Assembly (NCBI GenBank): GCA_017411305.1 | Contig: JAFQQI010000079.1 | Location: 81,463-133,256 of the forward strand | DNA: 51,794 nt | Direction: 5' to 3' | From: Lachnospiraceae bacterium | GTDB lineage: Bacteria > Bacillota > Clostridia > Lachnospirales > Lachnospiraceae | Shown here: in pieces, positions 1 through 51,794 of the stretch | Numbering within the stretch: the first letter of the stretch is position 1 | Layout of the letters: the number at the start of each line of letters is the position of its first letter | Notes under the pieces: model-generated | What the model was told of the DNA's origin: nothing | The model's input: the letters and a program-made list of their open reading frames with translations, nothing else | The model's database searches: none | Translations under genes and position numbers: made by a program

Positions 1-1683
1 GCAGGCAGTAGTGTATCTGTTTATGCAACTGAAGCAGTAGAGGGACAGGAACAGATTACCACCTATATTTATCATCAGCATATCGGCAGCAGCGAAGCAG
101 AAGGCGGCTGCTATCAGACACCGATATATCACAGTCATAAGGGAAGTGAAAGTGAAGGAGGAGACTGCTACGAAACACCTGTTTATCATCAACACACCGG
201 TGATGAGAGCAGTGGCGGCATCTGTTACGGTACGCCTGTCTGCCATGTACATGAGGGAGACGGAACAACGGCTGAAGGATGCTACACAGCGGTTTATCAT
301 TCTCACAGCGGAAGCTGCTATGAAGAAATTGATGATGATGATTACGGTTGCTATACCGTAAGATATTGGGATACCAGTGACGGTGATTATGAAGGGCATG
401 ATTATAAGTATTATGAAATGTCTTGCGGACGGACAGTTCACGGAACAAATTCCTCTCATACACATAACGTATTAAGCTGTAGCAGAGGGAACGAAATCAC
501 CGGTTATACCCTTGGCTGCGGTCTGACGGAGGAAAGCATTACCGGATATTTACTTAGTTGTGAAAAAACAGCAGAAACGATTGACAGCTATTTGTTAAGC
601 TGCGAAAAAACGTCAGAGGATATTGACGGATATGAAAGAAGCTGTGGAAAAGAAGAGAATGATGCATGCGGTGCAATTGTGATAACAAAGCAGACGATTG
701 ATACTCTTGGTGCAATGGCTTTTGTTAAGATAGAGGATTATACAGGCGGAGAACTGAATCTTTCAGAGAATCCGTTTTGCTGGTACGATGAGCAGGGAAA
801 TATAATCGGTACGGGAGACAGCATTTCCGTTTCGGAAAACGGTACTTATAAGGTGAAAGCAGAGATTACCAATGAAGATATTAACGGAGAAAGTCTTTGG
901 GCACAGGTTGATGTAGATAACATCAGACCTCTAAAACCGTCAGAGCCGGAAGATGATGATAATGACGGAGCGGATGATGATGAGTCAGAGAGTGATGAAT
1001 TTGCAGGCGGAGGTACTTCTTCTGAGGAAGGAATACAAACACCGTTACAAACCCCGACGCCAACGCCTGTTCCGACTCCAACGCCCACACCGACGCCGAC
1101 GCCTGCATCCAAGACCGGCAAGACAAACCGTGGAGACGGACAAAATGAAAATAGGGATGCAGAACAAGATATGCTCATAAAGACAGATGAAACGGCAGCA
1201 TATCGGCCGGAAAAGGATAAGAAAGAAGAGGTAACGGCACCCCCCGCATTGAGAAAGGAAACAGAAGTAGTGAAAGCAGAAGAAATAAAGAGCGCAGTAG
1301 CCCCTTTAGAGGAGCCTAAGGAAGTCAGAAGAGATACCTTTTTTACTTCACCGGCGGCAAAGGTGGTGATGCTGACGGCAGGAACCTTTTCTCTGTTGAC
1401 AGGTCTGTTCTTACTTTTCTATCTGTTCCGTCAAAGTGTAAGAATTTATAATGATGACGGACAGGGAAATATGAACTATCTGGGAAGATGTATGGTACGT
1501 CTTACCGATGACGGCTATTTGGCAGTTTTGTCGCAGCAAATGACAGAAAAGGCACTTACCAACAGGTACTGCATCAAGCCGGGATTATTTGCCGTAGGCA
1601 AAAAAGAGGAAGAACTGCTAATTGAAAAACAGGGAAAACGTATCAGCGTGCCCCTGCAAAAGGAAATGATTGCGGTAATCTAG
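1..1683 (+). CDS. Secreted/membrane-anchored protein with Cys-His tandem repeats (5' end outside window)
   Basis: The reading frame is open from base 1, so the gene starts before the window; 560 residues are visible. The first visible residues (AGSSVSVYATEA) look like the end of a signal peptide and its cleavage site. Residues about 22-102 hold five tandem units of 18-19 residues, each with a Y(C)-H-x-H core and, between cores, G-x-CY-x-TP. Residues about 168-217 hold four 14-residue units with the core GYLLSCEK. After a domain of unknown type (about 225-315) come an acidic stretch, a Thr-Pro repeat (about 347-369) that looks like a wall-spanning spacer, a charged linker, one transmembrane helix (about 452-475) and a cytoplasmic tail of about 80 residues. 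No LPxTG motif is present. Its stop codon overlaps that of the convergent gene. Metal or redox binding by the Cys/His units is inference. No family name is assigned. Confidence 0.85.
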   Translation, partial: AGSSVSVYATEAVEGQEQITTYIYHQHIGSSEAEGGCYQTPIYHSHKGSESEGGDCYETPVYHQHTGDESSGGICYGTPVCHVHEGDGTTAEGCYTAVYHSHSGSCYEEIDDDDYGCYTVRYWDTSDGDYEGHDYKYYEMSCGRTVHGTNSSHTHNVLSCSRGNEITGYTLGCGLTEESITGYLLSCEKTAETIDSYLLSCEKTSEDIDGYERSCGKEENDACGAIVITKQTIDTLGAMAFVKIEDYTGGELNLSENPFCWYDEQGNIIGTGDSISVSENGTYKVKAEITNEDINGESLWAQVDVDNIRPLKPSEPEDDDNDGADDDESESDEFAGGGTSSEEGIQTPLQTPTPTPVPTPTPTPTPTPASKTGKTNRGDGQNENRDAEQDMLIKTDETAAYRPEKDKKEEVTAPPALRKETEVVKAEEIKSAVAPLEEPKEVRRDTFFTSPAAKVVMLTAGTFSLLTGLFLLFYLFRQSVRIYNDDGQGNMNYLGRCMVRLTDDGYLAVLSQQMTEKALTNRYCIKPGLFAVGKKEEELLIEKQGKRISVPLQKEMIAVI

Positions 1684-3443
1684 TTTTCCGGAAGCAAAGC
1701 GACCATCAGATAAAAGGGTAGGGAAAATACCATAAAATAAACATATCTGAATTCAGTGGCAACCGGTGTGGCAATCATAACCGTAAGGTACAGGGCAAGG
1801 CTGGGAAGGTAATAAACCAGTTTTGCTCTCTCCTTGCGGACAAAAGCATTGCCCATGCAAAAAAGCATCGCCCAGAAAATAACACCCATACTCCAAAGCA
1901 GACTGTAGATGGGAACCATGTTTCCAAGCTTAATGGAAATTTCTTTGGCTTTTACTACCAAAGGTCCTCTGATTAAAGGCGTATGAGATACGCCCAGGTG
2001 GGAGCCGCTGATGCCTTCCGCCTCTGCAACAAGATAAAAAGAATCAGGATAAAAATAACCATAAGTCTGATTAATATAAGCGGTAACATAATCACCGGGA
2101 TAGGTAAGTCCAAGAGTAGCCCAAAGCTTTAAGAAGTCACCCTTGTGGGAGACTAAGTATTCCTGATTTCCTGCCCGGACCAGTTCCTTCATGTTATCTG
2201 CAAAAATAGGATTATAAAGCTCCTTGATGTAGGTTAAGTCTACTACATTCTCAACCAAGGTAAGCTGCTCGTCGGTTAATGTCCTGTCATTACATATTAC
2301 TGCCGCAATCTGCTGGGTAGGGATAGAGAGGGACTCTATGAGATCCGGCTGGATTACTCCTGCTTTATTCATAACAGGATATTTGATAATGACAGCTACT
2401 GTAAGAATCGCAAACAATGCCGGGTACAGTATTTTGGCTTTTTTCCTGAAGTACAACAAAAGAAAAGGAAGGCAGAGACAAAAGCCGTACCAGCCGTTGG
2501 AGCGCATGAGGCAAAGCATGATGCCGGATAGGATAAACAAAAGACATACCGGCGGTGTGATTTTCTTTACAAGGCGAACCAGACTGCAGCCAAAGAGAAG
2601 TACGGTGCCTGCGAAAATGATATCCTTCCATATGGTAATTGCAAATACGGCATGATAAGGAACCAGTGCATAAAACAAAGTAATTAAATAGCAGACAGCG
2701 ATGCGAATCTGAAACAGTCTGAGCGTTCTGATAAAATAAGAAACACAAAAAGCCATGAAACACATTTGAAACATGGTGTAAAAAGAAATGGCTATGGTTC
2801 TGCTTGTGGTAAAGAGCATTCCGATACTGTAAAACAGTTTAATGAGCAGTGTATGTGCTACCGGATGGTGATTGCTGTATTCACGCATTCCTAATACCTG
2901 TTCAAACTGAACTACGCTGTCCGGAGTCATGATTCCGGGAAAATGATAAAGAAAATAAGGAAGCCAGCCAAGTAAGCAGATTCCGAAACAGCAAAGTGCC
3001 ACATGCTTTTCCGTAAAGCGGGATGGGTCAGGTGTGCGAATCAGGAGCCTTTCCAATACTTCCTTATCTCCCGTATAGGAATACAAAAGCAGAATCAGCC
3101 TGTAAAACATGCAGATAAAGCCGATGCAGACAGCCGTCAGAACCGTAAACCGGAAAAGAGGATTGGTTAAGCCGGAAACATAAGACGGATAGTCCACAAT
3201 CATATAAAACAAGGTAAACAAAGCTGCCAGAATAAGGGATGTGAAATGCGCTTCCTTTGTAGATAAGAAGGGTTTGGCATTTAATCGTTTATGGATGTGG
3301 CGATATAAAAAGAAGGCAAGCAGAAAAAAAGCACCGGTCAGTATATTTCCGGGCTCCAATCTGGCAGCCTTCATAAGCGCCCATGCGGTAAAAAAGCTTT
3401 CTGTAGTATGTACGAGTACGATGAATTTTGAATTGGATTTCAT
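1680..3443 (-). CDS. DUF6020-like multi-pass membrane protein
   Basis: A 587-residue integral membrane protein with about twelve hydrophobic segments. The motif GIMTPDSVVQFEQ, followed by NHHPVAHT, is what I recognise as the DUF6020 hallmark of Lachnospiraceae; the extracytoplasmic loop after a late helix resembles the topology of GT-C glycosyltransferases and related lipid-linked sugar transferases, but no catalytic role can be shown. The ATG is preceded by AGGAAT about ten bases upstream. It is convergent with the upstream surface-protein gene (stop codons overlap) and divergent from the glycosyltransferase gene; cell-surface glycan work by this pair is only a guess from adjacency. Confidence 0.8.
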   Translation of the reverse strand: MKSNSKFIVLVHTTESFFTAWALMKAARLEPGNILTGAFFLLAFFLYRHIHKRLNAKPFLSTKEAHFTSLILAALFTLFYMIVDYPSYVSGLTNPLFRFTVLTAVCIGFICMFYRLILLLYSYTGDKEVLERLLIRTPDPSRFTEKHVALCCFGICLLGWLPYFLYHFPGIMTPDSVVQFEQVLGMREYSNHHPVAHTLLIKLFYSIGMLFTTSRTIAISFYTMFQMCFMAFCVSYFIRTLRLFQIRIAVCYLITLFYALVPYHAVFAITIWKDIIFAGTVLLFGCSLVRLVKKITPPVCLLFILSGIMLCLMRSNGWYGFCLCLPFLLLYFRKKAKILYPALFAILTVAVIIKYPVMNKAGVIQPDLIESLSIPTQQIAAVICNDRTLTDEQLTLVENVVDLTYIKELYNPIFADNMKELVRAGNQEYLVSHKGDFLKLWATLGLTYPGDYVTAYINQTYGYFYPDSFYLVAEAEGISGSHLGVSHTPLIRGPLVVKAKEISIKLGNMVPIYSLLWSMGVIFWAMLFCMGNAFVRKERAKLVYYLPSLALYLTVMIATPVATEFRYVYFMVFSLPFYLMVALLPEN

Positions 3444-3533
3444 AAAATAATTCCTATTCTTACCATTAAATCTATGCTACAATATCTATAATATTACAAG
3501 GTGGATTTCTTGTTGTCAATAAGGGAGATGCGT

Positions 3534-4550
3534 ATGATAACCGTCAGTTTATGTATGATTGTCAAAAATGAAGAAAAGATACTTGCAAGGTGCCTTGACA
3601 GTATAAGTGACCTTGTAGATGAGATGATTATTATAGATACCGGGTCCACAGACAGGACCAAAGAAATTGCGTACCGGTATACGGACAAGGTTTATGATTT
3701 TCAGTGGATTCATGATTTTGCCGCAGCCAGGAACTTTGCTTTTTCCAAGGCCACCTGTGACTATATTTACACTGCAGATGCAGATGAAGTAATTAATGAA
3801 GAAAACAGGGAACGTTTCAGGGCACTGAAGGAAAGTATACTGCCTGAAATTGAAATTGTGCAGATGTATTACGGAAATCAGCTGTCCTTCGGTACGATTT
3901 ACAATTATGACAGGGAGCTGCGTCCCAAACTGTTCAAAAGGCTGCGAACCTTTGAGTGGATAGAACCCATTCATGAAACGGTACGTCTTTCGCCTGTGGT
4001 TTTTGACAGTGAGATTGAAATTACCCATTTGCCGGAGCAGAGCCATACAGGAAGGGATTTGCAGGCATTCAGGCGGCAGATTATTAAGGAAGGCGCATTA
4101 TCGGACCGTCTTAATAATCTTTATGCCAAGGAACTGTTTGTTTCAGGACAGGATGAGGATTTCTTAGGGGCAGAGGAGTACTTTACCCTGCTTGCTGATA
4201 CACCGGATACTTCCATGGACCGGATGAAGGAGGCGCTTTGTGTGATAGCAAAAGCAGCAGCTCTTCGTAAGGATTATCTGAAGTTCTACCGATATGCCAT
4301 GAAGGATGTTGCCAGCGAGGCAGTCAGTGAAATGTGTTATTTACTGGGAACATACTATTTGGAGTGCAGGGAGTATGAAGAAGCGGCAGTATGGTATTAC
4401 AATGCTGCATTTGAAACCCACAGCATTTTGAATATTCATTATTCCGGGGACATGCCGCTTAGGCAGCTTTCCGTGTGTTATCAAAGCATGGGACTTATGC
4501 AGCAGGCAGCAGAATATGAAGACCTGGCTAAAAACTGGAAAGCGGAATAG
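3534..4550 (+). CDS. Family 2 glycosyltransferase with TPR-like C-terminus
   Basis: A 338-residue cytoplasmic GT-A type glycosyltransferase (GT2). The N-terminus shows the family start VSLCMIVKNEE, IIIDTGSTDRT at about 33-43 for nucleotide-sugar binding, and ADADE at 81-85 as the metal-binding DxD motif. HDFAAARNFAF at 60-70 is typical of the SunS-like, TPR-bearing subgroup. The C-terminal half is helical and fits degenerate TPR units. The sugar and acceptor are unknown. I chose ATG 3534 because AGGGAG (3522-3527) lies six bases before it; a GTG at 3501 and an ATG at 3528 are in frame but badly spaced. An extended -10 (TGC then TACAAT, 3475-3483) lies upstream in the divergent intergenic region. 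Confidence 0.88.
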   Translation: MITVSLCMIVKNEEKILARCLDSISDLVDEMIIIDTGSTDRTKEIAYRYTDKVYDFQWIHDFAAARNFAFSKATCDYIYTADADEVINEENRERFRALKESILPEIEIVQMYYGNQLSFGTIYNYDRELRPKLFKRLRTFEWIEPIHETVRLSPVVFDSEIEITHLPEQSHTGRDLQAFRRQIIKEGALSDRLNNLYAKELFVSGQDEDFLGAEEYFTLLADTPDTSMDRMKEALCVIAKAAALRKDYLKFYRYAMKDVASEAVSEMCYLLGTYYLECREYEEAAVWYYNAAFETHSILNIHYSGDMPLRQLSVCYQSMGLMQQAAEYEDLAKNWKAE

Positions 4551-4654
4551 ATTAACGAAGGATTCCGTATGAATGCCAAAAAGGCTTGCAGGCAGAATAT
4601 GATGGTGTTAGGATAAAAAGGTATTGTTGATTACAGAAACAGAGAGGAATAATC

Positions 4655-5707
4655 ATGAGCTGGGAAAATAACGTCAGAAAAGTAGAACCTTATGTAGCGG
4701 GAGAACAGCCGAAGCAGAAGGATATTATTAAATTAAATACCAATGAGTGCCCTTATCCGCCGGCGCCCGGTGTGGCAGAGTGTGCAAAGCAGATGTGTAC
4801 CGACAATCTGCGGTTATATCCGGATATGAATGCACAGAAGCTGGTAGATGCTCTTGCATCCTACTATCATGTGAAGCCGGAGCAGGTATTTGTGGGAGTG
4901 GGTTCGGATGATGTGCTTGCTATGTCATTTTTGACCTTTTTTAACTCAGACAAACCGATTTTGTTTCCGGATATTACGTATTCTTTTTATGATGTGTGGG
5001 CAGAACTGTTTCGGATTCCTTATCATCAGTGTCCTCTTGATGAAGCATTCCAAATCCGCAAAGAGGACTATATGGTGCCAAACGGCGGTGTAATCCTTGC
5101 AAATCCCAATGCGCCTACCGGCGTGCCGGAGTCTATGGAAGTACTGGAAGAAATTATCAGGGCAAATTCTGATGTGGTAGTGATTATCGATGAAGCTTAT
5201 GTGGATTTCGGCGGAGAGAGCGTACTTCCGCTGCTTGAGAAGTATGATAATCTGCTGGTAGTCCAGACCTTTTCCAAATCCCGTGCCATGGCAGGTATGC
5301 GGATTGGTTTTGCCATCGGAAACGAAAAACTGATTGGCTATTTGCAGGATGCCAAGTTTTCCTTTAATTCCTATACCATAAATATGCCAACCATCGAGAT
5401 GGGTGTGGAAGCAGTAAAGGACGATGCTTACTTCAAGGAAATAACAGGCAAAATTGTTGCAACCCGTGAGAGAGTAAAAAAGGAAATGACACAGCTTGGA
5501 TTCACTTTTACGGATTCGAAGACAAATTTCCTGTTTGCAACCCACAAAAATGTACCTGCGCAGCAGATATTTGCGGCATTAAAAGAAAACGGAATCTATG
5601 TCAGATACTGGAATAAGCCCAGAATTGATAATTATTTGCGTATTACCATCGGCACCGATGAACAGATGGATGCCATGCTTCATTTTTTGAGACAATATTT
5701 AAAGTAG
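4655..5707 (+). CDS. hisC: Histidinol-phosphate aminotransferase
   Basis: A PLP-dependent class I/II aminotransferase that converts imidazole-acetol phosphate and glutamate to histidinol phosphate in histidine synthesis. The 350-residue length is normal. LNTNECPYPP at the N-terminus, NPNAPTG (150-156), DEAYVDF (179-185) and TFSKSR with the Schiff-base lysine K208, followed by AGMRIGFA, are all in place. A GAGAGG ribosome binding site precedes the ATG. No other his genes are in the window, so a stand-alone role, or activity on related aromatic or threonine-phosphate substrates, cannot be excluded. It leads a same-strand series ending with nadE. The 104-base gap upstream holds only a weak promoter-like pair (TTGCAG 4586-4591, TAGGAT 4609-4614). 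Confidence 0.92.
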   Translation: MSWENNVRKVEPYVAGEQPKQKDIIKLNTNECPYPPAPGVAECAKQMCTDNLRLYPDMNAQKLVDALASYYHVKPEQVFVGVGSDDVLAMSFLTFFNSDKPILFPDITYSFYDVWAELFRIPYHQCPLDEAFQIRKEDYMVPNGGVILANPNAPTGVPESMEVLEEIIRANSDVVVIIDEAYVDFGGESVLPLLEKYDNLLVVQTFSKSRAMAGMRIGFAIGNEKLIGYLQDAKFSFNSYTINMPTIEMGVEAVKDDAYFKEITGKIVATRERVKKEMTQLGFTFTDSKTNFLFATHKNVPAQQIFAALKENGIYVRYWNKPRIDNYLRITIGTDEQMDAMLHFLRQYLK

Positions 5708-5758
5708 CGGTTACAGCTTAAAACAGTATGAGAACGACTGACAAAGAATAAAGAGGAA

Positions 5759-6634
5759 ATGAATTTGGAAGCATATACAGATTTTGCACAGGTTTATGAT
5801 ACCTTTATGGATGAAACCCCTTATGACGATTGGGCAGATTTTTTAGAAGAAATAATAAATAAGTACGGAATTTCCAAACCCACAAGAAAAAAGCAGGATG
5901 CAGTCCAGGGAGAAGGGCAAGTAGCCGGGCAAAAGCAGCCGGAAACAGCATTGCAGGAAGATATTCTGGCATCAGAAAGAAACCTGGTGCTTGACTTAGG
6001 GTGCGGAACGGGAAGTCTTACGGAGCGGATGGCAGCAAAGGGCTATGACATGATTGGTGTGGACCTGTCACAGGAAATGTTAGGAATTGCCCTGAACAAA
6101 AGCAAGGAGGCAGGCAGCAGTACCTTATATCTATGTCAGGACATGAGAGAACTGGAGTTGTACAGCACGGTAGGAACCGTAATCAGTGTCTGTGACTCTG
6201 TCAATTATTTATTGGAAGAGGAAGACGTGGAAGAAACCTTCCGGCTGGTTAATAATTATCTGTATCCCGGTGGGATTTTTATTTTTGACTTTAATACGCT
6301 TTATAAATATGAGCAGGTCATCGGGGATACTACAATAGCCGAAAACCGTGATGATTGCAGTTTCATCTGGGAAAACTATTACCATGAAGAGGAGCACATT
6401 AATGAGTATGACCTTACCATTTTTGTGCGCCAGGATGAAGAGGATGAAATTTTCAGAAGATTTGGAGAAACCCATTATCAGAGAGGCTATACATTGAAAG
6501 AAATGACTGAATTGGTCAGAAAAGCGGGGCTGGAACCGGTAGAAGCACTGGATGCAGATACCCATAAAGAACCTACCGAAATCAGTGAGCGGATTTATAT
6601 CATTGCAAGAGAAAAGGGTAAGGAGAAATTATAA
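5759..6634 (+). CDS. Class I SAM-dependent methyltransferase
   Basis: A 291-residue Rossmann-type methyltransferase. SAM-binding motif I, LVLDLGCGTG, sits at about 76-85, followed by GVDLSQEML (motif II) and the acidic post-motif SVCDSVNYLLEEEDVE. An unusual Gln/Glu/Lys-rich insert (about 39-73) separates the N-terminal YDTFMDETPYDDW element from motif I and is probably a disordered loop. The substrate is unknown. The ATG at 5759 has only two bases between GAGG and itself; an in-frame TTG at 5765 would have eight-base spacing and may be the real start. The stop is two bases before hslO, so the genes are almost certainly co-transcribed. Confidence 0.88.
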   Translation: MNLEAYTDFAQVYDTFMDETPYDDWADFLEEIINKYGISKPTRKKQDAVQGEGQVAGQKQPETALQEDILASERNLVLDLGCGTGSLTERMAAKGYDMIGVDLSQEMLGIALNKSKEAGSSTLYLCQDMRELELYSTVGTVISVCDSVNYLLEEEDVEETFRLVNNYLYPGGIFIFDFNTLYKYEQVIGDTTIAENRDDCSFIWENYYHEEEHINEYDLTIFVRQDEEDEIFRRFGETHYQRGYTLKEMTELVRKAGLEPVEALDADTHKEPTEISERIYIIAREKGKEKL

Positions 6635-6636
6635 TT

Positions 6637-7518
6637 ATGTCAGATTATATTGTCAGAGCAACAGCAGCGAATGCACAGATACGTGCTTTTGCCGTATACA
6701 GCAGGGAAATGGCGGAAACAGCAAGAGCAACCCATAATTTGAGCCCCGTGGCTACGGCAGCCCTTGGCAGATTAATGAGCGGCGCTGTAATGATGGGAGC
6801 TATGCTGAAGGGGGATAAGGAACTATTGACTCTTCAGGTCAGCGGCGACGGTCCTATCGGAGGTCTTACCGTAACTGCTGACAGCAAAGGAAATGTAAAA
6901 GGATACGTAAATGAACCACAGGTAATGCTTCCCCCGAGTCCGGCAGGAAAGCTGGATGTAGGCGGAGCCATCGGGCAGGGAATGCTTCGCGTGATTAAGG
7001 ATATGGGATTAAAAGAGCCTTATGTGGGACAAACTGATTTACAGACAGGTGAAATCGCAGAGGACCTGACCTATTATTTTGCTTATTCCGAGCAGGTTCC
7101 TTCCTGTGTGGGACTGGGTGTTCTCATGGAGAAGGACAATACCGTAAAGCAGGCCGGCGGATTTATCATCCAGCTGATGCCCTTTGCGGATGACGCGGTA
7201 ATTGCAAAGCTGGAGGAAAAGCTGGCGGCATTTTCTTCTGTAACAACGGTTCTTGATGAAGGGAAAACCCCTGAGGAAATGTTGCAGCTTTTGCTGGGAG
7301 ATTTAGAATTAGAAATTACGGATACCATGCCCGTACGCTTTTTCTGCAACTGCAGTAAAGACAGGGTAGAAAAAGCGTTAATCAGTATTGGTAAAAAGGA
7401 TATGGAAGAAATGATTGCGGACGGTAAGGATATTGAAGTGAATTGCCAATTCTGCAATACCGCTTACAATTTTTCTACAGAGGAATTAAAGAAGATGCTC
7501 AAGCGTTGCACCAGATAG
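6637..7518 (+). CDS. hslO: Hsp33 redox-regulated molecular chaperone
   Basis: Hsp33, a cytoplasmic holdase chaperone switched on by oxidation and unfolding of its C-terminal zinc centre. The 293-residue length is normal. The N-terminal core shows IVRATAANAQIRAFAV and VSGDGPIGGL typical of the family. The four zinc ligands are visible as C237-x-C239 (FFCNCSKDR) and C270-x-x-C273 (NCQFCNTAY). It follows the methyltransferase by two bases and precedes nadE by fourteen, giving a compact operon. A link between oxidative stress and NAD synthesis is suggested only by order. Confidence 0.96.
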   Translation: MSDYIVRATAANAQIRAFAVYSREMAETARATHNLSPVATAALGRLMSGAVMMGAMLKGDKELLTLQVSGDGPIGGLTVTADSKGNVKGYVNEPQVMLPPSPAGKLDVGGAIGQGMLRVIKDMGLKEPYVGQTDLQTGEIAEDLTYYFAYSEQVPSCVGLGVLMEKDNTVKQAGGFIIQLMPFADDAVIAKLEEKLAAFSSVTTVLDEGKTPEEMLQLLLGDLELEITDTMPVRFFCNCSKDRVEKALISIGKKDMEEMIADGKDIEVNCQFCNTAYNFSTEELKKMLKRCTR

Positions 7519-7532
7519 GAAAGGGTGAAAAA

Positions 7533-9443
7533 ATGAAGCATGGATTTATTAAGGTAGCAGCCGTTACTCCGGATGTAAGAGTGGCGGATCCGATCTATAA
7601 TGCGCAGCAGATTTGCGCCAAAACAGCACAGGCATATGAAAACGGAGCCAAAATCATTGTTTTTCCGGAGCTTAGTATCAGTGGGTATACCTGCGGAGAT
7701 TTGTTTTTGCAGGAAGCGTTACTGACCTCCTGCAAACAGCAACTGGAAACGATAGCGGCTTTCAGCGAGAATATTGATGCCTTGATTTTTGTGGGATTGC
7801 CTTTGGAAAGAGAAGGTAAGCTCTATAATGTTGCAGCAGTGATAAAGGAAGGCGAGGTACTGGCCTTTGTTCCCAAGACCCATATTCCGGGGTATGGGGA
7901 ATTTTCGGAAACCAGATATTTTTGTCCGGGAAACCGGGAGGCGGTATCCTTTTACTTTGGAGGAGAAATGATACCCTTCGGAACCAATATCTTATTGGAA
8001 GCAGAAGGAATGGAGGGGCTCTTGGTTAGCTGTGAAATCTGTGAGGATTTGTGGGCAGCTACATCACCCGGCATTTCTCATGCACTTTCCGGTGCTACCC
8101 TTCTGGTAAATCTTTCTGCCTCTGATGAGGTGGTTGGCAAGGATGAATACCGTGAAATGCTGGTAAAATCAGCAAGTGCCAGATTGCATGCGGGATATGT
8201 TTATGCCGGAGCAGGAGAAGGAGAATCCACACAGGATTTAGTATTCGGCGGTCATAATATTATTGCGGAAAATGGGAATATTATTGCGCAGAATAAGAGC
8301 TTTGAAAACGGAATTGTATACGGCGATATTGATATCGAAAGATTACGCACGGAACGCAGAAAAATCAATACCTTTTTCGCCGGGGAAAAAGAAAATTATC
8401 TTGTAATACCTTTTTCCCTTAGGGAAGAAGAAACCAAACTGACCAGAAGCTTTTCGCCGATGCCGTTTGTGCCACAGGAGCAGACTAAGAGAGCACAGCG
8501 CTGTGAAGAAATCCTTTCTATACAGGCTTATGGATTAAAAAAGCGATATGCCCATACAGGATGCAGAAAGGCTGTTATCGGTGTATCAGGCGGATTGGAT
8601 TCCACACTGGCACTTTTGGTTACGGCTAAGGCCTTTGATTTGTTGGGACTGCCAAGAGAGAATATACTGGCAGTGACTATGCCCTGCTTCGGAACCACAG
8701 ACCGTACCTACGACAATGCCTGTAAGCTTGCGAAGGTACTGGGGGCTGTGCTGGAGGAAGTAGATATGAAGGAATCGGTTACCATGCATTTTAGGGATAT
8801 TAAGCATGACATCGATAACCATGATGTAACCTATGAAAATGCACAGGCAAGAGAACGTACCCAGATTTTAATGGATATTGCCAATCGGGAAAGCGGTATG
8901 GTCATCGGGACGGGAGACATGTCGGAGCTGGCCCTTGGTTGGGCAACCTATAACGGTGATCATATGTCCATGTATGGAGTCAATGCCGGTGTGCCTAAGA
9001 CGCTGGTGCGTTATTTGGTGGCGCATTGCGCAGAAACCTGTGAAGAAAAGGAGCTTTCAGAGGTGCTTTCGGATGTACTTGCAACTCCGGTCAGTCCTGA
9101 GCTTTTGCCGCCGGTAGACGGTGTGATTTCCCAGAAGACTGAGGATTTGGTAGGACCCTATGAGCTACATGATTTCTTCTTATATTACATTCTGCGCTTT
9201 GGTTACAGACCGGAGAAAATCTACAGACTTGCCAAGCAAACCTTTATAGGCAGGTATGAGAATGAAATGATTTTAAAATGGTTAAAAACTTTCTACAGAA
9301 GATTTTTTGCCCAGCAGTTTAAGCGTTCCTGTTTGCCGGACGGACCTAAGGTGGGAAGCGTGGGAGTATCTCCCAGAGGAGATTTGAAGATGCCTTCCGA
9401 TGCCTGCGTCAGAATCTGGCTGGAAGAGCTGGAAGCATTATAA
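7533..9443 (+). CDS. nadE: Glutamine-dependent NAD+ synthetase
   Basis: Two-domain NAD+ synthetase (636 residues) that amidates deamido-NAD using ammonia released from glutamine. The N-terminal nitrilase-type glutaminase domain shows the catalytic triad E46 (FPELSISGY), K115 (PKTHIPGYGEF) and C170 (CEICEDLW). The C-terminal synthetase domain has the ATP pyrophosphatase loop SGGLDS at 352-357, then GTGDMSELALGWATYNGDH and PPVDGVISQKTED. Because the glutaminase domain is present it is the eukaryote/Mycobacterium-like long form. I chose ATG 7533, with AAAGG 5-10 bases upstream; the frame extends back into hslO but that part is antagonistic to the family's N-terminus. A strong terminator follows. 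Confidence 0.96.
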   Translation: MKHGFIKVAAVTPDVRVADPIYNAQQICAKTAQAYENGAKIIVFPELSISGYTCGDLFLQEALLTSCKQQLETIAAFSENIDALIFVGLPLEREGKLYNVAAVIKEGEVLAFVPKTHIPGYGEFSETRYFCPGNREAVSFYFGGEMIPFGTNILLEAEGMEGLLVSCEICEDLWAATSPGISHALSGATLLVNLSASDEVVGKDEYREMLVKSASARLHAGYVYAGAGEGESTQDLVFGGHNIIAENGNIIAQNKSFENGIVYGDIDIERLRTERRKINTFFAGEKENYLVIPFSLREEETKLTRSFSPMPFVPQEQTKRAQRCEEILSIQAYGLKKRYAHTGCRKAVIGVSGGLDSTLALLVTAKAFDLLGLPRENILAVTMPCFGTTDRTYDNACKLAKVLGAVLEEVDMKESVTMHFRDIKHDIDNHDVTYENAQARERTQILMDIANRESGMVIGTGDMSELALGWATYNGDHMSMYGVNAGVPKTLVRYLVAHCAETCEEKELSEVLSDVLATPVSPELLPPVDGVISQKTEDLVGPYELHDFFLYYILRFGYRPEKIYRLAKQTFIGRYENEMILKWLKTFYRRFFAQQFKRSCLPDGPKVGSVGVSPRGDLKMPSDACVRIWLEELEAL

Positions 9444-9449
9444 TATAAT

Positions 9450-9498
9450 AAGAGGTGCGCCTTAAGACGTAATAAGTCTTTAGGGGCACCTCTTTTAT
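9450..9498. terminator. Bidirectional intrinsic terminator
   Basis: A long inverted repeat: AAGAGGTGCGCCTTAAGAC and, after a six-base loop, GTCTTTAGGGGCACCTCTT, followed by TTTTAT on the plus strand and by a T-rich run on the minus strand. It closes nadE and serves the convergent small membrane protein gene. Confidence 0.9.
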
Positions 9499-9508
9499 AA
9501 TGCGTAAG

Positions 9509-10006
9509 CTATCTTTTGTCAGCCGCTGATGAAGCCTTTTGAGGACTTGAGGAGGGGGAAGCTGAAGGAACGGCAGCTTTATCCAGAGATGCCTTGATGG
9601 CATCAAACAGCACCATGGAGGTATATTTGTTGTCGTCCGAATAAGTAATGTTTTGTAAGGATTGATTTTCACAAATCTGATTTGCCAAATCTTCAAAAGC
9701 CGGTTCTAAAAGAGGGAACATGGTGGTAACTGCTTCATCCAGATTTACAATACGGATATCATTGATATTGTTTTCGTCTACCGTGACCTCCACATCCACA
9801 ACATTGTCATTAATAATCAGGGATGTAGTATAGATACCGGGAACATAGGTGGCGGTAGGTGTTTCAGCGGTGGCCGTTTCTTTTTTCTTTCCGGGTACAA
9901 ACATAATAATCAACATAATAATAAACAAAATGCCGAAAAGAACAAAGATTCCCGTATATATTAATTCTTTCAAATGGAGTACAACTATTTTGGTTTTGGA
10001 GCTCAT
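9509..10006 (-). CDS. Small single-pass membrane protein with FMN-bind-like domain
   Basis: A 165-residue protein: short cytoplasmic N-terminus, one transmembrane helix (about 14-36), a Lys/Thr-rich linker, then an exported domain of about 85 residues starting YVPGIYTTSLIINDNVVDVEV and ending in a Ser/Ala/Pro/Lys tail. The pattern GxYxxxxxINDxxVxVxVxVD followed by I.NI.I resembles the fold of FMN-binding (PF04205-type) extracellular domains, though the Thr flavinylation motif is not obvious; this likeness is inference. An upstream in-frame GTG at 10015 exists, but GGTG five bases before ATG 10006 favours the latter. Confidence 0.75.
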   Translation of the reverse strand: MSSKTKIVVLHLKELIYTGIFVLFGILFIIMLIIMFVPGKKKETATAETPTATYVPGIYTTSLIINDNVVDVEVTVDENNINDIRIVNLDEAVTTMFPLLEPAFEDLANQICENQSLQNITYSDDNKYTSMVLFDAIKASLDKAAVPSASPSSSPQKASSAADKR

Positions 10007-10069
10007 ATTTATCACCGTTTCAATCTTTTTACTATCATATTATTACGAATGCCTATTTATACCTTTTGA

Positions 10070-10098
10070 TTGCAGGAAATTGAAATAAAGTTTATACT
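10070..10098 (+). promoter_or_regulatory. Probable sigma-A promoter for dapF
   Basis: TTGCAG and TATACT separated by exactly 17 bases, about 60 bases before the dapF start codon, in an A/T-rich gap between divergent genes. Confidence 0.6.
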
Positions 10099-10160
10099 AC
10101 TAAGGAAATGATATCTGAATAATAGCAGAATAATAACAATAATGAAACGGAGGAATAGAG

Positions 10161-11006
10161 ATGAAATTCACGAAAATGCATGGCTGCGGAAATGATTATG
10201 TATATGTAGACGGAGCAAAGGAGCAGATTCCGGCAAAGGACAAGCCTGAGCTTGTAAGAAAGTTAAGTGACAGGCATTTTGGAATCGGAGGAGACGGTGT
10301 GATTTTTATCAATCCTTCCGATGAGGCGGATTTTGAAATGGAAATGTATAATATGGATGGTAGCCGTTCAGAAATGTGCGGAAACGGAATCCGGTGCGTA
10401 GCTAAATTTGTTTATGACAAGGGTCTTACGGATAAAGAACACATCAGTATTATCAGCGGCGGTAAAGTGAAGTATATTGATCTGAATATTGAGAACGAAA
10501 AAGTATCGACTGTAAAAGTCAATATGGGGGAACCAATCTTAAAGGCAGCTGACATTCCCGTTGTGACAGATAATCCGGAAGGTAGCGTAATTGCCGAAAA
10601 AATTGAGGTTGCCGGAAATATTTATAAAATGACATGCGTGTCAATGGGTAATCCTCATGCAGTAGTTTTCATGGAGGATGTGGCAAATCTGGAAATTGAG
10701 AAAATAGGACCCCTATTTGAAAATCATCAGCGTTTTCCCAGAAGAACCAATACGGAATTTGTAAAGGTAATTGACAGAAACAATGTGGAAATGCGTGTGT
10801 GGGAGCGGGGCACCGGAGAAACACTTGCCTGCGGAACAGGAACCTGTGCAACGGTGGTAGCCTGTGTATTAAACAATCTTACCGAGGATGAGGTAAATGT
10901 TAAAGTATTGGGGGGCTTAATCAAAATCAAATGGGACAGGGAAGCAAATCTTGTTTATATGACAGGACCTGCAGCAACTGTTTTTGAAGGTGAAATAGAA
11001 ATTTAA
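10161..11006 (+). CDS. dapF: Diaminopimelate epimerase
   Basis: Converts LL-diaminopimelate to meso-diaminopimelate for lysine and peptidoglycan synthesis, without a cofactor, using two cysteines. Both are visible: C73 in MCGNGIRC and C224 in ACGTGTCA. The N-terminus MKFTKMHGCGNDYVYVD and FGIGGDGVIF are family marks, and 281 residues is the usual length. The start has GGAGG seven bases upstream. The downstream sigma-factor gene begins 56 bases later with no terminator between, so read-through is likely. Confidence 0.97.
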   Translation: MKFTKMHGCGNDYVYVDGAKEQIPAKDKPELVRKLSDRHFGIGGDGVIFINPSDEADFEMEMYNMDGSRSEMCGNGIRCVAKFVYDKGLTDKEHISIISGGKVKYIDLNIENEKVSTVKVNMGEPILKAADIPVVTDNPEGSVIAEKIEVAGNIYKMTCVSMGNPHAVVFMEDVANLEIEKIGPLFENHQRFPRRTNTEFVKVIDRNNVEMRVWERGTGETLACGTGTCATVVACVLNNLTEDEVNVKVLGGLIKIKWDREANLVYMTGPAATVFEGEIEI

Positions 11007-11062
11007 ATTTTTTCCATAAAAAAGAGGAATGTAAAACGTATCAAAAGAGAAAGGATAAAGCC

Positions 11063-11635
11063 GTGAACGAACAACAATTTGAAAATGCCGTGTCACGGAT
11101 GGTACAGGGAGATAAGACCGCTCTTAGGGAAATTTACGAAGCCTACCTTGGGTATGTTTACCGGATTGTGTATGAAATTTTACAAAATAAGGAAAACGCA
11201 GAGGATGTGACCAGTGAATTTTTTATCCGGCTTTGGGACAAAGCAGAGCAGTTTAAGCCGGGCGGCGGTCATAAGGGATACCTTGCCACCATGGCCAGAA
11301 ACATGGCAATTGATTACCTTAGAAAGTACAGAAGAGAAGAACTGACATCCTTTATGCAGGATGCCTCATCCGGACCGGAAGAGGAAGCCCCGGAGGGTGG
11401 CCGTTTTATTAAAGAAGCAGCCACAGAAGATATAGAACAGACGGTTATTCAGGAGATGACAATAAACGAAGTGCTGGCAATACTAAAGCCTGCGGAGAGA
11501 CAAATAATCAGTATGAAGGTACTGGGAGAGCTTACCTTCAAGGAAATTTCACAGATTATGGAGATTCCCATAGGAACCGTAACCTGGAAATACCAAAACG
11601 CAATGAAAAAGATAAGGAGGTGCGGATATGAGTAA
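11063..11635 (+). CDS. ECF-type sigma-70 family RNA polymerase sigma factor
   Basis: A 190-residue alternative sigma factor. Region 2 spans about 20-95 (YVYRIVYEILQNKENAEDVTSE, then MARNMAIDYLRKYRREE, the -10 recognition helix). Region 4 spans about 138-188 (LKPAERQIISMKVLGELTFKEIS, IPIGTVTWKYQNAMKKIRR), which reads the -35 element. There is no region 1 or 3, as is normal for ECF factors. The start is GTG, with AAAGGA seven bases upstream. Its 3' end overlaps the next gene by eight bases, the classic layout of sigma factor and anti-sigma factor. Confidence 0.92.
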   Translation: MNEQQFENAVSRMVQGDKTALREIYEAYLGYVYRIVYEILQNKENAEDVTSEFFIRLWDKAEQFKPGGGHKGYLATMARNMAIDYLRKYRREELTSFMQDASSGPEEEAPEGGRFIKEAATEDIEQTVIQEMTINEVLAILKPAERQIISMKVLGELTFKEISQIMEIPIGTVTWKYQNAMKKIRRCGYE

Positions 11636-12422
11636 AAGCTTTGAAAAAGAATACAAAGAACTGGCACAAAGCAAGCTCCCTGATTTGTGGGACCGGATTG
11701 AAGCCGGATTAAGCGAGAAAAAACCGGTATCCGTACCGATTACCATAAATGAAGAAGCAATAAACAACGAAACAACTATTAAGAAAGCAGACAGTAATAA
11801 AGTATTAGTATTTTTCAGAAGATACCAAACGGTGGCAGCAGCACTTCTTTGCGTCATCATATTGGTTCCGGCATTTTTGTTAATGCGTCAGGTTGGCGGC
11901 GGTATCGGTTTTAGCAATAGTGAAGAAGCAAAGGATGCAGCCCCGGCAGAGATGATGTATGCCGCTGCTGAAGAAGCCCCTGCAGAAGAAGCCGCAGCAA
12001 CAGGAGCAGCAGAAGAAACTGCAGAAGAAGAAATCGTAGCAGAAGATTTCGCAGAAGAAATTGTTGCGGCAGAAGAAAATGCAGTAGCAGAGGCACCTGT
12101 AGCAGAAAAAGCAATGTCAGATTCTGAGCAAGTTGAGCGCTCAGAAGCGAAAGAATCAGCGGATGTTATGCTTTATCGGGTAACCGTAGAAGTGATAGAA
12201 AAGCAGGAAGACAGCAGCCTGGATATTTCAGACGGAACGTTGTATTTATGCGCAGTAATTCATAATGATGAGAGTAACGGATTAGAAATAGGAGACGAAA
12301 TTACAGTGCTTGTTCCCCAGCATCTGACAGAAGAGTTGCTGCCCGGGGAAAGCTATGAGATTGCCCTTACAGAAAGTGATTCAAGGTACTATGAATATGT
12401 CGTGAAAAGTCTGAATTATTAA
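11628..12422 (+). CDS. Membrane-anchored partner of the ECF sigma factor (probable anti-sigma factor)
   Basis: A 264-residue single-pass protein translationally coupled to the sigma factor. The cytoplasmic N-terminus (about 1-60; KLPDLWDRIEAGL) would bind the sigma factor; no HxxxCxxC zinc motif of the ZAS class is present. One transmembrane helix lies at about 66-86. The outer part opens with an Ala/Glu repeat (about 98-160, AEEAPAEEA-like) and ends in a compact domain of about 85 residues (YRVTVEVIEKQED to SLNY). AAGGAGG sits ahead of the ATG. The anti-sigma role is inferred from overlap, size and topology; the inducing signal and promoters are unknown. Confidence 0.8.
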   Translation: MSKSFEKEYKELAQSKLPDLWDRIEAGLSEKKPVSVPITINEEAINNETTIKKADSNKVLVFFRRYQTVAAALLCVIILVPAFLLMRQVGGGIGFSNSEEAKDAAPAEMMYAAAEEAPAEEAAATGAAEETAEEEIVAEDFAEEIVAAEENAVAEAPVAEKAMSDSEQVERSEAKESADVMLYRVTVEVIEKQEDSSLDISDGTLYLCAVIHNDESNGLEIGDEITVLVPQHLTEELLPGESYEIALTESDSRYYEYVVKSLNY

Positions 12423-12455
12423 GGACTTTATAGGACTTCCATCAGAAAAGTACCA

Positions 12456-12485
12456 TAGACATAAAAATATTTTCCATGATAAAAT
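12456..12485 (+). promoter_or_regulatory. Candidate promoter for the GGDEF protein
   Basis: TAGACA and TAAAAT separated by 18 bases, with TGA directly before the -10 hexamer. It lies 56 bases before the next start codon. Confidence 0.4.
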
Positions 12486-12541
12486 AGAGTTACTAAACGG
12501 CAACAATTTACAAAGAGATAAGGCATGAAAGGTTGTGACGG

Positions 12542-13861
12542 ATGAACAAAATTTGGGAATTTTATGAAAACATGGATGAGATGGTATATGCGGCGGACAT
12601 GGACACCTATGAGCTTATTTATATGAATGCCAAAGCCAGAGAAACATACGGCTATGACTCTATGGAGCAGGTTTGCGGACAGAAATGCTATAAGGTATTG
12701 CAGAATGAGGATAAGCCATGTGATATTTGTACGAATTCCTGTCTGAAGCCGGGGTATTTTCATGAGTGGAAATATTATAATCCCCTTATTAATAAAACCG
12801 TGTCTTTAAAGGATACCATGATAGAAGACGGCAATAAGCGGTATCGTATGGAAATGGCCATTGATATGACCTTCCAGGAGGAGCAAAGCAGAACACTGGA
12901 GGATTATCGCTTCAATGCACAGATGGTAAATGAAGGTTTAAAGCAGGCGCTTGCAGAGGTAAATCCGGAGCAGTCTATTGAAGTTTTACTTGATTATTTG
13001 GGAAGAACATTACAAAGTGAGCGAGTTTATATTTTTGAAAAATGTGACGGAGATTTGCACGACAATACTTATGAATGGTGTGCCGATGGAGTAGTTCCTC
13101 AAAAGGAAATCCTGCAAAAGGTTCCTTTTGATGCGGTAGAACAATGGTATCAGGCATTTGTAGAAGATAAGAATATTATTATAAGGGATTTGGAAGAAAC
13201 AAAGGAGACCAATCCCAAAGCCTATCAGGTATTATTACCTCAGAATATCCGGACATTGGTAGTAAGTCCGATTGTGTTTGATGAAGAAATTGTCGGATTC
13301 TACGGAGTGGATAATCCGCCAAAGGAATTCTTAAACCACGTATCCACTATGTTTAAGATTATGGGGCATTTTATTTCTTCCCTGCTTCGCAGACGTGATT
13401 TAGTGAAACGTCTTGAGAAGATAAGCTTTTATGACAGGCTGACGGGTTTAAAAAACAGACATGCCATGGACGATTATTTTAACAATATGAAAAAAGAAGA
13501 CAGTATCGGCATCTTGTATTGTGATGTTATGGGATTAAAGCGCGTGAATGATACCCTGGGACATCAGGAAGGTGACAAATTGTTGCTTCGGGCATGCGAC
13601 AGTCTAAAAAAAGCATTTGAAGCTGATAACCTCTTCCGGATTGGCGGAGACGAATTCCTTGTCTTATGCAAGGGAATTTCCGAGCAGGAATTGCAAGAAA
13701 GGACTGATATTCTCAAGGCAGAAATGCATAAGAACAATGCAGTTATGGCGATTGGAAGCCTATGGCAGAGTAAGTGGACGGGAGACGGAGATAAGCTTTT
13801 GACTCAGGCAGACCATAAGATGTATGAAGATAAAAGGAAATATTATGAAGAGCAGAAATAG
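12542..13861 (+). CDS. PAS-GAF-type GGDEF diguanylate cyclase
   Basis: A 439-residue soluble signalling protein. Residues 1-110 read as a PAS-like sensor (MDEMVYAADMDTYELIYMN) with a cysteine cluster CGQKC ... CDICTNSC at about 45-65, which could hold metal or sense redox. A GAF-like region (about 130-285) follows. The C-terminal GGDEF domain (about 290-437) has DRLTGLKNR, YCDVMGLKRVND, GHQEGDKLL and an intact GGDEF at 368-372, so c-di-GMP synthesis from GTP is expected. The allosteric inhibition site RxxD is not conserved (FEAD at the same place), implying weak product inhibition. No transmembrane segment. Alone on its transcript, with a hairpin after the stop. Confidence 0.9.
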   Translation: MNKIWEFYENMDEMVYAADMDTYELIYMNAKARETYGYDSMEQVCGQKCYKVLQNEDKPCDICTNSCLKPGYFHEWKYYNPLINKTVSLKDTMIEDGNKRYRMEMAIDMTFQEEQSRTLEDYRFNAQMVNEGLKQALAEVNPEQSIEVLLDYLGRTLQSERVYIFEKCDGDLHDNTYEWCADGVVPQKEILQKVPFDAVEQWYQAFVEDKNIIIRDLEETKETNPKAYQVLLPQNIRTLVVSPIVFDEEIVGFYGVDNPPKEFLNHVSTMFKIMGHFISSLLRRRDLVKRLEKISFYDRLTGLKNRHAMDDYFNNMKKEDSIGILYCDVMGLKRVNDTLGHQEGDKLLLRACDSLKKAFEADNLFRIGGDEFLVLCKGISEQELQERTDILKAEMHKNNAVMAIGSLWQSKWTGDGDKLLTQADHKMYEDKRKYYEEQK

Positions 13862-13881
13862 AATTTAGAGTGAAACGAAAG

Positions 13882-13903
13882 GGCAGAGCCATATGGCTCT
13901 GCC
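13882..13903. terminator. Hairpin between GGDEF gene and Rpn remnant
   Basis: A perfect nine-base stem (GGCAGAGCC, loop ATAT, GGCTCTGCC). The T-rich run is better on the minus strand (CTTTCGTTTC), so it is likely the terminator once belonging to the minus-strand Rpn-family gene, perhaps used in both directions. Confidence 0.65.
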
Positions 13904-13909
13904 TGTTCA

Positions 13910-14314
13910 TTATAATCCGAATTCTTTTAATAAAGCGTTTTGATAGTCTTTATCACCGGCGGCTTTTACAATATCCTCAGCGCGGCCTGCGTTTGAAAGT
14001 AAAATGGTTAATTGATTTAGTTTTTCTTGCATTTCATCACGTCCTTCTTTACGTCCTTCATTACGTGCCATTTGTTCCATTTCCCATGACTTCATATAAT
14101 TAATTCCCACCTCTCTGCGTTGCTTCACTTTAGTTACAAGCTCTGAGACGGATGCAATATCCTGATTTGTGATATTTTCAGCCGTAGATTTCTCTATGTA
14201 TTTTAGCATATCTTTCAGCTCTTGCCTAGGGTTTCCTTCGCATAAAGAAATTGAGTAAAAAACACAATTTATTTTGCAACCTTTTGCAATTGTCAGGGGT
14301 ATTATTAATGACAT
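13910..14314 (-). pseudogene. 5'-truncated Rpn-family nuclease/transposase remnant
   Basis: The 134-codon frame carries only the last third of an Rpn family (PD-(D/E)XK nuclease/transposase-like) protein: from EGNPRQELKDML onward it aligns residue by residue with the C-terminus of the intact gene at 22358-23287, including ENITNQDIASVSELV and YMKSWEMEQMAR. The match starts sharply near 14240; beyond it (14241-14314) the sequence is unrelated. The nuclease core is missing, so the product cannot be active. At base level the first 95 matching bases differ at about two positions and identity then falls, suggesting recent exchange with the intact copy, which lies in inverted orientation 8.7 kb away. 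Confidence 0.85.
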
Positions 14315-14379
14315 TTATAGGAACTGAGGGATTTTAGGAACAAAATAAAGGAAAACAGCGCGTGAATTGTAGACTTATG

Positions 14380-14388
14380 TGATACAAT
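14380..14388 (+). promoter_or_regulatory. Extended -10 element before the lipoprotein gene
   Basis: TGATACAAT, an extended -10 (TGN plus TACAAT), with no convincing -35. It is 62 bases before the start codon of the first island gene, in a 136-base gap that otherwise shows nothing recognisable. Confidence 0.4.
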
Positions 14389-14450
14389 AAAAATAAGCGA
14401 AATAATCGTTACGTTAGTTTAGGAAATGAGCGGAAAGATTGGAATAAGGA

Positions 14451-15983
14451 ATGAAAAAAAGGATAATTACAGTATGCTTAATAATTACTTTTGGACTGTA
14501 TGGCTGTATGAAAGAAGTAGAAGTAATGCAGGAAACAGAGAATACAGTAGCAGAAGATGAAAAAATAGTAGAAGCATCAGAAACAACCGGAGCGGTGGAC
14601 GAGGCGGCTGATACAGAAACAGATGTAACAAAAGCAGAAAGTAGAGAAATTCTAATAACCCAAGAAGAGAATGAACAATTGGAATATTGGTTAAAAGAGT
14701 ATCAATTATCACCAAAAGGATTAGAGGAAGACTTGTTACAGTTACGTGGAAATCTTGAACTGGATATGGATGAAGCCTATTATCCGGAACTTAGGGAAAG
14801 TCTGGAACGATATGCTGAGCAGTTGCGCCAGCATAATGATATGAATTCTTATCAGGTAATTGTACATAGAGCAGATAAGAAGATTTTGAGCTTTTGGGAA
14901 TTGCAATCAGATTTGGGCAGCTATATCGGATATAATTTTGATACTGCGTCAGGAAAAGCATTAAGCATTTATGATATTATTTTTGATATGGATGCTTTCA
15001 GTACTATTGTGGCAGAGCAATTACAAAAAAGTTATCCTGATATAAGGTTTGGAGATAACCTGACAAATAAGATAAAAGAGATTTGGAAGCAATCAGCAAA
15101 TTTTGCATGGACAATGGAGTATCAGGGAATAAGCTGCCTTTTTTTAGCGGAAGCATTTGAAACCGGTACAAGTGAAGTGCTGCAGGTAATGATACCGTTT
15201 GCAGATATATCAGAACTAATTGCAGAACAATATCAACAGATACCGGAAGCATATGTGATAGAGCTGAATGAAAAAATCCCTTTTATATACGATGTTGGTG
15301 GAGATGGAAGCTTCGACAAAATCAGTATTAATCGTTATTTCAATGATGAGGACAAAAGCACGGGAGTTAAGATAAATGAGCTGACCGGTATGGGAAAATA
15401 TGCATATCCGACTGTTTATGGTGAAAATAGCAGAGCATATTTAGTGCATATGGAAGAGCATAAGGATTATATCATTTTTTATGAAGAAGGAGATTGGGAC
15501 TGTTCAGGCGAATATGTAGTATATATTGCTGAAAATAACAAAATAGAATACATAGGATGCGAAAGCATTTATCTGGAGGATGTACGAATCACAAATCCGG
15601 GAGTGGTGAAAATAAAAAATTCCACAGAACCATTATTATCAGGAATTTTACAGACAGAAGCATATGGATTTGTAACAGAAAGTGGTTTTTTACAAACTGA
15701 TAACCTAGATTATTATTATTTAGATAGTGACAGAATTGTGAAAACCTTGGTGCCATTAAGCGTTTCATCAGTGGACCCTTATACAGGCGAAATAGTGGAT
15801 GAGAAGATTAATTTGCCGGCCGGCAGCTATATGAAATTGTTAAGAACAGATTTAGAAACATGGTGTGATTTTGTATTAACAGATGGACAGGTTTGCCGAC
15901 TGATATTTGATGAGCCGGTATCGGATATGGTTCCGAAGCATGATGGTCAAAAAGTATTAGGTGAATGCTTATTTTTAGAGTAG
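14451..15983 (+). CDS. Lipoprotein with RsiV-like (DUF3298-type) module
   Basis: A 510-residue lipoprotein. The signal peptide MKKRIITVCLIITFGLYGC ends in a lipobox with C19 as the lipidated residue. A Glu/Thr/Ala-rich linker (about 20-65) follows. Residues about 105-265 contain YIGYNFDTASGKALSIYDII, the pattern of the DUF3298 domain found in RsiV anti-sigma factors and other Gram-positive surface proteins. A later part has VGGDGSFDKISI (about 282-293), similar to a calcium-loop/FG-GAP turn. Ligand and function are unknown. It opens a same-strand series of exported proteins of uncertain role; A/T content is visibly higher than in the neighbouring housekeeping genes, which fits acquisition. 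Confidence 0.8.
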   Translation: MKKRIITVCLIITFGLYGCMKEVEVMQETENTVAEDEKIVEASETTGAVDEAADTETDVTKAESREILITQEENEQLEYWLKEYQLSPKGLEEDLLQLRGNLELDMDEAYYPELRESLERYAEQLRQHNDMNSYQVIVHRADKKILSFWELQSDLGSYIGYNFDTASGKALSIYDIIFDMDAFSTIVAEQLQKSYPDIRFGDNLTNKIKEIWKQSANFAWTMEYQGISCLFLAEAFETGTSEVLQVMIPFADISELIAEQYQQIPEAYVIELNEKIPFIYDVGGDGSFDKISINRYFNDEDKSTGVKINELTGMGKYAYPTVYGENSRAYLVHMEEHKDYIIFYEEGDWDCSGEYVVYIAENNKIEYIGCESIYLEDVRITNPGVVKIKNSTEPLLSGILQTEAYGFVTESGFLQTDNLDYYYLDSDRIVKTLVPLSVSSVDPYTGEIVDEKINLPAGSYMKLLRTDLETWCDFVLTDGQVCRLIFDEPVSDMVPKHDGQKVLGECLFLE

Positions 15984-16036
15984 CAGATTTTTGATAAAAA
16001 GAGATTCTGAAAACGATAGTTATAGGGGAGTATGTG

Positions 16037-18037
16037 GTGAGGGAAATGAAGAAGAATTCAAGAGTTTATAGAATAATTGTAATTGGGTTGATGATTATTG
16101 TTGCAGCCATTATAGCAGCTTATGTTCTCTTTGTGCAGGATAAAGGAGAAAAAACTGCGGATAAGGCAGCTATGGAAGAAAATAAAAAAATAACTTCGCA
16201 GGTAAACGAAAAGGAAAAAGATAAAACGCAAACAGACAAAATACAGACAGAATCAGATGCACAAGAAGATTTGGTGAATCAGATGATGAACGGTGATTTT
16301 TCAGGAATGCGGGAAACAGACCGTATCAGCAGAGAAGATGCACAAAAAGTCTACGAAAATATGGGTGAGGAGACAGAGTTTATCCTGGCAGACATGAATC
16401 ATGACGGTACAAAGGATTTGGTATGGCAGGAAAAGGAAGAGACAAAGATAGGAAAGCCTATTATAGCTATTTTTGATATGAGCAACCGGGGCAGGTGCGA
16501 AATGTGGGACACCATAGACGGAACGGAGTATTTTTTTGTTGTAGGAAAAGACAAGCTGGTATATCATGCACCTTATTTTGGAGTTTATGATTATGTGCCG
16601 TACTGGGAATATGAATATGATGAAACTTGGAATCGCACCAAGATAGGTGGCATATGTGCATATTACATATACAATTTAGAAGAGATGGAAGGATATACCT
16701 TTGAAGACATGCCGGAGGTGGGCGTTTATTTTTGGGAATGTGTAGGTGAAGAAAAAAGCGCACTGACAAGAGCAGAGTTTAACAAAAAGTTTAAGGAATT
16801 GACTTATGTCGATTGTGAGTATCTGGCAGATTTTCCGGATCATTCGTGGCTAAAGGATTTGGGAAGCTGGACCGGGGATTATACTTATACAGAGAACTTT
16901 TCCCATGCAACTGATGAAGAGTCTCAGTATTCCTGCGGATATAAGATAAGAGTTTATGAGAACAACAATTTGTATTATGCCATGATAGAAGGAGAAGGCG
17001 AACAACTGCAAACCCGGTCGCTGGCAAGAGTTAGAGGTAGTCAGGAATCAATTAATTTATTTTTTGAGGAAACCCTGCAGGGAGATGCACTATATGGTAC
17101 CTGTGAAAGGTATGATAATTTGGAAAAACTGCTGTCATTCCAAAAAGGAGAAGAACTAAAAACCACATGGGTAGCCCTTAAGCAGGAGCATCCTATTTTT
17201 TGCGATAAAGAAGAGGATGTAACCGGTATATACTTTGAGCAGGAGGAGAAATTTTGGGAACGGATAGAAACAGATGAGGAACAAGCGGCGGGGAGATATG
17301 CAAATAACGGAACAGTAGAAGTTTCGATGGAACGTGTTGATCAATCTGTTTATGACGAGCAGGATAGATTGATAGCGACGATCTATTATGATAAGCCGGT
17401 AGTATCAGGAGATGCAGAAGTGAGTGCCAAAATCAATACTTTCTTTGAAAATGAAGCACAATGTTTTTTGGGGAATGGAGAAAGCCGGCACATTAGCGGA
17501 GAGATGTATGAGCAGTTTTTAGAAGGTATCGGAATAATGGAAGAACGTTACGGAATTGACACCTTGGCAGAATATCCGGTTTCTTATGTAATGAATACAA
17601 GAATCTCATATTTGGATGAAAATGTATTGGGCATCATGCAAATAAGAACGTGTAGGGGAGAACAAACCGATTTTCACCATGTGGGATATACATTTAATCT
17701 GGCAACAGGCGAAGTGATGCCGATTACGGATTTTGTAGAAATCACACCGGATGAAATACGGAAAATTTTTGATAATGTGATAGATGATGAGTTTGATTTG
17801 TATGGAGAATTGGAAGGCAACAATTTTCTTTTTACCGACGGTACGATTACTTATGATATGAGATATCAGTACATCTATGATGGGGAGTATTGTTATCTGA
17901 TAGAAATATATGGCGGAAAAAATTATCTGTGCGAATTATTAATCCGCTTGGAAGAAAATGTGGATGATGTAGCAGTATTTACGTGTGGTACGGAATGGGA
18001 TGGCGGAGATAAAATCCGGTGGCAGAAGTTCAGATAA
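16037..18037 (+). CDS. Single-pass membrane protein with C-terminal RsiV-like (DUF3298-type) domain
   Basis: About 666 residues: short basic N-terminus, one transmembrane helix (about 13-34), a Lys/Glu-rich linker, then an exported region. ILADMNHDGTKDLVW (about 115-129) is a dockerin/FG-GAP-like calcium loop. The C-terminal 200 residues contain NTRISYLDENVLGI and VGYTFNLATGEVMPITDFV, the signature of the DUF3298/RsiV fold, so it is a second copy of the module seen in the preceding lipoprotein. Start choice: AGGGGAG (16024-16030) is three bases before GTG 16034, six before GTG 16037 and fifteen before ATG 16046; I take GTG 16037. Function unknown. Confidence 0.78.
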   Translation: MREMKKNSRVYRIIVIGLMIIVAAIIAAYVLFVQDKGEKTADKAAMEENKKITSQVNEKEKDKTQTDKIQTESDAQEDLVNQMMNGDFSGMRETDRISREDAQKVYENMGEETEFILADMNHDGTKDLVWQEKEETKIGKPIIAIFDMSNRGRCEMWDTIDGTEYFFVVGKDKLVYHAPYFGVYDYVPYWEYEYDETWNRTKIGGICAYYIYNLEEMEGYTFEDMPEVGVYFWECVGEEKSALTRAEFNKKFKELTYVDCEYLADFPDHSWLKDLGSWTGDYTYTENFSHATDEESQYSCGYKIRVYENNNLYYAMIEGEGEQLQTRSLARVRGSQESINLFFEETLQGDALYGTCERYDNLEKLLSFQKGEELKTTWVALKQEHPIFCDKEEDVTGIYFEQEEKFWERIETDEEQAAGRYANNGTVEVSMERVDQSVYDEQDRLIATIYYDKPVVSGDAEVSAKINTFFENEAQCFLGNGESRHISGEMYEQFLEGIGIMEERYGIDTLAEYPVSYVMNTRISYLDENVLGIMQIRTCRGEQTDFHHVGYTFNLATGEVMPITDFVEITPDEIRKIFDNVIDDEFDLYGELEGNNFLFTDGTITYDMRYQYIYDGEYCYLIEIYGGKNYLCELLIRLEENVDDVAVFTCGTEWDGGDKIRWQKFR

Positions 18038-18051
18038 AGAATATTTAATTT

Positions 18052-18927
18052 ATGAAAAAGGATTTGATGAAATTAATGATTCTGAAGAATAAAAAGGGAT
18101 TATATTGTTTTTCAGCTGGATTAATTATCATAGTAATATTGATTGTCGTAATAACAATTCATAAAGCTGATATTTTTTATGAGTGTTATAAAATATCAAA
18201 ATTACATACTACTGATAAAATAAGTATTTTGATGGAGCAAGCAGTAATTCAAGCTACTGATAATATGTCTAAAATAGACATAGAACAAAAAGACACCTAT
18301 GAAAATGAAACAGAGGATAGTGTTGTTGTATCTATTTTGGGGAAGGAGATATTAAAAGTAGAAAAATCCAGAATTAAAGATGATGTGTATGGAGAATTTC
18401 TTGATAACCAATGGGAATTGGAAGAAATAAATGCAATTTTAATGGCTATAAAGGGAAGATGGGAAGTGGACCAATATATGGGCTTTGTTCCGCAAACATT
18501 ATATGATAGCCACTTATTCAGTGAAGAAAGTTCGGCAATAATAAGTCAGAAAGAAGTAGAAGAACTAAGAGAGGATTATAGAGTAGCTGTTGAATGGGCG
18601 CAGAATAATATTCCTAATGTAACATTTTCGGTAAAAGAAAATTGGTTTGGTGAAGATACAAACAGTAACTACATTTATGTAAATGGAAATATGTGTCCGG
18701 TCAATATAATTTTGAGCGTTGACAGAATGAATGAATACTATCCGGCAATGGTAGATAGGACAACCTATGCGGATGAATTTATTGCTGAATATCCGGTGCT
18801 ATATATTCAGTTTTATATGTGGGAAAATGAGATACAAGGATACGGGAAGGCAACACTGGTTATTACAGATGATAATAGATTTTATTTTTTCAAAGACGGA
18901 GCATTTTATTCTGTCAGAAAAGTTTAG
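18052..18927 (+). CDS. Single-pass membrane protein, unknown function
   Basis: Up to 291 residues with a basic N-terminus, one strong transmembrane helix (about 19-41) and an exported domain. GRWEVDQYMGFV at about 140-151 resembles the GxW strand of lipocalin-like folds seen in several Firmicutes hypotheticals; this is a weak likeness. No family recognised. The ATG at 18052 lacks a ribosome binding site, while ATG 18067 has AAAAGGA five bases before it and may be the true start. It starts fourteen bases after the preceding gene, so the two are probably co-transcribed. Very A/T-rich. Confidence 0.7.
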   Translation: MKKDLMKLMILKNKKGLYCFSAGLIIIVILIVVITIHKADIFYECYKISKLHTTDKISILMEQAVIQATDNMSKIDIEQKDTYENETEDSVVVSILGKEILKVEKSRIKDDVYGEFLDNQWELEEINAILMAIKGRWEVDQYMGFVPQTLYDSHLFSEESSAIISQKEVEELREDYRVAVEWAQNNIPNVTFSVKENWFGEDTNSNYIYVNGNMCPVNIILSVDRMNEYYPAMVDRTTYADEFIAEYPVLYIQFYMWENEIQGYGKATLVITDDNRFYFFKDGAFYSVRKV

Positions 18928-19045
18928 ATAAGTGCAATTAACTGTAATATAGTTGAGCTAAAAATGACAAGGTAAAGTACAAGGAAAGGATTTTCTATGT
19001 GATATGACGTTCCGACATTATTAAATTAACCGGATAGACATGATA

Positions 19046-19090
19046 GTGGTCCATACCACCGGGATGAAAGAAAAGTCGCATGGGATGCGG
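19046..19090 (+). other. Two small hairpins in the leader of the next lipoprotein gene
   Basis: GTGGT-CCAT-ACCAC (19046-19059) and CGCAT-GGG-ATGCG (19077-19089, extendable by a G-U pair) lie in the 178-base gap upstream of the lipoprotein start. The second is eight bases before AAGGG. No known riboswitch class is recognised; no terminator run follows. Confidence 0.35.
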
Positions 19091-19105
19091 TAAAAGGGAA
19101 AATAG

Positions 19106-19960
19106 ATGAATAAAAAATATATTATTGCAATATGCATTCTGTTACTTATATCAGGATGCAAAAATGAAAGAACAGAGACTGATGTTTTACAAGTGATAGA
19201 AGTAAAACAAGGACAAGAGAATGACGAAATAAGACAGGAATTGCATAAAGGAATAGAAAAATTTAACGAAGAGATAAGCGATATTATTTATGAAAATGAA
19301 AAAATAGAGCCCGGACATCCGATAATTTGGTACTATTCATATTCTGGTGAGATGAAGCCGGAAGATTACGATAAAGAAGCATTTAGTGAATGTGAGGGGC
19401 TTATGGATGATATTTCGGAGGCTCTGAAGAATGGAACAATAGAAGAATGGCTGAAGGAAAGAAATATTCCCGGACAGTTATTGACAGAAGACGAGGTACA
19501 ACAGTTAATAAATAATGAAACCTATGGCGTATTAGCTAAGTTTGAAGAGGAACCTTGGCGGCAAAATAGTGGAGAAGCGGATTGGTATATTGTTGAGCAG
19601 ACAGAGGAACGAAAAGATATTGTAGTCAGACAAAGAGAAGAAGGGCAGGATTATGTGTCATATTATTATTTTAAATGCGAGATATTTGAGAATGGAAAGA
19701 TACGTGGAAGAGCTGGAACGAAAAGTGCTGCGGCCGGGACAGAGCATTTTTTTGTAGAACATAACGGATTAAAATATTTACTTGTACCGAAAAGGTCAGC
19801 TGATGGAAGTATGCAAGGAATTGCATTACATTTATATGATATGAGAGACTTTATCGGTGGTGTTTTATACTTTAAGAATACGGGTGAAATTGCTTATTAT
19901 GGCTGTACAACCGAAAAGGATGCTCATCCTATACCGCTATATTTATTGGAAGAGGAATAA
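19106..19960 (+). CDS. Lipoprotein, unknown function
   Basis: A 284-residue protein with signal peptide MNKKYIIAICILLLISGC and lipobox Cys18. The mature part is strongly acidic with no recognised domain; a central charged helix region (about 90-140) precedes a beta-rich C-terminus (from about 165). AAGGG is seven bases before the ATG. It stands in the island of exported unknowns and is preceded by a hairpin-containing gap, so it probably has its own transcript. No homologue in the window. Confidence 0.72.
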   Translation: MNKKYIIAICILLLISGCKNERTETDVLQVIEVKQGQENDEIRQELHKGIEKFNEEISDIIYENEKIEPGHPIIWYYSYSGEMKPEDYDKEAFSECEGLMDDISEALKNGTIEEWLKERNIPGQLLTEDEVQQLINNETYGVLAKFEEEPWRQNSGEADWYIVEQTEERKDIVVRQREEGQDYVSYYYFKCEIFENGKIRGRAGTKSAAAGTEHFFVEHNGLKYLLVPKRSADGSMQGIALHLYDMRDFIGGVLYFKNTGEIAYYGCTTEKDAHPIPLYLLEEE

Positions 19961-20041
19961 TGTTTAAAAGGGTTAAAAACAGCATCTCGTCAAAGCGGAA
20001 ATGTAAATTTATAATATTAAAACAAACGAAAAAGGAGGATT

Positions 20042-21115
20042 ATGATGAAAAAAATATTAATGATTTTGTCAAGGATAGTAGGAGTGCTGCTTATAGCCAT
20101 AGGTTTAGTGTTTTTGGCGCAAGGAATATATATAAGCTGGTATTTCATGCAGAAAGGATATTCGGTGAGTGAGGATATTGCCTTATGCTTTGTTTCTATT
20201 TTGATTATTTATATTGGTTGGCGATTATTGTGTATAAAGAAAACAATACACTACATAAATAAAATTAAGTATTACATACAAAACAGAGAGCAAATCAGCC
20301 TTGAAAAGCAGCGTATCCAATATCAAAAAGAGTTAGCGAGACATGAAGAAGCGCTTGAAAGAGCAGAGCAGATAACGAATGAAAGAAAAATGGTGATTAT
20401 AGAAGGAGAGGAGAGTGAAAATATGCAAAAGAGCAACTTCAAACGAAAAGATGGATATATAGATATTCCTTTGAAAGGGCAACGACAGGAAATTCATGTT
20501 CATTTATGTTCCGATACTGATATTATTTGGAAATTAATTGGTATATTGGCAGCTATTTTGATAGCGGGTTCCTTAATATCGATACCGGTTGTTTGTTCTG
20601 TTATGCCCAAAGAAGATATTGGTATTTTTGCGTGTATTACAATAATTGTCTTTTGGGGAGGTATTTTTTTGTTCTTTGGAGTAAAGGGTCATTTAGACGG
20701 CGATGCCAATGTTATTTTTGCTACAACAGACCAAAAACTGCTTTACAAATTGGACTTAAATTCACTGTTTTCACCTATGACTAATATCCCGACATCTAAA
20801 CTCGGAAGGATGGCATATTTAAATCAAAAAGGAAAAGAGAATGAATCAATTCAAAAGACAATAAATTCATTTTTGGAAGATAGAAAAGCAGTGGAAGAGA
20901 TAATGGATGAACTAATTAATCCTACAAAAAAGGAAAGCAATGTATTAGAAAATGAATTAAAGAAATTAAATTCTCCTGCCTTGAAGAGAAAGCTGTTTGG
21001 AACATATATAAAATATTGGGACGAGAATAAAGAAAAGTGGGAACTGACACTTCTGCCGAAAAAAACCGAAGATTATCATAAGATTTGTGAATTGATTAAA
21101 AGCAGAAAAGCATAG
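20042..21115 (+). CDS. Membrane protein with four hydrophobic segments and a coiled coil
   Basis: 357 residues. Two transmembrane helices (about 5-32 and 42-62), a charged coiled-coil-like stretch (about 72-125, rich in Gln/Glu/Lys), a short beta stretch, two more helices (about 162-186 and 195-218), and a helical cytoplasmic tail ending KSRKA. AGGAGG is three bases before ATG 20042 and six before ATG 20045; either can be the start. No family recognised. It lies between lipoproteins in the island. Confidence 0.7.
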   Translation: MMKKILMILSRIVGVLLIAIGLVFLAQGIYISWYFMQKGYSVSEDIALCFVSILIIYIGWRLLCIKKTIHYINKIKYYIQNREQISLEKQRIQYQKELARHEEALERAEQITNERKMVIIEGEESENMQKSNFKRKDGYIDIPLKGQRQEIHVHLCSDTDIIWKLIGILAAILIAGSLISIPVVCSVMPKEDIGIFACITIIVFWGGIFLFFGVKGHLDGDANVIFATTDQKLLYKLDLNSLFSPMTNIPTSKLGRMAYLNQKGKENESIQKTINSFLEDRKAVEEIMDELINPTKKESNVLENELKKLNSPALKRKLFGTYIKYWDENKEKWELTLLPKKTEDYHKICELIKSRKA

Positions 21116-21118
21116 GAA

Positions 21119-21346
21119 ATGGTATTCGTTCCTGATAAAGAAACATTTCTGACTCCTGTACCTATGCCATCACTAACGCCAAAACCAAAGGGAGATGTCC
21201 CGGAGAAGACATATGAACCAATTAATATTTTTGTAAAAAGTTGGATACAGGCCTATATTGGAAATCATAAGATCGAACAAATGAAATTGAAATGCTGTAT
21301 ACAGATTGATAATACATTTAACTTTGAAGATATAGAGGGTAAATGA
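21119..21346 (+). pseudogene. Probable 5'-deleted paralogue of the following gene
   Basis: A 75-codon frame beginning three bases after the previous stop with a badly spaced AGGA. Its last 38 residues align with the C-terminus of the next gene (KSWIQAYIGN ... IEQMKLKCC against KTWVETHGGI ... IEKWKLKHC, then an identical tail DNTFNFEDIEGK). The N-terminal half (Pro/Thr-rich, TPVPMPSLTPKPK) has no signal peptide or membrane segment and looks like a fused fragment. Most likely a leftover from tandem duplication and deletion; a short expressed protein cannot be excluded. Confidence 0.6.
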
Positions 21347-21350
21347 TTTT
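21305..21350 (+). repeat. 46-bp exact direct repeat, copy 1
   Basis: Identical over 46 bases to 21989-22034. It covers the last codons, the stop and the first bases after the stop of the fragment and of the following gene. Confidence 0.9.
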
Positions 21351-21376
21351 TTACGTAAAATCAAAGAGGGAGCAGG

Positions 21377-22030
21377 ATGGAGAAACAGTGGAAAAAGCAT
21401 AAAAGAATTATATTAGTTGCTATAGGAATACTTCTTTTGATATTTTTTTATAATGTTTTCAGGGTCAACATTTTAGATAGAATTTGCTTTGCAGGACATC
21501 TGAGAGTAAATAAAATATATGATGCATTTGAACACATACCAGAACTTGAAGGAATTAGTGATGAACGTTTAGAAGGAATTTCTTTGTTGGGAGGAAATCT
21601 TTGTGTAGAGTATGATGAACAAATACTGCATGAAAATACGTATATTAAAATACAGTTTCCGGAGAACGTAAACTATGTTATCGTTTGTATGCAAGTGTGG
21701 CTGTCAGATGATGTCTGTACTAATCTGTGGATGAAATACAAACCGGATTTAAGGACATTAATTTACGAGCCGATAGATATTGTAATTCGGAAAAATGAGG
21801 GATTAACAGTTGAACACTATACGGATGAGAATAGTGTATATCAGTACCTGCAAGAATATAATGTGACAGAGAAAGATATTGAAAAGTATCAAGAATATGC
21901 ATTATATGATGTGGTTACCAAAACGTGGGTAGAAACTCATGGCGGAATATTTGATATTGAAAAATGGAAGTTAAAGCATTGTAAAATTATTGATAATACA
22001 TTTAACTTTGAAGATATAGAGGGTAAATGA
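21377..22030 (+). CDS. Single-pass membrane protein, unknown function
   Basis: 217 residues: basic N-terminus, one transmembrane helix (about 10-28), and an exported domain of about 185 residues with no recognised family. AGAGGGAG precedes the ATG. The C-terminal 38 residues are shared with the fragment at 21119-21346. A good terminator follows the stop, closing the island's plus-strand genes. Confidence 0.72.
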   Translation: MEKQWKKHKRIILVAIGILLLIFFYNVFRVNILDRICFAGHLRVNKIYDAFEHIPELEGISDERLEGISLLGGNLCVEYDEQILHENTYIKIQFPENVNYVIVCMQVWLSDDVCTNLWMKYKPDLRTLIYEPIDIVIRKNEGLTVEHYTDENSVYQYLQEYNVTEKDIEKYQEYALYDVVTKTWVETHGGIFDIEKWKLKHCKIIDNTFNFEDIEGK

Positions 22031-22034
22031 TTTT
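21989..22034 (+). repeat. 46-bp exact direct repeat, copy 2
   Basis: Second copy of the 46-base repeat at 21305-21350, start-to-start distance 684 bases. Confidence 0.9.
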
Positions 22035-22036
22035 AG

Positions 22037-22072
22037 GGCAGGGGTGATAATGACCTCTGCCTATTTCTGTTT
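22037..22072 (+). terminator. Intrinsic terminator of the accessory island
   Basis: GGCAGGGGT, seven-base loop, ACCTCTGCC (nine-pair stem with one G-U), followed by a T-rich run (TATTTCTGTTTC). Seven bases after the preceding stop. Confidence 0.75.
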
Positions 22073-22178
22073 CTTTAACTAAGTATTTTCTTGCGTAAAA
22101 TTTTTTGTTAATGTAGCTATGTGTAGGTATTTTTACTAAGGAAATATAAAATGTCAAAAGAATTTAATAAACAATGAA

Positions 22179-22207
22179 TTGCGTTGTGCAATTATTTATC
22201 ATATAAT
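22179..22207 (+). promoter_or_regulatory. Probable promoter of the Rpn-family gene
   Basis: TTGCGT and a consensus TATAAT separated by exactly 17 bases, about 150 bases before the start codon, giving a long leader RNA. Confidence 0.6.
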
Positions 22208-22220
22208 TTCATTAATATCT

Positions 22221-22328
22221 AAGAACGCCGTTCTTGGCATGTCTTATTTATTTTACAGTGCGACTTCATACGCACTGTATCGCGCTTCCTTTGGAAGCTC
22301 CGGCAATTTCGCCGTATTACTCAATTAC
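22221..22328 (+). promoter_or_regulatory. Hairpin-rich leader of the Rpn-family gene
   Basis: Four successive inverted repeats: AAGAAC-GCC-GTTCTT (22221-22235), ACAGTGCG-8-CGCACTGT (22255-22278), GCTTCC-TTT-GGAAGC (22284-22298), CGGC-6-GCCG (22301-22314). TGTCTTATT (22240-22248) and CAATTAC (22322-22328) recur in the same order before the second Rpn gene at 51442. Together with the promoter this fills the 327-base gap before the gene. No known RNA class is recognised. Confidence 0.55.
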
Positions 22329-22357
22329 TTATTATTTTATCGAAAGGAGTTTTGCTT

Positions 22358-23287
22358 ATGGAACAAAACAAACTATCATGCGGTAATGGATTTACTGTAG
22401 ATTCTGCCGCAATGAAAACACCTACTTTTCGGAAACTGGAGGATTTGAATTTAATTGACAACTTCCTCTTTCAGGAAATGTTGACCCAGAAAGAAGACGG
22501 AGAGAAATTTGCCAGAATTCTTCTAAAGACCATTTTAGGAAAACCTATCCGTAACGTGAAAATCGTCCCACAAAAAAATGTTCCCGGAATTGATGTGGAC
22601 AAGCATGGAATACGTCTGGATGCTTACATTGAAGAGGTGGTGGATGACCTAAACGGGGAAATGGCTGATGCCGAAATCATTCCCAGCATTTATGATATTG
22701 AACCTAACAATACTTACGAAAGGAAAACACTTCCCAAGCGTATGCGCTATTATCACGGATTAATCGATACTAAACTTTTATCAGCCGGTGCCGGCTATGA
22801 TAAACTCCCCAATGTATTTATCATCTTCATCTTGCCTTATGACCCTTTTGACAAGAACCGCATGGTTTACACAGTTCAAAACCGCTGTATTGAGGATAAT
22901 ACCATTCCTTACGACGACGGAGCCAGAAAAATCTTTCTATATACCAAAGGATGTGAAGGAAACCCTAGGCAAGAGTTGAAAGATATGCTAAAATACATAG
23001 AGAAATCTACGGCTGAAAATATCACAAATCAGGATATTGCATCCGTCTCGGAGCTTGTAAATAAGGTTAAGAAGCGCAAGGAGGTTGGCATAAATTATAT
23101 GAAATCCTGGGAAATGGAACAAATGGCACGTGATGAAGGACGTAAAGAAGGACGTGATGAAATGCAGGAAAAAATGACTCAATTAACACTGCGGCTTTCT
23201 GAAACGGGGCGTCTTAATGAGCTGGTAAATGCAGCTAAAGATAATGAATACTTGCACAGACTTTTCAAAGAATTTAATTTAGAATAA
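22358..23287 (+). CDS. Rpn family recombination-promoting nuclease / transposase-like protein
   Basis: 309 residues. Rpn proteins (PD-(D/E)XK superfamily, formerly transposase_31) are DNA nucleases linked to RecA-independent recombination and horizontally spread genes. Seen here: the family opening DLNLIDNFLFQEML (about 29-42), GIRLDAYIEEV (about 86-96) giving the core Asp, YDIEPNN (about 110-116) giving the core Glu, LPKRMRYYHGLIDTKLL, and a charged C-terminal arm with ARDEGRKEGRDEM. The ATG at 22358 has GAAAGGAG well placed. The C-terminal third is duplicated, inverted, at 13910-14240. A terminator follows. Confidence 0.85.
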   Translation: MEQNKLSCGNGFTVDSAAMKTPTFRKLEDLNLIDNFLFQEMLTQKEDGEKFARILLKTILGKPIRNVKIVPQKNVPGIDVDKHGIRLDAYIEEVVDDLNGEMADAEIIPSIYDIEPNNTYERKTLPKRMRYYHGLIDTKLLSAGAGYDKLPNVFIIFILPYDPFDKNRMVYTVQNRCIEDNTIPYDDGARKIFLYTKGCEGNPRQELKDMLKYIEKSTAENITNQDIASVSELVNKVKKRKEVGINYMKSWEMEQMARDEGRKEGRDEMQEKMTQLTLRLSETGRLNELVNAAKDNEYLHRLFKEFNLE

Positions 23288-23288
23288 T

Positions 23289-23318
23289 AAAAATAGCCGG
23301 TTTATGCCGGCTATTTTA
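23289..23318. terminator. Intrinsic terminator (bidirectional)
   Basis: AAAATAGCCGG, loop TTTATG, CCGGCTATTTT, between the convergent Rpn gene and the DUF5684 gene; both strands have a T run. Confidence 0.88.
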
Positions 23319-23333
23319 CATATGTACCAATTA

Positions 23334-23711
23334 TTACTGGGGACCAATGTATTCAGCATTACCAAATCCGAGAATTGCAACAAAAATCGGATTTAAGAAT
23401 AATAAACCGAAACCAAAGCCTACGCCCTGACCAAATGCCTTTGCCAGCTTAAAGTACAGCATGATAAGAAAGACAAAGTTTACACAAGGTACAAAGGTAA
23501 GTAAGAATAACCATCCGTTGCCGAATGCAATTTCAAATAAGCAATAATTGTTGTAGAAAGGCACAAGACATCCCCATCCTGGCTTACCTGCTTTTGTAAA
23601 CATCTTCCACATTGCAACAACCATAAAGACGGAGATTGCAAGAACAAAAAGCATATATACAATCATAACACCTGCACCTACTGCCATACCGGCTGCTTCA
23701 TAACTTTCCAT
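23334..23711 (-). CDS. DUF5684-like small membrane protein
   Basis: 125 residues with three or four hydrophobic helices. The motif WKMFTKAGKPGWGCLVPFYNNY between the first and second helices is the mark of DUF5684 (proteins with a signal-peptidase-like topology but unknown function), and AFGQGVGFGFGLLFLNPIF closes the pattern. I chose the ATG at 23711 with GGGAGG about ten bases upstream; the frame extends seven codons further but without a site. It has a strong promoter and an operator-like dyad directly upstream. Confidence 0.82.
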   Translation of the reverse strand: MESYEAAGMAVGAGVMIVYMLFVLAISVFMVVAMWKMFTKAGKPGWGCLVPFYNNYCLFEIAFGNGWLFLLTFVPCVNFVFLIMLYFKLAKAFGQGVGFGFGLLFLNPIFVAILGFGNAEYIGPQ

Positions 23712-23732
23712 ATTAAAGAATCCTCCCTTCAT

Positions 23733-23766
23733 AATGTAGTAAATTAAAGTAATAAATTACTACATT
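23733..23766 (-). promoter_or_regulatory. Operator-like inverted repeat at the transcription start
   Basis: Perfect ten-base arms AATGTAGTAA and TTACTACATT with a fourteen-base centre, lying between the -10 and the ribosome binding site. The GTAGTA/TACTAC half-sites resemble those of BlaI/MecI- or GntR(YtrA)-type repressors; which regulator binds is unknown. Confidence 0.6.
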
Positions 23767-23767
23767 T

Positions 23768-23796
23768 ATAATACGGTATCAGAGTGTTTATGTCAA
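23768..23796 (-). promoter_or_regulatory. Strong sigma-A promoter of the DUF5684 gene
   Basis: On the minus strand, consensus TTGACA (23791-23796), 17-base spacer, TATTAT (23768-23773). Expected start near 23761, inside the right arm of the operator. Confidence 0.75.
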
Positions 23797-23978
23797 TTTC
23801 TAAATTAGAAAAGATAAATGCCAAAGACAAATGTCATGGAAGCCTATACGAATATAAGGAGTTTTACGAAAATAAACGAAAGTAGTAAACAGAGGTACAG
23901 AAAATAAAAAATCCTGTCGATAACTATGTCGCGGCAAAGGTTCCGCAGTATTCATCATATTCAAGGAGGATTCAAAAA

Positions 23979-25163
23979 ATGGATTTTATCTATTCATTAC
24001 TGGGAATGATTCCCAACGTCGTTTTTGCGATTTTATTACTTATAGTTGCGTTTGTGGCAGCTAAAATCGTAAAATCTCTGGTACTTAAACTGTTAAAGGC
24101 AGTAAAGGCTGAAAGCTTTTTAAACAAACTGGGTGTAAAAGATACAGCCACCAACAGTTCTGTTGAATTTGTTGCCAAGCTTGCTTACTTTGTAACATTT
24201 TTATTGTTCTTACCCGGCGTACTTGACAAACTGGGAATGCAGAGTGTATCTTCACCGATTACAGGCATGGTAAATGATTTCCTTGCATTTATTCCTAAGT
24301 TAGTAGCTGCAGGTATTATCATTGCGGTAGGTATGTTTATTGCCAATATCGTAAAGGAACTGTTAGTTCCTGTGTTAAAGGCGATTAAGGTAGATGCCCT
24401 TCAGGAGAAGGCAGGTATTGAAGCATCAGAAAATACAGCATTTTCCAATATTATTGCAAATGTGATTTATGGTGTGATTCTTTTGGTAGTGATTACTTCT
24501 GCACTTGATCAGCTTGGTATTGCAGCAATTTCTGAACCTGCAAGTGCAATTGTTTCTTCTATCTTTGCTATGATTCCTAATGTACTGGGAGCAATAGTAA
24601 TTATTGCTATCGGTGTGATTATTGCGAAGCTGGTAGCTAAATTGCTTGAAAACTTATTGGCAGGTGTGGGCGCTGATACTTTAATCGAAAAGGTAACAGG
24701 TACTCCCGCTAAGAAGTTTGTTCTTTCCAAGGTAATCAGTGCAGTTGTAAAGTATGTTTTAGTAATTGTATTCTTAGTTCAGGGTATTAATGTACTGAAT
24801 CTTCCTGTGCTGACAGAAATCGGCGGAGCAGTAATCGGTTATATGCCTGCTGCTTTAAGTGCAGTGATTATTGTAACCATCGGTCTGTTTGCAGGAAATA
24901 CTGCAGAAGCTGTAATTGCTAAGAAGTTCCCGGAAGCAAAGATGTGTGCAGTAGTTGCTAAGGTTGCAATTTATGTGCTGACAGCATTCCTTTGCTTAAG
25001 CCAGCTTGGTGTTGCTTCCGCAATTGTTGAAACAACCTTTATCCTTATTATTGCTGCTGTTTGTGTAGCGGTTGCTATTGCATTCGGCGTAGGCGGACGT
25101 ACCTTTGCAGCTAATACTCTTGAAAAGTTGGAAAAGAAGATTGACGATAAGGAAACAAAATAA
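23979..25163 (+). CDS. Mechanosensitive-channel-like protein with four TM-helix repeats
   Basis: 394 residues, almost wholly hydrophobic. Four copies of the mechanosensitive ion channel TM-helix unit (PF05552-like) are visible at about 10-50, 106-148, 198-240 and 290-330, each with the pattern IPxxxxAIxIxIxGxxIAxxVxxLL followed by a short amphipathic stretch. The MscS beta-domain and vestibule are absent, as in CmpX-type proteins, so ion conduction is uncertain; a membrane-tension or surface-signalling role is possible. AAGGAGG precedes the ATG. The stop is followed at once by the operator-like region of the next gene. Confidence 0.85.
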   Translation: MDFIYSLLGMIPNVVFAILLLIVAFVAAKIVKSLVLKLLKAVKAESFLNKLGVKDTATNSSVEFVAKLAYFVTFLLFLPGVLDKLGMQSVSSPITGMVNDFLAFIPKLVAAGIIIAVGMFIANIVKELLVPVLKAIKVDALQEKAGIEASENTAFSNIIANVIYGVILLVVITSALDQLGIAAISEPASAIVSSIFAMIPNVLGAIVIIAIGVIIAKLVAKLLENLLAGVGADTLIEKVTGTPAKKFVLSKVISAVVKYVLVIVFLVQGINVLNLPVLTEIGGAVIGYMPAALSAVIIVTIGLFAGNTAEAVIAKKFPEAKMCAVVAKVAIYVLTAFLCLSQLGVASAIVETTFILIIAAVCVAVAIAFGVGGRTFAANTLEKLEKKIDDKETK

Positions 25164-25214
25164 ATCAATAAAATTGATTAAAAAAGGTCATTGATTGCAT
25201 CAATAAAGTATGAT
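25163..25214 (+). promoter_or_regulatory. Paired ATCAAT/ATTGAT dyads and -10 upstream of leuA-araC
   Basis: AATCAAT-AAA-ATTGATT (25163-25179) and ATTGAT-TGC-ATCAAT (25190-25204): two dyads, with direct repeats ATTGATT at 25173 and 25190 (17-base phase) and ATCAATAAA at 25164 and 25199. TATGAT (25209-25214) follows and may be the -10; no good -35 is visible, which fits an activator-dependent promoter. AraC-family half-sites are often direct repeats in nearly this phase, so autoregulation by the fused DNA-binding domain is a reasonable inference. Confidence 0.45.
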
Positions 25215-25224
25215 AGCATTTAAT

Positions 25225-25283
25225 GCGAAAGTGATTTTGCGTCTCTATGGAATGTTGCAAAACGTTTCATAGAGACCTTTTTG
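25225..25283 (+). terminator. Terminator/attenuator directly before leuA-araC
   Basis: A twelve-pair stem, GTCTCTATGGAA (25241-25252) with TTTCATAGAGAC (25265-25276), followed by CTTTTT. The run ends three bases before the GGAGG of the next gene, so that gene's transcript must cross it unless the promoter is within those few bases. GCGAAA (25225-25230), TTTTGC (25235-25240) and GCAAAA in the terminator loop (25257-25262) can pair in competing ways, which would suit attenuation. It may instead simply terminate the upstream gene. Confidence 0.65.
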
Positions 25284-25297
25284 TTGGAGGATGAAAC

Positions 25298-27295
25298 ATG
25301 AACGTAGCGAAGAAGTATGGAAAATATTATTTTATGCCCCCGGTAACAACCTATGACTGGGTGAAAAAGGACACCATTGAAAAGGCACCTATCTGGTGTA
25401 GTGTGGATTTACGCGATGGTAATCAGGCCCTAATCGAACCCATGGATTTGGAAGAAAAACTACAGTTTTTCAAAATGCTGGTGGACATCGGTTTCAAAGA
25501 AATCGAAGTAGGATTCCCGGCAGCTTCTGAAACAGAATATAATTTCATGAGAGCTTTGATTGAAAGAAATATGATTCCCAATGATGTTACCGTGCAGGTA
25601 CTGACACAGGCAAGAGAGCATATTATCAAGAGAACCTTTGAAGCAGTAAAGGGTGCACCCCATGCGGTGATTCATTTGTACAATTCTACTTCTGTTGCGC
25701 AGAGAGAGCAGGTATTCCGTAAGAGTAAGGAAGAAGTAAAGCAGATTGCCATTGACGGTGCACAGCTTTTACAGAAGCTGGCAAGTGAAACAGACGGAAA
25801 CTTTACCTTTGAATACAGTCCCGAAAGCTTCCCCGGTACTGAGGTGGATTATGCCTTGGAAGTATGTAATGCAGTGCTGGATGTATGGAAGCCTACCAAA
25901 GACAATAAGGTAATTATTAATATTCCCACTACGGTACAGATTGCAATGCCCCATGTATTTGCATCCCAGGTGGAATATTTCCATAAGAACTTAAAGTACA
26001 GGGATGCGGTTGTGATCAGCGTACATCCCCACAACGACAGAGGCTGTGGTGTCAGTGATGCAGAGCTTGGTGTGCTGGCAGGTGCAGACAGAGTGGAAGG
26101 TACTTTGTTCGGAAACGGTGAAAGAACAGGAAACGTGGATATTATTACCCTTGCTATGAACATGGTGTGTCACGGTGTAGAACCGGGACTTGATTTTTCC
26201 AATATTTCCGAAATCCGTGAAACCTATGAAACCTTAACAGGGATGAAGGTGTATGAGCGTGCACCTTATGCCGGTGATTTGGTGTTTACTGCCTTCTCCG
26301 GTTCCCATCAGGATGCTATCTCCAAGGGAATGGCATGGTGGAAGGAAGGTAAGAGCGACGGTCGCTGGGATGTACCGTATTTGCCCATTGATCCCCAGGA
26401 TTTGGGCCGCGAATATGAATCCGATGTTATCCGTATCAACAGCCAGTCCGGTAAGGGCGGCATTGCCTTTATCTTAAAGCAGAACTTTGGTATGTCTCTG
26501 CCTGATAAGATGAAGGAAGAGGTAGGTTATTTAATGAAGGGGGTTTCCGATAAGAAGCACAGCGAGCTTGCCCCTTCTGATGTTTATCAGATTTTCAAGG
26601 ATACTTATATTGACCAGAGAGAGGTATTTAACGTACCGGAGTGTCACTTTAAGCAGATAGAAGACGGTATTTCCGCTGAGGTTACCATCGAACAGAATAA
26701 GGAAAGACGTGTGATTGAAGCATCCGGTAACGGACGTTTGGATGCTGTCAGCAACGCAGTGAAGATGTACTTCGGTATCAGCTACGAGCTTTCTGTTTAT
26801 GAAGAGCATGCGGTATCCCGCGGTTCCTCCTCTAAGGCTGCGGCTTATGTAGGCATTGTGAAGGATGGCAAAATGTACTGGGGCGTTGGTATTGATGAAG
26901 ATATTATCAAGAGTTCCATTGCTGCTTTGGTATCTGCAGGGAATAAACTTGCGCAAAGTGAGAATATTAAAGAGGGCAGAGAAGAACGCATTGTTGACAT
27001 CATGAATTATGTGAAAAATCACTATAAAAATGTAACCTTGGATGAACTGGCAGAGAACTTTAATCTTTCCAAGCCTTATCTTTCCAAGTACATTAAGGAA
27101 AATGCCGGCATTACCTTCCAGGAAGCGGTAAAACAGGCAAGAATGAAAAAGGCAAGAGCCATGCTGAAGGGAACCAATCAGACGGTAGAGAGCATTGCAT
27201 CTTATGTGGGATATGAAAATGTAGAGCATTTCAACCGTTTGTTTAAAAAGTCCTACGGTATCACACCCATTCAGTTCAGAAGAGAAAGCAGATAA
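25298..27295 (+). CDS. leuA: 2-isopropylmalate synthase fused to an AraC-type DNA-binding domain
   Basis: A 665-residue fusion. Residues 1-about 430 are the long-form (actinobacterial-like) LeuA, which condenses acetyl-CoA and 2-ketoisovalerate: [13 protein letters not shown] at 38-50, [11 protein letters not shown], and the metal-binding HPHND at 243-247, [18 protein letters not shown]. Residues about 430-552 match the C-terminal LeuA regulatory domain that binds leucine. From about 560 an AraC/XylS domain follows without a break: first helix-turn-helix [20 protein letters not shown] (about 580-599), second [27 protein letters not shown] (about 631-657). A normal LeuA of this class ends near 560. 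GGAGG precedes the ATG. A trigger-enzyme role, reporting leucine to DNA, is inference. Confidence 0.93.
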
Positions 27296-27314
27296 ACAGA
27301 AAGGACGATGTTCC

Positions 27315-28481
27315 ATGAGAATCAGAGGCGCGGCTGTTTACACAGAAAAAGGTGTTTTTGAAGAAAAGGACATCTATGTCAGAGAAGGCATTTTTGCGGC
27401 AGAACCTATAGGAAATGCGGCAGAATGCGAAGAAGAATACGATGCCGGGGGCTGCTATGCAGTCCCCGGTTTTACCGATATTCATTTCCATGGCTGTATG
27501 GGCAAAGATTTTTGTGACGGGACGGTAGAAGCCATTGAGACGATGGCGGCTTATCAGGCAAGAATAGGGGTAACCTGCATAGTTCCTGCCACCATGACCA
27601 TGGATGAGGATACGCTCTTTGCTACGGCTTTGGCAGCAGCAGAGTTTCAGAGAAGACAGACCATGGGTGAGTTTGCAGAAACTGCAGCTTTGTGCGGTAT
27701 CCATATGGAAGGACCGTTTGTTTCTAAGGAAAAGGCAGGAGCACAAAATCCTAAATTTGTAAAACTGCCGGATCAGAGGTTATATGAAGCCATGCAGGAA
27801 AAAAGCGGAGATATGGTGAAGCTGGTAGCAATTGCACCGGAGCTTTCCGGGGCAGAGGCATTTATCAGACAAAATCACGAAAAATCAGTGATGTCAGTGG
27901 CACATACTACTGCTGATTATGATACAGCAAAAAAAGCATTTGACGCAGGGGCAACCCATGTGACCCATTTGTACAACGCCATGCCCGGCCTTTCCCACAG
28001 GCAGCCGGGGGTAATCGGAGCAGCGGCAGATGCAGGCGTAGAGGCAGAGCTTATCTGTGACGGAATACATGTACATCCCTCAGCGGTGCGTATGGCACTT
28101 AAGCTGTTTGGTGAAGATAGGGTAATCTTTATCAGTGACAGTATGATGGCAACGGGACTTGCAGAGGGTAACTATTCCTTGGGAGGCCAGCCGGTTACGG
28201 TGTCAGGAAAGCTGGCAACCTTAAAGGACGGAACCATAGCCGGCTCTGTAAGTAATCTGACAGACTGTGTTCGATGTGCAGTCCTTGAGATGGGAATACC
28301 ACTGACCATTGCAGTCAAGTGTGCCGCAGAAAATCCGACCAAGTGCGTCGGTATCTATGACAAGTATGGAAGCATCACACAGGGGAAGGTTGCCAATCTG
28401 GTACTTTTGGACAAAAAGGATTTATCCGTAAGGCAGGTATTTTTGCAGGGGAAGCCATTGTTACAGGATGGAAGAAAATAA
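27315..28481 (+). CDS. nagA: N-acetylglucosamine-6-phosphate deacetylase
   Basis: A 388-residue amidohydrolase that removes acetate from GlcNAc-6-phosphate in amino-sugar catabolism and wall recycling. Metal and active-site motifs are seen in order: DIHFHG (H57, H59), HMEGPF (about 130-135, metal Glu), SVAHTTAD, THLYNAMP, CDGIHVHP, and the catalytic Asp in FISDSMM. AAAGGA is about ten bases before the ATG. It begins nineteen bases after leuA-araC and may be co-transcribed, though there is no obvious metabolic tie; nagB is not in the window. Confidence 0.94.
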   Translation: MRIRGAAVYTEKGVFEEKDIYVREGIFAAEPIGNAAECEEEYDAGGCYAVPGFTDIHFHGCMGKDFCDGTVEAIETMAAYQARIGVTCIVPATMTMDEDTLFATALAAAEFQRRQTMGEFAETAALCGIHMEGPFVSKEKAGAQNPKFVKLPDQRLYEAMQEKSGDMVKLVAIAPELSGAEAFIRQNHEKSVMSVAHTTADYDTAKKAFDAGATHVTHLYNAMPGLSHRQPGVIGAAADAGVEAELICDGIHVHPSAVRMALKLFGEDRVIFISDSMMATGLAEGNYSLGGQPVTVSGKLATLKDGTIAGSVSNLTDCVRCAVLEMGIPLTIAVKCAAENPTKCVGIYDKYGSITQGKVANLVLLDKKDLSVRQVFLQGKPLLQDGRK

Positions 28482-28492
28482 ATGGCAAACAG

Positions 28493-28521
28493 TTGAAAAA
28501 ACAGAATGTTTCATGTACAAT
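28493..28521 (+). promoter_or_regulatory. Probable promoter of the small membrane protein pair
   Basis: TTGAAA and TACAAT separated by 17 bases, 33 bases before the first small gene. Confidence 0.6.
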
Positions 28522-28554
28522 AGGAACAGATAGAAACGGAAAGGAAGCATAAGT

Positions 28555-28674
28555 ATGGAATTCTTTTTATTGGCAGCAGGATTTGTGGTAATTATCATAC
28601 CCGTAGTAATTGCAGTAGTTGCATCAGTAGTTTCCGCTGTAGCGGCTGAGCAGGACGATGCTTCCGAACAGTAA
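28555..28674 (+). CDS. 39-residue small membrane protein
   Basis: A very short gene: MEFFLLAAGFVV, one long hydrophobic helix (about 3-31) and a hydrophilic tail EQDDASEQ. AAAGGAAG lies about ten bases before the ATG and a good promoter precedes it, which supports translation. The next gene starts 22 bases after its stop. No family recognised; size and topology recall regulatory membrane peptides, but nothing more can be said. Confidence 0.6.
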   Translation: MEFFLLAAGFVVIIIPVVIAVVASVVSAVAAEQDDASEQ

Positions 28675-28696
28675 ATTTTTTTTGGGAGGTGTAAAC

Positions 28697-28885
28697 ATGG
28701 GATTTCCGCAAAGAAGTGATAATATTATGCAGAACATGGCCCGGGAAGTAAATTTACTGGAGCATGACCGCAGGCAGGAAGCAGAAAAGCCGATCAGCGA
28801 AAAGCAGATGAAAATGGGTAAGATTGCTTTTGGTGTAATGCTTGGAGTTCTCGTGCTCATTATTGCATTGTTTGTATTTCTTTAA
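28697..28885 (+). CDS. 62-residue tail-anchored small membrane protein
   Basis: MGFPQRSDNIMQNMAR begins a charged, helical cytoplasmic part of about 43 residues; one hydrophobic helix (about 44-62) ends the protein. GGGAGGTG six bases before the ATG decides the start at 28697 over an in-frame upstream ATG at 28658. A terminator follows. Likely co-transcribed with the 39-residue gene. Function unknown. Confidence 0.72.
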   Translation: MGFPQRSDNIMQNMAREVNLLEHDRRQEAEKPISEKQMKMGKIAFGVMLGVLVLIIALFVFL

Positions 28886-28898
28886 AAAGTAAGGAACG

Positions 28899-28926
28899 AA
28901 GGCGTATCGGAAGATGCGCCTTTTTT
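28899..28926 (+). terminator. Intrinsic terminator
   Basis: AAGGCGTATC, loop GGAA, GATGCGCCTT, then TTTTTT. Confidence 0.9.
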
Positions 28927-28996
28927 ATAAAAATTCATTAAGAAAAAGTAGGAATGTACAGTTTACAAAAGTAGTCCTGAAGAGAGATAAGAGAAA

Positions 28997-31900
28997 ATGG
29001 AAAAAGAGATTATAACAAGGAAAAATATTGAAAATAAAGAAATTCGATATGATGCTTTTATCAGCTACCGGCATACGCAACCGGATATGTTTGTAGCACA
29101 GACATTGCACCGTGAGCTGGAGGCATTCCGACTACCGAAGCATATAAAGAAAAAGCTGGGCCCTGAGGTCAAAACAAAAATAAACAGAATATTTCGGGAT
29201 AAGGATGAGTTACCCCTTGCGTCTAATCTGGCAGACCCCATTACAGAAGCCCTTTCCGGCTCCGAATATCTGATAGTAATCTGTTCTCCGAGATTGCCGG
29301 AATCCTTGTGGTGTCGTAAAGAGATACAAACCTTTATCTCCATGCATGGAAGGGAAAAGGTTTTTGCAGTATTGATAGAGGGGGAGCCAAAGGAGTCCTT
29401 TCCGGAAGAACTTCTGTACAAGGAAGAAGCAGTACCGCAGGAGGATGGCAGCGTAACGATTGTGAAGGTGCCTGTTGAACCCCTTGCTGCGGACGTCAGA
29501 GGAAACAGTAATAAAGAGAGAAAGAAAAAAATTAAAGAGGAAATGCTCCGACTTTTGGCACCTATGTTTGGTTGTACCTATGATGAATTAAGGCAGCGTC
29601 ACAGGGAACGCAAAATCAGACGTATGCTTACTTTAGCAGCAGCGGTATCTGCAGTTTGTTTTGTTTTTGGCGCAATCAGCAGCTCCATGGCGCTCAGAAT
29701 ACATGGACAAAATCAGGAAATCAAGAGTCAGAGCATGCAGATAGAAGAGCAGAATGCCTGGATAGAAGCCCAATATCAGGAATCGTTAAAGATAAATGCC
29801 GGATTGCAGGCGGATGAGGCATTCAGACTACTGGAGGAAGGAGACAGAATCGCAGCAGTTAAGACATCCGTAGAGGCATTGACAGGAGGAGAAGACTTTC
29901 AGTCAGAAGGTAACAAGGAGTTTCCTTATGTGCCTGCGGCAGAATATGCTCTTAGTGAAAGTCTTGGAGTATATTATGATGGGTGGAGTATAGTGCCGGA
30001 GTTTCTGTTAAAGCATGACACAAACGTTGTCTGGATGAAAACTTCTCCTGACCAAAAAACAATCCTTACGGTAGATGAAGCAAAGGAAATCTATCTTTGG
30101 GAGGCAGAAAGCGGCAAGAATTTATGTAAGATAGAAGACTATACGAATCAAGAGTATTTGGATGAAGAGAGAATTATTTTTCAAGATAATAAACGGATTG
30201 CGATTCTGACCCGGACAGGCGTTGATGTTCTTGACCTGTCTGGTCAAAAGATTGAAGAAATAGCGGTTGGGGAAGGAGATGAGTGGCGGTTTGCGGGACT
30301 TGTCGGAGATGGTGCAGGCAGTCATTTCCTTTATATTCTGCCGGAACAGGTAATTGTGTATGACAGCCAATCGTATACAGAGCTTTACAGAATTGAAGCA
30401 AATGAAGAGATGAAATTTACACATGAGGCAGTGATTGATCCGGAAGAAAAGGTAATTGCTCTTTCTATGGAATCGGAAACTATGTACTATCAGTCAATTC
30501 ATACCGGTGGTGTGAAAGAAAGACCGGCTGAAGCATTGGTGGCAGACTTAGATACCGGAGAAATAATAAATGAGTATTCTTTAGGCTATGAGTGGGTAGA
30601 AAAGCTGTTCTTTGCAGAAGGAATGCTTTACATGCTCAGCAATTCCAACCTTGAAAATGCAGTGAAGGATGACGGGACAGAGTCAGGTATCTTTGCGTAT
30701 GCGCATGGCAGACTGACCGGCTGCGATTTGCGTAGCGGCGGAGAAGTAAAGTGGTGTTATGACAGTGAAAGCTCTTTGAGAGATATAAATGTAAGCCGTA
30801 CCGCAGACAATGATACGGTTATGCTTGTGTCAGGAGAGGAAATTATTGCGCTTCATGGTACTGACGGAAGTTTGATTGACCGTACCGGTTGCGGAGGTAT
30901 GGTAGTGCAGCTGGATGTGATTGAGGGAACAGCCAATTTCACGGTTTATACCGAAAACGGAAGGCAAATATATGTTTACATGACGAAAGACGGCATTAAT
31001 TTTGTGGAATTTGAAGGAAAATTCCGGAATAATTCTGATGAAGTAAAGCAGATTGCGTTTGCCGAAGGCGGAAAAATCCTGTTACTGCCATATCGTTCCA
31101 ATTCGGTTACGGTAATGGATTCCCTTTTGGGAGAGCAGTACGAAATGTTTATGGAGGGGGTCAGCACAAGCAGGAATTGTATAGATGCTGACGGCCTTGA
31201 GAATCACTTGTTATTTGTCAGTGAAGATAAAATGTCTTTGATATGTGTGAAAGAAGACGGAACGCAGGTGTGGCGTAAGGAGTTGCAGGAGCCTGTAACG
31301 GCAGTCATGTTTTTTACGGAGACATCATCTAAAATAGTGATGCAACAGGGTGACCGGATTACTGTGTATCATAAGCATACAGGGGAAGAGATACTATCCT
31401 ATGTGCTGGACGCCGATGAATATAATATACGGCTTGCGGGAGCCTACATCGAAGTCATGGACTATTTGACGATAAAGCGATATGATACCATGACCGGTGA
31501 GCTGTTATACGAAAAGGATTTGTCTGAAATTTATGCCTATGGAGATGCGCTGGCATGGGATGCAGGAGGTATTGCAATTGCCTCCGTTGAAGAAGGAATT
31601 GTCAGACTGTATGATGAAGAACTGAAGGAAATACTTGGAGAAATGGAGCTGAATACTCCGTTTATTGACAAATTGTTTTTAGCAGCAGGAACCGCTTGCG
31701 GAGCGCATGGACAACCGCAGGATATGGAACTTTATGTCAGCTATAAGGATGGTAAATTGGAGCATTATTATTTCAATGGCGGCTCGGGGTTTCAGCTTCG
31801 TGAGACGATTGACGGATTCGAAGATCCGATTGAAATAATCGAAAGCGGATTTGTGGCAAATAAAATGGAAGCATATGAAATAAGAGATGCTGAAATTACG

Positions 31901-32032
31901 GCAAAGATACCCGGATTTTTGGCGCGCTCCCATAGTTATTACTATGTTGCGGGTTCCGGAGAAGAGATTTGGCGGGTGCCTGTTTATTCTGTTGATATGT
32001 TACTTGAAGAGGCAGAACCGGTGTTACAGTAA
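28997..32032 (+). CDS. TIR domain - transmembrane - beta-propeller protein
   Basis: 1011 residues. An N-terminal TIR domain (about 17-165) opens with YDAFISYRH and contains RDKDELPLASNL and WCRKE at 105-109; E109 is at the position of the NAD-cleaving Glu of enzymatic TIR domains. A basic stretch (RHRERKIRRM) precedes one transmembrane helix (about 210-231), then a coiled coil (about 236-282). The remaining 700 residues are beta-rich with repeated VWMKTSPDQKTILTVD- and LYDEELKEIL-like blades, fitting a WD40/PQQ-like propeller. A membrane-tethered sensor with a cytoplasmic NADase or signalling head is the likely design; a defence role is possible but no defence partner genes are adjacent. Only a weak GAGAG site precedes the ATG. 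Confidence 0.85.
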   Translation: MEKEIITRKNIENKEIRYDAFISYRHTQPDMFVAQTLHRELEAFRLPKHIKKKLGPEVKTKINRIFRDKDELPLASNLADPITEALSGSEYLIVICSPRLPESLWCRKEIQTFISMHGREKVFAVLIEGEPKESFPEELLYKEEAVPQEDGSVTIVKVPVEPLAADVRGNSNKERKKKIKEEMLRLLAPMFGCTYDELRQRHRERKIRRMLTLAAAVSAVCFVFGAISSSMALRIHGQNQEIKSQSMQIEEQNAWIEAQYQESLKINAGLQADEAFRLLEEGDRIAAVKTSVEALTGGEDFQSEGNKEFPYVPAAEYALSESLGVYYDGWSIVPEFLLKHDTNVVWMKTSPDQKTILTVDEAKEIYLWEAESGKNLCKIEDYTNQEYLDEERIIFQDNKRIAILTRTGVDVLDLSGQKIEEIAVGEGDEWRFAGLVGDGAGSHFLYILPEQVIVYDSQSYTELYRIEANEEMKFTHEAVIDPEEKVIALSMESETMYYQSIHTGGVKERPAEALVADLDTGEIINEYSLGYEWVEKLFFAEGMLYMLSNSNLENAVKDDGTESGIFAYAHGRLTGCDLRSGGEVKWCYDSESSLRDINVSRTADNDTVMLVSGEEIIALHGTDGSLIDRTGCGGMVVQLDVIEGTANFTVYTENGRQIYVYMTKDGINFVEFEGKFRNNSDEVKQIAFAEGGKILLLPYRSNSVTVMDSLLGEQYEMFMEGVSTSRNCIDADGLENHLLFVSEDKMSLICVKEDGTQVWRKELQEPVTAVMFFTETSSKIVMQQGDRITVYHKHTGEEILSYVLDADEYNIRLAGAYIEVMDYLTIKRYDTMTGELLYEKDLSEIYAYGDALAWDAGGIAIASVEEGIVRLYDEELKEILGEMELNTPFIDKLFLAAGTACGAHGQPQDMELYVSYKDGKLEHYYFNGGSGFQLRETIDGFEDPIEIIESGFVANKMEAYEIRDAEITAKIPGFLARSHSYYYVAGSGEEIWRVPVYSVDMLLEEAEPVLQ

Positions 32033-32147
32033 GAACAGCCATACCTGTTTATGAATTTTTTAGATTACTTAAGATTGGTTTTATTGATTTTGAGGTATGA
32101 CGGAAGTAGGATAATAGTAAAAAGAAATCTGAAAGGTGTGACCTATT

Positions 32148-32540
32148 TTGAGAGAAAAATTTTACAGATTTATGGCAGGCAGATATGGCAATGACAGGCT
32201 GAATCAGGTAATTATGATTGTGGCAATGACAGCTCTTATTATTTCCTTTTTCGGACCGAGGATTTTTTATTTATTTGCGCTGCTATGTCTGATTTACGGT
32301 TATTTTCGGATGTTCTCCAGAAATACCTACAAAAGAAGCATGGAGAATAATAAATATTTACAGTGGGAATATAAAGTTAAGCAGTTTTTTGCAAAAAAGA
32401 GAAGAGAAATGCAGCAGGCGAAGACCCACCATATCTACAGATGTCCTTCCTGCAAGCAAAAAATCAGGGTGCCCAGAGGAAAGGGCAGGATTGAAATCAG
32501 ATGTCCTAAATGCGGTCAGACCTTTATTAAGAAAAGTTAA
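32148..32540 (+). CDS. Membrane protein with C-terminal zinc ribbon
   Basis: 130 residues, TTG start with AAAGGTG about nine bases upstream (an ATG at 32172 would remove the first eight residues and is poorly spaced). Two hydrophobic segments (about 20-36 and 38-53), a basic region, then a zinc ribbon CPSC (about 102-105) ... CPKC (about 121-124) followed by GQTFIKK. Such MJ0042-like ribbons are usually regulatory or structural. The next gene follows after twelve bases, so these three genes (to 34188) form an operon with a J-domain protein, hinting at a shared, unknown membrane function. Confidence 0.8.
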   Translation: MREKFYRFMAGRYGNDRLNQVIMIVAMTALIISFFGPRIFYLFALLCLIYGYFRMFSRNTYKRSMENNKYLQWEYKVKQFFAKKRREMQQAKTHHIYRCPSCKQKIRVPRGKGRIEIRCPKCGQTFIKKS

Positions 32541-32552
32541 CAGGAGAGAAGC

Positions 32553-33401
32553 ATGTTTGGATATGTTGTAATCAATAAAGGAGAGATGAAGTTCAAGGAA
32601 TTTGATGTGTACCAATCCTATTACTGCGGACTTTGCCGTGCATTAAAGGAAAGATACGGTGTCCTTGGACAGATTAGTCTTACGTATGATATGACCTTTC
32701 TGGTAATGCTTTTGACCAGCTTGTATGAACCGGAGACCGCAAAAGGAATGACCAAATGTATTGCCCATCCTTTTGAAAAGCATCAGACCAGACGAAATGA
32801 GTTTTCTGCATACGGTGCGGATATGAATGTTCTGTTTTCCTACTATAAGTGCTTGGATGATTGGCAGGATGATAAAAAGATACTAAAGCTTGCTTATAGT
32901 AAGCTGATGAAAAAATCCTATCATAAAATCAATGGTTTTTATGTTGACAAAGTAAAAAAGATGGATGCACTGATGCGGGAATTCGGACAAAAAGAGCAGG
33001 AAAATATCGATGATATTGACAAAATGGCAGGCTTGTTCGGAGAACTGATGGGCGAAATGTTCGTGGTAAAGCAGGACGAATGGGAGGATAATCTAAGAAG
33101 GCTTGGAACCTATCTGGGGAAATTTATTTATTTACTGGATGCTTATGAGGATGTGGAAGAGGACATCAAGTCCGGCAGATTTAATCCGTTAAAGAGCAGA
33201 TATGAGAATCCGGATTTTGAAGAAGAGATTAAGACCATTTTAACCATGATGATGGCAGGCTGTTGTCAGGAATTTGAAAAGCTGCCGATTATCGATCATA
33301 TAGAAATACTCAGGAATATTCTTTATTCCGGTGTGTGGTACCGTTATGAAGCGGTGCATGAAAAAAGGAAAGTAAAAGGACAGGAATCAGAACATGCGTG
33401 A
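32553..33401 (+). CDS. DUF5685 family protein
   Basis: 282 residues, soluble and helical. The N-terminus [36 protein letters not shown] with the CGLC pair (about 28-31) is the family mark of DUF5685. DDWQDD (about 107-112) and [11 protein letters not shown] (about 200-210) place aspartates as in all-alpha prenyltransferase-like folds; this is a resemblance, not proof. AGGAGAG precedes the ATG. It overlaps the J-domain gene by eight bases, indicating translational coupling and probably a chaperone-client or complex relation. Confidence 0.82.
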
Positions 33402-34188
33402 CCCTTATCAGGTCCTTGGTGTGAGCAGAAATGCTACAGAGGAAGAAATAAAAAAAGCATATAAGGCACTAAGCCGGAAATACCATCCCGATGCCAATAT
33501 CAATAATCCGAATAAGGAACAGGCAGAGGAAATGTTTAAGGAAATCCAGCAGGCCTATCAGCAGGTTATGAAGGAACGTACGGAGGGCTACCGTTATCAG
33601 GGAAACGGCTATGGAAATTCCGGCGGTTATGGCGGTTCCTATGGAAATGGCTCCTACCAAAGAGGCAGCAGTAACGGAAACGGCTCTTACGGCTACGGTG
33701 GCTTTGAGGATTTTGAAGATTTTTTCGGCAGTTTCGGAGGTTTTGGCAGCTTCGGAGGAGCTTACGGAAATTACGGCGGTAATTCTACCGGTTATGAAGA
33801 GGATAATCATTTACGGGCAGCAGGAAATTATATCCGTAACGGCTACTACAAGGAAGCCAGAACCGTGCTTGATAATATGCCGGAGAGTGGCAGAAATGCC
33901 AGATGGTACTATTACAGTGCAATAGCCCATGCACAGCTGGGAAATCAGGTGGCGGCATTAGAGCATGCCAAGCGTGCTCAGTCATTAGAACCGGGTAACA
34001 GAGATTACAGCAATCTGGTATATCAGTTTGAAAACGGCGGAAGCTGGTACCGACAGAGGCAGTATACTTACGGACAGCCTTATTCCGGAGGCAGCGGGCT
34101 GTGTTTAAAGCTGTGCATTGCAAATATGCTTTGTAATGCCTGCTGCGGTGGCGGCGGTTTGTGCTGCGGCGGAGTGCCGTATTATTGA
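33394..34188 (+). CDS. J-domain (DnaJ-like) protein with Gly-rich middle and Cys-rich tail
   Basis: 264 residues. The J domain (about 3-65) has the HPD motif at 31-33 and would stimulate DnaK ATPase. A Gly/Tyr/Asn/Ser-rich, low-complexity segment (about 70-130) follows, then a TPR-like pair (about 136-208: [36 protein letters not shown]). The last 30 residues are Cys/Gly-rich ([19 protein letters not shown]) and may bind metal or be lipid-modified or membrane-associated. It lacks the DnaJ zinc fingers and is not the housekeeping DnaJ. Coupled to the DUF5685 gene by an eight-base overlap. Confidence 0.88.
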
Positions 34189-34224
34189 TTTTCATAGATA
34201 ATAGTTTGATTGAAACAGACATTT

Positions 34225-34322
34225 TTCGGCCAAAATACAATTGGATTATAAAATAGCCGAAAAATGTTTGATTTTTGAAGTGGCTTCGGCTAAAATATAA
34301 TTGGGATATGAAATGGCCGAAA
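34225..34322 (+). repeat. Two operator-like repeats in 60-bp phase before the DUF4143 ATPase
   Basis: Two near-identical 37-38 bp units begin at 34225 and 34285, exactly 60 bases apart. Each is a dyad TTCGGC-25-GCCGAA with AAAATA(C/T)AATTGG inside, so each dyad encloses a -10-like TA(C/T)AAT. The second unit runs into the AAAGGG ribosome binding site. They fill the 144-base gap before the ATPase gene and look like autoregulatory operators. Confidence 0.75.
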
Positions 34323-34332
34323 GGGTAAAGAC

Positions 34333-35556
34333 ATGAATTATATAACAAGAAATTTGGAGAATGTAATAAAGCAGGTTACAGAAGAATATCCGGTGGTTCT
34401 GGTTACGGGACCCAGGCAGGTAGGTAAGACCACAATGCTTCAAAAATTAATGGAGGGGACGGACAGAGGATATGTGACACTGGATGATTTGAATGAAAGA
34501 AATTTAGCAAAAACAGATCCGGAATTATTTTTACAGCTGCATAAGCCGCCTGTGTTAATTGATGAGGTTCAGTATGCACCGGAGCTGTTTGCGTATATTA
34601 AGATGAATGTAGATAAAAATCACCAGCCCGGAGCATTTTGGCTAACCGGTTCACAGGTGTTTAAACTGATGCAGGGAGTGCAAGAATCATTAGCGGGAAG
34701 AGTAGCAGTGCTCTCATTGACATCATTATCACAGGCTGAAATATCCGGTGGAGAAATGAAACCTTTTCTGGTAGAAATGGAATCTTTAGCTGAAAGAGCG
34801 GGAGGAAGAATAGAAGCTGATGCAAGGGGCATTTTCGAGAGAATATATAAAGGCTCAATGCCGGCAGTAGTAAGTGGTGCTAACAGTAATAGTCAGATTT
34901 TCTATAGCAGTTACCTGTCTACCTACATTGAGAGAGATGTAAAAGAGTTGTCGGATGCCATTGATTCACTTAAGTTTCTCAGATTTATTACTGCGGTAGC
35001 AGCAAGGTGTAGTCAAATGGTTAATGTGGCAGAAATTGCCAAAGATGCGGACATTAATCAGACACAGGCAAAGAATTGGTTGGGAATTTTGGAAACATTG
35101 GGAATTATTTTTTATCTCCATCCGTATTCCAATAATTTGCTGAAACGTCTTGTAAAAACGCCGAAGTTATATTTTTATGATACAGGATTGGTATGTTATC
35201 TGACAAAGTGGAGTAGTGCAGAAACCTTGGAGAACGGAGCGATGAATGGCGCAATCTTAGAAAATTATGTGATTGCAGAAATTACGAAGACGTATCTGAA
35301 TTGTGGTAAGGAGCCGTATTTGTACTATTATCGTGATAAGGATGCCAAGGAGATTGATATTATTCTTGAGCATGATGGGGTGTTAAATCCAATTGAGATT
35401 AAGAAAACTTCAAATCCGGGAACAGAGCTGATAAAAGTATTTAGCTTGTTAGATAAGGCATCAACACCTCGCTCTAAGGGAGCAGTTATCTGTATGAAGC
35501 CGGGACTTAGTGCAATAGACAGAGATAATTATATTGTACCGATTTGGATGATTTAA
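34333..35556 (+). CDS. AAA-family ATPase with DUF4143 C-terminus
   Basis: 407 residues. Walker A GPRQVGKTT at 26-34, Walker B VLIDEVQ at 74-80, sensor-like WLTGSQ at about 104-109. A winged-helix-like part (NVAEIAKDADINQTQAKNWL, about 232-251) and the DUF4143 region with YFYDTGLVCYL follow. Near the end, KEIDIILEHDGVLNPIEIKK (about 337-356) has the D...ExK pattern of PD-(D/E)XK nucleases. This family is common and often multicopy in gut Clostridia; its role is unknown (mobile element, defence and toxin-like roles have been proposed). It is preceded by the paired repeats. Confidence 0.88.
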   Translation: MNYITRNLENVIKQVTEEYPVVLVTGPRQVGKTTMLQKLMEGTDRGYVTLDDLNERNLAKTDPELFLQLHKPPVLIDEVQYAPELFAYIKMNVDKNHQPGAFWLTGSQVFKLMQGVQESLAGRVAVLSLTSLSQAEISGGEMKPFLVEMESLAERAGGRIEADARGIFERIYKGSMPAVVSGANSNSQIFYSSYLSTYIERDVKELSDAIDSLKFLRFITAVAARCSQMVNVAEIAKDADINQTQAKNWLGILETLGIIFYLHPYSNNLLKRLVKTPKLYFYDTGLVCYLTKWSSAETLENGAMNGAILENYVIAEITKTYLNCGKEPYLYYYRDKDAKEIDIILEHDGVLNPIEIKKTSNPGTELIKVFSLLDKASTPRSKGAVICMKPGLSAIDRDNYIVPIWMI

Positions 35557-35582
35557 TAATAAGAGAGAATGTGGAAGAGAAT

Positions 35583-37673
35583 ATGGAAGAAAATAAAGTA
35601 ATAGCTCCTATGAGCAGAATTCATATGGTTCCGATGGACGTTATTAACGGGTTTGAGGTACGTCCCGGAATGTACGAGATTAACGGGGCAACGGCAATTC
35701 CCTGCGGTGTTAATTTTACGGTTTACTCTTACGGTGCAACAGCCTGCGAGTTACTATTATACAGAAACAGAGAAGAAGAACCTTATGCAATATTGCCTTT
35801 CCCGGAAAATTACAAAATCGGTAAAGTCTATTCTATGATTGTATTCGGGCTGAATATCAACGATTTTGAATATGCATATCGTTTGGACGGACCGTATAAC
35901 CCTAAGGAAGGGCTTCTTTTTAATAAAGAAAATGTGCTTTTAGATATTTATGCTAAGGCAGTTACGGAGCAGCGTATTTGGGGAATCCCCAGAGATCCTC
36001 ATGCGCCTTATCATGCCCGTGTGGTAAAGGATGACTTTGACTGGAGAGGAAACGGACAGCCCTTAATCCCGATGGATGATTTGATTATTTATGAGCTTCA
36101 TGTCAGGGGATTTACCCGTCATTCTTCTTCCGGAGTAGTTTGTCCGGGAACCTTTGCAGGACTCAAAGAAAAGATTCCTTATCTGAAAGAGCTTGGTGTT
36201 AACGCTGTGGAGCTGATGCCCATTTTTGAGTTTGACGAAATGAAGGATTACCGGATGGTAGACGGCAAGCCGGTGATGAATTACTGGGGCTATAATACAG
36301 TCAGCTTTTTTGCACCAAATACCAGCTATACGGCAGTGAAGGAATATAACAAAGAAGGTACCGAGCTGAAGGAGCTGATCAGGGAACTTCATGAAAACGA
36401 TATCGAATGTATTTTGGATGTGGTATTTAACCATACTGCAGAAGGAAATGAAATGGGACCATGCTTTTCCTTTAAGGGCTTTGACAACAATATATACTAT
36501 ATGCTGACACCGGAGGGATACTATTATAATTTTAGCGGTTGTGGTAATACGCTGAATTGTAATCACCCGATTGTGCGTCAAATGATTTTGGAATGTTTGC
36601 GCTATTGGACCACCGCATATCATGTGGATGGTTTCCGTTTTGACCTTGCTTCTATATTGGGAAGAAATGAAGACGGCTCTCCTATGAGTCAGCCGCCATT
36701 GTTACAGAGCCTTGCGTTTGACCCGATTTTAGGCAATGTAAAGCTGATTGCGGAAGCATGGGACGCAGGCGGCCTGTATCAGGTAGGAAGCTTTCCTTCG
36801 TGGAACAGGTGGGCAGAATGGAACGGCAGATACCGCGACGATATGCGTGATTACCTGAAAGGGAATTACGGTATGTGGGAGGTGGCTGCCAATCGCATTA
36901 CCGGTTCCAAAGATATTTACAATCCGGAATATCGGGGAGATGATGTATCGGTGAACTTCCTGACCTGTCATGACGGATTTACACTTTGGGATTTGTATTC
37001 CTACAATGAGAAGCACAATGAAGCAAACGGATGGAATAATACTGATGGTGCCAACGATAACAGAAGCTGGAACTGCGGAATAGAAGGGGAAACAGACGAT
37101 GAGAATGTGCTGATGCTTCGCAGAAAGCTTGCCATGAATGCCTTTGCCGTACTGATGTGCAGTAGGGGAACTCCCATGTTTTATGCAGGGGATGAGTTCT
37201 TAAACAGCCAGTTTGGTAATAACAATGCTTACTGTCAGGACAATGAAATCTCCTGGCTGGACTGGAAAGATTTAAAAAAGAACAAAGAACATTTTGAATT
37301 TTGCAAATATATGACAGCTTTCAGAAAAGCACATCCTATTTTGCGCAAATTTACCGGCAGCAGTTGCATCGGATATCCCGAAATTCAAGTGATGGGGGTA
37401 AATGATGCCTGTAAGGTACTGCGCGTGATGTTTGCCGGAAGAGGGCAGGCAGGAGAGAAGGAAGATATTGTCTGCCTGGCAATCAATGTTTTCTGGGAAG
37501 AACAGGAATTCTATTTGCCGGATTTACCTAATAATATGCACTGGAGCGTAGCAGCAGATACAGGAAGGATGTATTTAGAAAAGTGTATTCCTGCGGATGG
37601 AAAGCCGATAGCATTGATGGGTAATCATTTTAGAATGAAAGACCGCTCTGTTTGTGTACTTGTTGCAGAATAG
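35583..37673 (+). CDS. glgX: Glycogen debranching enzyme / isoamylase (GH13)
   Basis: 696 residues. An N-terminal CBM48-like beta domain (about 30-120; CGVNFTVYSYGATACELLLY) precedes a GH13 barrel. Catalytic residues are D354 (nucleophile, DGFRFDLAS), E391 (acid/base, IAEAWDAGG) and D464 (CHDGFTLWD). It hydrolyses alpha-1,6 branches of glycogen or limit dextrin. I chose ATG 35583, with GGAAGAG four bases upstream; a TTG at 35544 inside the ATPase gene and a GTG at 35571 are in frame but less likely. Other glycogen genes are absent from the window. Confidence 0.9.
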   Translation: MEENKVIAPMSRIHMVPMDVINGFEVRPGMYEINGATAIPCGVNFTVYSYGATACELLLYRNREEEPYAILPFPENYKIGKVYSMIVFGLNINDFEYAYRLDGPYNPKEGLLFNKENVLLDIYAKAVTEQRIWGIPRDPHAPYHARVVKDDFDWRGNGQPLIPMDDLIIYELHVRGFTRHSSSGVVCPGTFAGLKEKIPYLKELGVNAVELMPIFEFDEMKDYRMVDGKPVMNYWGYNTVSFFAPNTSYTAVKEYNKEGTELKELIRELHENDIECILDVVFNHTAEGNEMGPCFSFKGFDNNIYYMLTPEGYYYNFSGCGNTLNCNHPIVRQMILECLRYWTTAYHVDGFRFDLASILGRNEDGSPMSQPPLLQSLAFDPILGNVKLIAEAWDAGGLYQVGSFPSWNRWAEWNGRYRDDMRDYLKGNYGMWEVAANRITGSKDIYNPEYRGDDVSVNFLTCHDGFTLWDLYSYNEKHNEANGWNNTDGANDNRSWNCGIEGETDDENVLMLRRKLAMNAFAVLMCSRGTPMFYAGDEFLNSQFGNNNAYCQDNEISWLDWKDLKKNKEHFEFCKYMTAFRKAHPILRKFTGSSCIGYPEIQVMGVNDACKVLRVMFAGRGQAGEKEDIVCLAINVFWEEQEFYLPDLPNNMHWSVAADTGRMYLEKCIPADGKPIALMGNHFRMKDRSVCVLVAE

Positions 37674-37716
37674 AGTATTCTGTGGCTGTATTAGCTGCAA
37701 CAGAAAGGAGTATTTT

Positions 37717-38208
37717 ATGGCTAAAAGTAAAGATGTAAAAACCAATGCTATGAGGATATTGGAGAGAGAAAAGATTCCCTTTCAGCAGTATACCTATGAA
37801 TGTGAGGAGTTTATTGACGGGATTCAGATAGCGGATAAGCTTTCCCAACCCCATGAGAAGGTATATAAAACATTGGTAACGGTAGGAAACAGCAAGAATT
37901 ATTTTGTCTTTGTGATTCCCATTGAAGCAGAGCTGGATTTAAAAAAGGCTGCGAAAAGTGTGGGAGAAAAAGCAGTAGCAATGATTCCTGTTAAGGACAT
38001 CAATCAGATTACCGGATATATCCGGGGAGGATGTACTGCTATCGGTATGAAAAAGCAGTACGTGACAAGACTAAGTGAAAGTGCCAAAGAACAGGAGACT
38101 ATTATTGTCAGCGGCGGACGGATAGGGTCACAGATTGAACTTATGCCGAAAGATTTTATTAAAGTAGCCCGGGCAGAATATGCTGATATCGAAGCGGACA
38201 GTAAGTGA
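37717..38208 (+). CDS. ybaK: YbaK/EbsC-type Cys-tRNA(Pro) deacylase
   Basis: 163 residues, the normal size for the YbaK family of trans-editing enzymes that hydrolyse Cys-tRNA(Pro) made in error by prolyl-tRNA synthetase. Visible marks are KTNAMRILEREKIPFQQYTY at the N-terminus, EKVYKTLVTVG with the conserved lysine, GYIRGGCTAIGMKK and IIVSGGRIGSQIEL near the C-terminus. GAAAGGAG is properly spaced from ATG 37717. Stand-alone 43 bases after glgX. Confidence 0.92.
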   Translation: MAKSKDVKTNAMRILEREKIPFQQYTYECEEFIDGIQIADKLSQPHEKVYKTLVTVGNSKNYFVFVIPIEAELDLKKAAKSVGEKAVAMIPVKDINQITGYIRGGCTAIGMKKQYVTRLSESAKEQETIIVSGGRIGSQIELMPKDFIKVARAEYADIEADSK

Positions 38209-38262
38209 TTGATAAAGAAGACATAAAAATTTTATGTAAATAGACTAAAGAGGTCAAGGAAA

Positions 38263-38454
38263 ATGACAAAGGTATCAAAAAACGAAAAAATCAAAAAGAA
38301 GCTGGCAAAAAAACGGAATAAGAAATTACAAAAGAGAGTAAAGCATTTAACAAAGAAAGTGGAAACAATTGTTTCAGTTGCTGCTGTTTCTTTATGTGTA
38401 CTTTTGGTGTTGTCAGAAACTTTAGAAGAAAAAAGGGAGAGAAATCATGAGTAA
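38263..38454 (+). CDS. 63-residue small basic membrane protein
   Basis: A highly basic N-terminal half (Lys/Arg-rich, about 1-32), one hydrophobic helix (about 34-51) and a charged tail. AAGGA precedes the ATG. Its last eight bases overlap the mtnA start, so it is translationally coupled to mtnA. No family recognised; it could be only a leader that secures mtnA translation. Confidence 0.6.
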
Positions 38455-39580
38455 AAATATTATGGATTACGAAACCGTAGAGTTGGATGATAATGACAGC
38501 AGTGTCGTTATTATTGACCAGACAAAATTGCCGGGAAAGACTGAAATTATCCGGTTACATACTGCACAGGAAATCTGGGATGCCATTTATTTGCTTAAGG
38601 TGCGAGGTGCTCCGGCAATCGGTGTAGCAGCGGCTTTTGGAATTTATGTATTAGCAAAAGGAATCGTAATAGATGCCGGATATGATTCTGTATCTGATGC
38701 AGAAGAAATGGACTTTGGCGATTTCTATGATAAATTCAGAGAGCAGAAGGAATATTTAAACTCTTCCAGACCTACCGCAGTGAATCTTTCCTGGGCACTG
38801 AACCGGATGGAAACTGTTTGTTTGAAGGCAGGTCGTGATGAAAAGAAATCTGTGCCAAAGGTGCTTAAGATTTTATATAAAGAAGCGGTGGAGATTAAGG
38901 AGGAGGACACCTGGGTTTGCAAGATGATCGGAGAATACGGTCTTGCATTGGTAAAGCCGGGAGACGGTATTTTAACCCATTGTAATGCAGGACAGTTGGC
39001 AACAAGCAAATATGGGACAGCCACGGCACCCATCTATTTGGGGCATGAAAGAGGATACAATTTCAAGGTGTTTGCAGATGAAACAAGACCTCTTTTGCAG
39101 GGAGCAAGACTGACAGCATATGAATTGCATTCATCAGGTGTGGACGTGACATTGATTTGTGATAATATGTCGGCTATGGTCATGAAAAACGGCTGGGTCA
39201 ATGCAGTGTTCGTAGGCTGTGACAGAGTAGCAGCAAACGGAGATGCTGCCAATAAAATCGGAACCTCCGTGGTGGCAACGGTAGCAAAACGTTATGGTGT
39301 GCCTTTTTATGTGTGTGCACCTACATCTACCATCGATTATGATACGCCTACCGGCGCAGAAATCAAAATAGAGCAGCGGCCGGCCGAGGAAGTAACAGAA
39401 ATGTGGTATAAGGAGCGTATGGCACCGGAGGGAGTTAAGGTATTTAACCCTGCCTTTGATGTAACAGATAATGAGCTGATTACAGCCATTGTAACAGAGT
39501 ACGGAGTAGCGAGAGCTCCGTTTCAGGAGTCCCTTGCAGAAATAAGGTTGAAAAAGGAAGCAGCACAGAAAAATAAGTAA
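38447..39580 (+). CDS. mtnA: S-methyl-5-thioribose-1-phosphate isomerase
   Basis: 377 residues, of the eIF2B-alpha/MtnA fold. It isomerises 5-methylthioribose-1-phosphate to 5-methylthioribulose-1-phosphate in salvage of the SAM by-product 5-methylthioadenosine. The N-terminal [14 protein letters not shown], catalytic C179 in HCNAG and D259 in [11 protein letters not shown] are present, as is [17 protein letters not shown] precedes the ATG. Followed nineteen bases later by a class II aldolase, which suggests the pathway continues by aldol cleavage instead of the oxygen-dependent route. Confidence 0.95.
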
Positions 39581-39599
39581 ATATAAATGAGGAAATAAA

Positions 39600-40325
39600 A
39601 TGGCAAAGAATATAGATAAAGAAACAGGTAAAGAAGCAGGTAAAGGAAAACAGCCTTATTTATCTGCAAAGGAAGCAAAGGAAGCAATTTTGGATATCGG
39701 ACAGCGCATGTATGTGCGAAATTTTGTGGCGGCAAATGACGGCAATATTTCCGTAAGAACCGGTGATAACGAAGTATGGGCTACTCCCACGGGAGTATCG
39801 AAAGGTTTTATGAAAAAGGAAATGCTGGTAAAGGTGGACCTTGACGGCAATGTGCTAAAAGGAGCCCATAAGCCTTCATCAGAACTGAAAATGCATTTGC
39901 GTGCATATAAGGAAAACTCAGACCTTCGCAGCGTGTGTCATGCCCATCCGCCCATTTGTACCAGCTTTGCCATTGCCGGGATTCCCCTTGACAGTCCGGT
40001 ATTGGCAGAAGCAATTATTACCCTGGGCGATGTACCGATTGCACCTTATGCGGAGTTAGGAAGCAAGGAAGTACCTGAGGTGATTGCGCCCTATTGTCAT
40101 ACCCACAATGGCGTACTTCTGGCCAATCACGGGGCAGTAACCTGGGCAGAAGATCCTTATGCGGCATATTACCGCTTGGAATCCATGGAATATTATGCCA
40201 ATATCCTTATGATTACGGAAAAAATTATCGGGAAGCAGAACAAGCTGACCGGGGAGCAGGTAGAAAGACTGCTTGCCATGAGAGAAAAGTTTGGTGTAAA
40301 GCAAGGCGGCAGACCCAGAATTTAA
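39600..40325 (+). CDS. Class II aldolase (probable 5-methylthioribulose-1-phosphate aldolase)
   Basis: 241 residues, class II aldolase/adducin fold as in fuculose- and rhamnulose-phosphate aldolases. E95 (SSELKMH) is the likely base; H114 and H116 (HAHPP) and H167 (HTHNGVLLANHG) bind the divalent metal. NDGNISVR near the N-terminus binds substrate phosphate. Next to mtnA, the likely substrate is 5-methylthioribulose-1-phosphate (or the 5-deoxy analogue), split into dihydroxyacetone phosphate and an aldehyde, as in the DHAP shunt. Substrate is inferred from position only; fuculose-phosphate aldolase activity is the alternative. GAGGAA precedes the ATG. Confidence 0.87.
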   Translation: MAKNIDKETGKEAGKGKQPYLSAKEAKEAILDIGQRMYVRNFVAANDGNISVRTGDNEVWATPTGVSKGFMKKEMLVKVDLDGNVLKGAHKPSSELKMHLRAYKENSDLRSVCHAHPPICTSFAIAGIPLDSPVLAEAIITLGDVPIAPYAELGSKEVPEVIAPYCHTHNGVLLANHGAVTWAEDPYAAYYRLESMEYYANILMITEKIIGKQNKLTGEQVERLLAMREKFGVKQGGRPRI

Positions 40326-40345
40326 TCGGAAAGGAATTTGGCACG

Positions 40346-41170
40346 ATGGCTATGCTTCATGCAAAAAACGGACAACTTACCATAGATGATACCACCATGG
40401 ACTATATTTGTTTCGGCACAGGAGCCAAAAATCTTATCATGATTCCGGGACTTGGTGACGGACTTACCAGCGTGAAGGGAAAAGCAATCCCTTTTGCTCT
40501 GCTGTATCGTCAATATGCGAAAGAATATACGATTTATGTGTTCAGCAGAAAAAATAAACTGCAAGAGGATGCCGGCACCAGAACCATGGCAGCAGATTTG
40601 GTAAAGGCTATGGAGCTTTTGAAAATAGAGAAAGCAGATATTGTGGGTGTATCCCAGGGAGGTATGATTGCCCAATATCTTGCCATTGATTTCCCTGAAA
40701 AAGTACATAAACTGGTGCTTGTGGTAACACTTTCCAAGCAGAATGAAGTAGTTGGACAGGTAATCGAAAGCTGGATAGAGATGGCAAAGAATGGAGATTA
40801 TGCCGGAATTTTTACAGATACTGCAGAGAAATCCTACACTGAAGATTATTTGCAAAAAAGCAGATGGTTTTTCCCTATTGTCAGCAAAATGAGTACGCCC
40901 AAAGAAGCAGACCGTTTTCTGATTATGGCTAAGGCTTGCATATCTCATGATTCCCATGCAGAGCTTTCAAAAATCCAATGCCCTACGCTTATTATCGGCG
41001 GGAAGCAGGATAAAATTGTGACGGGAGAAGCCTCTGAGGAAATGGCGAAAGCAATTGCGGGAAGTAAGCTTTATATGTATGAGAAGTATGGCCACGGACT
41101 TTATGAAGAGGCGAAAGATTTTAACGAGAGAGTAATTACATTTTTTAGAGGAGATAATTTTCCCGGATAA
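40346..41170 (+). CDS. Alpha/beta-fold hydrolase
   Basis: 274 residues. PGLGDGLTS (oxyanion strand), nucleophile elbow GVSQGG with S103, Asp in GGKQDKIV (about 215-222) and His in YGHGLYEEA (about 250) complete the triad. A cap region (about 125-185) covers the site. Substrate unknown. I chose ATG 40346 because AAAGGAA lies about ten bases before it and the frame upstream runs over the aldolase gene in a different frame. Twenty bases after the aldolase stop, so likely in the same operon. Confidence 0.88.
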   Translation: MAMLHAKNGQLTIDDTTMDYICFGTGAKNLIMIPGLGDGLTSVKGKAIPFALLYRQYAKEYTIYVFSRKNKLQEDAGTRTMAADLVKAMELLKIEKADIVGVSQGGMIAQYLAIDFPEKVHKLVLVVTLSKQNEVVGQVIESWIEMAKNGDYAGIFTDTAEKSYTEDYLQKSRWFFPIVSKMSTPKEADRFLIMAKACISHDSHAELSKIQCPTLIIGGKQDKIVTGEASEEMAKAIAGSKLYMYEKYGHGLYEEAKDFNERVITFFRGDNFPG

Positions 41171-41187
41171 AGAGGAGAGTGCCGTTT

Positions 41188-42822
41188 ATGGGAACAACGT
41201 TTATCAATCTTCAAGTAAAGGGTAAAGTACAGAAAACAGCCACAGAGACATATGAAAAGGGATATCGCTTTAAACAGACAGCAACAGAGTGGTTTTCTGT
41301 ATTTGAGAAAAATGATGAGTTTGCATGGGGAAAATTGTGCAAGGTGGGAAGGCAGATATCAAAAGAAGCGGACACTCTTGTGATTGCAGTTTCCTACTTT
41401 GATGATGACGATTTTTTGATGTATTTATTCAAAGACGGTAAAGCAATCGGTACCTATCAGGCAGGAAGTGAAAGAAATTGGTGCAGTGGCAGTACAAGGT
41501 GGATTGCGGAGCTGAATCTTTCAAAGGAAGAGGCATCAGCCTTTCGTTATTTATTAAAGAAGGAGTTAACGGCAGAAGAGAGTATTACCGTTTTTTCCAA
41601 GTTATTAGGAATAAAGCTGTTTGCCGATGTCAGTGATATAGAAGAACAGCAGGAATTGTGGACAGGAAATGCAAAGGAAGTCATACAGGAAATCAAGGAC
41701 GAAAAGAAGCGGACACAAGTAAAAAATCACACAAATGCTGTTTTATTACAGGAAATTCCCGGAATGTTCAGAGATTATGACAGAGAGAAAGGCGTGTTTC
41801 AGGTTGTATATCCGGGAGAAAGCGGAAAGTTTTTATATCATCACATTCATTGCCTGGAGATGCGAGAGAATGGACTGTTTGAGGTTCATGATTTTAAATA
41901 TCCGAAAACTATTTTTAGAGAAAATTCCAGGTATTTGGGGATAGAGTACGCACAGAACTGGATTTCCGTTACAGAGGATGTAACGGGATATGGGAAGACA
42001 TATCCTATTCACGAATACGAAGATGAATTGCTTCAATTAATGGAAGTTCCCAAGGAAAACCTAAAAAGAGAAAATGAAATGCCTCAATTAGACTCTATTT
42101 ATGGTTTTAGCTATATTGGTAGCTATGTCGACGAGAACAGATATGAATATTATACATGGTTTCACAGCACATGCGGTGGCGAGTTGCGTAAAGTGGATTG
42201 TAAAACTCCGGGAAAAACTCTTTTACAAAAGGATGTCGTTGCTGTTTATGAATATGAAAATAGACCGAATGCTGAGGCGTATTGGTCGGGTGGTCTGAAA
42301 AGGGTTACAGTAACAGAACGACAAATTGTATGTCTCCGTATTCAATATCAGCATGCAGTGAAGGATGTTGTTTGTGATGTCCGTTTTTTTGACAAAAATC
42401 TGAAGTTATTTAGAAAAGAAGAAATTTTCCTCCCAAGAACAAAGTGGGAAGATGATATTGCTATGGAATATGCATATTGTGAGAAGAATGATTGCATTTA
42501 TTATGGAAATAAGAAAATCGACCTGATAACCCATGAAGTAAATACAGGAATTGCAGAGTTAAATACGGCACAACGGCTTTTTGTGCATTATAATTTAGCC
42601 GGAGAAGGCTTTCTTTATGCGATAGACAGGAGCTTTGTTTACATATTGGATTTGGATTTGAATTTGATTTCCGTACATCGGCTAAAGGGGCATGTTATCT
42701 ATTATTTTACTAATATAAACGGTAATGTGGAACTGGTTACCAGCAATAGTAGCGTAGGCGGAAGGGATAAACCGGATAATAATTCTGCTATCAGACTTTA
42801 TGAAATAATTGAGAAATCCTGA
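41188..42822 (+). CDS. Uncharacterised 544-residue protein
   Basis: Soluble, no signal peptide or membrane segment. The N-terminus MGTTFINLQVKGKV leads into an alpha/beta region with VIAVSYFDDDDFLMYLF (about 69-85); the second half (from about 200) is beta-rich with repeated Trp/Tyr-containing strands, suggesting a propeller or stacked sheet. No family recognised. AGAGGAGAG about ten bases before ATG 41188 decides the start over GTG 41179. It lies between two alpha/beta hydrolase genes on the same strand, so it may share their transcript. Immunity- or sensor-like proteins of Firmicutes have this look, but this is a guess. Confidence 0.7.
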   Translation: MGTTFINLQVKGKVQKTATETYEKGYRFKQTATEWFSVFEKNDEFAWGKLCKVGRQISKEADTLVIAVSYFDDDDFLMYLFKDGKAIGTYQAGSERNWCSGSTRWIAELNLSKEEASAFRYLLKKELTAEESITVFSKLLGIKLFADVSDIEEQQELWTGNAKEVIQEIKDEKKRTQVKNHTNAVLLQEIPGMFRDYDREKGVFQVVYPGESGKFLYHHIHCLEMRENGLFEVHDFKYPKTIFRENSRYLGIEYAQNWISVTEDVTGYGKTYPIHEYEDELLQLMEVPKENLKRENEMPQLDSIYGFSYIGSYVDENRYEYYTWFHSTCGGELRKVDCKTPGKTLLQKDVVAVYEYENRPNAEAYWSGGLKRVTVTERQIVCLRIQYQHAVKDVVCDVRFFDKNLKLFRKEEIFLPRTKWEDDIAMEYAYCEKNDCIYYGNKKIDLITHEVNTGIAELNTAQRLFVHYNLAGEGFLYAIDRSFVYILDLDLNLISVHRLKGHVIYYFTNINGNVELVTSNSSVGGRDKPDNNSAIRLYEIIEKS

Positions 42823-42882
42823 TAAGCCGTTAGAGGCGATTTGGAATATCAGAGCAGAGGAGAAAAAATAAGAGGTAAGTAT

Positions 42883-44037
42883 ATGCAGGAAAGAGATTTT
42901 TTTTGTAACAGAGACGGGTTGAAAATCTATGTGAAGGAGTTTATGGACTTAGAGCGTAAAGCAGAAAAGATTCCGGCTATTATTTTGAGTCATGGATTTG
43001 GCGGTGATAGTGTAGGAATGGAGCATTACGGCAGGCATTTTGCAGAAAAAGGTTATGCGACTTACTGCCTTGATTTTTGCGGCGGCAGTCTTCCGGGAAC
43101 GGGAAAGAGTGATGGCAGTTCTCTTACCATGACAATTGAGTCGGAATGTGAAGACTTAATGACAGTACTTCATACGGTGCAGGAGCTCCCCTATATTGAT
43201 AAGGAAAATATTTCCTTGTTGGGATGCAGTCAGGGAGGCTTTGTATCCGGACTTGTTGCAGCAAAGTGCAAAGAAGAAATCAGCAATTTAATTATGTTTT
43301 TCCCTGCATTATGTATTCCGGACCATGCAAGACTAGGCGCCCTTGGCGGTGCAAGCTATGATGTGCAGGCAGTACCGGAGGAAATTGTGTGCCCCGGGGG
43401 GATGCATATTTCAAGAAGGTACCATGAAAATGTGGTAAATATGGATCCGTTTTTGGAGATTTCTAAGTACAAGGGAAGAGTACTTGTGATCCATGGAAAG
43501 AAAGACGATATTGTTCCTTACGCATATGGAGTAAAAGCGAAGCAATGCTATGAGGAAGGGCAGTGCAAACTAATTTCGGTTGAAGATGCCGGGCATGGAT
43601 TTAATGAGCAGCAGGATGAAAGTGCCATGGTAGCAGTGGAGCACTTTTTAAATCATAAGAGAGAGTTATTGACTATACAAGTCATCGTGACGGGATATGA
43701 AGTGCGAAAGGAAAGAGAGGGATATAAGGAGGCAGCAGTTTATTTTACCGGCTATTGTCATCAGGAGGACTTCAAGGGATGTATTATTCCGGAAGGTGTA
43801 GACATTCAGACGCAGTACGGGGATGGTCCGGTGAAACTTAGGGCAGAGTATACCCTGGTGGGAACAGACCGGACCGGTCAAAAATGTTGTATACATATTT
43901 TAAATCAGAAAAAGGGAGAGTATTACAAGCCTGAGATTACTACAGACAGCAAAGAATTTGCTTTTTTGGAAGAAACAGATTTGACGGCAACCTTAGAAGG
44001 ATTTCCGGGAGGATTGACGGTTAGAATTTTTGGGTAG
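42883..44037 (+). CDS. Alpha/beta hydrolase fused to a DUF3237-like domain
   Basis: 384 residues. Residues 1-265 are a serine hydrolase: ILSHGFGGDS, GCSQGG with nucleophile S116, VIHGKKDDIVP with the Asp, AGHGF with the His; the cluster GGSLPGTGKSDG resembles acyl-peptide hydrolase/feruloyl-esterase-like lipases. From about 270 a second domain of about 110 residues has IPEGVDIQTQYGDGPVKLRAEYTL and GTDRTGQKCCIHILNQ, the DUF3237 pattern. The fusion implies the two act on one substrate, which is unknown. I chose ATG 42883, with AGAGGTAAG seven bases before; a TTG at 42841 is in frame but has no site. Confidence 0.85.
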   Translation: MQERDFFCNRDGLKIYVKEFMDLERKAEKIPAIILSHGFGGDSVGMEHYGRHFAEKGYATYCLDFCGGSLPGTGKSDGSSLTMTIESECEDLMTVLHTVQELPYIDKENISLLGCSQGGFVSGLVAAKCKEEISNLIMFFPALCIPDHARLGALGGASYDVQAVPEEIVCPGGMHISRRYHENVVNMDPFLEISKYKGRVLVIHGKKDDIVPYAYGVKAKQCYEEGQCKLISVEDAGHGFNEQQDESAMVAVEHFLNHKRELLTIQVIVTGYEVRKEREGYKEAAVYFTGYCHQEDFKGCIIPEGVDIQTQYGDGPVKLRAEYTLVGTDRTGQKCCIHILNQKKGEYYKPEITTDSKEFAFLEETDLTATLEGFPGGLTVRIFG

Positions 44038-44076
44038 TAAGATGTTACAAAACTTGTCGAAAAATGAATAAATAGA

Positions 44077-44105
44077 TTGCGTATAAATGCAGAGTGTGAT
44101 ATAGT
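44077..44105 (+). promoter_or_regulatory. Promoter of the glycine-riboswitch operon
   Basis: TTGCGT, 17-base spacer, TATAGT with TGA just before it (extended -10). Expected start near 44112, about 35 bases before the aptamer. Confidence 0.6.
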
Positions 44106-44145
44106 AAAGTTCGTGAATTATTGTGCATACATATTACAAAGCACA

Positions 44146-44281
44146 AACTCTGGAGAGTCCCTACAAAAAGGGCGCCGAAGGTGTACGGCAGGAAACTGTT
44201 AATCTCTCAGGCAAAAGGACAGAGCATTTATATGCGTGTTCTACTCTTTGGAGGGCTGATGAAAATCAGCTCTTATTTTTG
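44146..44281 (+). promoter_or_regulatory. Glycine riboswitch, single aptamer, with expression platform
   Basis: The aptamer core is unmistakable: GGAGAG (44152-44157), GCGCCGAAGG (44172-44181) and ATCTCTCAGGCAAAAGGAC (44202-44220). P1 pairs CTCTG (44148-44152) with CAGAG (44220-44224). No second aptamer follows; a short ATTTATATGCGTGTTC linker leads to ACTCTTTGGAG and the terminator, so it is a singlet. It controls the two symporter genes downstream. Whether glycine turns them on or off cannot be read from the sequence. Confidence 0.93.
44250..44281 (+). terminator. Riboswitch-controlled terminator
   Basis: GAGGGCTGAT, loop GAAA, ATCAGCTCTT (ten pairs, two G-U), followed by ATTTTT. It is the expression platform of the glycine riboswitch; the symporter start is 46 bases on. 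Confidence 0.8.
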
Positions 44282-44326
44282 TTTCAAAAACAATAAATGC
44301 CTAATTAGGCGAGAGGAGAAAGAACT

Positions 44327-45736
44327 ATGTTTGAAACGATTAATAATGTATTGGTCGCCATTGACGACTTCGTATGGGGCGTGCCCCTGATTGTGTTAAT
44401 TCTTGCAGGTGGATTACTGCTTACCGCAAGATTGGGAATTTTGCAAATCCGCAAATTGCCCTTAGCGCTTAAATTTATGGTAAAGAACGAAGAAGACGGT
44501 GAGGGAGAAGTATCCAGCTTCGGAGCTCTTTGTACTGCCTTATCCGCAACGATTGGTACCGGAAATATTGTTGGTGTTGCTACGGCGATTGCAGCAGGTG
44601 GTCCCGGTGCGCTGTTCTGGATGGAGGTTGCAGCATTTTTAGGTATGGCAACCAAATATTCAGAAGGTCTTTTGGCTGTAAAATACCGTGTCATTGATAA
44701 AGATAATCATGCACTTGGCGGTCCTTTCTATTATATAGAAAAAGGTATGGGAGAAAAGTGGAAATGGCTTGCAAAGTTGTTTGCCTTTTTTGGTGTTTGC
44801 GTTGGATTAATGGGAATCGGTACCTTTTCACAGGTAAATGGTATTGCTTCCGCAATTGTGAACTTTTTTGATCCTCAGCAGGCCTGGGTCGTAACGATAC
44901 CCGGAATCGGAACTTATTCTTGGACTGTGGTTATAGCCTCTTTAATTTTAACAATTTTTGTGGCATTGGTATTAATCGGTGGTGTTAAACGTATTGCAAA
45001 GGTATCTGAAATTGTTGTACCTTTTATGGCAATTATTTATATTGTTATGGGAGTAGTGATTATTATTTCCAATATTACGGATGTGCCGGCAGCAATTGTA
45101 ACAATTGTAAAAGGAGCATTTAACCCGCAGGCAGTAACGGGCGGTATGGTAGGCTCCATGATTGTAGCAATGCAAAAGGGTATTGCAAGAGGTATTTTTT
45201 CCAATGAATCAGGTCTTGGTAGTGCACCGATTGCGGCTGCTGCAGCTCAAACCAAAGAACCTGTTCGTCAAGGACTTGTATCTATGACAGGTACTTTTAT
45301 TGATACAATTATTGTATGTACCATGACAGGTTTGTCTATCGTACTTACCGGTGCATGGCAGGTAGAAGGTCTGGAAGGTGTGCAGATTACTACTTATGCA
45401 TTTAACAATGGGTTGCCCATTCCGGCGACAGTATCCTCTTTCTTGTTGATGCTTTGTCTTGTATTCTTTGCATTTACGACAATTTTAGGATGGGATTATT
45501 ATTCAGAAAGATGTTTGGAATATTTAACAGGCGGAAAAAAGAAAGTAATAAAAACGTATCGTTGGCTGTATATTTTAGCAGTATTTATTGGCCCGTACAT
45601 GACTGTTGCAGCAGTTTGGACGATTGCAGATATTTTTAACGGATTAATGGCTTTACCGAATATGATTGCACTGTTTGCACTAAGCGGAGTAGTTGTAAAA
45701 GAGACAAAGGCTTATTTTGACAGACATACGAAGTAA
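44327..45736 (+). CDS. agcS: Alanine/glycine:cation symporter, copy 1
   Basis: 469 residues, about eleven transmembrane helices, AgcS (sodium:alanine/glycine symporter, APC superfamily). Family marks: FGALCTALSATIGTGNIVGVATAI (about 64-87), GGPFYYIEKGMG, GIARGIFSNESGLGSAPIAAAAAQT (about 284-308), and AFTTILGWDYYSERCLEYL. GAGAGGAG precedes the ATG. Behind a glycine riboswitch, so glycine (perhaps alanine) is the expected substrate, with Na+ as the likely coupling ion. Nearly the same sequence follows as copy 2. Confidence 0.94.
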   Translation: MFETINNVLVAIDDFVWGVPLIVLILAGGLLLTARLGILQIRKLPLALKFMVKNEEDGEGEVSSFGALCTALSATIGTGNIVGVATAIAAGGPGALFWMEVAAFLGMATKYSEGLLAVKYRVIDKDNHALGGPFYYIEKGMGEKWKWLAKLFAFFGVCVGLMGIGTFSQVNGIASAIVNFFDPQQAWVVTIPGIGTYSWTVVIASLILTIFVALVLIGGVKRIAKVSEIVVPFMAIIYIVMGVVIIISNITDVPAAIVTIVKGAFNPQAVTGGMVGSMIVAMQKGIARGIFSNESGLGSAPIAAAAAQTKEPVRQGLVSMTGTFIDTIIVCTMTGLSIVLTGAWQVEGLEGVQITTYAFNNGLPIPATVSSFLLMLCLVFFAFTTILGWDYYSERCLEYLTGGKKKVIKTYRWLYILAVFIGPYMTVAAVWTIADIFNGLMALPNMIALFALSGVVVKETKAYFDRHTK

Positions 45737-45768
45737 ATAAAAGATTTGGGTGAAGGAGGAAGAAAGTA

Positions 45769-47169
45769 TTGACAGTAACAGATGTATTAGTAAAAATTGA
45801 TGATTTTGTATGGGGAATTCCTTTGATTGTGCTGATTTTGGCAGTAGGAATATTGCTTACCACCCGATTAAAAGGATTGCAGATTACCAAGTTAGGAAAA
45901 GCATTTAAGTATATTTTTGAAAATGACAATTCCGGTGAGCACGGAGAGGTATCCAGCTTTGGCGCCCTTTGTACCGCTTTGTCGGCAACAATCGGAACCG
46001 GTAATATCGTTGGTGTTGCTACCGCAATTTGTGCCGGCGGTCCCGGTGCATTGTTTTGGATGTGGGTAGCAGCGCTCCTTGGAACAGCTACCAAATATGC
46101 AGAATGTCTTCTGGCGGTGAAGTACCGTCAGGTGGCAGCAGACGGTCATGTACTTGGCGGTCCCTTTTATTACATTGAAAAGGGAATGGGAGATAAGTGG
46201 AAATGGTTAGCAAAGCTGTTCGCAGTATTAGGTGCCGGAGCGGGTTTGTTAGGTATCGGTACTATCACACAGATTAATGGTATTACTGATGCAGCGAAGA
46301 ACTTTTTTGATCCCCAGGCGATGCATACAATCAGCTTGTTTGGAAGAGACTACTCATGGGCGGTAATCATAGCTGGTATCATTGTTACCATTGGAGTAGC
46401 ACTTGTTGTTATCGGTGGTATTAAGAGAATTTCTAAGGTTGCAGAAATAATTGTTCCTTTTATGGCAGTTCTTTATGTAGTAGCAGCAGTAATCATTTTA
46501 GCTTGCAATGTTGACAAAATACCCGGTGCTGTAGTGGAAATCGTACAGGGAGCTTTTGGTATGAGAGCAGCAGCCGGTGGCGCACTTGGTGCTATGATGG
46601 TGGCTATGCAGAAAGGTATTGCCAGAGGTATTTTCTCTAATGAGGCCGGTCTTGGTAGTGCACCCATTGCAGCGGCAGCAGCAAAGAGTGACTCAGCAGT
46701 AAAGCAGGGACTTATTTCCATGACAGGTACTGTTATCGATACTTTAATTATTTGTACTATGACAGGTCTATGTATTGTAATTACAGGTGCTTGGGAAACC
46801 GGACTGGAAGGAGCAGGAGTAACAAACTATGCGTTTCAACAGGGATTACCTCTTCCGGCAGGAGTATCTTCCTTTATATTGATGCTTTGTTTAGTATTCT
46901 TTGCGTTTACTACTATTCTCGGGTGGGATTATTATGGTGAGAAGTGTTTGGAATATTTAACAAACGGTAATCAGAAAACAGTAAAGGTTTATCGTTGGGT
47001 ATACATTCTTGCAGTATTTATCGGACCGTTCCTTACCGTATCTGCTGTTTGGACCATTGCAGATATTTTTAACGGACTGATGGCAATTCCTAACTTAATT
47101 GCACTTGTTGCATTAAGTGGTGTAGTTGCAGCAGAAACCAAGAAATACTTTTCCGGACTGAAGAAATAA
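45769..47169 (+). CDS. agcS: Alanine/glycine:cation symporter, copy 2
   Basis: 466 residues and very similar to copy 1 over its full length, including GALCTALSATIGTGNIVGVA, KGIARGIFSNEAGLGSAPIAAAAA and the C-terminal LAVFIGPFLTVSAVWTIADIFNGLMA. The start is TTG, strongly supported by GAAGGAGGA eight bases upstream. It starts 32 bases after copy 1 with no promoter between, so both depend on the glycine riboswitch. A tandem duplication kept in one operon suggests dosage or split specificity. A strong terminator follows. Confidence 0.94.
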   Translation: MTVTDVLVKIDDFVWGIPLIVLILAVGILLTTRLKGLQITKLGKAFKYIFENDNSGEHGEVSSFGALCTALSATIGTGNIVGVATAICAGGPGALFWMWVAALLGTATKYAECLLAVKYRQVAADGHVLGGPFYYIEKGMGDKWKWLAKLFAVLGAGAGLLGIGTITQINGITDAAKNFFDPQAMHTISLFGRDYSWAVIIAGIIVTIGVALVVIGGIKRISKVAEIIVPFMAVLYVVAAVIILACNVDKIPGAVVEIVQGAFGMRAAAGGALGAMMVAMQKGIARGIFSNEAGLGSAPIAAAAAKSDSAVKQGLISMTGTVIDTLIICTMTGLCIVITGAWETGLEGAGVTNYAFQQGLPLPAGVSSFILMLCLVFFAFTTILGWDYYGEKCLEYLTNGNQKTVKVYRWVYILAVFIGPFLTVSAVWTIADIFNGLMAIPNLIALVALSGVVAAETKKYFSGLKK

Positions 47170-47219
47170 TTGAAAAAATATCAGATAATAGAATATAGTA
47201 ACAATTGTGTAGATAAAAG

Positions 47220-47254
47220 AAAGGCTTCGCGCATGATGCGCGGAGCCTTTTTTA
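47220..47254 (+). terminator. Intrinsic terminator of the agcS operon
   Basis: AAGGCTTCGCGCA, loop TGA, TGCGCGGAGCCTT, then TTTTAG. A thirteen-pair stem with one mismatch-like G-U; also serves as barrier to the convergent gene. Confidence 0.92.
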
Positions 47255-47297
47255 GCGATAAGCTGATATCCTACTGTATCGTCAGCAGCTGCTTGAA

Positions 47298-47702
47298 TCA
47301 TAGTCCTAAAACTTCTTCCACTACTTCTACACTCTTACAAATGCAATCAGGGCAGGAGCAAAGAGGTGTTCCGGTTTCGATTCCCTTTAATTCTTTACAA
47401 ATAGTACCGCCGGTTTTTTCCCTGAAGCTTGTAACCATTTCTTTGGAAAGCTGATAAGTCGCTGCCTTGGTAGCGGGATCTGTAAGATTTCCGTCACTGT
47501 TTTTAAAGCCTGCAAGCATAACGGCGCCGGAAAGTGCTCCGCAGATTCCTTCGGTGCCGCCCATACCAAGTCCGAAGCCTTCCGCTGCTTTGAAAAGTAC
47601 TTCTTCCGGTACGCCTACTTCCTTAGCGAATGAACAAGCTACTGCCTGGGCGCAATTAAATTTTATATCATGCTTTGCAATTGCCAATTCCTTTTTGTTC
47701 AT
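47298..47702 (-). CDS. C-GCAxxG-C-C family protein
   Basis: 134 residues. This family (often called C_GCAxxG_C_C) is common in anaerobes and thought to be redox or metal related. The conserved cysteines are seen in FNCAQAV (C17), GICGALSGAV (C54, the GCAxxG motif is here CGALSG), GGTICKELKG (C101) and LCSCPDCICKSV (about 114-121). AAGGAG precedes the ATG on the minus strand and a promoter lies about 45 bases upstream. Single gene, convergent with agcS. Function not established. Confidence 0.87.
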   Translation of the reverse strand: MNKKELAIAKHDIKFNCAQAVACSFAKEVGVPEEVLFKAAEGFGLGMGGTEGICGALSGAVMLAGFKNSDGNLTDPATKAATYQLSKEMVTSFREKTGGTICKELKGIETGTPLCSCPDCICKSVEVVEEVLGL

Positions 47703-47744
47703 GAAAATTGTCTCCTTTGTGTTTTATGGAATCATCCTGTCTAT

Positions 47745-47773
47745 ACTGTATCATAAAGTCATAAAAGTTACAA
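47745..47773 (-). promoter_or_regulatory. Promoter of the C-GCAxxG-C-C gene
   Basis: On the minus strand TTGTAA (47768-47773), 17-base spacer, TACAGT (47745-47750). Confidence 0.5.
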
Positions 47774-47811
47774 ATACTCATACAGAAAAATGTATGATAA
47801 TGAAAGGGAAA

Positions 47812-47840
47812 TTGCAAAATCAGATGAGTGACAATGTAAT
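47812..47840 (+). promoter_or_regulatory. Candidate promoter of gatCAB
   Basis: TTGCAA, 17-base spacer, TGTAAT, about 80 bases before gatC and divergent from the promoter of the minus-strand gene. Confidence 0.5.
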
Positions 47841-47921
47841 CAGACAATCAGAAAAACGGTAGACAGAAGAGGCAAAAAGCAGTAGATTATTAATAGTAAT
47901 GAAAAAGAAAAGAGGGTTAGT

Positions 47922-48215
47922 ATGGCAAATATCATTTCAGATGAGACCATTGAGTATGTAGGCATTTTGGCCAAACTGGAGCTTTCCGCCAAAGAAAGGG
48001 AAGAAGCAAAAAAGGACATGGGCCGTATGCTGGATTATATTGATAAGCTGGGTGAACTGGATACAGAGGGTGTGGAACCGATGTCTCATATCTTTCCCGT
48101 TCAGAATGTATTTCGTGAGGATGTAGTGACAAATGGTGATACTAGAGACGAAATACTGAAAAATGCACCAAAAGAAAAAGACGGCATGTTTGTAGTGCCA
48201 AAGACATTTGACTAG
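47922..48215 (+). CDS. gatC: Asp-tRNA(Asn)/Glu-tRNA(Gln) amidotransferase subunit C
   Basis: 97 residues. GatC wraps around GatA and GatB to stabilise the complex. Marks: [46 protein letters not shown] and the tail [16 protein letters not shown] precedes the ATG. First gene of gatCAB; gatA begins twelve bases after its stop. Confidence 0.96.
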
Positions 48216-48227
48216 GAGGCGGCAGAG

Positions 48228-49688
48228 ATGAATATTTTGGATATGACTGCCGCATCGCTGGGAGCGGCAATCAAAAAGAAAGAAGTAACCGTTATGGACG
48301 CTGTGAGGGCGGTTCTTGAACAGATTGAAGAAACAGAAAGTACCTATCACTGCTATGTAACAGTGGATAAGGAAGGTGCTTTTAGACAAGCGCAGGAAGT
48401 GCAGTCAAAAATTGATGCAGGAGAGCTTACCGGGCCTTTGGCAGGTGTGCCGGTTGCCATCAAGGACAATATGTGCACCAAGGGACTTCTTACCACCTGC
48501 TCTTCCAAGATTTTAGGAAACTTTGTACCTACTTATGATTCGGAAGCAGTACGGAATTTGCAAAAAGCAGGTGCGGTGATAATAGGAAAGACCAATATGG
48601 ATGAGTTTGCCATGGGTTCCACCACGGAAACCTCTGCATTTGGTGTGACAAAAAATCCATGGAATCCGAATCATGTACCTGGTGGCTCATCAGGCGGTAG
48701 CGCGGCAGCAGTGGCAGCAAAGGAATGCTTTTATGCCCTTGGCTCCGATACCGGCGGCTCCATCAGACAGCCGGCTTCTTTTTGCGGTGTGGTTGGTCTG
48801 AAACCTACCTATGGTACGGTTTCCCGTTACGGACTGATTGCTTATGCCTCATCCCTCGACCAGATTGGACCGTTATGTAAGGATGTAACAGACTGTGCCA
48901 CTATTATGGAAGTAATTGCGTCTCATGACCCGAAGGATTCTACCTCTGTCAAGCGTGAGGATACTGACTTTACATCTGCCCTTACGGATGATGTAAAGGG
49001 ACTGAAAATCGGGATTCCCAAAGATTATTTTGGAGAAGGACTTGATCCGGAGGTAAAAGATGCAGTGCTGAAGGCGGCAGAAGTTTTAAAAGAAAAAGGA
49101 GCTATTGTTGAAGAATTTGATTTAAGTCTGGCAGAATATGCGATTCCTGCTTACTATACCATTGCAGCAGCAGAAGCCAGCTCCAATTTGGAACGTTTTG
49201 ACGGTATCAAATATGGTTATCGTACCGAGCAATATCACGGGCTCCACAATATGTATAAAAAGTCCCGTTCCGAAGGCTTCGGCGCAGAAGTAAAAAGAAG
49301 AATTATGCTGGGAAGCTTTGTTCTTAGCTCCGGCTATTATGATGCTTACTATTTAAAAGCGCTTCGTGTGAAGGCACTAATAAAGAAAGCATTTGATAAA
49401 GCCTTTGCAAAATATGATGTGATTTTGGGACCTGTTGCTCCTACCACAGCACCTAAGCTGGGAGAGAGTCTGTCAGATCCTCTTAAGATGTATCTTGGGG
49501 ATATTTATACCATTTCCGTGAACCTTGCGGGACTTCCGGGAATGAGTGTGCCTTGCGGCGTGGATTCCAAGGGACTTCCCATTGGTTTGCAGCTGATTGG
49601 TGATTGCTTCAAAGAAAAGAATATTATCCGTGCAGCTTATGCCTATGAACAGGCAAGAGGTGCATTTGTCAGAAAGGAGGAGAACTAG
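48228..49688 (+). CDS. gatA: Asp-tRNA(Asn)/Glu-tRNA(Gln) amidotransferase subunit A
   Basis: 486 residues, amidase-signature glutaminase that feeds ammonia to GatB. The Ser-cisSer-Lys triad is visible: K79 (VAIKDN), S154 in GGSSGGS (with S155 and S158 next to it) and S178 in GSDTGGSIRQPASFCG, the nucleophile. FGVTKNPWNPNHVPGG and GLPGMSVPCG are typical. AGGAGG precedes the ATG; gatB starts one base after the stop. Confidence 0.97.
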   Translation: MNILDMTAASLGAAIKKKEVTVMDAVRAVLEQIEETESTYHCYVTVDKEGAFRQAQEVQSKIDAGELTGPLAGVPVAIKDNMCTKGLLTTCSSKILGNFVPTYDSEAVRNLQKAGAVIIGKTNMDEFAMGSTTETSAFGVTKNPWNPNHVPGGSSGGSAAAVAAKECFYALGSDTGGSIRQPASFCGVVGLKPTYGTVSRYGLIAYASSLDQIGPLCKDVTDCATIMEVIASHDPKDSTSVKREDTDFTSALTDDVKGLKIGIPKDYFGEGLDPEVKDAVLKAAEVLKEKGAIVEEFDLSLAEYAIPAYYTIAAAEASSNLERFDGIKYGYRTEQYHGLHNMYKKSRSEGFGAEVKRRIMLGSFVLSSGYYDAYYLKALRVKALIKKAFDKAFAKYDVILGPVAPTTAPKLGESLSDPLKMYLGDIYTISVNLAGLPGMSVPCGVDSKGLPIGLQLIGDCFKEKNIIRAAYAYEQARGAFVRKEEN

Positions 49689-49689
49689 G

Positions 49690-51120
49690 ATGGGAAAGCA
49701 GTATGAAACCGTCATTGGTTTGGAAGTGCATGTAGAGCTTGCCACCAAGACCAAAATTTTCTGCGGTTGTACCACTGCGTTTGGTGGTGCACCCAATACA
49801 CATACCTGTCCCGTTTGTACCGGTATGCCCGGTTCTCTTCCCGTTTTAAACAGGCAGGTGCTCGCCTATGCGGTGGCAGTAGGTCTTGCTACGAACTGTG
49901 ATATTACTCGGTATTGTAAGTTTGACAGAAAGAATTATTTTTATCCCGATAATCCCCAGAACTATCAGATTTCCCAGCTGTATCTGCCCATCTGCCGTAA
50001 CGGCAAAGTGGAAATTGAAACAGAGAATGGTAAAAAGGCCATCGGCATTCATGAAATTCACATGGAAGAGGACGCAGGGAAAATGCTACATGATGAATTA
50101 GATGATTACTCATTGGTAGATTATAACCGTTCCGGTGTACCGCTGATTGAAATTGTATCAGAGCCTGATATGCGCAGTGCAGAGGAAGTGATTGCCTATC
50201 TGGAAAAGCTGCGTATGCTCATTCAGTATTTGGGGGCATCTGACTGTAAGATGCAGGAGGGCTCTATGCGTGCGGATGTGAATCTTTCCGTAAGAGAAGC
50301 AGGGGCTTTAGAATATGGTACCCGTACCGAAATGAAAAACTTAAACTCCTTTAGTGCCATTACCAGAGCTATTGCGGGAGAAACAGCCCGCCAAATTGAT
50401 TTGATTGAAGCGGGAGAAAAGGTGGTACAGGAAACCAGAAGATGGGATGATAATGTAGGCAAATCCTATGCCATGAGAAGCAAGGAGGATGCCCAGGATT
50501 ACCGTTACTTCCCGGACCCTGACCTGGTACCTATCGTGGTAAGTGATGAATTCCTTCAAGAAATTAAGGGTAAGCAACCGGAATTTAGGGAAGAGAAGAT
50601 GGCCCGTTACAAAGAAGAATTTGACATTCCTGCATATGATATCGATATCATCACGGGAAGTAAGCATATGGCAGATCTCTTTGAAGAGACTGTTGCACTT
50701 GGGGCACAGCCTAAGAAGGTTTCCAACTGGCTGATGGTAGAGACCTTGAGGCTTCTGAAAGAAAACAACATGGACCCGGAGGATATCCGTTTTTCACCGA
50801 AAAATCTTGCAGGACTTATTAAGCTGACCGATGCCAAAGCGATTAACAGCACCGTGGCGAAGGAAGTATTCGAAGAAATGTTTAAAAATGACATTGATCC
50901 CGAAAAGTACGTGGAAGAAAAAGGACTCAAGACAGTTAATGATGAAGGGGCACTTCGTAAGACTGTGGAAGAAGTGATTGCAAATAATCCCCAGTCAGTG
51001 GAGGACTATCGGAATGGGAAAGAAAAGGCAATCGGCTTTTTGGTTGGCCAGACCATGAAGGCCATGAAAGGAAAAGCTGACCCGAGTATGGTAAATCAGC
51101 TTTTGAAAGAGTTGTTGTAA
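49690..51120 (+). CDS. gatB: Asp-tRNA(Asn)/Glu-tRNA(Gln) amidotransferase subunit B
   Basis: 476 residues. GatB phosphorylates and amidates the misacylated Glu-tRNA(Gln) or Asp-tRNA(Asn). Marks: ETVIGLEVHVEL at the start, FCGCTTAFGGAPNTHTCPVCTGMPG with its zinc cysteines, the active-site KNYFYPDNPQNYQISQ, DYNRSGVPLIEIVSEPD, and the C-terminal YqeY-like tRNA-binding tail (about 400-476, AIGFLVGQTMKAMKGKADP). An AAGGAGGAG lies ten bases upstream, inside gatA, and sets the start at 49690. Presence of GatCAB implies indirect Gln-tRNA (and maybe Asn-tRNA) synthesis. Confidence 0.97.
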   Translation: MGKQYETVIGLEVHVELATKTKIFCGCTTAFGGAPNTHTCPVCTGMPGSLPVLNRQVLAYAVAVGLATNCDITRYCKFDRKNYFYPDNPQNYQISQLYLPICRNGKVEIETENGKKAIGIHEIHMEEDAGKMLHDELDDYSLVDYNRSGVPLIEIVSEPDMRSAEEVIAYLEKLRMLIQYLGASDCKMQEGSMRADVNLSVREAGALEYGTRTEMKNLNSFSAITRAIAGETARQIDLIEAGEKVVQETRRWDDNVGKSYAMRSKEDAQDYRYFPDPDLVPIVVSDEFLQEIKGKQPEFREEKMARYKEEFDIPAYDIDIITGSKHMADLFEETVALGAQPKKVSNWLMVETLRLLKENNMDPEDIRFSPKNLAGLIKLTDAKAINSTVAKEVFEEMFKNDIDPEKYVEEKGLKTVNDEGALRKTVEEVIANNPQSVEDYRNGKEKAIGFLVGQTMKAMKGKADPSMVNQLLKELL

Positions 51121-51152
51121 GAGCAATTGTAAGGGTAATTATAAGAGCAATT
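51117..51152 (+). repeat. 12-bp tandem repeat over the gatB stop codon
   Basis: Three units, GTAAGAGCAATT, GTAAGGGTAATT and ATAAGAGCAATT, then a degenerate fourth start GCAAG. The phase of twelve keeps a TAA in the gatB frame in every unit, so three in-frame stops occur in a row. Confidence 0.8.
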
Positions 51153-51191
51153 GCAAGTGATGCACATTGCTATCATTCAGAGCTATAAAAG

Positions 51192-51226
51192 AAATCGCAG
51201 CTACAAATGAGTGGCTGCGATTTTTT
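51192..51226 (+). terminator. Intrinsic terminator of gatCAB
   Basis: AAATCGCAGC, loop, GGCTGCGATTTTTT. Nine-pair stem and a T run. Confidence 0.9.
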
Positions 51227-51234
51227 AAAACTTC

Positions 51235-51263
51235 TTGCATATCGAAATACAGTGTGCTAATAT
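51235..51263 (+). promoter_or_regulatory. Probable promoter of the second Rpn-family gene
   Basis: TTGCAT, 17-base spacer, TAATAT preceded by TGC (extended -10). It is about 180 bases before the start codon. Confidence 0.55.
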
Positions 51264-51304
51264 CATAGTAAAGCATAAAGTATTCTATTATATTCAGGCG
51301 TCAG

Positions 51305-51424
51305 CCTTCTTGTCTTATTGGGCTACTTCTATATAGTAGCCATGAGATATCAGAACATTTCAGAAAATCTATGCTTTTATACCCAATTACACAATTAAGA
51401 AGCAGGAGATTTCTGTGCTCCTGC
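51305..51424 (+). promoter_or_regulatory. Hairpin-rich leader of the second Rpn-family gene
   Basis: TTCTTGTCTTATT (51307-51319), stem GGCTACT-7-AGTAGCC (51321-51341), CAATTAC (51384-51390) and stem GCAGGAG-9-CTCCTGC (51402-51424). TGTCTTATT, the hairpin right after it and CAATTAC occur in the same order before the Rpn gene at 22358. With the promoter and terminator this accounts for the 321-base gap after gatB. Confidence 0.5.
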
Positions 51425-51441
51425 GGATACAGGAGGAATGT

Positions 51442-51794
51442 ATGGAGAAGGATTTTTACAGTAACACTTTCTTTTCCGACAATGAACGGTATGCGGACAT
51501 TATTAACGCATTTGGCTGTGACGGCGAGCCGTTTATTAAGGGAAAAGACTTACAGGAGCTTGACACAAGGACCTATTTGGGGCGTCAATGGGGAGGACGA
51601 CAAAAAAGCAGGTGGAAAAGAAGCGTGTACAGGGATTTGCTACGAAAATCTCCCTTTGGTGTAAACTTTGCTATTATCGGCATTGAGAATCAGGAGGAAA
51701 TTGATTATGCATTGCCGCTTCGGGTTATGTGCTATGATGCAGGAGAATATGAGCGGCAAGCAGCACAGATTCGTAAGCATACCAGGAAACATCG
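51442..51794 (+). CDS. Rpn-family nuclease/transposase-like protein (3' end outside window)
   Basis: 117 residues are visible and the frame is open to the window end. MEKDFYSNTFFSDNERYADIINAFG, DLQELDTRTYLG, and FGVNFAIIGIENQEEIDYALPLRVMCYDAGEYERQ are the N-terminal pattern of the Rpn/PD-(D/E)XK transposase-like family of Lachnospiraceae, of a different subgroup from the gene at 22358. AGGAGG (51431-51436) five bases before ATG 51442 fixes the start over an out-of-frame ATG at 51438. The catalytic half is partly beyond the window. Confidence 0.85.
   Translation, partial: MEKDFYSNTFFSDNERYADIINAFGCDGEPFIKGKDLQELDTRTYLGRQWGGRQKSRWKRSVYRDLLRKSPFGVNFAIIGIENQEEIDYALPLRVMCYDAGEYERQAAQIRKHTRKH

Follow-up and report, generated by a model that had tools for sequence, protein, structure and literature searches.

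The window analysed here is a stretch of 51,794 nucleotides from the genome of a Lachnospiraceae bacterium. On its forward strand, positions 25298..27295 hold a leuA-araC fusion gene: a single frame of 665 residues, running from an ATG to a TAA with no stop inside, that encodes a complete type-2 LeuA (2-isopropylmalate synthase) and a complete AraC-type DNA-binding domain. Residues 1-420 (25298..26557) form the catalytic barrel and post-catalytic subdomains of LeuA (Pfam HMGL-like at 31-308, IPMS_D2 at 327-394), and residues 423-551 (26564..26950) form the LeuA_dimer leucine-binding regulatory domain (Pfam, 93.6 bits). A linker of residues 555-562 (26960..26983), drawn from the AlphaFold2 (AF2) model and a gapless alignment, leads to the AraC-type domain with two helix-turn-helix (HTH) motifs at residues 563-665 (26984..27292), which is recognized by Pfam, by its helices in the AF2 model and by Foldseek. 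HTH_18 matches residues 584-662 with 75.5 bits (cut-off 33.6), and HTH_AraC residues 624-662 with 48.7 bits (cut-off 26.6). The top NCBIfam match, at 807 bits (cut-off 455), is NF002991, 2-isopropylmalate synthase, which spans residues 5-549; with the equivalog TIGR00970 the score is 670 bits and stays below the cut-off of 697. A preliminary description of this DNA had read LeuA and an AraC domain at about residues 560-662 in one uninterrupted frame. Both points agree with the stop-free frame, with Pfam domains above their cut-offs and reaching residue 662, and with predicted helices at 563-664.

The genome of the window is a fragmented bin (123 contigs, 82.6% complete), which would leave room for an assembly or annotation artefact, but we regard this explanation as having a negligible chance of being correct. 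The full-length fusion is present in 26 of the 36 other genomes of the genus; absence from all close relatives would, in the preliminary description, have pointed to an assembly error. Matches across the junction were found in 96 of the 396 genomes of a family sample, our own included, and fused genes are also present in two genomes titled as complete (L058 and L075). Two frames joined by chance are excluded as well, since the frame is conserved and the linker has one length throughout: all 53 aligned fused proteins (53/53) are free of gaps over residues 549-568. The fusion is real.

In the remainder of the genus, one genome (G019) carries the gene in two pieces on two contigs, and nine genomes lack it, an absence confirmed on re-check. 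In the family sample, 95 of the matches lie in frames longer than 660 residues and one (G438) in a 392-residue frame near a contig end. The fusion was found in 44 of 294 genomes of an order sample, all within the same family; in 14 of 393 of a class sample, three of them outside the family (G726, G840, G842); and in 4 of 398 of a phylum sample, one outside the family (G1280), these samples and the family sample overlapping one another. The named scan comprised 80 of the 257 loci found. Sixty-seven of the 80 belong to Lachnospiraceae in NCBI terms and the others to Eubacterium (4), Clostridium, Oscillibacter or no family. LeuA and HTH share one frame at 79 of the 80 named loci, among them L113, which is without the usual LeuA N-terminus. 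The exception is L048: at L048:1392-4402 the fused leuA is broken at the HPHND codons by an insertion that cuts off the start of LeuA. The break adjoins a 555-residue serine-recombinase-like frame (identified by eye), and a mobile element seems to have integrated into leuA-araC at this locus. Its coordinates agree with those of the two-piece gene of G019.

All 53 fused proteins (53/53) fall into one clade of the LeuA tree with an SH-aLRT support of 98, in a quick tree of 78 selected LeuA-domain rows calculated without bootstrap. The same clade holds the unfused L119/L120 and L121 and the split L115 inside it, and the split L116 at its base. This topology reads as one origin of the fusion followed by several losses. 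In L115 and L116 the HTH is encoded next to leuA in a frame of its own, and the two frames overlap (L116:4192-6215 and L115:2721-4779); the L116 overlap contains a run of eight A at which slippage could occur. One LeuA-type protein is found in the bin of the window among the matches listed, and ten fusion-bearing genomes of the genus also list an unfused LeuA with about 50% identity.

Among solved structures, those of LeuA from Mycobacterium tuberculosis (Mtb) come nearest to the enzyme half (518 bits). Mtb LeuA (PDB 1sr9/3fig) has the same layout of catalytic region, subdomains and leucine-binding domain and provides the top Foldseek matches; unlike the fused protein, which continues for about 110 residues as the AraC domain, it ends after the regulatory domain. 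Mtb residue positions were mapped by eye on the pairwise alignment and counted over the 53 fused rows. Residues D40, H243, H245, N279, H337 and Y361, which correspond to metal, substrate and acetyl-CoA residues, are invariant in 53/53 fused proteins, as is the residue matching Mtb R80, which we take to be a member of the active site. The Mtb counterparts of the six, D81, H285, H287, N321, H379 and Y410, are named in the structural source, and our check spans these six of its list, E309 and G320 lying outside it (PMC2704214). The source also places G531, G533, L535, A536, V551, Y554, A558, A565 and A567 in the leucine site (PMC2704214). Five of these nine positions are invariant in 53/53 fused proteins (G477, G479, L481, Y501 and A514), and A505 is found in 46/53. 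Mtb V551 is replaced by L in 52/53 and A565 by S in 47/53. The one clear difference is D482, which takes the place of Mtb A536 in 52/53. Judged from this alignment, most of the leucine-site residues are kept in the fused family.

In the AF2 model the AraC half consists of seven helices at residues 563-664, with pLDDT values of 81-89 over successive blocks and 73 in the last block, and the linker connects it with the final helix of the regulatory domain. The model as a whole has a mean pLDDT of 74 and its barrel is weak in parts, so we make no claim on contacts between domains. Foldseek aligns the HTH part with 3lsg at an rmsd of 1.6 Å and with 6swi at 1.7 Å, and many residues of the recognition helices are invariant or almost so in the 53 rows. 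The median dN/dS of the HTH is 0.021 in a close group and 0.035 over all intact proteins of the genus, next to 0.034 for the catalytic domain; these are rough values, as synonymous sites are near saturation and the HTH medians come from just 15/28 and 72/276 pairs. Neither half is damaged, and both are subject to strong purifying selection. The clade of G006, G013 and G020 (L030, L029 and L031) differs: its HTH dN/dS is 0.27 and that of the catalytic part 0.036 (three pairs). The HTH_18 scores of these three proteins have fallen to 39-64 bits, still above the cut-off of 33.6, compared with 75-85 in four intact proteins.

Upstream of the fusion gene, a 29-bp AT-rich element at 25156..25184 on the forward strand (core TCAATAAAATTGATTAAA at 25165-25182) is, from a position weight matrix (PWM) and its conservation, the putative operator of the fused HTH. 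A putative -10 hexamer of the leuA promoter, TATGAT, follows at 25209..25214 on the same strand; it was identified by eye and is alike in relatives. Between the two we recognized no -35 hexamer by eye, and no sigma-70-like site was reported at this promoter at the threshold of the tool. The arrangement is conserved 5' of fused leuA genes as an AT-rich block, TAAAATAAATCAATAAAATTGATTAAAAT, with a TATGAT-like -10 downstream. The PWM was built from 17 unique sites of the genus and thresholded at 99% of a Markov null. In the window, the operator scores 40.7 bits, being itself a training site, and the next match 13.8.

Sites above the null lie within 600 nt of the gene at 40 of 50 fused loci and within 1000 nt at 43 of 50, the null having been made for 600 nt and the matches of L033, L105 and L114 lying at 600-1000 nt. 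When the nine training loci among the 50 are left out, the same PWM finds a site at 34 of 41. A site is also present at both split loci (2/2), at none of the three with a degenerate HTH (0/3), and at 1 of 23 unfused loci, most of which extend no further than 600 nt upstream. The PWM gives no leuA site at L119, L120 and L121, the unfused members of the fused clade, nor above the null at seven of the 50 fused loci, six of which belong to one Acetatifactor-like clade. The LeuA tree offers four independent pairs that differ in the HTH, too few for a p below 0.05; the site follows the HTH in 3.7 of them on average and opposes it in 0.0. As thresholded, the site needs 14 changes on the tree versus 4 for the HTH, and is thus more labile than the domain. 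In a broader set, from which proteins identical to training or earlier rows and loci with less than 150 nt upstream were excluded, 54 of 77 named fused loci reach a score of at least 8. A fused leuA together with the site, scoring 23-27, is also present in four genomes from other families (L142-L145); either gene transfer or contamination of the bins may account for them.

A search for the strict core in the 37 genomes of the genus gave 24 matches, at most one per genome, against 1 for a reversed control pattern. Nineteen lie just 5' of the fused leuA and one, in G010, at a fitting contig edge; of the remaining four, three come from genomes that lack the fusion and one from a different place in G035. 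With G010 counted, whose copy is on another contig than the gene, the strict core occurs in 20 of the 28 fusion-bearing genomes of the genus. It was not found in G002, G005, G006, G011, G013, G019, G020 and G035, the promoter side of G019 being outside the comparison. Weaker variants of the site are present in G005, G011 and G035 (L037, L038 and L047; 28, 20 and 31 bits) and a poor one in G002 (L049, 7 bits). The leuA-promoter element largely comes and goes with the HTH domain.

Between this promoter and the gene lies an intrinsic terminator (25241..25276, forward strand) with a 16-bp stem and a T run (fold z = -6.2), which ends about 20 bases 5' of the leuA start codon. In 11 of 19 loci searched, a T-box leader (RF00230) at the Rfam gathering score stands between the site and leuA. 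Its specifier was read by eye in three alignments as CUC, CUG and CUC. In these relatives a hairpin similar to the terminator stands 3' of the T-box core, whereas the window has the terminator hairpin only, and RF00230 has no match up to E 1 in positions 18000-33000. The terminator seems to be what is left of the 3' end of a T-box leader whose core is gone. With the T-box gone and the hairpin remaining, the RNA layer appears lost or crippled in the window and the site kept.

A related element lies at a second promoter. When one mismatch is allowed, ATCAANNAAATNGATTAAA matches the genome of the window twice, at leuA and at ilvN, and a reversed control pattern once. The ilvN site (G000:C105:216610) is directly 5' of ilvN-ilvC, seven bases before a TTGACT, the two genes having been named by eye from their translations; copies with two mismatches occupy the same position in G007 and G026. 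A loose pattern, written after the sequences had been viewed, finds the ilvN element in all 24 genomes counted as intact (24/24), in none of the three whose HTH is degenerate (0/3) and in three of the nine that lack the fusion (3/9; Fisher p = 2e-6 for the table, with kinship ignored). This comparison covers 36 of the 37 genomes, as the assembly of G015 is without ilvN, and counts G019 with its interrupted gene as intact. The PWM narrows the contrast: it finds the element in 16 of 24 intact genomes, one of these copies being at a different place, in none of the three degenerate ones (0/3) and in one of the nine without fusion (1/9). In the degenerate-HTH genomes the ilvN promoter remains and the element is gone; both the leuA site and the ilvN site are thus absent from G006, G013 and G020, where the HTH evolves fast. 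On the ilv tree, 0.8 of three independent pairs agree and 2.2 are without a difference. The three fusion-less genomes that keep the ilvN element are G012, G027 and G031 (91, 94 and 78% complete), and G027 sits on a long branch. The reason may be that the fusion was lost recently, that it falls into a gap of the assembly, or that the site has a different owner. Among 30 loci examined outside the genus, most show no ilvN element. A search of eight genomes with two mismatches gave 30 matches, eight of them at leuA, compared with 11 for the reversed control. Ten of the 22 non-leuA matches were viewed: three are at ilvN, two at a glutamate-dehydrogenase-like gene, and the others are unshared. The glutamate-dehydrogenase-like gene (identified by eye) has an identical two-mismatch site about 190 nt upstream in L178 and L181 (G016 and G030), and is a possible third target.

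The preliminary description had supposed that an enzyme, a leucine sensor and a DNA-binding output are united in one chain. Part of this is supported, as both halves are intact and the element at the leuA promoter (in the genus also that at ilvNC) largely tracks the HTH; with the leucine site mostly kept, the whole appears the likeliest reading of these sequences. Combining the architecture, its conservation, the selection on the HTH and the co-occurrence of site and HTH, we infer DNA binding, leucine as effector and activation. We favour, with reasonable though far from full confidence, a bifunctional enzyme-regulator (a 'trigger enzyme') that activates leuA and ilvNC at low leucine. The fusion protein probably also controls genes of its own pathway, and most likely it would sense leucine for the transcription of leuA and ilvNC. 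In the proposed mechanism, the LeuA dimer would make 2-isopropylmalate under feedback inhibition by leucine through the regulatory domain, and would carry two AraC domains, each tied to a leucine-binding domain by the linker of constant length. These would bind the 29-bp AT-rich operator just 5' of the leuA promoter and the related operator just 5' of the ilvN-ilvC -35 box. A position at the -35 region is typical of AraC-type activators. Since the site abuts a missing -35 at leuA and sits just above a good one at ilvN, we propose activation at low leucine: leuA and ilvNC would probably be activated when leucine is scarce, and leucine in the regulatory domain would weaken the activation. A single leucine site could thereby govern how active the enzyme is and how much LeuA and 2-ketoisovalerate, its substrate (the IlvC branch), are supplied. 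Below the same promoter, many relatives have a T-box, of Leu type where it was read by eye, which would add a check at the RNA level. A fuller version, in which this one-protein, two-output leucine controller had a single origin, is present in about a quarter of the family genomes sampled, often stands above a Leu-type T-box and loses its operators as the domain decays, has in our judgement an even chance of being right.

The protein could also bind DNA as proposed and respond to 2-ketoisovalerate, acetyl-CoA, isopropylmalate or the catalytic state rather than to leucine. The second target, ilvN-ilvC, supplies 2-ketoisovalerate, the checked catalytic residues are invariant in 53/53, and in E. 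coli, IlvY mediates the induction of ilvC by its substrates. The HTH is, however, attached to the leucine-binding domain and not to the barrel, and most leucine-site residues are kept; we consider such a signal unlikely, if still a serious competitor. A more doubtful possibility is that the sites belong to another regulator, or are UP elements of the promoters, and that the fused HTH binds elsewhere or acts otherwise. They are AT-rich and adjoin the -35 position, three non-fusion genomes keep the ilvN element, and the leuA site changes more often on the tree than the HTH. Against another owner, the leuA site is missing where the HTH was lost or degenerated in separate lineages (L119/L120, L121 and L029-L031) and kept in both split loci, and its strict form occurs at most once per genus genome, 19 or 20 of these 24 copies preceding a fused leuA.

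It is very improbable, finally, that the HTH is a passenger domain that serves no DNA function and has, for example, a structural role. Its divergence in G006, G013 and G020, with LeuA conserved, indicates that the exact HTH sequence is dispensable to LeuA. A passenger would nevertheless hardly be expected to show a median dN/dS of 0.021-0.035 elsewhere or (nearly) invariant recognition-helix residues, and the DNA sites go missing in step with the HTH. We thus retain the enzyme-regulator that activates leuA and ilvNC at low leucine as the preferred explanation.

The preliminary description held that AraC-family proteins are normally without an enzyme partner. The DNA-repair protein Ada combines an enzyme half with an AraC domain, so the pairing is not wholly new. 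A correction is also needed in that DNA-binding enzymes which regulate their own genes have precedents: PutA and BirA are enzymes that regulate their own operons and are described as repressors (PMC6978683). Like them, LeuA-AraC is predicted to be a single chain that acts both as an enzyme and as a transcriptional regulator of the pathway to which it belongs; it differs in being a feedback-inhibited biosynthetic enzyme joined to an AraC domain, with sites in a predicted activator position. By analogy, the device is of a known kind, and the combination of its parts is new. With the AraC/XylS regulators (C-terminal domains of AraC, MarA, YesN and AraT) it shares the two-HTH, seven-helix domain and a predicted promoter-adjacent site, whereas here that domain is joined to an entire biosynthetic enzyme, which has an allosteric site itself. 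We found no paper on a LeuA-AraC fusion listed in an open-access library, which was the scope of the search, subscription papers and domain listings of protein databases being outside it. The fusion offers a testable case of how the joining of a single domain can make a transcription factor of an allosteric enzyme, in which the same ligand site would serve two outputs, and points to a way in which branched-chain amino acid synthesis may be controlled across a large group of gut Clostridia. It provides a candidate operator and two candidate target promoters, and the lineages with a degenerate, split or lost HTH supply natural controls.

Some other features of the window lie close to the fusion gene. 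On the minus strand within it, 26492-26581 gives a sub-threshold match to RAGATH-35 (24.5 bits, cut-off 38.9, E 0.48), probably by chance. An amidohydrolase (nagA-like) gene at 27315-28481 begins 19 nt past the fusion stop codon, a spacing at which it may be co-transcribed with the fusion. Further downstream, 28997-32032 encodes a protein of 1011 residues with an N-terminal TIR domain and beta-propeller matches, which may be a defence or signalling protein.
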